Positions 1 through 38,512 of a stretch of DNA of 38,512 bases are shown here, one piece after another. Where the stretch lies: the IMG/VR virus record IMGVR_UViG_3300010885_044361, positions 1 to 38,512 of that record. One strand, written 5' to 3'. The stretch is from a virus. Made by a program: the position numbers and the translations under genes. Positions within the stretch are counted from its first letter, which is position 1. Every line of letters begins with the position of its first letter. Under the pieces are notes generated by a model that was not told the DNA's origin, searched no databases, and was given only the letters and a program-made list of their open reading frames with translations.

Positions 1-54
1 GCATAACCTACCATCTCCTCAGGACACAGAAATACATCTGCATCATTGACTGAT

Positions 55-495
55 TTATTCTTTTATTACTAAATTTTTAACAGAATTTTTTCCTAATCTA
101 AGCTGTATAATACCATTGTAGTTGTCTTCTCTCAATAGTACATTTTCTTTGAACTGGTAATAGGCTTCCATATAATTAGTTTCGCCGCGACTATTACATA
201 GATGTATAATAGTGCGAACAAACTTATCTTTACCTAATTTCTCTATATCCGCTGCCAGTCTTGGGCTTGATCCCCAATATTCTTTCCAATCGGTTTCGAT
301 AGTTTCTTTACGCTTGTTTTTTTTGCCCTTTAAGGGCGGTCTTTTCTTAATGGTTTTGAAATATTTACGACCAACATAATCATAACCGTTAACAGTATTG
401 GTTATTCTATATATAAACCCGTAGTAGTCATTGATATTTTCAGAATTAAAAACAGTTTCGTTATAAATCCAGGGATAATCATATGACATACTCAT
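55..495 (-). CDS. GIY-YIG endonuclease, SegE-like
   Basis: This 146-aa protein is a probable GIY-YIG nuclease of the kind scattered through T4-like phages (Seg family), which nick or cut DNA and often act as free-standing homing endonucleases. Near residue 26 the sequence shows GFIYRITN, then YVGRKYF about 12 residues on, which are the two strands of the GIY-YIG core with the arginine after the second motif. A later glutamate in NYMEAYYQF fits the metal-binding Glu. A basic stretch rich in Lys/Arg separates the two halves. It lies 31 bases downstream of the gp46 frame on the same strand and ends in TAA. The start ATG has no clear Shine-Dalgarno sequence; a second ATG two codons later is equally possible. 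Family is fairly sure; homing activity is inference. Confidence 0.8.
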   Translation of the reverse strand: MSMSYDYPWIYNETVFNSENINDYYGFIYRITNTVNGYDYVGRKYFKTIKKRPPLKGKKNKRKETIETDWKEYWGSSPRLAADIEKLGKDKFVRTIIHLCNSRGETNYMEAYYQFKENVLLREDNYNGIIQLRLGKNSVKNLVIKE

Positions 496-526
496 AGTTA
501 GTTAGAGTAGTCGTGGGGTGGAAAAT

Positions 527-1885
527 TTATACCAAATCTACATCAGTACCGTAAGAAGTAAAGCCGTTTTCCTTAGTTACAGTCATTACATTGTTTACTC
601 TACCTGCTAATTCATCTTTGTGTGATACTAGCCAAATTGATTTGTTGTGTTCACGACTCATTTTTTTAAGAATCCCCAATGAGTTTTCAACACCACTAGA
701 ATCCATACCCGAATCAATTAATTCATCAATGAACAATAAATTAATAGGCTCGTAAAAACTTTCATATACATCACGGAATGCCCAGCTCAGGCTTAAAATT
801 AATCGATTGCGCTCACCTCTACTTAAATTATCAAAATCTAATTCTCTGCCAAGCTCAGTAATTTCAACAGTAAGATCATTAAGGAAAGTAACAGTATGTG
901 GTAGCCCAATTCTATCAAGGTATTGGCTTAGCCTTGAATTTAAATAATTTAAGTTTTGATCAATTATTCGTTTACGTATAAATGAATCTTTATTAGTTAA
1001 GAGTTTTAATAAAAAATCCTGATGGTCCCTTGTTCGAACCAACGCATTCATATTATTATAGTTTATGTCTGCTAATGCAGTCTTAATCATTTCATCAATC
1101 TGTTCGCTATAAGGATCTTGTTCTAAATGCTTTGCGGCTAGTTGTGCTTCTGTGCTAGTAATAAGTCCTTTGTGTTCAAATGCATCACTCTCTTTACTAT
1201 AATAAGTCATTGGCTTTTTATCAATTTCTCCCAATGACACTCTAGCAGTCTGAAGCTGGTCGAGCTGAGTTTTATATATGCCTTGCTGTACTTCAGCATC
1301 ACGCAACTTATTTTCTTTAACAGCTAATAGTTCAGCATTTTTATCATCGTGTAATTCTTGGCCACACGTATTACATTTATGACTACGTAATAATGCGATA
1401 TCACTGGTAAGGTTAGCAACATCATTGACTTCTCTGGATAGGTCCTGTTTACATCGCAATATAGCAGAGTCAATGTCATTGATATCTTTAATTTGTTGAA
1501 GGTATTTTGTTAATGCAGTGTGTAATAAAAGTTCTTGTTCAATATCAAGTTTTTTTAATTCAGATAACGCTAAATCAAGTTGATTAATATCTTCTAAGTG
1601 TTTAGTGCCCCATAACAATTGTCTGCGCTTTAGCGCCTCAATTTGCTCTTTAATACGTTCATTGGCATCCTGTATTGCTTTAATATTAAACTCTTCCTGC
1701 TGTATAGAATCTTTTGTATTCTTTAATTGTTCTTTAAGTTTTTCTGCTTTCTCACTTAGTAAAGTAATTCCTAATAATTGCTCGATAATTGCTCTCTGAT
1801 CATTGGCCTTTAGATTAAGAAATGGCTCAGTGTAAGTATTTAACGCCACAATATGTTTGAACATTTCGTGACTCATTCCTAACAT
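527..1885 (-). CDS. 46: gp46 recombination nuclease ATPase, C-terminal part
   Basis: This is the larger piece of the Rad50/SMC-like ATPase of the gp46-gp47 nuclease, which resects DNA ends for recombination-dependent replication. From the first ATG it is 452 aa. After the region around FKHIVALNTYTEPF comes a long coiled-coil, a zinc-hook CNTC near residue 170, a second coiled-coil, the ABC signature LSRGERNRL near residue 355, a Walker B segment LLFIDELID and the histidine switch region WLVSHKDEL. The P-loop is missing from this piece because it lies upstream in the same frame, beyond a TAG at 1922-1924. The frame is open back to that codon, so residues GDSRETQAEIER precede the listed ATG. 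If the TAG is read through, the whole protein is 589 aa, close to T4 gp46 (560 aa). Re-initiation at 1885 is possible but no good ribosome site is visible. Confidence 0.9.
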   Translation of the reverse strand: MLGMSHEMFKHIVALNTYTEPFLNLKANDQRAIIEQLLGITLLSEKAEKLKEQLKNTKDSIQQEEFNIKAIQDANERIKEQIEALKRRQLLWGTKHLEDINQLDLALSELKKLDIEQELLLHTALTKYLQQIKDINDIDSAILRCKQDLSREVNDVANLTSDIALLRSHKCNTCGQELHDDKNAELLAVKENKLRDAEVQQGIYKTQLDQLQTARVSLGEIDKKPMTYYSKESDAFEHKGLITSTEAQLAAKHLEQDPYSEQIDEMIKTALADINYNNMNALVRTRDHQDFLLKLLTNKDSFIRKRIIDQNLNYLNSRLSQYLDRIGLPHTVTFLNDLTVEITELGRELDFDNLSRGERNRLILSLSWAFRDVYESFYEPINLLFIDELIDSGMDSSGVENSLGILKKMSREHNKSIWLVSHKDELAGRVNNVMTVTKENGFTSYGTDVDLV

Positions 1886-1921
1886 ACGTTCTATTTCAGC
1901 TTGGGTTTCTCTACTGTCACC

Positions 1922-1924
1922 CTA
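1922..1924 (-). other. In-frame amber codon inside gp46
   Basis: The coding-strand codons read GAT GAG GCC TAG GGT GAC AGT, so DEA-stop-GDS. Codon phase is the same on both sides (2296 to 527 is an exact multiple of three). A single C-to-T change from CAG (Gln) would create it. Flanking sequence on both sides looks like normal conserved gp46. The stop is followed by G, a context often seen at leaky amber codons; that it leaks here is inference. Confidence 0.9.
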
Positions 1925-2296
1925 GGCCTCATCAGTAATTTCTTGCTCTTCGTCTCCTACAAAAAATTTCATTGTGTTAGGCTTTCTGCCACGCTCAATT
2001 TTATAAGATTGATTATTATATTCAAACTCACAGGTAACTAACATACCTTTGCTATTAGTTTTGTTAATTAAATTATCACGTTTGATATTGGTTAGCGCCT
2101 GCCCGTACAATGCATATGATAAGGCATTAATAATAGTAGTTTTGCCTGTTCCGTTACGTGCTCCACTATCATCACCGCCAAGATCAATATTAATACCCAA
2201 TACTAATGTTAGGTCGGATCGATCAAAATTAATAGCCTGAGTCGCATTGCCCACGCTCATAAAATTTTTCACTGTGAGGGTTTTTATTTTAAACAA
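1922..2296 (-). CDS. 46: gp46 recombination nuclease ATPase, N-terminal part ending at in-frame TAG
   Basis: These 124 aa are the N-terminal ATPase half of gp46. The Walker A loop GARNGTGKTT covers residues 45-54 and is intact. The segment continues through KIERGRKPNTMKFFV, a typical lobe I region, and ends at DEA before TAG. The next codons in the same frame continue the protein, so this is one gene with a nonsense codon, not a frameshift. The start is a TTG one base after the gp47 stop, which implies translational coupling; no ATG is available nearby that keeps the conserved N terminus. Alone this piece could not hydrolyse ATP because signature and Walker B lie in the second piece. Either the locus is broken (or has a base error) or the amber is suppressed. 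Confidence 0.88.
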   Translation of the reverse strand: MFKIKTLTVKNFMSVGNATQAINFDRSDLTLVLGINIDLGGDDSGARNGTGKTTIINALSYALYGQALTNIKRDNLINKTNSKGMLVTCEFEYNNQSYKIERGRKPNTMKFFVGDEEQEITDEA

Positions 2297-2297
2297 A

Positions 2298-3314
2298 TTA
2301 TAGATGCCTGTATATATCTAATAATAAATTTGGATCATATTGCTCACTATTAATATTAGTTAATTGATTAGTCACAATAGTATCAACACTTTCAAATGTA
2401 ATATTGCCAACTGCAACATTTTGATTTAGGTCTACATTTTTAATTGGAATTAATGTTAGTTCACGAAGTTTGTATGTGTCAACAAATGTTTCTCTAATAT
2501 AACTAGCCTCTTCGTAACTAATATCAACATCAATATTAATTCTGGTATGCATGCCCGGCAGTAATAATTTTTCTGGTGTACCTAATGCGTCACTTAAATT
2601 ATATACGCGATATCTAGGTTGGTCTGGCCAGGAATAAAAAACAGGAGCGTTCCCCCACTCTAATATCATCATACCACGGTCATCATCACCAGCATCAGCA
2701 TAATTGTGTGGAAATACATTGCCAACGTAGGTAATGTTTTTGTGTACTTGGCGTTTATGGAAGTGTCCTGAAAATACCGATTCGACTCCTCTAAAATCCT
2801 CTCGCTGTATTTCTCCAGTGTCAGGCATAGCAACCATAGCATTCATATAAAAATGTGGTAATTCAAAGTGACCAAACATATATTTTGCATTAATTTTTGG
2901 TATTTTCTTATGATCATCACCAACTAACCAAGGAACAATACTTACATCACCTTCTTGATAGAAATCGTTAATAATCTCAATATTTGGTATATGTCGGGCC
3001 CACTCTGCTGATTGTATATCACGCTTGTCGCGATAATATAAATCGTGATTTCCCGGAATAAAGAACACACGATCAAACGACTTTCCTAACGTTTCTAGTG
3101 CGCGAAGACTATAGTTTAGCGTGACAATATTAATGGCTGCCCGATTATTATGCCAATCACCCATCATAATACAGGTGTCACATCCTTCTTCTTTGGCTTT
3201 CTCTACAAACCAATTAATAAAATTTGAACAATCTTCGTTATGTAGAAGACTGTTAGATTTTAATCCAAAATGAATGTCTGTGAGAATTGCTGCTTTTTTA
3301 AATAAATTTGCCAT
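2298..3314 (-). CDS. 47: gp47 recombination nuclease subunit (Mre11-like)
   Basis: This 338-aa protein is the metallophosphoesterase nuclease partner of gp46, matching T4 gp47 (339 aa) in length. The metal-binding motifs are in order: DIH at residues 13-15, GDWH at 52-55, GNHD at 88-91, a histidine in FGHFELPHF near 150, and GHFH near 190. The C-terminal part is expected to contact the gp46 coiled-coil base. It lies 52 bases downstream of gp55, and its stop is one base before the gp46 start. No Shine-Dalgarno precedes the ATG; instead a TATAAT ends five bases before it, so the transcript from that box could be leaderless. Identification is strong. Confidence 0.92.
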   Translation of the reverse strand: MANLFKKAAILTDIHFGLKSNSLLHNEDCSNFINWFVEKAKEEGCDTCIMMGDWHNNRAAINIVTLNYSLRALETLGKSFDRVFFIPGNHDLYYRDKRDIQSAEWARHIPNIEIINDFYQEGDVSIVPWLVGDDHKKIPKINAKYMFGHFELPHFYMNAMVAMPDTGEIQREDFRGVESVFSGHFHKRQVHKNITYVGNVFPHNYADAGDDDRGMMILEWGNAPVFYSWPDQPRYRVYNLSDALGTPEKLLLPGMHTRINIDVDISYEEASYIRETFVDTYKLRELTLIPIKNVDLNQNVAVGNITFESVDTIVTNQLTNINSEQYDPNLLLDIYRHL

Positions 3315-3347
3315 ATATTATTATAACAACTTATAGTTACTAAAGTC
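3315..3347 (-). promoter_or_regulatory. Candidate promoter of gp47, possibly leaderless
   Basis: On the minus strand TATAAT lies at 3325-3320, five bases before the gp47 ATG. A TAGACT about 18 bases further upstream matches four of six positions of a sigma70 -35 box. Transcription would start at about the A of the start codon. No ribosome site is seen. The same TGTTATAATAA string stands at the same distance before the gene at 31134. Confidence 0.4.
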
Positions 3348-3366
3348 TAATATTTTGACAACATTA

Positions 3367-4287
3367 TTAAACATTACTCTCCGGAGACACAGCATCATTG
3401 GGTGATATTATAGTTACTTTTCCAGATGACCTAGGATCATTGGGATTAACACCAGAATTCTGCCTGGTCCAACTTGGATTTAATCCATTCATCTCTAAAA
3501 TATCGTCACGAATATTCTGCATCTTCTTCTCAATGTTTAATACACGAGTAAAGCTGTTTGTAATTGCAGCAGTGTAATACGCAAATGGGTTTGAACTTTT
3601 ACTTTCATCAAACTGTAGTCCAATTTGGCTTAATTGTAATAATGCCTGCCCACGCATTTCTTCATTATATGTATATCCTCGCCAGTTAGATCTAGTAGCA
3701 TAGCGTTCACATAATTTAATAAACATGTGTGCTAATTTTGGAGTCATTGCGCCGTGGTCCTTGCTAAAATGACCACTATCTAAATCACCTTCCCAATGGC
3801 TTTTACCTACTAGGTAAAGTGTTTCGGCATCTTCTTTAAGTTTATAATGTTGAAATGGAGGAAAATTAACCTTCTGATGAACCTCGTCCGATATACCATA
3901 GTCTTCTTCTTCACGGTCATCATCAGTGACATCGTCAAATATTTCTTCTAATTTAGCACGTTGTTTTATCTGAGCCTTTGTTGGCTTTTTCGGAACCATT
4001 GGAATATGATCCCAAGTCATTAATCTAAATACAAGATCAGTTATAGGTATTTGACTTGGTTTTAATACTACCCCTGTTTCTCTTTTATGTCTATCTATCT
4101 TAGCTTCACGTGCTTCTTTAATCCGGGCTTTATTAACTTTAGATAAGTCTGCAACAATAGCATCGTATTGACTATCTGTTGTTCGGTCAATGAACGCACA
4201 GTATGTTGTTTTGCTTTTATGAATTTCTTTTAATATGTCTCTATTATTTAAATAATTTACTTTTTTAGTTGAAGGGATGAGTGACAC
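3367..4287 (-). CDS. 55: gp55-like late transcription sigma factor
   Basis: This 306-aa protein resembles gp55, the T4-type sigma factor that brings host RNA polymerase to late promoters. The conserved block is in the C-terminal half (about 200-275): a helical stretch GYTYNEEMRGQALLQL, then SNPFAYYTAAITNSFTRVLN followed by a basic, helical segment, which is the sigma region 2-like part seen in phage gp55 proteins. It is longer than T4 gp55 (185 aa) because of an N-terminal extension of about 150 residues, including an acidic run near residues 118-130. The start is GTG, chosen because AGGAG lies seven bases upstream. The gene stands first in the minus-strand group and is divergent from the structural genes it should switch on. 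Confidence 0.85.
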   Translation of the reverse strand: MSLIPSTKKVNYLNNRDILKEIHKSKTTYCAFIDRTTDSQYDAIVADLSKVNKARIKEAREAKIDRHKRETGVVLKPSQIPITDLVFRLMTWDHIPMVPKKPTKAQIKQRAKLEEIFDDVTDDDREEEDYGISDEVHQKVNFPPFQHYKLKEDAETLYLVGKSHWEGDLDSGHFSKDHGAMTPKLAHMFIKLCERYATRSNWRGYTYNEEMRGQALLQLSQIGLQFDESKSSNPFAYYTAAITNSFTRVLNIEKKMQNIRDDILEMNGLNPSWTRQNSGVNPNDPRSSGKVTIISPNDAVSPESNV

Positions 4288-4294
4288 TGATGTT

Positions 4295-4299
4295 CTCCT
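4295..4299 (-). promoter_or_regulatory. Ribosome binding site AGGAG of gp55
   Basis: A perfect AGGAG on the minus strand sits seven bases before the GTG at 4287. It decides the non-ATG start for gp55; it is among the strongest ribosome sites in the window. Confidence 0.75.
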
Positions 4300-4310
4300 G
4301 TATACAATTA

Positions 4311-4338
4311 ATTATACAATGTATTAGCCAGAGAGCAA
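4311..4338 (-). promoter_or_regulatory. Sigma70-like promoter of gp55
   Basis: On the minus strand TTGCTC (4338-4333) and a perfect TATAAT (4316-4311) are separated by 16 bases. Expected transcription start near 4304 gives a short leader that contains the AGGAG site. This would let unmodified host polymerase make gp55. Only the -10 box is a full match. Confidence 0.5.
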
Positions 4339-4383
4339 CTATTTTGGTTACTAACATCTATTAACTAGGGTGTTAATTTTTTA

Positions 4384-4391
4384 GGTAAATA
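4384..4391 (+). promoter_or_regulatory. Late promoter-like box GGTAAATA
   Basis: GGTAAATA lies 32 bases before the first structural gene at 4424. T4 late promoters have TATAAATA about ten bases before the start of transcription; six of the eight bases agree here (TAAATA). GGTAAATA recurs at 27955-27962 and GATAAATA twice before 28683. Confidence 0.45.
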
Positions 4392-4423
4392 TTATAAAGA
4401 ATATTCATAACATTGGAAAACTT

Positions 4424-5410
4424 ATGGCCACAATAGATAACCCGGTTCCTATAGAAGAACCTGTAGCCGTCTCTACATTAGAAGACATCCCTATTATCCT
4501 AGAAGAACCTTTAAATTCAGGACCAGTGGCTGTCTCACAAAATCCAAATAGCCCGTACGGTACATACGAAGACGGGCCTGTTATCCCTGATATTTTAAAT
4601 TCAGGATCTGAGATATCACTTGGAACAATACCCAAGGTTGAGGTAGTGGCACAAAGACTGGGTCGAGCCACCGGAGATGATTGGCGTGTTAGATTAAGAT
4701 TAGGCCCACAAAGTGAAGTATTGTATGCCGGCGCTGACCCTGGGATATTAAGTCCGTTAATAGAAACAGACGGAGTAATATTTCCGTATACGCCAACAGT
4801 GCAGGTCAATCATAGAGCAAATTATGCTAAAACGGATTTAGTCCATAGCAACTATCCGGCGTATTTTTACAGTGGTAGTGAAATTTCAGATATTCAGATA
4901 AATGCAAAATTCACAGCGCAAAGTACTAGTGAGGCAGACTACCTTCAGGCAGTTATGCACTTTTTTAAATGTACCACAAAAATGTTTTATGGTCAAGACG
5001 GTGTTAAGAATGGAACGCCACCGCCATTGGTTTATTTGTCAGGGTTTGGCCCGGATCAATTCAATGAACATAGTTGCGTTGTTAACTCATTTAACTATAC
5101 GTTACCTGACGGTGTTAATTACATTAGAACTTCGCCTGGTGGATCCATAACATCAGCTGTTGCAAGACCTAAATTAGTAGGATATCAAACACCCTTACAA
5201 CGATTGTTTAGTATAGGCACAACTAAAGGTGCAGAACAGACATATATGGGAGCAAATACAAATCTTGGCAATGAAGAAAGTTCATACGTCCCTACAGTAA
5301 TTGAATTAACATTGACATTAATTCCAATAGTAAATAGATATAAACAAAGTAATGAATTTAGTCTTGAGAAATATGCCAGCGGTGCTGGATTAAGAAGAGG
5401 AATATGGTAA
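4424..5410 (+). CDS. Baseplate tail-tube cap protein, gp48-like
   Basis: This 328-aa protein is probably a baseplate component at the top of the hub that starts tail-tube assembly (gp48/gp54 role). The first 60 residues are Pro/Glu/Ser-rich and look disordered. The folded part begins near VVAQRLGRATGDDWRVRLRL and contains FPYTPTVQVNHRANY, a stretch with MHFFKCTTKMFYG, and a C-terminal segment VIELTLTLIPIVNRY followed by a short tail, a pattern seen in tube-like proteins. The position immediately before gp53 and the hub genes supports gp48, since these genes cluster in marine T4-like phages. A GGA three bases into a weak ribosome site precedes the ATG. It overlaps gp53 by seven bases. Assignment to gp48 rather than gp54 rests mainly on position. 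Confidence 0.55.
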   Translation: MATIDNPVPIEEPVAVSTLEDIPIILEEPLNSGPVAVSQNPNSPYGTYEDGPVIPDILNSGSEISLGTIPKVEVVAQRLGRATGDDWRVRLRLGPQSEVLYAGADPGILSPLIETDGVIFPYTPTVQVNHRANYAKTDLVHSNYPAYFYSGSEISDIQINAKFTAQSTSEADYLQAVMHFFKCTTKMFYGQDGVKNGTPPPLVYLSGFGPDQFNEHSCVVNSFNYTLPDGVNYIRTSPGGSITSAVARPKLVGYQTPLQRLFSIGTTKGAEQTYMGANTNLGNEESSYVPTVIELTLTLIPIVNRYKQSNEFSLEKYASGAGLRRGIW

Positions 5411-5718
5411 TGGTCACTTCAGTTAAATATTCTGCAGCAAGTCCTTATTTTACTACAGAAATATCAGATAATTTTTTAGATATTATGAATACTCGCAGAA
5501 TTCCTAAGCTCTCTAGCGATCAGATTATTACTATCAATGAAACATATCAATATAGGCCAGATATGTTGGCTCATGACTTATATGACAATCCTGGACTTTG
5601 GTGGGTGTTTGCTATAAGAAACCCAAATACATTAATTGACCCAATTTATGATTTTAAAACAGGCATAAAAATATATCTTCCAAAAATATCTACGTTAAAG
5701 GCCGCATTAGGAATCTAA
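5404..5718 (+). CDS. 53: Baseplate wedge protein gp53-like
   Basis: This 104-aa protein matches the gp53 family, small LysM-like proteins that link baseplate wedges in contractile tails. The typical pattern is present: a Tyr-rich YQYRPDMLAHDLYDN, then GLWWVFAIRNPN, then DPIYDFKTGIKIYLP near the C terminus, where the last strand completes the LysM-like fold. T4 gp53 is 196 aa, so this is the short form common in other phages. It overlaps the previous gene; either ATG 5404 or ATG 5410 (which overlaps the stop as TAATG) may be used, and AGAGG at 5396-5400 is better spaced for the second. It is followed after one base by the hub gene. Confidence 0.8.
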   Translation: MVMVTSVKYSAASPYFTTEISDNFLDIMNTRRIPKLSSDQIITINETYQYRPDMLAHDLYDNPGLWWVFAIRNPNTLIDPIYDFKTGIKIYLPKISTLKAALGI

Positions 5719-5719
5719 T

Positions 5720-8398
5720 ATGGCAATTGATGAAATTGCAATTCAAAATAGGGCAACAGAATTATTATCAATTGCCCAGCAATTAAATGCTGCAGAATCA
5801 CCAACTGAAAAGCAAGTAGTTCAACACCTTTCCACTATTAACAATTATTTAAATAGTGAACAACTTAATATTGCGGCTACCCAGTTATATCCCGAATCGG
5901 TAAGCAATTCTATTTCACAGTTAAGACAAGCAAGAACTATAACAGAAAATACATTAGATCAGCTAAGAAATAATTTAGAGGCCGAATCGGCATCTACAGA
6001 GTATATCAATGGACGACTGTCACAAATAGACAGTGAAGGTGCCGGACAAATAAACAGTGCTGGACAAATAGTTAGAAATTCACAAGATGCATATAATTCT
6101 GACTCATTGACTCAAAATCCAATGGTTGTTAAAAATGCGCAACTTGATACGATAAAGAGACAGATCCAAGAAGATGCTAATGAAAATCCTGCTCAGCTAA
6201 GAACCACACCGGGAGAAGATAGCGGAGCAGACATTCTTGATAGGTATAACGGCAATGACAATAATGATACAAGTTTTGTTAATAATACAGACAATGAAAT
6301 ATTAACTCCAAATGCTTTTAATAAACAAGTTATACCACAAAAAAATGTATTGAATCGATTAGGTTCTTATGTTTATAAAATTAGTTTATATGTACAAACA
6401 CCTGAGCAATACATAGGAATGATGGCAAGTGCTGATAAAAGCACAGCAAACTACTCAGTAATTTTAGAGTCAGGGGGCAGTGCCGCAGGGCCCACAACAG
6501 CAACTGATCCGCTAAAATTAGATTTGTATATTAATAATTTAGAAATTGAACATTTATTTCAGGAAGCTAATCGCGCACCAGTTAACTCAACTTTGTTGCA
6601 TTTTGATATTATTGAACCATCAGGATTTACTTTTTTAACAAATCTTAAAACACTGGTAAACAGCCTTGGCCTCCAGGATTTTAGTAAACAACATTATCTC
6701 TTAGTAGTACGGTTTAAAGGTTTTGATGATTCAGGAAAACTTATATCCTCAGGTGATAAAGATGGTTACCTCATTGAGAAATTTATTCCTTTTACGTTTG
6801 CTACGATTAAAACTGTAATTAAGGCCGGAGCAGTTACTTACAACTGTGTCGGCCTAGTTGTTCAACACTCAGTTGGCCTATCTCAAAAACGCGCCACCAT
6901 TCCGTTTAATGTTGAGCTAGTTGGACAAACATTAAACGATTTATTTAATGGTAAGAGTGATTTATCAACTGTTAGTGCCAAAGCTGTCAGTGGTCGTACC
7001 CCTGATGGCCAAGAGGTACCAATTCCAAGTCATCTCTCTTCAATTAATGTTGGTGGACGTAGTAGAATTTCAACAGGAATTATAGAAGCGTTAAATGCGC
7101 TTCAGGCCGACTTAGTAAAAACTCGAGCATATAAACAAGCCGACGTATATAAAGTTAAATTTGCTGAAGGTAGTGGAATAGGACAGTGTTTAGTTAATGC
7201 GCCAGGATCGGTTGATAAAACACGCAAACCAATGTCACCCACTGCTCAAAAAGATGCTTCTAATACATTGGCATCTAAAGGTTACATGGATACATCAACA
7301 TCAACTTTTAGTATAACTGCCGGTCAACAGATTCAACAACTTTTAGATCTTATGATAAGAAACAGTGAATATATTACTAAACAACAAAAGTTTATAATTG
7401 ACCCAGTCACTAACGATGTTAAAATTAATAACGTAAGTGACTCTATATTAAAATGGTTTAAAATATCAACAACGGTAAAACCATTGGAATGGGATGATGC
7501 CCGTGGAGATTATGCTTATGAAATAACCTACGTTGTTTCCCCAAAGCAAGTATTTCACACACATAGTGCTTATTTTAATGAAGGACAGTTCAGAGGAATA
7601 CACAAATCTTATCAATATTGGTTTACTGGAAAAAACTCAGATATTATAAATTTTGAACAAGAAATAAATGCGGCGTTTTATATAACTATGGATGGTAATG
7701 TTCCTTTACCTAATCAAAAGTTTACACCTGATAGACAAAGTATGACAACTTGGTCATACCAACACAAAGCTGCAGAATCTCAACAAGGTGGTGCAGGTAA
7801 TTCTGCCGACCCAGCAGCACGTGCAGCTGCAACACTGTATAATGCCTCCGATTTCGCTATGATGACTTTACAAATATTAGGTGACCCAGATTATATTCAA
7901 CAAACTGATATTTTTTATGAGGGTGGTCAAACATATGAAGCATTTGCACCAGATGGCAGTATAAATTACGATTCTGCAGAACCATTGATAGAAGTTAACT
8001 TTAACACCATGGAAGACTATGATATTAATACAGGTGAAGGTAAAATATTAGATCCTTCACTTAAAACAGCTCAAGAAGTTGAAGCAACGAACGGAGCAAA
8101 AGGACTCATTTATAAAGTTGTAAGAGTAACTAGCAAGTTTTCTCAGGGTAAATTTACTCAGACTATTATTGGCTTATTACGAGAGTTTGCAACAACCGCA
8201 GTAAATGTTCGACCAACTAGCCCTGCAGATATCTCAACAAGGGCGGCTCCTAGAGCAGTAAGTGGTGACCCAAACAGCCCGTGGAATACATATTCAGAAA
8301 TAACGCCAACACCAACTATATTATTAGGAAAGCCAACATCAACGGTGATATCATCTGACGGGCCGGAAATTACAGAGGATCCAATAAGGGATTATTAG
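5720..8398 (+). CDS. Baseplate hub-like structural protein
   Basis: This 892-aa protein is probably the central baseplate hub component that holds the gp5 spike (gp27 role). Residues 1-130 are Gln/Asn-rich and helical. The middle, from about 205, has alternating strands such as YVYKISLYVQTPEQYIG, an LHFDIIEP segment and LLVVRFKGFD, as expected for the tube-like domains of hub proteins. It is much longer than T4 gp27 (391 aa). The C terminus carries a Pro/Thr-rich tail with AVSGDPNSPWNTY, a motif echoed in the N-terminal tail of the gp48-like protein. AGGA lies seven bases before the ATG. It stops with TAG at 8396-8398; an in-frame TAA follows 11 codons later. The function is inferred from order and size; the fold is not proven. 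Confidence 0.5.
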   Translation: MAIDEIAIQNRATELLSIAQQLNAAESPTEKQVVQHLSTINNYLNSEQLNIAATQLYPESVSNSISQLRQARTITENTLDQLRNNLEAESASTEYINGRLSQIDSEGAGQINSAGQIVRNSQDAYNSDSLTQNPMVVKNAQLDTIKRQIQEDANENPAQLRTTPGEDSGADILDRYNGNDNNDTSFVNNTDNEILTPNAFNKQVIPQKNVLNRLGSYVYKISLYVQTPEQYIGMMASADKSTANYSVILESGGSAAGPTTATDPLKLDLYINNLEIEHLFQEANRAPVNSTLLHFDIIEPSGFTFLTNLKTLVNSLGLQDFSKQHYLLVVRFKGFDDSGKLISSGDKDGYLIEKFIPFTFATIKTVIKAGAVTYNCVGLVVQHSVGLSQKRATIPFNVELVGQTLNDLFNGKSDLSTVSAKAVSGRTPDGQEVPIPSHLSSINVGGRSRISTGIIEALNALQADLVKTRAYKQADVYKVKFAEGSGIGQCLVNAPGSVDKTRKPMSPTAQKDASNTLASKGYMDTSTSTFSITAGQQIQQLLDLMIRNSEYITKQQKFIIDPVTNDVKINNVSDSILKWFKISTTVKPLEWDDARGDYAYEITYVVSPKQVFHTHSAYFNEGQFRGIHKSYQYWFTGKNSDIINFEQEINAAFYITMDGNVPLPNQKFTPDRQSMTTWSYQHKAAESQQGGAGNSADPAARAAATLYNASDFAMMTLQILGDPDYIQQTDIFYEGGQTYEAFAPDGSINYDSAEPLIEVNFNTMEDYDINTGEGKILDPSLKTAQEVEATNGAKGLIYKVVRVTSKFSQGKFTQTIIGLLREFATTAVNVRPTSPADISTRAAPRAVSGDPNSPWNTYSEITPTPTILLGKPTSTVISSDGPEITEDPIRDY

Positions 8399-8452
8399 AA
8401 TAATGTAGTACATGGTCAAGTTAACAATATATAATACAAACAGGAAATAAAT

Positions 8453-10714
8453 ATGGCAGAGAATTTACAAAGAAATCGAGGTAGACCATCAAATTATAAA
8501 TTTGATCGTGGCGGTGCGCCCACAGAAATGGGGCCTTATATTGGAATTGTTAAAAACAATATTGACTCGATTCGATCAGGTAGACTACAGGTTTATATTC
8601 AAGAATTTGAAGGACCACAAGAAGATGTGAGTAGTAATTGGAGAACGGTAAATTATCTACCTCCTTTCTATGGAACAACGGAACACACAGGATCAGCAGA
8701 AGGCACCGGTGATTTTGTTGGTAATAAGCACACATACGGCATGTGGTTCACTCCGCCTGATATAGGAACTAGGGTGCTTTGTTTCTTTGTTGCCGGTGAC
8801 CCAAATCAAGGTTATTATGTTGGTTGTGTTCCTGAACCTGGCCTTAATCATATGGTACCTGCAATTGGCGCCAGCAGAAAATTTGAACGCGGAAATGACA
8901 GTCAGCAAGAGTTTTTTAAAAATACTCAGCAATTACCTGTTACAGAAATTAACACAGAGAACAAACAAATATTAGATGATCCTAGATTTTTTGATAGATC
9001 TAAACCAGTACACGCTGTATTAGCCGGAACAATGTTTCAACAAGGGGTTATCAATGACGTTGTGCGCGGACCAATAACATCAAATAGTCAACGAGAAAGC
9101 CCATCGTCGGTATACGGTATATCAACCCCTGGTAAACCAATTTACGCAGGCGGGTTAGATGAAAGCACTATTAAAAATAAACTTCAAAGTGGTAAAGTTA
9201 CTCCAGATCAAATTAAAGTAATTGGTCGTCGTGGTGGACATACTATCGTTATGGATGACGGCGATATTGATGGAGTCGATCAATTAGTTAGAATAAGAAC
9301 TGCAAAAGGTCATCAGATTTCACTTAGTGATAATGGTGATTGTATATACATTATACATGCCAATGGTCAATCCTGGATTGAATTAGGTAAAGAAGGTACA
9401 CTTGATGTATTTTCAACGAATTCTGTAAATGTTCGAACGCAAGGAACAATTAATCTTCATGCTGATAAAGATATTAATATGTATGCCGGTAACAAAATTA
9501 ATTTAAGTGCAAAAGCCGAAGTTAATATTGAAAGTCAATCTAAATTAAATATGTCAGGAACTAATTCAATACTGCTGTATAGCAAACAAAATATTGGAGT
9601 AAGATCTGATGGGACATTGGCCCTTAAAGCAAGTAAGGTTGGCAGCTTTGATGGTGGTAGCCAACTTGATTTAAAAGGTGGTTGCATTGGATTGAACTCA
9701 GGTGGCGGATTACCGGTAGATATGGTTCCGGCCATTAAAAAACAAAAAGTCAGTGACACATTTTTTAATGCTCAACAAGGATGGTTTACATCTTTTGGCG
9801 CGCTGGAAAGTATAGTTAGTAGAGCACCATCGCATGAACCATGGCCATATCATAATTTAGGTACAGAAAACTCAGTGGATGTGGGTGGCGAAGGTCAGGG
9901 TAGTTTAACTGGTCTAGTATTAACAGCATTAACATCAATAGAAAAAATAAATCCCATTGGGATTACTCCTGTTGATTTTGCTAAACAAATACCTAGTATA
10001 TTAAGTGTTGGTAGTATCGATAATGATCAAGTCACAGGTATGTTAGCACAGTTAACCAAAGATGTTGGTCAGGGATTATTTGACATTACTCCAGAAAAAG
10101 GAATTGGTGTATTTGGAATGACTGCCGAGAACTTAGAATTAGGTGGCTATCTAAAACCAGGTACAGTATCAAGATTCTTATCAGCAGATAATTTATCTGC
10201 AATTATTACAGACCCCGTAGGCAGGCAAATATCTGTATTTAAAAATGTATTGTCTAATCCATCAGTCTGGACCGGATTAAATGGAGCCGATGAACTTGGG
10301 TCATTCTTAGGAGATGGTGACTTGCAAACGCAAGCACAAAGTGATATCTTTATAAGAAGCCTTGGGGAATTACAAAACAATAGCATTGTTACCGGTACAG
10401 AAAATCCTGCAGATGTGGCAGCATTAGTTCAAGCTACCTCAGTTCATGGTTTGTCGGCAGTTGGTGATTGGTTAAAAGGCACATCCGATGATCCAGCACT
10501 ATTAGATCAAATTAAACAAACAGCTAGAAATGCACAATTTGCCGTGACTATGGTTAATAGTAAAATTTCCTCAACAGATTTAACCTATTCTACCCCGGGC
10601 GCATATTCAAATACTACACTTCGCGCCGGAGTTGACCAAGCTTTAAAAGCAGTAATTGGAAGTGATAAAGTACCAACCCCAATATATACACCAACAAGGA
10701 GTACACGTACATAA
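8453..10714 (+). CDS. 5: gp5-type baseplate spike protein without lysozyme domain
   Basis: This 753-aa protein is the VgrG/gp5-type central spike. Residues about 25-140 form the OB-fold domain (GPYIGIVKNN, SGRLQVYIQEF, GTRVLCFFVAGDPNQGYYVG). Residues about 255-410 give a triple-stranded beta-helix: GGHTIVMDDGD, then repeated short strands ending in IELGKEGTLDV, INLHADKDINMYAGNKINL. T4 gp5 has a lysozyme domain between these parts; here only about 110 residues lie there and no lysozyme catalytic motif is seen. The C-terminal 340 residues are of unknown fold, rich in Gly/Ser with helical stretches. AGGA lies seven bases upstream of the ATG. It follows the hub gene after 54 bases. The spike role is well supported. 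Confidence 0.85.
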   Translation: MAENLQRNRGRPSNYKFDRGGAPTEMGPYIGIVKNNIDSIRSGRLQVYIQEFEGPQEDVSSNWRTVNYLPPFYGTTEHTGSAEGTGDFVGNKHTYGMWFTPPDIGTRVLCFFVAGDPNQGYYVGCVPEPGLNHMVPAIGASRKFERGNDSQQEFFKNTQQLPVTEINTENKQILDDPRFFDRSKPVHAVLAGTMFQQGVINDVVRGPITSNSQRESPSSVYGISTPGKPIYAGGLDESTIKNKLQSGKVTPDQIKVIGRRGGHTIVMDDGDIDGVDQLVRIRTAKGHQISLSDNGDCIYIIHANGQSWIELGKEGTLDVFSTNSVNVRTQGTINLHADKDINMYAGNKINLSAKAEVNIESQSKLNMSGTNSILLYSKQNIGVRSDGTLALKASKVGSFDGGSQLDLKGGCIGLNSGGGLPVDMVPAIKKQKVSDTFFNAQQGWFTSFGALESIVSRAPSHEPWPYHNLGTENSVDVGGEGQGSLTGLVLTALTSIEKINPIGITPVDFAKQIPSILSVGSIDNDQVTGMLAQLTKDVGQGLFDITPEKGIGVFGMTAENLELGGYLKPGTVSRFLSADNLSAIITDPVGRQISVFKNVLSNPSVWTGLNGADELGSFLGDGDLQTQAQSDIFIRSLGELQNNSIVTGTENPADVAALVQATSVHGLSAVGDWLKGTSDDPALLDQIKQTARNAQFAVTMVNSKISSTDLTYSTPGAYSNTTLRAGVDQALKAVIGSDKVPTPIYTPTRSTRT

Positions 10715-10739
10715 TCCTAATAGGATTAAATACTAGACT

Positions 10740-11114
10740 ATGGCAACCTTTTACGGATACAGTACAATAGATAAAGATAAAAAATTTCGTCTTGAAGACA
10801 GAAATTTAATTATCAGAGATATTCTCAACTCCTTTGGCATAAAACAAGGTGAGAAATTAAATAACCCCACATACGGCTCAGCTATTTGGAATTATGTTTA
10901 TGAAAACTTAACAAAAGAAACATTGTCTGGCATTGATCGAGAAATAAAAAGAACAGTAGAACAAGATCCTAGAGTTAAAGTTGAAAGCACAGAATATTTT
11001 CCTGAAGGGAATGGATTGTTAGTTGAGATAGTAGTAACAATAGTTCCATCAAACGAGACCGAGTTACTTAAATTATTTTTTACTCCTAATAACCAATCTG
11101 TGCGGTTAATGTAA
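10740..11114 (+). CDS. 25: Baseplate wedge protein gp25
   Basis: This 124-aa protein belongs to the gp25/GpW family of contractile systems, which caps the sheath-baseplate junction and starts sheath polymerisation. It shows IIRDILNSFGIKQGEKL, TYGSAIWNYVYENL, then an EQDPRV segment like the EPR core of the family, and ends with strands VEIVVTIVPSNETELL. Length matches T4 gp25 (132 aa). It lies 25 bases after the spike gene and 54 bases before gp6, the usual wedge partner. No clear Shine-Dalgarno precedes the ATG. Confidence 0.9.
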   Translation: MATFYGYSTIDKDKKFRLEDRNLIIRDILNSFGIKQGEKLNNPTYGSAIWNYVYENLTKETLSGIDREIKRTVEQDPRVKVESTEYFPEGNGLLVEIVVTIVPSNETELLKLFFTPNNQSVRLM

Positions 11115-11127
11115 ACTGGTCAGTTTA
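11112..11127 (+). other. Small inverted repeat after gp25
   Basis: TAAACTG-GT-CAGTTTA is a perfect seven-base inverted repeat that includes the gp25 stop codon. The two-base gap forces a smaller real stem. It is followed by ATTATT rather than a T run, so it is at best a weak terminator or an RNA processing signal. Confidence 0.25.
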
Positions 11128-11135
11128 TTATTAAA

Positions 11136-11142
11136 ATAAATA
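11136..11142 (+). promoter_or_regulatory. Late promoter-like box ATAAATA before gp6
   Basis: ATAAATA (preceded by AA) lies 26 bases before the gp6 ATG and matches seven of eight bases of the T4 late consensus TATAAATA. The spacing leaves room for a leader with the AAGGG ribosome site near 11159. Confidence 0.45.
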
Positions 11143-11168
11143 CAAGATAAAAAGAAGGCAAGGGAACA

Positions 11169-14100
11169 ATGGCTAAAACCACTAGACAAACGGCTATATT
11201 TGGTGCTGAAGATTGGAAACGAATATACCAAACTTATAAAGAAGCAGACTTCCAGAGTTACGATTTTGAAACTCTTCGGAAGAGTTTTGTTGATTATTTA
11301 AAATTATACTATCCAGAAACATTTAACGATTTTACTGAATCTAGTGAGTTTGTTGCATTATTAGATCTTATGGCTTTTATGGGTCAAAGTTTGGCTTTCC
11401 GCAACGATCTAAACACCAGAGAAAACTTTTTAGACACTGCTGAACGTCGAGACTCTGTAATAAAACTTGCTAATCTAATTGGATATAGTCCTAAACGTAA
11501 TTTAAATGCTCGTGGATTTCTTAAAGTTCTTTCTGTTAATACCACAGAAAATGTTTTAGATTTTAACGGATTTAGTTTAGCTAGTGTTACGGTTCTCTGG
11601 AACGATGTCACAAATCCAGACTGGGTTGAACAATTTTCATCAATTATAAATGCTACCTTAATTGATAGTCAACGTATTGGCCGATCAGGTAATAGTCAAG
11701 AAATTCTTGGAGTAACAAATGATGAATATCAGATCAATGTATTACCAAACTCACTGCCAATAGCATCGTTTACTACAGAAGTAAACGGCACAAATATGTC
11801 ATTTGAAATAACATCATCTTCTAGTGTGGGTAAATCCTACATTTATGAGCCGGCAGTAAAACCTAACGGTGAATTTAATATTTTATATCGTAACGACAAG
11901 CTAGGGTACGGCTCAGAAAGCACAGGGTATTTCTTTCAATTTAAACAAGGTACTACAATTACTCAAGATTTTAATATAGCAGATAAAATTACTAATAGAA
12001 AAATTAGCGTTAACGTTGACGGTGTAAACAATGATGATATTTCTTTATTCAAACTTAAAACAAATGGTGAGATTGAAACAGAGTGGAAACAAATTGAAAA
12101 TATCTATGCTACTGACTCTTCTGTAACAGAATTAAGTGCTCAGCGCAACGTTTATTCAGTAAATTCTAGAGCCAATGACCAAATTGATTTAATATTTGGT
12201 GATGGTGTATTTTCTCAGATCCCATTAGGTAATTTTAGATTATACACTAGAGCCAGTAACGGATTAGAATATGTAATTAACCCTAGTGAAATCCAAAGTG
12301 TACAACTTCCAATTTCTTATGTTAGCCGCCATGGTCGCATTGAAACATTAACTGTTACTTTAGGCCTACAGACACCAATCTCTAATGCTAAATCAAGAGA
12401 AACAATTAATGAAATTAAAGAACGTGCACCAGCAAGATTTTACACACAAAATCGAATGGTTAACGGCGAAGACTATAATAACTTTCCGTTTACTCAATAT
12501 ACCAGTATACTAAAATCTAAAGCAGTTGCTAGAGCGTCTGTGGGTATTAATAGACAATTGGATTTATTAGATCCGACTGGAAAATATTCGTCAACAAATA
12601 GTTTTTGTCAAGATGGCATGCTATATGAAACTCTAACAACACCTACAACAACATTTACTTTTATTGATACTAATGACATTGCAACTGTGATTAATAGTAA
12701 AGTACAGCCAATTATTAAATCAAGACAAATGACCCATTTTTATTATTCAAAATTTAATCGCTATTCATATACTGATGTTAAGTGGCATCAGAGTACAGCA
12801 ATAGTAAATCAGACAACAGGCTATTTTCAGAATGTTGATTCACTTGGCGTAATGCCGATTGGTGAACAATCTTCTAGTAATACAAAATATGCTGACCAGA
12901 GTGCGTTATTAAAATTTGGTGCACCCACTGGATTTTTCTTTGATGCTAATAATAGATTAGTGTCAGGTAGTCCATCTAAAGTTAATGAAAAATTATACTT
13001 GTGGAGTACTATTACAGAATTAACACTTGATGGTACAAACTTTGGAACAGGTAATCTCAATGATGGTACTGGTCCGGTAACATTAAATGAGTTTATTCCA
13101 TCTGAGGCATTACTAATAAAAGTTATCCCTAAATTTATTTTAGATTTGCCTAGTGCATTAGTGCAAGATATAATTGATCAAATTTCTGTATATAGAAACT
13201 TTGGTCTTGGTTATAATAACTCTAATCATACTTGGTATATTATTTCAACTGACAATCTTGACGAGAATGCAGAATATTCTTCTAGTCATGCTCAAAGCAC
13301 AGATGGATTAGGAAATGATGCAAGTTGGTTAATACAATTCACCACTGACGGCGCAATTTACACTATTACTTATAGGGCACTAAACTATTATTTTGCTAGC
13401 GTGTTAGAAAATAGATTTATATTTGATGACTCTGCTTCTGTATTTGACCCCAAGACAGGAAAAACACTTAGTGACTCAATAACAGTGCTAAAAGTAAATG
13501 CTAAACCAGACTCTACTGAAGCGTTGACTAATAATATTTTATTGGATATTGTTGGTCAAGATGTTGAGAGTGATGGCTTTGTTGATAATTTTAAAGTATT
13601 AGTTAGTTTTGCAGATAAAGACAAAGATGGAGTTGCTGATAACCCAGATATTTTCTTAGATATTGTTGACCCAACAGTTAATTCAACATTAAAAAATGTT
13701 TTCTTTCAGAAGTTATTAGACTTTGATAATTTAGAAAGGTTCGTTCCATTGGCAGCAAATATAATCAATGCTCAATATGCTACATTAAATGAGATTGAAT
13801 TAATTAAAACGGAATATCAAACTGATCAAATATTTTATGCCTATGATGCTAATTTGTTTTATAAACTAACGATCACAGATAATACATTTGTATTAACTAA
13901 CACCACAGAATATCAACGCTGTGTTGGGCGCCAAGAACTTTATTTCCAATATAAGCACAATAGCCCAAATACACGTAGAGTAGATCCAGCAACAACTAAT
14001 ATTGTTGATTTATTTTTAGTTACTAATACCTATTATAATAATTATATTAATTATATTAAAGATTCAACAAATAAAGTATCTAAACCTCAACAACCAACTC

Positions 14101-14561
14101 TAGAACAACTGAGCTTAGATTATTATGAGCTACAAGATTATAAGATGGCAACAGATTGTTTAATATTAAATTCTGTAACATTTAAACCACTGTTTGGCGA
14201 CAAGGCCGATGTTGGATTACAAGGTAAAATTAAAGTAATTAAGCACCTTAATGTAACGGTGTCTAATGGTGAAATTAAAAGTAAAGTTGTAAATGCTCTT
14301 AATAAGTTCTTTACCATTGATAAATGGGACTTTGGTGACACATTTTATTTTTCAGAACTATCAGCATATCTACATAGCCAGTTAGGTGATATTATAAGTT
14401 CTGTGGTTATTGTTCCTTCAGACCCTAATAAAGTGTTTGGTGGACTATACGAAATTAGATCAGCACCAAATGAAATATTTGTTAACGCTGCAGGAATCAA
14501 TGACATTGATGTAGTTGACGCATTAACAGCAAGTACCTTAAGACAAGAAATTATAATTTAA
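11169..14561 (+). CDS. 6: Baseplate wedge protein gp6
   Basis: This 1130-aa protein is the gp6 wedge subunit, which forms the continuous ring that holds contractile baseplates together with gp7. The N terminus is diagnostic: SFVDYLKLYYPETFNDF, then LLDLMAFMGQSLAFRNDLN, then TAERRDSVIKLANLIGYSPK, as in all gpJ/gp6-type proteins. It is larger than T4 gp6 (660 aa); the extra length is mostly in the middle and C-terminal half and is beta-rich. Near residues 815-826 a DKDKDGVADNPD loop resembles calcium-binding type-3 repeats. The end contains helical and strand segments typical of the gp6 dimerisation end. AAGGG precedes the ATG; it is 11 bases before the giant gene. Confidence 0.92.
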   Translation: MAKTTRQTAIFGAEDWKRIYQTYKEADFQSYDFETLRKSFVDYLKLYYPETFNDFTESSEFVALLDLMAFMGQSLAFRNDLNTRENFLDTAERRDSVIKLANLIGYSPKRNLNARGFLKVLSVNTTENVLDFNGFSLASVTVLWNDVTNPDWVEQFSSIINATLIDSQRIGRSGNSQEILGVTNDEYQINVLPNSLPIASFTTEVNGTNMSFEITSSSSVGKSYIYEPAVKPNGEFNILYRNDKLGYGSESTGYFFQFKQGTTITQDFNIADKITNRKISVNVDGVNNDDISLFKLKTNGEIETEWKQIENIYATDSSVTELSAQRNVYSVNSRANDQIDLIFGDGVFSQIPLGNFRLYTRASNGLEYVINPSEIQSVQLPISYVSRHGRIETLTVTLGLQTPISNAKSRETINEIKERAPARFYTQNRMVNGEDYNNFPFTQYTSILKSKAVARASVGINRQLDLLDPTGKYSSTNSFCQDGMLYETLTTPTTTFTFIDTNDIATVINSKVQPIIKSRQMTHFYYSKFNRYSYTDVKWHQSTAIVNQTTGYFQNVDSLGVMPIGEQSSSNTKYADQSALLKFGAPTGFFFDANNRLVSGSPSKVNEKLYLWSTITELTLDGTNFGTGNLNDGTGPVTLNEFIPSEALLIKVIPKFILDLPSALVQDIIDQISVYRNFGLGYNNSNHTWYIISTDNLDENAEYSSSHAQSTDGLGNDASWLIQFTTDGAIYTITYRALNYYFASVLENRFIFDDSASVFDPKTGKTLSDSITVLKVNAKPDSTEALTNNILLDIVGQDVESDGFVDNFKVLVSFADKDKDGVADNPDIFLDIVDPTVNSTLKNVFFQKLLDFDNLERFVPLAANIINAQYATLNEIELIKTEYQTDQIFYAYDANLFYKLTITDNTFVLTNTTEYQRCVGRQELYFQYKHNSPNTRRVDPATTNIVDLFLVTNTYYNNYINYIKDSTNKVSKPQQPTLEQLSLDYYELQDYKMATDCLILNSVTFKPLFGDKADVGLQGKIKVIKHLNVTVSNGEIKSKVVNALNKFFTIDKWDFGDTFYFSELSAYLHSQLGDIISSVVIVPSDPNKVFGGLYEIRSAPNEIFVNAAGINDIDVVDALTASTLRQEIII

Positions 14562-14572
14562 CTGGAATTTTA

Positions 14573-17500
14573 ATGGCAATTCAACGAAGAACATTAGATC
14601 TATTACCTGAGATATTTAGAACTAAACCTAACGAAAAGTTTCTAAATGCGACTCTTGACCAATTAGTTCAGCCATCTCAATTACAAAAGATTGATGGATA
14701 TATTGGTCGTAAAGTTGGCTTAGGTGTTTCGGCTGCTGACAGTTATATTTTAGAACCAGATGTAGAAAGAGCAACATATCAACTTGAACCAGGTATTTGT
14801 TATAAAACAGCCGATGGACAATTCACTGAAGATCTTATTACCTATCCTGGACTGATTGATGCATTAACTGTTAGAAGTGCAAACACAACCAGACACGACA
14901 GATTATTTACGAGTGAGTATTATACATGGGACCCGTTTGTTGACTTTGATAAGCTTATAAACTTTAGTCAATATTATTGGTTACCGTCAGGCCCACCATC
15001 TGTAGATGTCAGCTCAACTGAAATTAGTTTAACCGATGAATACACAATTACAAGAAATACAAATTCGTATACGTTTAGTGACATAGCCGGTGACAATCCA
15101 GTTTTAACTGTTATTCGTGGCGGCAACTATAAATTTATAGTTAATCAGACAGGAAACCCATTCTATATTCAAACCGCCCCTGGAGCAGCAGGTTATGTTA
15201 CTGGACAACCTAATCAATCCGCAAGAGATGTATTGGGTGTTTCAAACAATGGTGAAGACAACGGGATTGTTGAATTCCTTGTTCCGACTGCTGGTGCACA
15301 AAATTTTTATTTAAATATGCCAATGGTATCTAAGGTTGACTTAGTTACTAATTTAAGATTTGATCAAATTAATAATCGGCTAGTCAGCGAATTCAATGAT
15401 GAACATAACGGTATTGACTCAATCACAGATCTTAAAAATCGAACACTAATATTTACAAATAGTAATACAGGACCAAAAGAGGATTCAGGTTGGCAAATTC
15501 AAGGACGATTTGACGAATATAATTTTGATGCAAACGATACTGTATTTGACCCAGCAGAAGAAATTACTCTTAAAAGTGATCGCTATAGTGTGTGGCGTAT
15601 TGAGTATGTGTATGATGCAGCTGGCCGAAATCCTTTTATGGTATTACGTAATATTAAAAGCATTAATAATTTAACTAAAGTACATGTGCAATATGGTACT
15701 ACACATAATAATATGTATTTTTATAAAACAGCTGAAGGTTTTTTTGAACAACAGCCATTGATTTCGGCTATTAATGATGTTTTATATTATCAAGATGCTA
15801 ATAATGAAAATAATTTTGGTATAATTCGAATAGTCGATGAAGTTAATCAACTTGAATTAAACATTAATGATATCATTGGAAGAAAAACATACACATCACC
15901 TACCGGTGTTGTATTTACAAATGGATTAAAAGTACAATTTAGGGGTCGTACTTTACCTAATAGCTATCAAGATAACAGTTACTATGTTGAAGGAGTTGGT
16001 AGTTCTATAAAATTAGTAGATATTAGAGATTTAAAAACACCCGAGACATATACTGTATCTGAGACTGTTCCGTTTGATTTGTTTGGTTACGACGAAAGTC
16101 CATGGGACGCTAGTTTGAATGCGCCAATTGATCAAGATTATTTTACTATAAACAGAGCAAGCCCTGACAAAAATGCTTGGTCAAGATCCAATAGATGGTT
16201 TCATGAAAATATTATAACAGCGTCTGCTGAATATAACAACTCTAGTCCAGTTTTAGATCAGACTGCAAGAGCAACACGACCAATCCTTGAATTTAAAGCA
16301 GGACTATGTTTATTTAATCACGGCACAGAAGGAGTAGCCGCAGTTGATATCATTGATTTTCGTTCTACAGATGCAATGAGTTTAGTTCGTGGTAGCAAAA
16401 CCTATCTGACAGACGGGTATCTTTTAACTAACGGTTCTAGAGTTATATTTGCCAATGATACTGACCCTGCCGTTAGAAATAAAATATATAAAGTTGAATT
16501 AGTTGATCCTATAGGAATAACAGTTGATCCATCACAACTTTCAGATCCTATAATTAATCTTACACTTGATACTGACGGCAACATCAATGAAGATCAAGTA
16601 GTTTTTTGTCTAAGCGGAACATCTCTCCAAGGAAAGGCGTATCGATTTAGTGGAGATGAATGGATTTTAGCTCAACAAAAAACTAAAGTAAATCAACCGC
16701 CATTATTTAATATATTTGATATTGACGGAAAAGAGTTAGGTGACCAAAATACATATCCTAGCAGTAATTTCAACGGCACACACTTATTTTCATATTCTAC
16801 AGGATCAGGCCCTGTCGACTCTGTATTAGGCATAAAATTATCATATCTTAATATTAATAATGTTGGCGATATTGTTTTTAAAAATAATCTATATAATGAT
16901 TCCTTTGTTTATACTGAGAATAATATTAGTAGTACTACTAATATTGCTACTGGCTTTATTAGACAATTTGAAGATAGAACTAATTTCTCGTTACTAACCG
17001 GCTGGCAAACAGCAATCACTCCGCTAGACCAGCCACAGATTTTTACTTTTGTCACAGACGAAATTGTTGTCGATAATATTTCATTTAATTGTGATATTGC
17101 TGCGGTCGACCAAGATAATGCCGTAACTGTTTATATTAATAATGAATATATCTTACCTAAGGACTATTCATACATCACTACGTTGGACACAACAGTAATA
17201 ACCCCAACAAAAACTATTGATCCTAATAGTATTATCCATATTCATATTGTAAGTGATCAAGTCAGTAAAATTGCCTATTATGAAATACCTCATAATTTGG
17301 CAGATAACTCAGTTAATATGGAGTTTAAAACAATTACATTGGGCACAATTAGAAACCACTTCGTTAGCCTAGCCCAACGTGTAACTGACCTCAGCGGAGA
17401 TATTCTAGGTAGAAATAATTTAAGAGATCTTGGAAATATTATTCCTTATGGCAGCCAAATTATTGAACATAGTTCACCACTCCAATTTGCTGCTACATTT

Positions 17501-20500
17501 GTGAAAGATGGTAATATTAATTTCTTTAATAGCCTAAACTACTCTGCAAGAGAATATGAAAAATTTAAAAATAAATTAATTGATGCACTTACACACAACG
17601 ATTATCAAGGAACAGCCGCAGATCGACTTGATTCTGCTTTACTTGATATTAATAGTGGTCGAGATCCTAAAAGTTCTTTTTATTGGACAGATACATTACC
17701 GTCAGGCAAAGTTTATGTAGAAACTAACTTTACTATAACACCAATTTCAGATAATCAGTTTGCGTTAACTAGGATTTATGATTTTACTAAAGCAAACTAT
17801 ACTGCAATTTTAGTTTATCTCAATGATGAACTTTTAATTAAAGATTTAGATTATACAGTAGCAGTAGATACAGCTCGCCTTACAATTGAAATTGATTTAG
17901 CAGTTGATGATATTATAACTATTCGAGAGTATGAATCAACTTCAGGTAGTTTTATTCCAAGTACTCCTACAAAATTAGGTCTGTATGACGCTTATGTACC
18001 TGAAATTTTTACAGATGACAGTTATTCCACTCCTCAGACAATAATTCAAGGTCATGATGGGTCCAAAACTATAGCATTAGGTGACAATCGTGACGATGTA
18101 TTGCTTGAATTTGAAAAAAGAATTTTTAATAATTTAAAATTAGTTGGGAATACTGTTCCGTTGCACTATTATGATGTTATTCCTGGTAAATTTAGAACAA
18201 CAGACTACTCAGAGTCTGAAATTACAGAATTAATGTATAATAGCTTTTTGACTTGGACTAGTTGGAATAAGCTTGATTATAAAACGCAAGAGTATGATCA
18301 AGCAAATTCAAAAACATGGAATTATAGTTCGGCCACAGACAGAGTTGATAACAGTCTTCTATTAGGTGGGTGGAGAGGTAATTTAAATAAATTTTATGAT
18401 ACTGATTTACCACATTTACGCCCATGGGAGATGTTGGGATTTAGTATAAAACCAGTCTGGTGGATTAATGCGTATGGCGCAGCACCTTATACTAAAGACA
18501 ATCTTGTATTATGGGATGACCTTGCTACCGGCAAAGTTGCTGATCCGGCCGGGTCTTATTATCTTCCACAATTTGCCAGACCTGGTCTATTAGATATTAT
18601 CCCTACCGGAGACGAAGGTCAACTATTAGATATATTTGATATACTAGTTGCCAACTATGATCGTTTAAGTTTAAAAAAATCCTGGGTTGTTGGAGACCAA
18701 GGACCAGTAGAAACAGCATGGCGCAGATCTAGTACTTGGCCGTTTGCAGTGCAACAATTACTAGCACAAACCAAGCCTGCTCAATATTTTGCATTAAACG
18801 CAGATAGAGATTTGTATAGATACAATGATGACTTAAATCAGTATCTATACGATAATCGATATAGATTAAATAGTACCAATATTGTTGTATACGGCAAAGG
18901 AACTATTAAGCATAGCTACATTAATTGGTGTGTAGATTTCAGTCATCTTCAGGGAGTTGATGCCACACAAAAAATAACTGATATTTTCAATAACACTAAG
19001 GTACAATTAGTTTATAGAACAGGCGGTTTTACTGATAAAAAATATCTTAAGATATTTACAGAAAAGTCTAGTCCAAATTCTTTAAACACAAGTCTATTAT
19101 TACCTGATGAAAGCTATGAGGTTCTTCTTTATAAGAACGAGATATTTGATCGAGTATCATATAGTTCAGTTATTATACAAAAAGTTGATAATGGTTATGC
19201 AGTCTATGGCAATAGCAAACTTAATCTATATTTTAATATATTTGAAAGTGTAATAAATGGAAACTATAGAAGCACCACAGTTGGTGATACAACAATTAAA
19301 ATCCCTAATGATTTTTCTGATAATGTAGTGTTAGTACCGTACGGTTATGTGTTTACTTCTAAAAGTGCTGTTGCAGATTTCCTAATTAGTTATGGGCGTT
19401 GGTTAGAAAGTAAAGGTTTTATATTTGATGATAAACAAAATGATTATTATCTTAACTGGAATCAGATAGTACAAGAATTTTTATATTGGTCTCAACAAGG
19501 TTGGGACATTGGCAGTATTATTAATTTAAATCCTGCGGCCTATCAACTTAAAATATCTAAACGCCGAGCTGTAGTTGCACCAATTATGGGCCAAACAGCA
19601 GACGACTTTGTATTAAATCAAAATTTAACAGTGATTAATAATAACAAATTAGTGTTTGATAGAATCGGTAATGAATTTGTAATTAAATCTACAGATGAAA
19701 ATTCTATTGCATTCATTGATCTTAAATTTACTGCGTACGAACATGTATTGGTATTTAACAATACTAGTATATTTAACGACTTGTTGTACGATCCAACGAC
19801 TGGTGGTCGTCAATTAAGATTAAAAATAGTTGGGTTTAACACAGGTAAGTGGGACGGCACAATCAATGCACCAGGTTTTATTTTTAATCAAAATAATGTA
19901 GCAGATTGGTCTCCTAATAAGAACTATAGTAAAGGTGAAATAGTAAAATATAAAAACATTTATTATAGTGCGGCATACAGAATTCAACCAGCTGATGCAT
20001 TCAATATTGTTGATTGGGTAGCCACAGAATACAGCAGTATTAAACAAGGACTCTTACCTAATTTAAGTTTAAAAGCTGATCAAGTTCGAGACTATTATCA
20101 TAAAAATGTAGCCAATCTTGAACAAGATGCTGATTTACTTGGATTTGGATTAATTGGATTTAAACCAAGAAGCTATATGCAAGGTTTAAATTTAGATGAC
20201 ATTAGTCAAACAAATATCTATAGTGGCTTTGTTAAAAATAAAGGAACACGTCAAGCACTTAATTTATTTAAAAGTGCCAGACTAGAAAAAGAATTAACTG
20301 ACTATCAAATTTATGAAAACTGGGCTATACAGACTGGTCAATTTGGGGCTACTGCAAATCGAAGCTACATTGAGTTACAATTAGACTCATCAATAGTCAC
20401 TGGTAATCCTGGCACGGTCAAAGTTGTGTCTGATGTTAGTGATGTCACAGCAAATCAAAATATTCCCTTAACGAAAATTTATAAATCAAGTTATAATGTC

Positions 20501-23500
20501 ATTGATACAAATATTTTTCCTATCATTGAATATAGAAATATAGATCAAAGTTTGCCAAGTTCGGGATTTGTTAATGTTGATGATATTTCTATTCAAGTAT
20601 TTGATTTGAATGAGCTCACTGATATTATTAATAATCTAGATTCTATTGTTGATGGAACACCAATTTGGGTAGCTAAAGATAACGGATATGAATGGAATGT
20701 TTATAGAATTTCAGTATTAGACCCAACACCAATAACATTATTAGATAATTTAAATGGAACTGCAACATTAGTGTTTGATGGTCATCACAATTTATTTGCT
20801 AACGATATTATTATTATTAAATATTTTCATTCAATACTTGACGGCGCCTATATAGTTAATAGCATTGTTTCTTTAGATAAAATTACAATTAGTCTTTCAT
20901 TACCGGATAGAGTTACAGAAATTGTTGCATCGGGTGTGGCATTTAAATTAAATTCTGCAAGAGTGGAACAACCAAGTGCTATTGCTGATCTTCCTTTTCA
21001 ACTAGAAATCAAAGACGGTGAAAAGATTTGGGTAAACAATATATCTAACGGTAATTGGGGTGTTTTAGAAAAAAATAATGTGTTCGTAGATTCATATCCT
21101 ACAGTCATCGAAGACACTCCCCAACAAGACAGTAACTTTGGATCAAGCGTATCACAATCACCCGACGGAAAAATTGCATTAGTTGGCGCATCTGGTTATA
21201 ATTCGGGCGCAGGCGCAGTTTATGTATTTGGTCAATCCAGTAGTACTGGTGATCTTCAGCCAGGACCAATATTTACCTTAGGTGTTACAGCACAAACAGG
21301 CTATGGCCACATTGTTGAGTCCGGCGGGCTTGGTTGGAATGTAGTTGGTGCGCCACTATCTAAAAGTGAAGAAGGGTATGCAGTATTAATTAGAGAATTT
21401 TTAGAAACTGGTAATTTTGTTGAATGGCAACTACTTACTGTTCCTGTTGGTCGAGGTGACAGTACACAATCAGAGTTTGGTTATAGTGCAGCAATTAGCA
21501 GTGATGGTAGAATATTGTGGGTTGGCGCACCCGGAGTAGATAAAGTATTTGGATACCAGTTAGTTGAATTTGAATTACAAAAAATGCGTATTCTAGGTGA
21601 CGGACAAACAAAATCATTTACTATCAGTGATAACATTATGGTTTCGACTGCATATGAAATATCTGTTGTTGTAAACAATAATTTACGTACCCCAATAACA
21701 GATTATACCTTAGCCGCCGGAAAAGTTATATTTGACTCTGCACCAAGTCTTGGTTCAAGAATTGAAATAAACAGAAAACATTTTTATTCTGCCGATGGCG
21801 ATAGCAGCACAACTATATTTGTTCTTGATATGTTATACGGAGCAACTAATATTGATACACTATCAGTTAAAGTTGCTAATCAGTTACTTCGTCCTTATTA
21901 TGATTATACTTTTAATTCAGCCAATCGAAACTTAACTCTTAATAGTGCCCCCGCAATAGGCAGCTTATTAACAGTAGAAGCCCGTGACCACTTTAAATAT
22001 TTTACAACCATAACAAGTCCGATAGCGAACCCTCGACGTTTTGGATCAAGTATAGCCACCACCGGGGACGGTAGACAGGTTGTCATTGGTGCAATTGATG
22101 CAGAAGGAAATGATAGTACCGATACTGTGGGCCAAGCATTTATTTTTGATAGAGATGTTCAAAGATTTATAATTACAAATTTAAGCACCTTGAGTTATAC
22201 TACAACATCTGCCATTGTTGGCAGACCAGAGGTTTTAATTAATAATAAAAGACAAGTGAACGGTAATTATTATTTTAAAAACAAAAGTTATACTTCAGTA
22301 ACCAACACTATTACATTTAATAGTAATATAATTAACATGGGCGACTTTGTTGATATAGAAACTAATAATATGGCTTATGTAAAAACATTAAATCTACCTG
22401 GAGATATTCAAAGTGCTCAATTTGGATACGCAATTGCTATATGCGAAACTAACTGTTCTATATACGTTGGTGCTCCTAATGTTAGTTTACTTAATGCTGA
22501 TAGTTCAGGAAACGTATCTCGATTTATTAATCAAAGTAGATTATACGGAAGTATTCTTGGAACAGTTACTTCTCCAACAGTAACAATTGGTAATGTTATC
22601 AGAATTAATAATGTTTATATAACACTAACAGGAACAACATTAAATTCTGTTGTAGATGATATTAATGATGCTGGCATACCAAATGTTGTGGCGAGTAATA
22701 CAAATAATAAAATCTATATAAGTTTAATTAATCTAAAAGCAGCACCACTGACTAACAGATTATACATTCTTCCCGGAAGCGGAACTGCCATTGATGATCT
22801 TGGGCTAGACTTGTTCCCTTATATGCAAACGTTGGTTAATCCATTCCCAAAAGAATATGCACATTTTGGCTCTAGTATTGATGTTAGCAGTAATGCTCTT
22901 AGTATAGCCATTGGCGCCCCTAATGCCCCAACAAATTTAATAGTAACATTAGATGATAATGCAACGTTCCTAGATAGTAAAAGCACAGTTATTAAAGATA
23001 TTCAAACAGATAGTGGCGCAGTATACACATTTGATTATTTAGGTTCATCAGATGATACGTTTCTGAACCCTGGACGATTTGTTTTTGGTCAACAAGTAAC
23101 TGATATCTTTGTTCAACCTCAGTCTTTATATGGAACATCGGTTAATTACTCTAATGGTAAATTACTCATTGGTAGCCCAGCGTATCATAAACCTGACAGC
23201 GAATCACAAATTGGTCGTTTAGTACGATTCAATAATACAGAACAAGTTAGTAGTTGGACAGTGGCAAGGGAAGAAGTCGCTCAAGTTAATGTAGAATTAA
23301 TAGATAGTGTCTTCATTTACAATCATCCAACAAACAAAATTTTAACATATTTAGATTATATTGATCCACTTCAAGGAAAAATACTAGGACCAGCGCAACA
23401 AAATATTGATATCATATCACCAACTGATCCGGCCGCATACAATAACGGAACAAAAAATATCTATGATAGTACCTGGGGCAACGAACGGGTTGGTATAATT

Positions 23501-26500
23501 TGGTGGGATGTAACAAATAGTAAATTTATTGACTACCACCAATCTACAATTGATTATAGAGCGAAAAGATTAAGTCAATTGTTTAAAGGATCTAGTATCG
23601 ATGTTTACCAATGGATCCAAAGTGATGTTCATCCAGCAGAATATGCCGGTGATGGAACACCAAAGAGCACAACCTCTTATAGCATATTAAGTGATGTTAA
23701 TAATAATGGTGTGTTAGTAACCCAATATTATTTCTGGGTCAAAGGACTAACATCAGTTAATAAAAACCGTGGTAAAACACTAAGCACCACAACCATTCAA
23801 CAATATATTGAAAATCCCAAATCAAGTGGAATTCCATTTATTGCGTTCCTAGATAAAAATTCAGTTGCATTATATAATACAGAAGCATTTATATCTGATA
23901 CTAATAGTGTATTGCATATAGAATTTGATAAAATAGAAACAGAAAATAACATACATGCTGAATATGAGTTAATTCGTGAAAATGACCCTTCTCAATTTTT
24001 AAGTACACAAATATATAGAAAATTTCAAGACTCACTCTGTGGTAAAGATACTGCCGGTAATTTAGTACCTGATCCAAAATTGTCATTGACAAATATTTCA
24101 GGTGTTGGGTTTAGACCAAGACAAACAATGTTTATTGACAGGTATACTGCATTACGTAATTATATAACATCAATTAATCGAGTATTATCTAAACACCCTA
24201 TTGTAGAAATGAAATCTTTAACTTTATTAAATAGTAAAGAAGAAGAACCAACAAAGGAAGCGGCTGTCTGGGATTTCTTAGTCAATGATCTTGATGAGTT
24301 AAGTTATCAGAATTTAAACGCAGTTTCTACGGGATATCGCTATTTAATTAAATCCGATTTATCAAATGGCGGCAGATGGACAATATACACAGTCCAGGCA
24401 GATAAGTCATTATTGTTAACTAGAATACAAAATTTTAATACAACAGAATATTGGGAATATATTAATTGGTATAAAGATGATTATGATCTTTTAAATAAAC
24501 CAATAAAGGAAGTAAGCACATATTCTCTCTTACTGACATTAAGCAACAGTGTCAATGTCGATGATATTGTTAAAGTTACAGCAAATGCGCAAAATAAATT
24601 TGAACTTTATCGTTTAGATACTGACGGGTGGACCAGAGTTGGATTAGAAAACGGCACGATTAAAATAAGCGATGGCTTATTTGACTATTCCATTGACAAT
24701 CATGGATTTGATATTGAAGTATTTGACGCACAACACTGGGATGAAGAACCAACCATTGAAACTAGGCAGATTATCAAAGCTATTAATGAAGAATTACTCA
24801 TTGATGATCTAGCAAATTATAGAATAGATTCTATAATTTTAATGTTTAATTATATCACTAGTACACAAACTTCAATTGAGTGGCTTTCTAAAACATCATT
24901 AATTGATGTACATCATACCTTGCGAGAACTTAAACCATTTACTATTTTAAAACAAGATAACCAAACATTTATTGAAGACTACATTCAAGAAGTTAAACCA
25001 TACCATGCTCAGGTTAAAGAATTTAATTTAACCTATAAAGGCGATGATAATTATGTTGGTGATACCACTGACTTTGATTTGCCAGCATTTTATAACAACG
25101 AACTAGGTAAATTTATTAGTCCGCGTCATATGTTAAAAGCAGCAATTGTCAGAGGCGAAGGTGCATATTTACTTTCAGACCCAATTTGGGATAGTGGTTT
25201 ATACTCACAGTGGAAAAATAATTTTACATTAAGTATAGACTCAGTGAACATAACCGATGGCGGAAGTGGTTACACAACTAAACCAACTGTGGTTATTATA
25301 GGTGAATGTACTACTCCAGCTACAATGGTGTCTAAAATTAGCACCGCCGGAAAAGTTATTAGTGTAGAAGTAATATATTCTGGTGTGGGCTACACGTCTA
25401 CCCCATTAATTACATTCGTTGGCGGTAATGGTGCAGGAGCCACAGCCTACGCAATTTGCAGTCCGGGAACTGTGCGATCATACAAAACTACAATTAAATT
25501 TGATCGAACAGATCTCACTACCAGCGTTGTTGATTGGGAACCACTGACAGCATACGATCAAAATCAATTACTTAGATATAATAATAAAGTTTGGAAAGCA
25601 AGTTATGCAGACGGGTCAACATTAAGTAAAACCTCTTTTGATCCATTGGATTATACTGCAGCCTCAATTGATGAATTGTCAGGTGTTGATAGAACTATGG
25701 GCTTGTATATTCCCAGAGAAAGCTCACCAGGGATTGATTTAGCACTATTAGTATCAGGAACAGACTATCCCGGTGTTCAAGTTTTAGGTCCAAGGTTTAA
25801 TCAAAATACTGGCTTGGATGTGGGCAATTTTGATATTAATCCATATGATAACCTAGAGTTTGGCCCAGAAGGTAAACCAACTTATTCTGATTCAATACTT
25901 GATACAATTTATAGTAGACAGGATTTCCTAGAAGCATACCTTGGAGCAACGACAGACATTGATGTTGTTGGCGGTGCATACGTTGATAACTATAATAGTC
26001 ATGCGCCCGAAGAATTATTACCTGCAGCAATTTTTGATACGTTAAGTCTTAGAGTTAAAACTCGTCCGGGAGCCGACTATCTTAATGTAGGGTTTAGCGC
26101 AGACGAGAAAACACGATTCTTTGAATATGATGGAGTTACGACTACTTTTTACTTTGGCGACTTAGTTGTCGATCCGTTTGCTGTTCGCCTTTACAATATA
26201 ACACAAGGAACAACACTACGATTTGAATATGTAACTCCGGCCGCTGGTGTAATTGATTATACTATTAATTGGCTTAATAAAACAATCACCATACTTAGTG
26301 GAGCAACTGTTGGCGAAACTATTGGCATCACTAGTTTTGGTATAGGTGGTGGTAATCAATTAATATTAGAACATTATGCTGTTGGGGATTATTTAAATTC
26401 AGATGGCACTGTTACTATTATTGTTCCGGTGAGGCATACTGAAATTAAAGAGGCAATGATTAAATGTAATGGCTCAAGAATAACTAATTATATCTTTGAA

Positions 26501-27949
26501 GAGTATGAAACATACCATACTAAAATAATTTTTGGCGCTGTTGATACTGACAGTGACGGCATACAAAATCCAGATAAGGTTAAATATTTTGGAACACAAC
26601 CATTGGAAATTGGTGATTACTTACATGTTTGTATTATGGGCTTTGCCGTCGGTGAAACCTCATCCTTATATGTAACACACAATGAGGGAATTGTTCATAC
26701 ATCAAGTCATCCAAGTACACAATATTTTTATGTTACTGATGCAACAATAACTTCTTACTCGCTAAGCCAAGATATACAAGGAACAAATCCAGACACGGCG
26801 TTAGTAGAAATTAATGGTCAGCGAGCAAGACCGCCCGAAGGATTCGAATGGTATGGTGATGCTACAACTGTAGATTTTACTCTTTCTCTTGAGACACTTA
26901 CTCCAGTAAGTTCAATTGCAGACAATGATATCCGAGTCTATGTTGATGATATACAAAAACGCCTATATGAAGACTTTATTGTATCTTTAGATGACGGTAG
27001 TAGTGACCGAGTAGTTACTTTTACTACTGCTCCTGCCGATGAGGCTCATATTAAGATATTTGTAAGAACATCTTCAGACTATAGTATTTCAAGACTTGCT
27101 AATGTTTCTAATTTAAACATGATTACATTTAAAACACCACTAACTGTTGGTGACCATATTATGATTACGACATATAACAATACCACCGAATTAGATCAAA
27201 TAATTAAAGTATACCAAGGTCCAACTCAATCAGGTTATACTACTATGCAAGCGTATGATGCAGTAGAATATGATAGTGATAATTTTGATAAACAAGAAGG
27301 TGTTACTATTGATCAAAGTGTTTATGATTTAGGTCGAGAAATAACTGATGCGTCAAGACTTACTGTACATGTCAACGGAATTAAGAAATATTCTGGGGTC
27401 CATTGGAAAATGCAAGCTGACGACTCGAGTAAACTTGAATTTTACTCAATCGACGTACAAATTGCAGATGTAGTTACAGTTACATTAAAATCAGAAATTG
27501 TTGTGCCAAAAAAACTAGAGTTCCGTTTATTTAAAGATATGCGAGGAAATACTGCAATTTACCGAGGTGACGAAGGCAATGCAACAACTTTAGCTCAACA
27601 AGTAGATACCACTGATGATGTAATTTATGTTTACGACGTTACAAAATTAGCTACTCCTAATCTTGAATCAAACGTTTACGGAGTAGTCATAATTGATGGT
27701 GAACGAATCACTTATAAATATATAAATGCAAGTAATAATTCCATTAGTGGACTTCGACGTGGGACAGCAGGAACAGCAATAAGCTCACATGCAGCCAACG
27801 CAATATGCCATAATATAAGTATAGATATGTATTTAAATTGGTCATACAATAAAATTTGGTATGCTCAAGGTGCTAGTACCGCATCTGACGGCAGGCCGTT
27901 ACAAAAAACTGTAACAGTTCCGGCTAAATTCTTATTAGGACTCGATTAA
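14573..27949 (+). CDS. Giant multidomain baseplate/tail protein (gp7 position)
   Basis: At 4458 aa this gene fills a third of the window. The first residues (LDLLPEIFRTKPNEKFLNATL) resemble the start of tail protein I/gp7-type wedge proteins, and the gene follows gp6 as gp7 does. Further parts seen: a cupredoxin-like segment at about 172-250 (VIRGGNYKFIVNQTGNPFYI); at about 2187-2886 seven FG-GAP-like repeats such as FGSSVSQSPDG...VGAS that suggest a beta-propeller; at least nine roughly 70-80-residue beta modules with a VxVNN...DYT...I core; a GGSGYT/SGVGYTSTP pair at about 3562-3628; a DTDSDGIQNPD loop near 3990; and near the C terminus GLRRGTAGTAISSHAAN. It has no in-frame TAG. A GGA lies six bases before the ATG. 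It probably forms a wedge base plus arm that reaches outward; T4 gp7 is only 1032 aa. Exact role is inference. Confidence 0.7.
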   Translation: MAIQRRTLDLLPEIFRTKPNEKFLNATLDQLVQPSQLQKIDGYIGRKVGLGVSAADSYILEPDVERATYQLEPGICYKTADGQFTEDLITYPGLIDALTVRSANTTRHDRLFTSEYYTWDPFVDFDKLINFSQYYWLPSGPPSVDVSSTEISLTDEYTITRNTNSYTFSDIAGDNPVLTVIRGGNYKFIVNQTGNPFYIQTAPGAAGYVTGQPNQSARDVLGVSNNGEDNGIVEFLVPTAGAQNFYLNMPMVSKVDLVTNLRFDQINNRLVSEFNDEHNGIDSITDLKNRTLIFTNSNTGPKEDSGWQIQGRFDEYNFDANDTVFDPAEEITLKSDRYSVWRIEYVYDAAGRNPFMVLRNIKSINNLTKVHVQYGTTHNNMYFYKTAEGFFEQQPLISAINDVLYYQDANNENNFGIIRIVDEVNQLELNINDIIGRKTYTSPTGVVFTNGLKVQFRGRTLPNSYQDNSYYVEGVGSSIKLVDIRDLKTPETYTVSETVPFDLFGYDESPWDASLNAPIDQDYFTINRASPDKNAWSRSNRWFHENIITASAEYNNSSPVLDQTARATRPILEFKAGLCLFNHGTEGVAAVDIIDFRSTDAMSLVRGSKTYLTDGYLLTNGSRVIFANDTDPAVRNKIYKVELVDPIGITVDPSQLSDPIINLTLDTDGNINEDQVVFCLSGTSLQGKAYRFSGDEWILAQQKTKVNQPPLFNIFDIDGKELGDQNTYPSSNFNGTHLFSYSTGSGPVDSVLGIKLSYLNINNVGDIVFKNNLYNDSFVYTENNISSTTNIATGFIRQFEDRTNFSLLTGWQTAITPLDQPQIFTFVTDEIVVDNISFNCDIAAVDQDNAVTVYINNEYILPKDYSYITTLDTTVITPTKTIDPNSIIHIHIVSDQVSKIAYYEIPHNLADNSVNMEFKTITLGTIRNHFVSLAQRVTDLSGDILGRNNLRDLGNIIPYGSQIIEHSSPLQFAATFVKDGNINFFNSLNYSAREYEKFKNKLIDALTHNDYQGTAADRLDSALLDINSGRDPKSSFYWTDTLPSGKVYVETNFTITPISDNQFALTRIYDFTKANYTAILVYLNDELLIKDLDYTVAVDTARLTIEIDLAVDDIITIREYESTSGSFIPSTPTKLGLYDAYVPEIFTDDSYSTPQTIIQGHDGSKTIALGDNRDDVLLEFEKRIFNNLKLVGNTVPLHYYDVIPGKFRTTDYSESEITELMYNSFLTWTSWNKLDYKTQEYDQANSKTWNYSSATDRVDNSLLLGGWRGNLNKFYDTDLPHLRPWEMLGFSIKPVWWINAYGAAPYTKDNLVLWDDLATGKVADPAGSYYLPQFARPGLLDIIPTGDEGQLLDIFDILVANYDRLSLKKSWVVGDQGPVETAWRRSSTWPFAVQQLLAQTKPAQYFALNADRDLYRYNDDLNQYLYDNRYRLNSTNIVVYGKGTIKHSYINWCVDFSHLQGVDATQKITDIFNNTKVQLVYRTGGFTDKKYLKIFTEKSSPNSLNTSLLLPDESYEVLLYKNEIFDRVSYSSVIIQKVDNGYAVYGNSKLNLYFNIFESVINGNYRSTTVGDTTIKIPNDFSDNVVLVPYGYVFTSKSAVADFLISYGRWLESKGFIFDDKQNDYYLNWNQIVQEFLYWSQQGWDIGSIINLNPAAYQLKISKRRAVVAPIMGQTADDFVLNQNLTVINNNKLVFDRIGNEFVIKSTDENSIAFIDLKFTAYEHVLVFNNTSIFNDLLYDPTTGGRQLRLKIVGFNTGKWDGTINAPGFIFNQNNVADWSPNKNYSKGEIVKYKNIYYSAAYRIQPADAFNIVDWVATEYSSIKQGLLPNLSLKADQVRDYYHKNVANLEQDADLLGFGLIGFKPRSYMQGLNLDDISQTNIYSGFVKNKGTRQALNLFKSARLEKELTDYQIYENWAIQTGQFGATANRSYIELQLDSSIVTGNPGTVKVVSDVSDVTANQNIPLTKIYKSSYNVIDTNIFPIIEYRNIDQSLPSSGFVNVDDISIQVFDLNELTDIINNLDSIVDGTPIWVAKDNGYEWNVYRISVLDPTPITLLDNLNGTATLVFDGHHNLFANDIIIIKYFHSILDGAYIVNSIVSLDKITISLSLPDRVTEIVASGVAFKLNSARVEQPSAIADLPFQLEIKDGEKIWVNNISNGNWGVLEKNNVFVDSYPTVIEDTPQQDSNFGSSVSQSPDGKIALVGASGYNSGAGAVYVFGQSSSTGDLQPGPIFTLGVTAQTGYGHIVESGGLGWNVVGAPLSKSEEGYAVLIREFLETGNFVEWQLLTVPVGRGDSTQSEFGYSAAISSDGRILWVGAPGVDKVFGYQLVEFELQKMRILGDGQTKSFTISDNIMVSTAYEISVVVNNNLRTPITDYTLAAGKVIFDSAPSLGSRIEINRKHFYSADGDSSTTIFVLDMLYGATNIDTLSVKVANQLLRPYYDYTFNSANRNLTLNSAPAIGSLLTVEARDHFKYFTTITSPIANPRRFGSSIATTGDGRQVVIGAIDAEGNDSTDTVGQAFIFDRDVQRFIITNLSTLSYTTTSAIVGRPEVLINNKRQVNGNYYFKNKSYTSVTNTITFNSNIINMGDFVDIETNNMAYVKTLNLPGDIQSAQFGYAIAICETNCSIYVGAPNVSLLNADSSGNVSRFINQSRLYGSILGTVTSPTVTIGNVIRINNVYITLTGTTLNSVVDDINDAGIPNVVASNTNNKIYISLINLKAAPLTNRLYILPGSGTAIDDLGLDLFPYMQTLVNPFPKEYAHFGSSIDVSSNALSIAIGAPNAPTNLIVTLDDNATFLDSKSTVIKDIQTDSGAVYTFDYLGSSDDTFLNPGRFVFGQQVTDIFVQPQSLYGTSVNYSNGKLLIGSPAYHKPDSESQIGRLVRFNNTEQVSSWTVAREEVAQVNVELIDSVFIYNHPTNKILTYLDYIDPLQGKILGPAQQNIDIISPTDPAAYNNGTKNIYDSTWGNERVGIIWWDVTNSKFIDYHQSTIDYRAKRLSQLFKGSSIDVYQWIQSDVHPAEYAGDGTPKSTTSYSILSDVNNNGVLVTQYYFWVKGLTSVNKNRGKTLSTTTIQQYIENPKSSGIPFIAFLDKNSVALYNTEAFISDTNSVLHIEFDKIETENNIHAEYELIRENDPSQFLSTQIYRKFQDSLCGKDTAGNLVPDPKLSLTNISGVGFRPRQTMFIDRYTALRNYITSINRVLSKHPIVEMKSLTLLNSKEEEPTKEAAVWDFLVNDLDELSYQNLNAVSTGYRYLIKSDLSNGGRWTIYTVQADKSLLLTRIQNFNTTEYWEYINWYKDDYDLLNKPIKEVSTYSLLLTLSNSVNVDDIVKVTANAQNKFELYRLDTDGWTRVGLENGTIKISDGLFDYSIDNHGFDIEVFDAQHWDEEPTIETRQIIKAINEELLIDDLANYRIDSIILMFNYITSTQTSIEWLSKTSLIDVHHTLRELKPFTILKQDNQTFIEDYIQEVKPYHAQVKEFNLTYKGDDNYVGDTTDFDLPAFYNNELGKFISPRHMLKAAIVRGEGAYLLSDPIWDSGLYSQWKNNFTLSIDSVNITDGGSGYTTKPTVVIIGECTTPATMVSKISTAGKVISVEVIYSGVGYTSTPLITFVGGNGAGATAYAICSPGTVRSYKTTIKFDRTDLTTSVVDWEPLTAYDQNQLLRYNNKVWKASYADGSTLSKTSFDPLDYTAASIDELSGVDRTMGLYIPRESSPGIDLALLVSGTDYPGVQVLGPRFNQNTGLDVGNFDINPYDNLEFGPEGKPTYSDSILDTIYSRQDFLEAYLGATTDIDVVGGAYVDNYNSHAPEELLPAAIFDTLSLRVKTRPGADYLNVGFSADEKTRFFEYDGVTTTFYFGDLVVDPFAVRLYNITQGTTLRFEYVTPAAGVIDYTINWLNKTITILSGATVGETIGITSFGIGGGNQLILEHYAVGDYLNSDGTVTIIVPVRHTEIKEAMIKCNGSRITNYIFEEYETYHTKIIFGAVDTDSDGIQNPDKVKYFGTQPLEIGDYLHVCIMGFAVGETSSLYVTHNEGIVHTSSHPSTQYFYVTDATITSYSLSQDIQGTNPDTALVEINGQRARPPEGFEWYGDATTVDFTLSLETLTPVSSIADNDIRVYVDDIQKRLYEDFIVSLDDGSSDRVVTFTTAPADEAHIKIFVRTSSDYSISRLANVSNLNMITFKTPLTVGDHIMITTYNNTTELDQIIKVYQGPTQSGYTTMQAYDAVEYDSDNFDKQEGVTIDQSVYDLGREITDASRLTVHVNGIKKYSGVHWKMQADDSSKLEFYSIDVQIADVVTVTLKSEIVVPKKLEFRLFKDMRGNTAIYRGDEGNATTLAQQVDTTDDVIYVYDVTKLATPNLESNVYGVVIIDGERITYKYINASNNSISGLRRGTAGTAISSHAANAICHNISIDMYLNWSYNKIWYAQGASTASDGRPLQKTVTVPAKFLLGLD

Positions 27950-27966
27950 TTGAAGGTAAATATAGT

Positions 27967-28626
27967 ATGAACAATGAATCAATACAAGAGACTCTGGAGA
28001 CTATGAATAAAGAACAACAAACTTCACCTAACGAAGCCGGCGGTGTATTAATTGAAGGTCATATTAAAATATTTGATCCAAATACACAAGAAGTCATAGT
28101 TGATAAAAGAAATGCTATTCATTATGAAAATTTCTCAAATAGTTTAGCTCAGGCCATGTCTAATAAGAATTTAGGGCAAATATACGAAATGGCATTTGGT
28201 AATGGTGGCTCATCTGTGGACCCAACTGGGGTTATTACATACCTACCGCCAAATTCAGTTGGAAGAAACGCTGATTTATATAATAAAACATACGCAAAAG
28301 TAGTAGATAATACATCTGTATCTAATACAGACACTGCAAGAAACAAATTAACAGTTTTACACACGTCGGGAAAGGTATATACAGATATTTTAATTTCTTG
28401 TTTATTAGATTACGGTGAGCCTCAAGGACAGGAAGCGTTTGATAATTCAACCGGAATGGACAGTGAATTTGTATTTGATGAACTTGGACTTAAAACATGG
28501 CAAGGTAGCACCACTGACTTGGATTTAGTGACTCACGTTATTTTCCATCCAGTACAAAAAAGCTTAAATCGACAAATTCAAATCGATTACACGGTTAGGA
28601 TACAAACTCTGACCAATCTAAGTTAG
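27967..28626 (+). CDS. Small virion protein, unknown
   Basis: I do not recognise a specific family for this 219-aa protein. The first 25 residues are charged and probably flexible; after that come GHIKIFDPNTQEVIVDKRN and HYENFSNSLAQAMSN, which look like the start of a compact virion protein. The C-terminal half has strands ending in LVTHVIFHPVQKSLNRQIQIDYTVRIQ. It is placed between the giant baseplate gene and two tail-fibre-like genes, so a connector between baseplate and fibres is plausible. GAAGG lies 10 bases before the ATG. The stop is TAG, followed in frame by GAT AAA TAG TAA. Confidence 0.5.
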   Translation: MNNESIQETLETMNKEQQTSPNEAGGVLIEGHIKIFDPNTQEVIVDKRNAIHYENFSNSLAQAMSNKNLGQIYEMAFGNGGSSVDPTGVITYLPPNSVGRNADLYNKTYAKVVDNTSVSNTDTARNKLTVLHTSGKVYTDILISCLLDYGEPQGQEAFDNSTGMDSEFVFDELGLKTWQGSTTDLDLVTHVIFHPVQKSLNRQIQIDYTVRIQTLTNLS

Positions 28627-28660
28627 GATAAATAGTAACATATTATAATTTAGATAAATA
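28627..28660 (+). promoter_or_regulatory. Two late promoter-like GATAAATA boxes
   Basis: The identical eight-base string GATAAATA occurs at 28627-28634 and 28653-28660, 26 bases apart, before the fibre gene at 28683. Both match T4 TATAAATA except in the first base. The downstream copy is 22 bases from the ATG and leaves room for the AAAGGA site at 28666. Confidence 0.5.
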
Positions 28661-28682
28661 ATATTAAAGGACATGTAAAACA

Positions 28683-30035
28683 ATGAGCTATACAATAAAT
28701 TTAACAAATGGGTCAATTTTTGCCACAGTTGCCGACGGTACTATTAATACAGATAGTTCATTGACAATCGTTGGTAAAAACTATGCAGGTTATGGTGAGT
28801 TTCTCAATGAAAATATGATGAAACTATTAGAATCTGGAGCAAATACTACTCAACCAGCTTCACCACTTATTGGTCAACTTTGGTTTGATAAAACAGGCGG
28901 CTTATTAAAAGTTTATAATGGTACTACATTTAAAAATTTAGGATCAGCTACAGCTGCATCAGCGGCTCCATCAAGTAATGTTACTGGTGATTTATGGTAT
29001 GATTCAGTTAACGCACAATTAAATGTGTATGATGGTTCAGATTTCATTTTAGTTGGTCCATCATTTACTGCTGGCACAGGTGTGTCGGGCGCTATTGTTG
29101 TCACTCTTGAAGATAATGCATCAGTTGATCACGTCGTGGTTAAATTAATGGCCGAAGATGGTAATGTAGCTATTATTAGTAAAGATGCTTCGTTTACTCC
29201 TGCTTCTGCTATTACAGGATTTGCAACAATTGGTCCAGGTCTAAACTTGAGTACTAGTGTAGCAAATGCTGTATTTAAAGGCACAGCAACAAATGCGGAA
29301 TTGTTAGATAATATTGATTCAACTGGCTTCTTAAGCGCAATAGCCAATGATACAACTTCAGGTACATTAGGTGTACTGAATGACACTGGTCTAGCTGTTG
29401 GAGTTGATAGTGATTTAAGAATTAGTGTAAGTGGCTCCGATGTAACAATTGCTAACCAAACATCAGATGGCGATATTACTTTAAAAGTAAATGACGGTGG
29501 TGTTACAACTACTGTTCTTAATATTGACGGAGCAACAAGCGCCGTACTTCCAGGAGCAAACAATACGATTAATATGGGTAGTTCTGTATTGAAATTTGCA
29601 ACTATATACGCTACTACCTTTACTGGGCTAGCATCATCAGCCCAATACGCCGACTTAGCTGAAAGATTTGAGTCTGACGAGATTTTGCTTCCAGGTACTG
29701 TAGTGGAACTAGGTGGCGCAGCAGAAATTACTAAAGCAAAAAAAGAATTAACAGGTGAGGTATTTGGTGTTATTAGTACTAGGGCAGCATATTTAATGAA
29801 TGCAAGTGCTGGTAATAATGACACACATCCAGCAGTAGCAATGCAAGGTCGAGTACCAGTTCGAGTAATAGGAACAGTAAGCAAAGGTGATCGTTTAGTA
29901 TCAGCAGGCAACGGACTTGCACGGTCAGCTAAAGAAAATGAAGCTACTGCATTTAATGTAATTGGCAGAGCACTAGGATCAAAAGCAACAGTTGAAGAAG
30001 GACTTGTAGAGGCAATTGTTGTAATCTCAAGTTAA
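28683..30035 (+). CDS. Tail fibre-like protein with C-terminal G2-like region
   Basis: This 450-aa protein looks like a tail fibre or fibre-tip protein. Near residues 62-127 two copies of a short motif, IGQLWFDKTGGLLKVYNG and TGDLWYDSVNAQLNVYDG, are typical of fibre proteins in marine T4-like phages. The middle is Thr/Ser/Gly/Asp-rich and beta-like. The C-terminal part begins at SSAQYADLAERFESDEI and continues with PGTVVELGG, EVFGVIST and HPAVAMQGRVPVRV; this arrangement resembles the peptidase G2-like chaperone/tail domain that ends many fibres. Whether it cuts itself is not visible. AAAGGA precedes the ATG. The unknown adsorption target would be the host surface. Confidence 0.65.
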   Translation: MSYTINLTNGSIFATVADGTINTDSSLTIVGKNYAGYGEFLNENMMKLLESGANTTQPASPLIGQLWFDKTGGLLKVYNGTTFKNLGSATAASAAPSSNVTGDLWYDSVNAQLNVYDGSDFILVGPSFTAGTGVSGAIVVTLEDNASVDHVVVKLMAEDGNVAIISKDASFTPASAITGFATIGPGLNLSTSVANAVFKGTATNAELLDNIDSTGFLSAIANDTTSGTLGVLNDTGLAVGVDSDLRISVSGSDVTIANQTSDGDITLKVNDGGVTTTVLNIDGATSAVLPGANNTINMGSSVLKFATIYATTFTGLASSAQYADLAERFESDEILLPGTVVELGGAAEITKAKKELTGEVFGVISTRAAYLMNASAGNNDTHPAVAMQGRVPVRVIGTVSKGDRLVSAGNGLARSAKENEATAFNVIGRALGSKATVEEGLVEAIVVISS

Positions 30036-30061
30036 AACTATTTTTTAAGGAATAATGATAT

Positions 30062-31057
30062 ATGTCATACGCAACAGGTCAAACCATCTTAGATGATGAA
30101 TACAATACGTTTATTACCGGCGGAGCTGATGGAACTCCTAATCATGCTGTTGCCAATTTAAATTCTCTCTGGGGAAGTGGTAGCGGTAATCTTGGTTACG
30201 GTCAAGCAGGTGGACCTACTTCAGTTTCAGCTGGAACTACAATATCAGCTACGCAGTGGAATTCTTTGTTAGATAAAATTGAAAATATTGGTTCACACCA
30301 AAATACAGCAGTTGCCGCGTATGCTACTCTAACTACCGCTAATACAATTACTGCGTTAGGCACAGTGAGTTCTAACTTAACAAGTATTTTTGCAGCTCGA
30401 AATAATGCAAATGCATTTGGAACTGATATTACAGCAGGTGGTGTATCTACTAGTACCAGTACTTGGTATACTTCAATGACACATAATTTTACAGTGACAT
30501 TTGCCAATGATGCTAGCCAACGATATTTCTTCAATGCGGGTGGTGCAATAGCATTTACATTTGCTCGTAGTGGCGGAACATCAAATGATAAAAACGCAGA
30601 ATGGGCAGATCTTTGCTCTAGAGCCGGAACTTGGTTTTTAACTGGTTCGTCTAATCATACTATTGGAGGAGTCAATTATACTGGCACTACCAAAATTGGT
30701 GGCAACACTGGTGGAGCAGGAACATCGATTACTACAATAAATTATCACCAATTAACAACATCACCTCAGGTTATTGCTACGCAATATGCTGATACTTCAC
30801 CGTACACTGGTAATTATATAACATTATCAGCAAGTAAAACAAGTGGTAATACACCACAATTAACATTTACTGTTAATATGTACGATGCAGCGGATGATAC
30901 TGGTAATCCAGAATTCATAACAGACGCCGATCCAGCTAGTCTTGACAAAGTTGATGGTTCTATGGTAGTTACTATGATAGCTAAACAACCAGCTACAACA
31001 GTTTTATCAAATACTTGGGGAACTCCAACACTAGCATCATCAAATAGTTCAAGTTAA
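30062..31057 (+). CDS. Putative tail fibre/adhesin protein
   Basis: This 331-aa protein is Thr/Ser/Asn/Gly-rich and beta-like, with few charged residues, as in phage adhesins. The N terminus MSYATGQTILDDEYNTFI and ISATQWNSLLDKIENIG suggest a conserved attachment domain; the rest (from about 115) has strands such as HNFTVTFANDASQRYFFN and ITLSASKTSGNTPQLTFTVN. I cannot assign a named family. AAGGAA lies nine bases before the ATG. It is the last gene before the terminator at 31077 and 26 bases after the preceding fibre gene. It may carry the receptor-binding tip or be the target of the downstream modification genes. Confidence 0.55.
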   Translation: MSYATGQTILDDEYNTFITGGADGTPNHAVANLNSLWGSGSGNLGYGQAGGPTSVSAGTTISATQWNSLLDKIENIGSHQNTAVAAYATLTTANTITALGTVSSNLTSIFAARNNANAFGTDITAGGVSTSTSTWYTSMTHNFTVTFANDASQRYFFNAGGAIAFTFARSGGTSNDKNAEWADLCSRAGTWFLTGSSNHTIGGVNYTGTTKIGGNTGGAGTSITTINYHQLTTSPQVIATQYADTSPYTGNYITLSASKTSGNTPQLTFTVNMYDAADDTGNPEFITDADPASLDKVDGSMVVTMIAKQPATTVLSNTWGTPTLASSNSSS

Positions 31058-31076
31058 CTAAAATTTGGTTAAATTA

Positions 31077-31108
31077 AAAATAAAAGGGCAAATAAGCCCT
31101 TTTATTTT
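31077..31108 (+). terminator. Rho-independent terminator after structural block
   Basis: AAAATAAAAGGGC (31077-31089) pairs perfectly over 13 bases with GCCCTTTTATTTT (31096-31108), with a loop AAATAA. The stem contains a GGGC/GCCC core and ends in a T-rich run. It lies 20 bases after the last fibre gene. It could act in both directions because of the flanking A run. Confidence 0.88.
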
Positions 31109-31117
31109 GACTAAAAT

Positions 31118-31134
31118 TATGTTATAATAAATTA
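31118..31134 (+). promoter_or_regulatory. TATAAT box directly before 31134 start, possibly leaderless
   Basis: TATAAT (31123-31128) ends five bases before the ATG. The stretch TGTTATAATAA is the same as before gp47 and at the same distance. A TTGACT at 31107-31112 is only 10 bases upstream, too close for a standard -35. No ribosome site is present, so a leaderless transcript is possible. Confidence 0.4.
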
Positions 31135-31433
31135 TGGATAATATCTCAAGCACAATTAAAGCACGGTTTGATCATCAAGCAAGCCGACAAATTCTTAAAG
31201 AAAAATACCAAGCTAAAATGATTTTTACTGAGCAAGGTGGTATGTGGCGCGCCGGGCCCGAATTAATCATATTACTCAATTCTATCAATCAGGATGAGTT
31301 AATTCTATTGGATCTATATGATTCGCCAATATTAGTAAATAAACAAAAATTACTAACTATAGCTATAGAACGATGGCAGGAACAACTAAATGCCTGGAAA
31401 GTTGAACTAGCTGAAACTAATAAACAACGATGA
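31134..31433 (+). CDS. Small unknown protein, first gene of the modification operon
   Basis: This 99-aa protein is not recognised. It has a charged helical N terminus (SSTIKARFDHQASRQILKEK), a central strand region with AGPELIILLNSINQDELILLD, and a charged helical C terminus. It has no signal peptide or membrane segment. It starts just after the terminator and TATAAT box and overlaps the next gene by four bases (ATGA), so it belongs to the same operon as the glycosyltransferases. The ATG has no ribosome site; an internal start (Met29) is possible. Confidence 0.6.
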   Translation: MDNISSTIKARFDHQASRQILKEKYQAKMIFTEQGGMWRAGPELIILLNSINQDELILLDLYDSPILVNKQKLLTIAIERWQEQLNAWKVELAETNKQR

Positions 31434-32188
31434 CACGCGGTGTATTACTTTATGCATTTAATAATGAAACTATAAACTATAAGAAAATAGCTGAATGGTC
31501 ATCTAAAAGAATTGAGAAATATCTTGGATTGCCAACTACAATAATTTCAGATTTAACGTTAGCTAAAAGTGGAGGCAGACGAATAATGCACCCAACCGTT
31601 GATAAACAATACTCAACATGGTATAATGCAGCTCGTCATACTGCCTGGGAACTAAGTCCTTATGATCAAACAATTATTTTAGATGTTGATTATATTGTTT
31701 CTAGCGATCAACTATTAAAATTATTTGATAGTAGTCAATACTTTGCCTGCCATCAGACAGTAGTCGATGCAACTGGTCGTAACCAGTTTTCTGCACACGA
31801 AAAATTTGGAGAACTACAGTTTCCACAAACGTGGGCAACTGTTTGTTATTTTACCCGTGATCCAAGAACTAAGAAAATATTTGACATTATTAAAATGATA
31901 CTAGAAAACTATAGTCATTATGCTAATTTATATAAATTTGCAAAACAGCCGTTTAGGAATGATTATGCTTTTAGTATTGCATTATCAATATTAAGTGGGC
32001 ACCGAATAACAAATGACTATAATATACCTTGGCCTTTATTAAATGTGTCAACTGATGTAACTTTTAATGTCAATGAAGATAGAATTAATTTAAATTATCT
32101 TAAACAACAAAGATCACAATATCTTTCTATTTTAGGGCAGGACTTACATGTGTTAAATAAACTTTGTCTAGGAGAACTTGTTGCGTAA
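31430..32188 (+). CDS. Putative glycosyltransferase (GT-A type), first of three
   Basis: This 252-aa protein resembles GT-A nucleotide-sugar transferases found in marine phages. A DxD-type motif lies in TIILDVDYIV at about residues 85-87, preceded by a Rossmann-like N terminus (GVLLYAFNNETINYKKIAEW) and followed by WATVCYFTRDPRTKKIFDII and a late FRNDYAFSIAL. DxD in this type binds the metal and sugar nucleotide. The sugar and acceptor are unknown. It overlaps the genes on both sides (four bases before, several after), so it is translated with them. Confidence 0.6.
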   Translation: MTRGVLLYAFNNETINYKKIAEWSSKRIEKYLGLPTTIISDLTLAKSGGRRIMHPTVDKQYSTWYNAARHTAWELSPYDQTIILDVDYIVSSDQLLKLFDSSQYFACHQTVVDATGRNQFSAHEKFGELQFPQTWATVCYFTRDPRTKKIFDIIKMILENYSHYANLYKFAKQPFRNDYAFSIALSILSGHRITNDYNIPWPLLNVSTDVTFNVNEDRINLNYLKQQRSQYLSILGQDLHVLNKLCLGELVA

Positions 32189-32990
32189 ATTTCTTGCAGA
32201 ACGTGGCTATTTAATATTAGCACAAGACCATAATGACCAAACATATATAACTTGTGCTCGTGCTCTGGCTAAAAGTATACGTTGGTTCATGCCAACAGCT
32301 AAAATTTGTCTTGTGGGAACATCTGATGATCCTGTGTTTGATTATTGCTTGCCTCTGCCCCACGGCGATCAGGGTTTTCTAGCAAATGATTGGCAATTAT
32401 TTGAGATTAGCCCATTTAGAGAAACTATTAAATTAGAAGCTGATATGATACTTAATGGTAGTATAGATCATTGGTGGACAATATTAGAAAAAAGAGATTT
32501 AGTTGTTGCCCGGGGCACACAAGACTTTTATGGTTATCAAAGCTCAGTTAAATTTTATCGATCGCACTTTGAATCAAATCAATTACCTGATGTATATAAT
32601 GCTATAACCTATTGGCGTTGGTCGGAATCAGCTGTAACTTTTTTTAAAACTGTTAGATCATTGTTTGAGAATTGGAATCAGGTAGTATTAGCATTAAAAG
32701 GGTGGAATCAAAAAGAACCAGACACAGATACAGTATATGCATTAGCAATGATATTATTAGGCAAAGAAAAATACACCCTTCCAATAAATTTTCCACAATT
32801 TGTACATATGAAAGGTAAAATTAATTATTGTCATGGCCAGGACTGGACTAAAGAACTTGTTTGGGAGTTAAATGAACAGGGATTAAGAATTAATACAATA
32901 CAACAAACAATACCAACACATTATTTTATTAAACAATTTGCCAATCAACTTGAGGACCACTATGACACACTTCTGGGAAGCCGCTCTTAA
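32178..32990 (+). CDS. Putative glycosyltransferase-like protein, second of three
   Basis: This protein (up to 270 aa) has the same layout as its neighbour: YLILAQDHNDQTYITCARALA at the N terminus, where sugar transferases of this type have their first Rossmann strand and helix, and KLEADMILNGSIDHWW near residues 85-100 where an acidic ExD stands in place of DxD. LPHGDQGF and HMKGKINYCHG are further conserved-looking segments. The start is TTG: either TTG 32178 or the next TTG 32181, with GGAG at 32171-32174 better spaced for the second. It overlaps the first transferase. Substrate unknown. Confidence 0.5.
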   Translation: MLRKFLAERGYLILAQDHNDQTYITCARALAKSIRWFMPTAKICLVGTSDDPVFDYCLPLPHGDQGFLANDWQLFEISPFRETIKLEADMILNGSIDHWWTILEKRDLVVARGTQDFYGYQSSVKFYRSHFESNQLPDVYNAITYWRWSESAVTFFKTVRSLFENWNQVVLALKGWNQKEPDTDTVYALAMILLGKEKYTLPINFPQFVHMKGKINYCHGQDWTKELVWELNEQGLRINTIQQTIPTHYFIKQFANQLEDHYDTLLGSRS

Positions 32991-33291
32991 TCGCCCCAAG
33001 CAAAAAGTATTAAAAGAATTAGAACTCAGACTGTATTACGATGAGGATGGCCACGTAATTTCATATACCACTGATGAAAATTTAGGTAATTACATAATAG
33101 TAGATCAACAAACATATAGAGAAAGTCGGTATGATCTAATAGTAGTCAATGGAAAAGTTGTCAACCCTAGTAAACATAGTCAAGTAAGAAAATTAGTACC
33201 TGATTTAGAGGGTGATAGTACATTAATTGATGATATAACTATCATTGGACCAGGCCAACAATGGAAATTAAAATATTATGACGCAAATTGA
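32962..33291 (+). CDS. Small conserved-looking protein between glycosyltransferases
   Basis: I use ATG 32962 because GAGGA lies five bases upstream; a longer TTG-started reading to 32938 is less likely. The 109-aa protein has a beta-rich middle (LRLYYDEDGHVISYTTDENL, GNYIIVDQQTYRESRYDLIVV) that looks like a small folded domain. I cannot name a family. It overlaps the gene before it by 29 bases and the gene after it by 14, which argues that it works with the transferases or the radical SAM enzymes. Confidence 0.55.
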   Translation: MTHFWEAALNRPKQKVLKELELRLYYDEDGHVISYTTDENLGNYIIVDQQTYRESRYDLIVVNGKVVNPSKHSQVRKLVPDLEGDSTLIDDITIIGPGQQWKLKYYDAN

Positions 33292-34186
33292 TATAGCAGA
33301 CCTAGATTGTGTTTATCTAAGTTACGATGAGCCACAAAAAGAAGAATTCTGGATTAAAATACAAAATATGGTCCCTTGGGCCAAACGTGTAGATGGCGTT
33401 AAAGGGTCAGACTCAGCACACAAAGCCGCAGCGGCAGCAAGTGACACTGAACGTTTTATATTAATAGATGGTGACAACTTGCCAGATGCAAAATTTTTTA
33501 ATTTAACCTTAGACTTACCTGACGATACCTGGAATTCAGCAGTATTTCGTTGGCGTGCCCGTAATCATATTAATGCGCTTATGTATGGTAATGGTGGCAT
33601 AAGTTGCTGGACACGAGAGTTTGTAAATAATATGCGCACACATGAAAATTCTAACGGGGATGAAAATACGCAAGTAGAATTTTGTTTTGATCCACTTTAT
33701 TGGCCCATGCATGATTGTTATAGCGTAACATATCCAAATGCTACACCTTTTCAGGCCTGGCGTGCAGGATTTAGGGAAGGGGTTAAAATGTGCTTAGATC
33801 GTGGCAGTCGCCCTAGTCTTAGTGAGTTTCAAGATCGGATACATCGCAGTAATCTTGATAATTTATCAATTTGGCATAATGTTGGTGCAGATGTTGAAAA
33901 TGGCCATTGGGCCATGGCAGGCGCACGCCTTGGTACATATATGACTATGTTAACTGAATGGGATTATAGAGAAGTTCAATGGTTTGATTTTTTAGATAAA
34001 AAATGGGAAACAGTACAAAAGCAAGATGTGCAGTCGATGCTTTCTCAATACGGAGATAGTTTGTCTAGATTAGGTATGGAAATAGTTAATATGACTGCAA
34101 CTCAGAGTAAATTTTTCAAACATCATTATAGATCAAATTGGCAAAATCTTGGTCCAATGGTGCGTGAGGTTGATGTAAACAAATGA
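33278..34186 (+). CDS. Putative glycosyltransferase-like protein, third of three
   Basis: This 302-aa protein has an N-terminal VYLSYDEPQKEEFWIKI and a DxD motif IDGDNLPD at residues 63-70, which fits a GT-A sugar-nucleotide binding site. WRARNHINALMYGNGG and WTREFVNNMRTHEN follow, and an acidic/aromatic C-terminal half ends in SKFFKHHYRSNW. It resembles phage-encoded sugar transferases. It overlaps the radical SAM gene that follows by four bases (ATGA), which ties sugar transfer and radical chemistry in one transcript. Confidence 0.58.
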   Translation: MTQIDIADLDCVYLSYDEPQKEEFWIKIQNMVPWAKRVDGVKGSDSAHKAAAAASDTERFILIDGDNLPDAKFFNLTLDLPDDTWNSAVFRWRARNHINALMYGNGGISCWTREFVNNMRTHENSNGDENTQVEFCFDPLYWPMHDCYSVTYPNATPFQAWRAGFREGVKMCLDRGSRPSLSEFQDRIHRSNLDNLSIWHNVGADVENGHWAMAGARLGTYMTMLTEWDYREVQWFDFLDKKWETVQKQDVQSMLSQYGDSLSRLGMEIVNMTATQSKFFKHHYRSNWQNLGPMVREVDVNK

Positions 34187-35604
34187 ATAATAAAGGTGAT
34201 GAAGTAAACTCAGATTTTAAATCTAAATTTCTATCTGACGCTGAACAAATGAAAGACCGTTTAGCTCAAGTTAGTCCAAGTCTTTGTCTTGCTAAATGGA
34301 AACAAGTTAGTTTACATTTAACCACTGGATGGAACAATAGTTGTTATCACCCACCTCTTCATAGAATTCCAATAGAAGAAATAAAAATAAATCCAAGTGC
34401 ATTACATAATACCTCGTACAAAAAAGAACAAAGAAAATTAATGTTAGAAGGTAAACGACCAAGCGAATGTAGCTACTGCTGGACTATAGAAGATGCAGGC
34501 AATTTAAGTGATCGTCATTACCGATCTGGTGAGCCCTGGGCAGCCGAAGCATTTTCCGCAGTAACTAACCAACCGTGGGATCAAGATATTATTCCAAGTT
34601 ATGTAGAAGTAAATTTTAATCACAATTGCAATCTTAAGTGTAGTTATTGTAGTCCACAATATTCAACTGCATGGGAAGATGAAGCAAATAAACATGGCTC
34701 GTGGCCAACAGCAGTTCCACACAACGATCCTATTTACTTTAAGGGTGACCGCAAACCTATCCCATTTAAAGACTACAATCCTTATGTAGAAGCATTTTGG
34801 GAGTGGTGGCCTACTTTGTATCCTGAATTAAAACATTTTCGTATGACCGGCGGTGAACCATTGATGGATAAAAATACGTATCGTGTATTTGATTATGTAT
34901 TAGCAAACCCTAAACCTGATCTACACTTAAATGTCACTAGTAATTTTTCAGTTGATGAAAAACTATGGCAAAAATATAAAGCGTATGTTAAACAAATCTG
35001 TGAAGGTGACAATGTTGAACACTTTATGCAATACGTAAGTATAGATACGTTTGGTGATCAGGCAGAGTATATACGTCACGGGCTTGACTATGCGTTACTT
35101 TGGGATCGTGTTAATCAATTTTTAAATGAAATTCCAAACAAATCATCAATTACATTTATTATTACTATGACTAATTTGAATGTTGTGGGTCTTTCTCATT
35201 TACTAGCTGGCATACATGGGCTAAGACAAATATATTCCAACACATATCAACGAGTATGGTTTGATACACCGTTGCTCAGAACACCAAAATGGATGAGCAT
35301 GCAACTATTACCTGAACCATATATAGATAAACTTGAACACTTGTGGTGTTGGATGTTAAAATGGATTGAGACCGAAGAAACAAGATTTAAAGGATTTAAA
35401 GATTATGAACTCCAGCGGCTTCAGAGAGATATTGATTGGATGCAAGAAGGAAAAAAATTAGATCCTGAATATGTGCGTCAACAGCAAGCCGATTTTTATA
35501 GATTTTTTAATGAACACGATCGTCGTCGTGGCACTAATTTTTTAAAAACTTTTCCTGAGATGAAAGAATGGTGGGAGATCTGTCGCAATCATGCCCGAAA
35601 TTAA
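34183..35604 (+). CDS. Radical SAM protein, type A (first of four)
   Basis: This 473-aa enzyme has the radical SAM cysteines C149, C153 and C156 in FNHNCNLKCSYCSPQYS, which would bind the 4Fe-4S cluster that cleaves SAM, and a TGGEP motif at residues 222-226 for the SAM amino group. Before the core, residues about 40-100 hold more cysteines (KW...CYHPPLH, CSYCWTIED at 96-99), like the auxiliary-cluster cysteines of SPASM/twitch proteins but N-terminal. The last gene in the window is a close paralogue. The reaction cannot be told from sequence. It overlaps the preceding transferase by four bases and the next radical SAM gene by 14. Confidence 0.8.
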   Translation: MNNKGDEVNSDFKSKFLSDAEQMKDRLAQVSPSLCLAKWKQVSLHLTTGWNNSCYHPPLHRIPIEEIKINPSALHNTSYKKEQRKLMLEGKRPSECSYCWTIEDAGNLSDRHYRSGEPWAAEAFSAVTNQPWDQDIIPSYVEVNFNHNCNLKCSYCSPQYSTAWEDEANKHGSWPTAVPHNDPIYFKGDRKPIPFKDYNPYVEAFWEWWPTLYPELKHFRMTGGEPLMDKNTYRVFDYVLANPKPDLHLNVTSNFSVDEKLWQKYKAYVKQICEGDNVEHFMQYVSIDTFGDQAEYIRHGLDYALLWDRVNQFLNEIPNKSSITFIITMTNLNVVGLSHLLAGIHGLRQIYSNTYQRVWFDTPLLRTPKWMSMQLLPEPYIDKLEHLWCWMLKWIETEETRFKGFKDYELQRLQRDIDWMQEGKKLDPEYVRQQQADFYRFFNEHDRRRGTNFLKTFPEMKEWWEICRNHARN

Positions 35605-36784
35605 TCCTAATACATGCCCTGCTTTTTTCTTAGATGCCACCATTGATTCTAATGGATCATATAGCCCATGCACAGCATTAGGTGGCGGAGCATTTAAATT
35701 TGATAAAGATGATATTAAAACTATCTGGATAAACTCGACATTAGAAAATGTTCGACAACGTAGTAAAGATGGCGAACAATTACCTATGTGTAAACGCTGT
35801 TGGAGCGAAGAAGCTCTGGGCTTAATTAGTGAAAGACAATACTTAAAACAAGATGTTCCTGCTAATTTAGATTATACAAGTCCCAACTATTATCTTAGCG
35901 GCCCGCGACATTTAAACATTAAAGTCAGTAATATTTGCAATTTAAGATGCCGCACCTGTCAGAGTATTGATAGTTATTTGTATCATATTGAAGGTGCACA
36001 TTACGAAAAAAAGAATAATATTTCAAATACTATCTATACAAAAGAAAAATTTAAAAAAAACTTTACTGATGATCAGTTAGAAGAATTATATCAATTTTCA
36101 AATAATATAGAAAGAATTGAACTATATGGAGGTGAGCCTTTTTTAGATGATCAGATTCCTAAGTTTTTATTAAAATTAGTCAATGAAGGCCGTGCTAAAG
36201 ATATCGACTTTTCCGTTAGTACAAACATGACACATGAATTAACTGACCAATGGCGCAAAATTTTATCTAGCTTTAAGAACGTCATTGTTAATATGAGTAT
36301 AGATGGAATTGGTCCTAGATTTACCTATATACGGCACCCGGGTAATTGGGACGAGGCAGAAAAAAATATTAAAGAATTAATAGCATTTAGTCAACAATAT
36401 GCAACCATTAATTTAAAACCTGTTATTACCGTTAGTGCATTGAATGTTTGGTATATTAATGAAGTATTTGAATATTTTGAACAATATAATATAATTCCTT
36501 TTATTATAATGGTCCAATGGCCATCATATTATTGTGTTAATGTATTCCCATCTACTATTAAACTAGAGATCGAAGCTAGACTTAGAAAATTAAATCGACC
36601 TGCCATACTGCCAATTATTGGATTATTAAATAGCCAACCTAAAATATTTAAAATGTATGAACTAAAAACACCCTGGGAAGAATTTAAGTTTTGGACAAAA
36701 GAAAAAGACTTGTATCGTAAAGAAGATTTTATTTCAACTTTTAATGAGCTTGGTCAACTACTACTTAAATACAACGAATGGTAA
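35591..36784 (+). CDS. Radical SAM protein, type B (second of four)
   Basis: This 397-aa enzyme has CNLRCRTC at residues 116-123 and YGGEPF at 179-184, the radical SAM cluster and SAM-binding motifs. The N-terminal 75 residues look like a SPASM/twitch domain placed in front of the core: CPAFF at 9, a turn with DSNGSYSPC (C27), a segment IKTIWINSTLENVRQRSKDG and CKRCW at 67-70. This order is reversed from the common radical SAM-SPASM layout. The core continues with NMSIDGIGPRFTYIRHPGNW. Substrate unknown. It overlaps the gene before by 14 bases and the one after by seven. Confidence 0.82.
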   Translation: MPEINPNTCPAFFLDATIDSNGSYSPCTALGGGAFKFDKDDIKTIWINSTLENVRQRSKDGEQLPMCKRCWSEEALGLISERQYLKQDVPANLDYTSPNYYLSGPRHLNIKVSNICNLRCRTCQSIDSYLYHIEGAHYEKKNNISNTIYTKEKFKKNFTDDQLEELYQFSNNIERIELYGGEPFLDDQIPKFLLKLVNEGRAKDIDFSVSTNMTHELTDQWRKILSSFKNVIVNMSIDGIGPRFTYIRHPGNWDEAEKNIKELIAFSQQYATINLKPVITVSALNVWYINEVFEYFEQYNIIPFIIMVQWPSYYCVNVFPSTIKLEIEARLRKLNRPAILPIIGLLNSQPKIFKMYELKTPWEEFKFWTKEKDLYRKEDFISTFNELGQLLLKYNEW

Positions 36785-37872
36785 AAACGAATGCAAATAA
36801 CTGGACCTGCGGAGCGATCGACCACGGAGTCACCTTTTATCAAAATGGAACTATAACGCCCTGTTGTTTCATTGATTGGAGTTATAAAAAAGATATTAAA
36901 GACATAGGTAATGATCCGTTTGCTGATCTTAGGACTGATTCTGCACCGAGTGTATGTAATAAATGTATAGATGCAGAAGCCCGCGGCGCTATTAGTTATA
37001 GACAGAACTTTAATTCTAAAAAAACTAGTGCACCAGGATATCAATTTATTGATATAAGGAATAGCAATTTATGTAATATAAAATGTAGGACTTGTTGCCC
37101 AGAAAATAGCAGTCAATGGGCCTTAGAATTAGGACATACGATCCCAATCAAACAACAAGATATTTTATCATACAAAGATTATATATTAACACCTACAGTA
37201 CACAGCATATATTATACTGGTGGTGAACCTTTTATTAATGTTGAGCATTGGGAGATATTAGAAAAGTTAATTAGTTTAGGATATAGTAAAAATATTGAAT
37301 TACAATACAATTCAAATTTGACTACATTAAAATTTAAAGATAAGAATATATTAGAGTTGTGGAAGAATTTTAAACAAGTAACAGTAATGGTAAGTATTGA
37401 TGCCGTAGGAGAAAAGTTTAATTTAATTAGATCGGGTGCAGATTGGCAAGATGTTATTGATAATCTTTTAAAATTAAAAACATATCAGCAGTCAACTAAT
37501 AATTTATCATTGACTATTGCTACAACTGTAAGTATTTTAAATATCTGGTTCATTGATGAATTGTTAGAATATTTTAAAGATTTTAAAGTAAATTTAACAG
37601 ACTTGTATTTTCCAGATTATTTAAGTTTATCAGCAATACCAGATTCGTTAAAAGATCAAGCACTAGCATGTGTTGATCAAATTGAAAAATTATATTTAGA
37701 TAAAAATAAAATTAAATTTATGAGATCACAAATTAATAATAATGTAAATAAACAGCTCTTTAAGGATACGATATCACATACATTATTACTAGATAATATT
37801 AGAAATGAGGCATTATTTGACTTATTACCATTCAAAAAAGAAGCAATAGCACAGGTATTTAAAAATCTCTAA
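36778..37872 (+). CDS. Radical SAM protein, type B (third of four)
   Basis: This 364-aa protein is a paralogue of the previous one. The N-terminal SPASM-like part has C11, a turn with QNGTITPCC (C29, C30) and CNKC at 60-63; the radical SAM cysteines are C99, C103 and C106 in CNIKCRTC, followed by an extra C107; TGGEPF is at 147-152. The core has VMVSIDAVGEKFNLIRSGADW, as in type B. DNA is very AT-rich here (about 24% GC by hand count over nine lines). It overlaps the previous gene by seven bases; the next begins one base after its TAA. Confidence 0.82.
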   Translation: MVKTNANNWTCGAIDHGVTFYQNGTITPCCFIDWSYKKDIKDIGNDPFADLRTDSAPSVCNKCIDAEARGAISYRQNFNSKKTSAPGYQFIDIRNSNLCNIKCRTCCPENSSQWALELGHTIPIKQQDILSYKDYILTPTVHSIYYTGGEPFINVEHWEILEKLISLGYSKNIELQYNSNLTTLKFKDKNILELWKNFKQVTVMVSIDAVGEKFNLIRSGADWQDVIDNLLKLKTYQQSTNNLSLTIATTVSILNIWFIDELLEYFKDFKVNLTDLYFPDYLSLSAIPDSLKDQALACVDQIEKLYLDKNKIKFMRSQINNNVNKQLFKDTISHTLLLDNIRNEALFDLLPFKKEAIAQVFKNL

Positions 37873-37873
37873 T

Positions 37874-38512
37874 ATGGCAAAAATTACTAACGAAACAGAT
37901 TTGCAATACAAACGCAGAGTAATTGACATCAAGTCAGAGAGTTTCTGTGCGGCCAAATGGTATAATGCTACTATCTGGTTAGGTAGTGGACAGACGACTA
38001 GCTGTCACCATCCCTTGCCACACGCCATTGATGTAGAAGCAATTAAAACCAATCCTAAAGCAATACATAACACTCAGCAAAAGAAAAGTGAACGTGCTAT
38101 GATGCAAAAGGGGGAAAGACCAGCTGGATGTGAATACTGCTGGAAGATTGAAGATATGGGTAAAGATGCGATCAGTGATCGTGTTTATAAAACAGTTATA
38201 TATGAGGATAAAGATTTAGATGAAGCTTTCAATACTAGACCAGAACAAGACGTTAACTTACAAACCTTGGAAATTGCTTTCGATCGCACTTGTCAGTTCG
38301 CTTGCAGCTATTGCAATCCTGCTTTCAGCACTACTTGGGTTCGTGACATTCATCGCAATGGACCATATACCAAATTGGTTTCCGACGGTCGCAACCATTT
38401 TTCTCACACTCATGATAGTAGTCAACTTTATACTATCAATGACGTTAATCCATACGTTGAAGCCTTCTTCAAGTGGTGGGAATCAGACCTACACAAGACG
38501 CTCAAAGAACTA
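37874..38512 (+). CDS. Radical SAM protein, type A, partial (fourth of four)
   Basis: The frame is open to the right edge (213 codons), so the C-terminal part is missing. It is a paralogue of the gene at 34183: KWYNATIW, CHHPLPH, an ERPAGCEYCWKIED segment (C86, C89) and the radical SAM cysteines C140, C144 and C147 in CQFACSYC, 51 residues after C89 compared with 50 in the first paralogue. The GGEP loop lies beyond the window edge. Its DNA is clearly richer in GC (about 41% by hand count over 37921-38512) and uses CGC for arginine repeatedly, unlike the gene before it. It starts with an ATG one base after the previous stop, so it is in the same operon. Confidence 0.82.
   Translation, partial: MAKITNETDLQYKRRVIDIKSESFCAAKWYNATIWLGSGQTTSCHHPLPHAIDVEAIKTNPKAIHNTQQKKSERAMMQKGERPAGCEYCWKIEDMGKDAISDRVYKTVIYEDKDLDEAFNTRPEQDVNLQTLEIAFDRTCQFACSYCNPAFSTTWVRDIHRNGPYTKLVSDGRNHFSHTHDSSQLYTINDVNPYVEAFFKWWESDLHKTLKEL

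Follow-up and report, generated by a model that had tools for sequence, protein, structure and literature searches.

The baseplate locus and its giant virion protein

The stretch of DNA analysed here, referred to below as the window, is a virus contig of 38.5 kb (38,512 nucleotides) that contains the baseplate module of a large T4-like myophage. A gp53-like gene starts at position 5404, a gp5-like hub gene at 8453, the gp25 gene at 10740 and the gp6 gene at 11169. Directly after gp25 and gp6 lies an intact open reading frame (14573-27949, plus strand), which encodes a giant baseplate-associated virion protein of 4458 amino acids. Its profile match to phrog_10938 ("virion structural protein") scores 1085 bits over four stretches. 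Cultured relatives in this family are exclusively jumbo or large myophages (such as RaK2, 121Q, GAP32, CBB, PA5oct, Atu_ph07, and SCTP-2), and their gene also follows gp6 directly wherever the gene order was read (PA5oct, RaK2, 121Q, and GAP32). The product had been called a virion protein in the first-pass annotation. This name is well founded by orthology, because the record of PA5oct gp355 marks its detection in virions by mass spectrometry and 21 peptides of CBB_236 were obtained from virions (PMC5259590). The gene position agrees with that of T4 gp7, although comparison of the protein with a single gp7 sequence as target gave an hhalign probability of 0.3%. A DNA-level search of phage records with the window returned no match, and sequence searches against the PDB yielded nothing useful.

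Two local similarities were seen elsewhere in this protein. Residues 3549-3618 (25217-25426) match phrog_460 ("head closure Hc2") with an E-value of 2.8e-9, which is unexpected for a baseplate protein; this stretch may be a small repeat domain that is shared. Residues 1779-1799 (19907-19969) give a carbohydrate-binding CBM_5_12 match in two stretches (24.9 bits, below the cut-off of 26.2), and the same annotation is found on a gp6-like protein of Vibrio phage 2.275.O.

A seven-bladed FG-GAP propeller

The middle of the giant protein contains seven FG-GAP-type repeats, as first read from the sequence. Their FG/YG...GA(P) motifs start at residues 2189, 2244, 2302, 2490, 2617, 2765, and 2853; the positions originally given differ from these by no more than 1-2 residues. 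A Pfam scan of the propeller region alone matched FG-GAP_2 (PF14312) in four stretches (E 1e-14, 54.9 bits against a cut-off of 23), whereas scanning the whole 4458-residue protein missed FG-GAP, with the sub-threshold CBM_5_12 match as its sole outcome. The same family scored above its cut-off in all six relatives scanned with Pfam (36-59 bits). Blade profiles built from 53 relatives recognise one another with hhalign probabilities of up to 97%; the weakest pair, blades 2 and 5, is the only one at 2-4%. By contrast, 70 hhalign comparisons of the blades with ten control segments from the same protein all remained at or below 5.7%. The profiles thus indicate a relationship among the seven blades that does not extend to the control segments. 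An in-house blade HMM detects seven of seven blades in the window and in two of the relatives (L002 and L003), and none in ten cultured orthologues.

Residues 2100-3040 were modelled with AlphaFold from 53 non-identical relatives belonging to uncultured phages (35-51% identity), giving a mean pLDDT of 83.6 and a pTM of 0.79. The suggestion that the repeats would close an integrin-like ring is borne out by profile, model and fold search alike: the model is a closed seven-bladed ring of the integrin type, which is well supported as a prediction. Among solved structures, the best 50 matches listed by Foldseek were all integrins (top E 7.7e-12). VIA-align superposed the model on integrin alphaM (Z 25.1, 358 residues, rmsd 2.8) and on a designed seven-bladed propeller (Z 24.8, 283 of 286 residues, rmsd 2.2). 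These matches cover model residues 70-799, corresponding to residues 2169-2898 of the protein, and together with the model and the Pfam match they define the propeller with its inserts (21077-23266, plus strand).

All blades are encoded on the plus strand. Blades 1 (FG motif, 21137-21274), 2 (YG, the most divergent, 21302-21436), 6 (FG, 22865-23098), and 7 (YG, 23129-23272) are continuous. Blades 3, 4, and 5, all with FG motifs, are each divided into strands A-C (21476-21571, 22040-22171, and 22421-22528) and a strand D that is assigned from the model (21989-22015, 22346-22393, and 22820-22837). Apart from strands D, the assignments are based on the model, the blade profiles and the motif; strands A-C of blade 5 include Cys2624 and Cys2628 in the A-B loop. 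Following the propeller, a conserved C-terminal flank (23285-23902, plus strand) is common to cultured jumbo phages that lack the propeller.

Calcium-binding loops, which had been proposed as a feature to look for in the blades, did not materialise: none of the seven A-B loops contains DxDxDG in any of the 53 sequences, and calcium binding by the blades was rejected on this motif count. The A-B segments have a near-fixed length of 17 or 19 residues. Conservation is lower in the top-face BC and DA loops (0.38-0.40) than in the bottom AB loops (0.47). In the A-B loop of blade 5, Cys2624 and Cys2628 (22442-22456) are invariant in 53 of 53 relatives; judging from the sequences, they possibly form a disulphide or a metal site at the place where integrins have calcium loops.

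Domains inserted in the blades

The first reading had also placed extra domains between blades 3/4, 4/5, and 5/6. The domains exist, but the secondary structure of the model puts them inside blades 3, 4, and 5, in the C-D hairpins, rather than between blades. The inserts comprise model residues 233-373, 435-492, and 554-650, and emerge on one common face. All three lie on the plus strand, at 21575-21988 (blade 3), 22172-22345 (blade 4), and 22529-22819 (blade 5); the last shows a flagellin-like IN motif by eye, unmatched by Pfam. In six relatives, a further stretch (median 58 residues, maximum 67) is inserted after residue 2290, where blade 2 gives way to blade 3.

Modelled alone, the blade-3 insert gave a pLDDT of 96 and two tandem domains with the predicted fold of the T7 gp17 N-terminal/tailspike adaptor. 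The model matches T7 gp17, HRP29, and CBA120 TSP4 over 62-70 residues (Z 8-10, rmsd 1.5-2.1), and a domain of cyanophage A4 is also among its fold matches at Z 8-10. The T7 tail-fibre N-terminal family (PF03906) matches this insert in 16 of 40 relatives at E-values up to 0.01 (best 1.6e-8), with no match for the copy in the window. In TSP4 (XD2/XD3) and T4 gp10, such domains dock other spikes, gp11 and gp12 (PMC8825819). Many phage tails contain the adaptor fold, and its presence is not proof of docking.

Distribution and evolution of the propeller

The ten cultured orthologues align with the window protein up to about residue 2010 and again from about residue 2895, with no alignment between. 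The propeller is absent from all ten, and its flanks are kept. At the corresponding site, a short linker is found in the RaK2-type phages, and long repeats of an unrelated kind in Atu_ph07 and Phosso. In four propeller-free relatives (L143, L107, L129, and L098), repeated domains, flagellin-IN-like by eye, occupy this site, in the roughly 900 amino acids ahead of the C-terminal flank. The site seems to be a hot spot for insertion.

A single scan confirmed 205 contigs as relatives of this region, and the propeller-bearing relatives found are all metagenomic contigs. A second sample of 80 uncultured relatives was seeded by the C-terminal flank of propeller-free phages and scored with the blade HMM and a propeller HMM. 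In a tree of the C-terminal flank (135 rows, quick search, non-random sampling), a single branch with an SH-aLRT of 98 splits 76 propeller-bearing from 46 propeller-free rows, with 13 unclear rows left uncounted. Shuffled labels required 37 changes on this tree against the one observed; the tree is unrooted, and one gain and one loss are indistinguishable on it. As an inserted module, the propeller sets one phage branch apart, and the collection searched contains no cultured phage of this branch. It provides a clean single-change trait in the phrog_10938-type family and points to domains amenable to expression and testing.

Evolutionary rates were compared in 26 pairs of relatives with no row reused, although L043/L059 and L044/L060 appear to be near-duplicate pairs. 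The blades have a median identity of 0.87 and a dN/dS of 0.08, the same as the N-terminal 1100 residues (0.87 and 0.08), and the C-terminal 900 residues have 0.82 and 0.10. The segments beside the propeller are more similar (identity 0.89-0.90, dN/dS 0.05), so that the blades are slightly faster than their immediate surroundings; they are lower in identity than residues 1100-2080 in 25 of the 26 pairs. Overall, identities range from 0.87 to 0.90 in the N-terminal parts and from 0.82 to 0.89 in the C-terminal parts, against 0.87 in the blades. These values indicate ordinary purifying selection on the blades, which evolve like the rest of the protein, and the idea of a hypervariable adhesin finds no support in them.

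In 22 of 26 pairs, similarity in the blade-3 insert falls below that in the blades (p 5e-4); inserts 4 and 5 are overall no faster than the blades. In individual pairs, insert 4 falls to 51% identity between flanks of 97-98% (L043/L059), and insert 5 falls to 61% (L065/L066). In none of the 26 pairs had close relatives exchanged the disc. The combination of replaced inserts and slow blades shows that the disc is a conserved frame and that some of its inserts are exchangeable.

Comparison with known propellers

Like the headpieces of integrin alpha chains (alpha5, alphaM, and alphaV), the phage domain is predicted to consist of seven FG-GAP blades in a closed ring with extra domains growing from propeller loops. 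In integrins the extra alpha-I domain lies after blade 2 and before blade 3, and the phage inserts are situated in the C-D hairpins of blades 3-5. Several integrin blades have calcium-binding DxDxDGxxD loops, whereas the phage propeller has none, and unlike integrins it is encoded in a baseplate gene cluster. Because the calcium loops are missing, the phage propeller is not assigned to the integrins.

Among phage proteins, the nozzles of SU10 and T7 are tail proteins that are likewise built on a propeller core, of seven blades in SU10, and have inserted domains together with a fibre dock (PMC9509320). They differ in being podophage rings around the DNA channel, in having their inserts between blades 2 and 3, and in not being described there as FG-GAP; the SU10 and T7 nozzles themselves are reported to have no detectable sequence similarity (PMC9509320). 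The phi11 receptor-binding protein (RBP) and phiKZ gp131C likewise have propellers in or at the periphery of the baseplate (PMC4901313). However, the former is five-bladed and belongs to a trimeric spike, the latter is a C-terminal seven-bladed domain whose function is only proposed, and neither is an insert in a giant protein adjacent to gp6. RaK2 ORF070, 121Q gp582, PA5oct gp355, CBB_236, and the Atu_ph07 protein, all of phrog_10938, share the post-gp6 position and alignable flanks, but have a short linker or unrelated modules where the propeller would be.

The BFVD contains predicted FG-GAP-annotated propellers from uncultured phages and giant viruses, such as A0A6J5S3H5; the closest to the present one is A0A6J5L8L4 (E 1e-33). 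Unlike the domain described here, most of these are separate proteins or come from giant eukaryotic viruses, and they are predictions only, on which literature searches turned up no paper. Propellers in phage tails and FG-GAP annotation in proteins of uncultured phages and giant viruses are already known, and searches of the openly licensed literature found no description of a phage virion with an FG-GAP propeller of the integrin type. The fold is a known one in a new context, where it defines a branch of an uncharacterised protein family. The analysis assigns an integrin-type propeller to the baseplates of uncultured phages that form one branch.

Possible function

What the analysis shows is a seven-bladed FG-GAP module, of predicted structure, inserted in a giant virion protein encoded after gp25 and gp6. 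Its most probable role, which we favour with a modest degree of confidence, is that of a rigid baseplate platform displaying domains for the docking of fibres or pins. We infer this function because of the gp6 neighbourhood, the conserved disc, the exchangeable docking-type inserts and the precedent of the SU10 nozzle. The disc would be a structural element of the outer baseplate wedge, holding on a single face three sets of inserted domains that project from the C-D hairpins of blades 3, 4, and 5, which follow one another in the ring. Proteins of fibres, pins or the adjacent wedge would dock on these domains; the disc would be conserved, and the blade-3 insert, and occasionally the others, would be exchanged to track changing partners. 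Such a propeller would be independent of calcium, in contrast to those of integrins. Weighing against this role, the propeller is dispensable in the family, as all cultured relatives examined do without it, and inserts 4 and 5 do not overall outpace the blades. If the platform role is correct, it helps explain why baseplate proteins of this family exceed 4000 residues.

The first-pass annotation had left the choice between a receptor-binding and an assembly hub, and the ordinary rates and docking-type inserts favour the assembly, or platform, half. The main rival reading, a less likely one, is that the propeller serves the baseplate in receptor binding or surface adhesion and contacts a host surface protein or glycan in the manner of the integrin or phi11 propellers. 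Integrin headpieces are its nearest solved folds, the propellers of the phi11 RBP and phiKZ gp131C are proposed binders of receptors or sugars (PMC4901313), and the top-face BC and DA loops are the less conserved ones. A contact surface could also explain why the blades are faster than the adjoining segments. Nevertheless, the blades are about as slow as the rest of the protein, with a dN/dS near 0.08, and disc exchange among close relatives was not seen in the pairs compared; the calcium site is absent, the propeller lies in the middle of the 4458 residues instead of at a C-terminal tip, and Pfam finds no depolymerase or lectin domain in it. A more specific and somewhat less likely form of host binding would have an integrin-like, metal-independent recognition module gripping a host surface ligand from the baseplate wedge throughout a branch of uncultured large phages, with the exchangeable domains on one face tuning specificity. 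If host binding were true, the propeller would be a new kind of phage receptor module.

Least probable of all, the propeller would be a lineage-specific spacer or bulky decoration, an interchangeable filler with no specific partner at a tolerant insertion site. What other phages have at that site fits such a role: Atu_ph07 and Phosso carry unrelated long repeats there, additional uncultured relatives carry repeat modules of other kinds, and the RaK2-type phages have short linkers. Retention of the propeller by all members sampled from one branch (76 rows, with one change on the tree) argues against it, as do the strong purifying selection on the blades and the presence of invariant residues, exemplified by the Cys2624/2628 pair in 53 of 53 sequences.

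Other genes in the window

Downstream of the giant gene, a 450-amino-acid putative fibre protein (28683-30035) has a Peptidase_G2 autoproteolytic domain near its C-terminus (26.2 bits, cut-off 25). The next open reading frame (30062-31057, 331 amino acids) is present in 29 of 31 close propeller-bearing loci and in only one of 21 more distant ones, with two weak matches in propeller-free loci. It was considered as a protein specific to propeller phages and rejected on the count of one in 21; it is instead a marker of the sub-branch of the window. Two adjoining open reading frames of 252 and 270 amino acids (31430-32990) have weak phrog_1903 matches, look glycosyltransferase-like by eye and are common to many relatives. 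Upstream, on the minus strand, an SbcC/gp46-like gene (527-2296) appears to be divided between two open reading frames of 452 and 124 amino acids, with a Walker A motif in the shorter one. At the other end of the window, consecutive open reading frames with radical-SAM features (34183-38512) form an unusual neighbour for a baseplate module and are present in few relatives. Pfam gives scores for three of them, of which two exceed the cut-off and one also matches SPASM; a fourth, truncated by the window end, looks similar by eye.

Follow-up and report, generated by a model that had tools for sequence, protein, structure and literature searches.

Radical SAM genes have been reported in multiple copies in phages. 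A T4-like environmental genome described in 2017 has 12 of them as well as Fe-S-related genes (PMC5332604), and radical SAM cassettes were reported in 2020 from the host-recognition islands or clusters of pelagimyophages, whose commonest glycosyltransferases were given as GT8 (PMC7029224; both as stated in the accessible parts of these papers). The two reports speak against the earlier note on the DNA analyzed here, which held that a multi-step or multi-target modification by four related enzymes was not described for any known T4-like phage that its author could name. With regard to the enzymes themselves, the relevant family is NCBIfam NF033640 (N_Twi_rSAM, twitch domain-containing radical SAM protein), which is frequent in aquatic phages and occurs in abundance in Bacteriovoracia; we found no activity reported for it in the literature searched, which was mostly non-subscription. 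The characterized protein with the best twitch-domain match to the phage enzymes was BtrN, which oxidizes an aminocyclitol (PMC9012708) and in which four cysteines hold the auxiliary cluster (PMC9012708; PMC6231123).

The window (the whole 38,512-nt stretch analyzed, IMG/VR record IMGVR_UViG_3300010885_044361) derives from an uncultured large aquatic phage, and a row of N-terminal-twitch radical SAM genes begins near its end. Specifically, the last 4.3 kb consist of four + strand genes, here A to D. The IMG/VR record itself stops at 38512, which interrupts gene D and the array, and the portion of the array to the right of this position is known from relatives only. A standard cultured T4-like or SAR11 phage was rejected as the source, given that no isolate in the phage collection matched the probable glycosyltransferase f2 or the fibre-like protein f4, and that the nearest relatives of the gp6-like protein of this lineage were the jumbo phages Atu_ph07, Phosso, and SCTP-2 (31–33%).

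Genes A (34183..35604, 473 aa), B (35591..36784, 397 aa), and C (36778..37872, 364 aa) surpassed the curated NF033640 cut-off of 170 bits, with 319, 263, and 246 bits, respectively. Gene D (37874..38512, 213 aa), which is incomplete at the window end, reached 136 bits over profile positions 1–172 of 398. The Pfam family PF04055 was above its cut-off in B and C and slightly below it in A (26.5 vs. 29.5), while B also carried Pfam SPASM (PF13186) on residues 9–71 ahead of Radical_SAM on residues 110–264. The open reading frames and these NF033640 and Pfam matches bear out the initial reading of four radical SAM genes from 34183 to 38512. For comparison, 14 control genomes matched the family profile at a loose threshold and none of the 14 did so above the cut-off. 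We consider the family and architecture assignment of A–D to be nearly certain.

In all four proteins, extra cysteines precede the CxxxCxxC core, as the earlier note had claimed. They lie at residues 35/54/96/99 ahead of core cysteines 149/153/156 in A, at 9/27/67/70 ahead of 116/120/123 in B, at 11/29/60/63 ahead of 99/103/106 in C, and at 25/44/86/89 ahead of 140/144/147 in D. The pattern C-x(16-21)-C-x(27-124)-C-x(2-4)-C was found ahead of CxxxCxxC in 252/252 non-redundant phage homologues, with a typical N-terminal spacing of C-x17/18-C-x41-C-x2-C, and GGEP was nearly invariant in the phage homologues. Because the seven cysteine columns were invariant in all of these 252 proteins and the same seven cysteines were kept in 65–68 of 68 bacterial homologues, a chance occurrence of the pattern can be ruled out. 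The seven-cysteine C-terminal SPASM motif was absent; the extra conserved cysteines number four, all of them N-terminal, and none follows the core. The order had been described as the reverse of the usual one. This holds relative to enzymes with a C-terminal SPASM or twitch domain but not as a novelty, since A–D all belong to NF033640, a family named for its N-terminal twitch, and the reversed order is thus a known family trait.

The N-terminal part of a profile built from 17 diverse members matched the twitch domain at the C-terminal end of BtrN, and the profile alignment set all four N-terminal cysteines on four cysteines of that domain. The AlphaFold2 model of A was confident (pLDDT 93.6), and its core resembled SkfB (Z 13.9, the best match), BlsE (13.0), SuiB (12.9), DesII (12.5), and MoaA. 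BtrN was not among the matches listed for the full A model, most of which are confined largely to the core. The N-terminal cysteines are indeed part of a conserved domain of the auxiliary-cluster type, in which, judging from the conserved residues, a cluster would be bound. The earlier note had named unconserved N-terminal cysteines or the lack of a cluster site as what would refute it; invariance, the BtrN alignment, and the confident model all point the other way.

Relatives of A were encoded by at least 105 IMG/VR stretches, and genes were called and grouped in 80 of these plus three loci found via B. The order in relatives runs from f8 (giant virion protein) through f6, f5, f4 (fibre-like), f7, f1, f1, a short f2, and f2 to the radical SAM subfamilies S0, S1, S4 or S5, S3, and S2, followed by f9 and often f10 (carbamoyltransferase). 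Among the 53 loci with at least three of these scaffold subfamilies, S0-S1-S4/5-S3-S2 was colinear in 51 and complete, with all five, in 39. Cargo lies between scaffold members and consists of further radical SAM genes (S6, S7, S10, S13) or other enzymes. The order in the window is S0 (A), S7 (B), S13 (C), and S1 (D), then the end, where A and D are scaffold members and B and C cargo; the S13 orthologue of C sits 5' of S0 in two relatives (L007 and L018). More copies to the right of the window, which had been proposed as something to look for, are indeed present in relatives: most loci with enough flank hold 5–9 members, and a single phage record holds up to 12 such enzymes.

The earlier note had paired the four genes as A-B-B-A. 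A and D are indeed the closest two (37% over 204 aa) and fall in one clade of S0, S1, and S9 (SH-aLRT 75), yet they represent two distinct conserved subfamilies, with a support of 100 for the S1 clade of D. The second pair did not hold up: B and C share 27% identity and are not sisters in the tree, where their last common ancestor also spans S2, S3, S4, S5, S11, and S12. Gene order and trees together rule out a symmetric duplication, and the apparent A-B-B-A arrangement can be read as a pair of scaffold genes that encloses two cargo genes. The accompanying suggestion of a multi-step or multi-target modification is consistent with an ordered array of divergent paralogues.

The four genes continue a run of + strand genes. 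Consecutive genes in the stretch from 31134 to the end of the window either abut or overlap by 4–29 nt; overlaps occur between A, B, and C and their neighbours, C and D abut, and the radical SAM gene junctions in relatives have a median overlap of 9 nt. The run begins with f7 (31134..31433), a conserved protein of 99 aa with no Pfam or PHROG match, whose alignment is conserved over its entire length and shows no leader/core pattern of a precursor. It is followed by two f1 copies of one sequence family (31430..32188 and 32178..32990), the first with a weak match to PHROG 1903 and the second with an E value of 1.1e-5 to this PHROG, which has no assigned function. Neither f1 nor a further family, f3, had a Pfam match, and the glycosyltransferase labels of both were given by eye. 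In the case of f1, a DxD-like motif and the analogy with the pelagimyophage report (PMC7029224) make a GT8-like glycosyltransferase the putative assignment. Between f1 and f2 lies a small conserved protein (32962..33291; 109 aa, or 117 aa from a TTG at 32938), and a short gene of this family occupies the same position in many relatives.

The gene immediately upstream of A, f2 (33278..34186, + strand), probably encodes a glycosyltransferase of GT-A fold, as suggested by its AlphaFold2 model (pLDDT 88.9). The PDB matches of the model were glycosyltransferases and sugar or other nucleotidyltransferases of GT-A type, with a PBCV-1 glycosyltransferase as the first Foldseek match (E 1.1e-4) and human B4GALNT1 as the best match by Z (9.6 over 142 residues), and residues D64, D66, and N67 were invariant. 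In related phages, the cargo comprised NAD-epimerase, UDPG_MGDP_dh (UDP-glucose/GDP-mannose dehydrogenase), carbamoyltransferase, PNP_UDP_1 nucleosidase, GT7, cytidylyltransferase, SAM synthetase, methyltransferase, and a B12-type radical SAM protein. An A-type Fe-S carrier was found in 9/21 and an IscU-type scaffold in 5/21 related records, counts that are lower bounds because the records may be fragments.

Just 5' of f7, positions 31064..31133 (+ strand) contain a terminator-like hairpin, AAAAGGGC-AAATAA-GCCCTTTT, followed by the extended -10-like TGTTATAAT. The RNA fold of the hairpin has a z of -4.5, and a simple terminator scan does not list it at these positions; we read this segment as a terminator-like boundary that sets the enzyme unit off from the fibre genes. 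At the f4/f7 junction, a sigma70-like promoter scoring at least 10/12 was present in 49% of 47 relatives vs. 3.1% of shuffles, and other junctions in relatives had one in 0–6%; the window's own match is weaker (9.5). The T4-type late motif TATAAATA was found in 1/47 at this junction vs. 9/38 upstream of the fibre gene f5. This pattern suggests, and does not prove, that host sigma70 transcribes the enzyme unit separately from the genes for the fibres.

Similar enzymes also occur in bacteria. Our genome scan identified N_Twi_rSAM pairs and triplets in Oligoflexia and Bacteriovoracaceae, and 49/97 sampled Bacteriovoracia genomes had members over the NF033640 cut-off, with up to 12 each. The fetched bacterial loci contained fourteen S0/S1-like genes and, in L159, eight N_Twi_rSAM enzymes within 12 kb. 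In L134, an S0-like gene lies amid two Glycos_transf_1 genes, DegT, a carbamoyltransferase homologue, PqqD, and an ABC-2 exporter pair. The leading Pfam families among 99 bacterial neighbours were GT2, radical SAM, DegT, GT1, and ABC transporter, as counts that stand without a matched control; a PqqD-like gene appeared twice among these 99, adjoining S0-like enzymes in two loci, and f2 homologues lay within a few genes of N_Twi_rSAM enzymes in several. A bacterial contig whose left flank contains housekeeping genes carried f4-f7-f1-f1-x-f2 together with two N_Twi_rSAM genes, while f5, f6, and f8 were absent; the unit is thus able to travel as one block.

We propose a phage operon for assembling a glycan and editing it chemically, with the four genes as its left portion, a reading to which we give an even chance of being correct. 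The f1 and f2 proteins would transfer sugars. Each radical SAM enzyme has the cysteines for one SAM-cleaving 4Fe-4S site and for one four-cysteine, BtrN-like auxiliary site. A 5'-deoxyadenosyl radical would take a hydrogen from a sugar carbon, and the auxiliary cluster would accept or return an electron, which may yield oxidized, dehydrated, or epimerized sugars, while the divergent paralogues may work on different positions or residues. The architecture points to a class of chemistry (SAM cleavage plus an auxiliary cluster, for two-electron oxidation or related reactions), and we infer a glycan substrate because sugar enzymes are the neighbours in both phages and bacteria. The epimerase, UDP-sugar dehydrogenase, carbamoyltransferase, and cytidylyltransferase cargo of relatives could supply or cap the sugars, and in some relatives SAM synthetase, nucleosidase, and Fe-S assembly proteins come from the phage itself. 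The target may be a host envelope glycan or a virion adhesin such as f4; the former is slightly favoured because of the sigma70-like promoter in relatives and the bacterial counterparts in polysaccharide-export loci. In support of a glycan substrate, the sugar enzymes BlsE and DesII are among the fold matches of A, and BtrN acts on an aminocyclitol. A bolder version is more doubtful, namely an assembly line in which at least five ordered, co-transcribed enzymes would act successively on a single glycan. The phage would provide the SAM and the Fe-S clusters and remove by-products; such a system would be shared with Bdellovibrionota and would yield novel hypermodified sugars on the virion or host surface.

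It is also possible, though unlikely, that the enzymes act on a protein or peptide of the phage (f4, the 32962–33291 product, or f7), for example by cross-linking or epimerizing residues in the manner of twitch/SPASM maturases. Peptides are often the substrates of twitch/SPASM enzymes. The peptide enzymes SkfB and SuiB match the A core as well as the sugar enzymes do, and PqqD-like genes adjoin S0-like enzymes in two bacterial loci, both of which count against a glycan. The same applies to the fibre genes adjoining the unit and to the presence of f4-f7-f1-f1-f2 with two enzymes in one bacterial chromosome; as f4 and f7 accompanied the unit there, f4 could be the target. However, A–D had no RRE or PqqD match in Pfam, and many of the neighbours are sugar enzymes. 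A search for small precursor peptides, which the earlier note had called for, gave no conserved one inside the arrays (at most 4/65 loci share one); with overlapping genes and an f7 alignment that is not precursor-like, this speaks against a RiPP-like precursor inside the array, although f7 or the 32962–33291 product may still serve as substrates.

Proteins could also be involved as carriers of the glycan, if f1 and f2 add a glycan to a protein of the fibre or capsid and this glycan is then edited by the radical SAM enzymes. Such decoration of the virion is a sub-case of glycan building and editing, so that its probability, which we place slightly lower than that of a protein or peptide target, is contained in that of the broader proposal and not added to it. 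It would be consistent with the first f2 match, a PBCV-1 enzyme that glycosylates the viral capsid, and with the fibre-like f4, which is conserved directly upstream and moves with the unit. The sigma70-like promoter at the f4/f7 junction in about half of the relatives and the rarity of the late motif there argue against it, as do the bacterial S0-like genes in chromosomal loci, one of them a polysaccharide-export locus. Far less probable is that these are viperin-like anti-viral or counter-defence enzymes acting on nucleotides. Mouse viperin was the first Foldseek match of A, and the B core was weakly similar to prokaryotic viperins (NCBIfam 37.7 bits; PADLOC pVip E 1.5e-10), but 37.7 bits was the highest score of A–D against an NCBIfam cut-off of 180, on which ground we rejected a defence role; C and D had no PADLOC match, and the N-terminal twitch domain, the array, and the neighbours point elsewhere.

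If glycan building and editing is the correct reading, phages would carry their own radical chemistry for surface sugars, with consequences for how receptors are masked, for superinfection exclusion, and for the protection of virions. Concrete candidate substrates for the family follow from its conserved gene order, its f2 partner, and the sugar context. Annotation would also benefit, as relatives in phage records are now labelled as heme-biosynthesis, MoaA/NifB/PqqE, or QueE enzymes.

With regard to known systems, we came across no description, in the literature searched (mostly non-subscription), of the ordered scaffold, its separate unit, the GT-A partner, or the Bacteriovoracia arrays. The T4-like environmental genome and the pelagimyophages resemble this lineage in having several radical SAM genes per genome, Fe-S assembly genes, and glycosyltransferases beside tail-fibre genes; in their accessible parts, the two reports give counts or cassettes, without subfamilies, order, promoter, or domain analysis (PMC5332604; PMC7029224). 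The radical SAM protein of KVP40-type Vibrio phages is alike in fold with a weak sequence match, and differs in that there is mostly one matching place per record, at 22–26% identity. Bacteriovoracia loci (e.g., L134 and L164) share S0-like enzymes, f2 or carbamoyltransferase homologues, and tandem copies; they differ in being chromosomal and in also carrying DegT, an ABC exporter, and sometimes PqqD, and the five-member scaffold order was not seen in them. BtrN, a 2-deoxy-scyllo-inosamine dehydrogenase (PDB 4m7t), likewise has a twitch with four cysteines for one auxiliary cluster, but this twitch is C-terminal to the core whereas that of the phage enzymes is N-terminal (a permuted order), and similarity is low. 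With NF033640, A–D share the N-terminal cysteine domain followed by the radical SAM core and show no difference at the protein level; the ordered array is a property of the locus and not of the family.

Related phage records carried an IscU-type scaffold gene adjoining a gene for an A-type Fe-S carrier (G109:C1:242459-243137, G113:C1:15486-16180, and G120:C1:23504-24228). In the window, the gene of a small conserved protein (32962-33291) sits between those of the putative (GT8-like, f1) and probable (GT-A-fold, f2) glycosyltransferases, and family searches returned no match for this protein. Should the reading that f1, f2 and the radical-SAM enzymes build and edit a glycan be wrong, it would be a candidate protein partner or substrate.

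A Bacteriovoracia-class chromosome carried a phage-type block (f36-f4-f7-f1-f1-x-f2, where f4 is fibre-like and f7 a 99-aa conserved protein) followed by two N_Twi_rSAM genes (L170, G044:C21:120000-136000, at 10159-15800, and L180 at 1-5013); no further phage structural genes were found in its vicinity. Another bacterial genome held eight N_Twi_rSAM genes within 12 kb (L159, G057:C41:64000-83000, at 4151-16147), 4/8 of which resembled the phage scaffold subfamilies S0 and S1, and the array's neighbours were, by appearance, obgE-like and ribosomal-protein-like genes, not sugar genes. Two kinds of gene recurred near S0-like enzymes of bacterial loci, one PqqD-like and the other of Peptidase_S74 (endosialidase chaperone) type (L134 at 6353-6643 (-) and 13971-14417; L165 at 9651-10514).

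Elsewhere in the window, an SbcC-like nuclease subunit (527-2296, minus strand) seems to be encoded in two pieces: ORF 527-1885 and ORF 1922-2296 each match a different part of PHROG 77. The 4458-aa virion protein (14573-27949; PHROG 10938) showed weak CBM_5_12 and head-closure-like matches around residues 1779 and 3549, respectively. Relatives of the phage include contigs of up to 328 kb. Because its baseplate wedge gp6-like protein (11169-14561) shares 31-33% with jumbo phages Atu_ph07, Phosso, and SCTP-2, we place the phage nearer to jumbo phages than to cultured T4-like marine phages.
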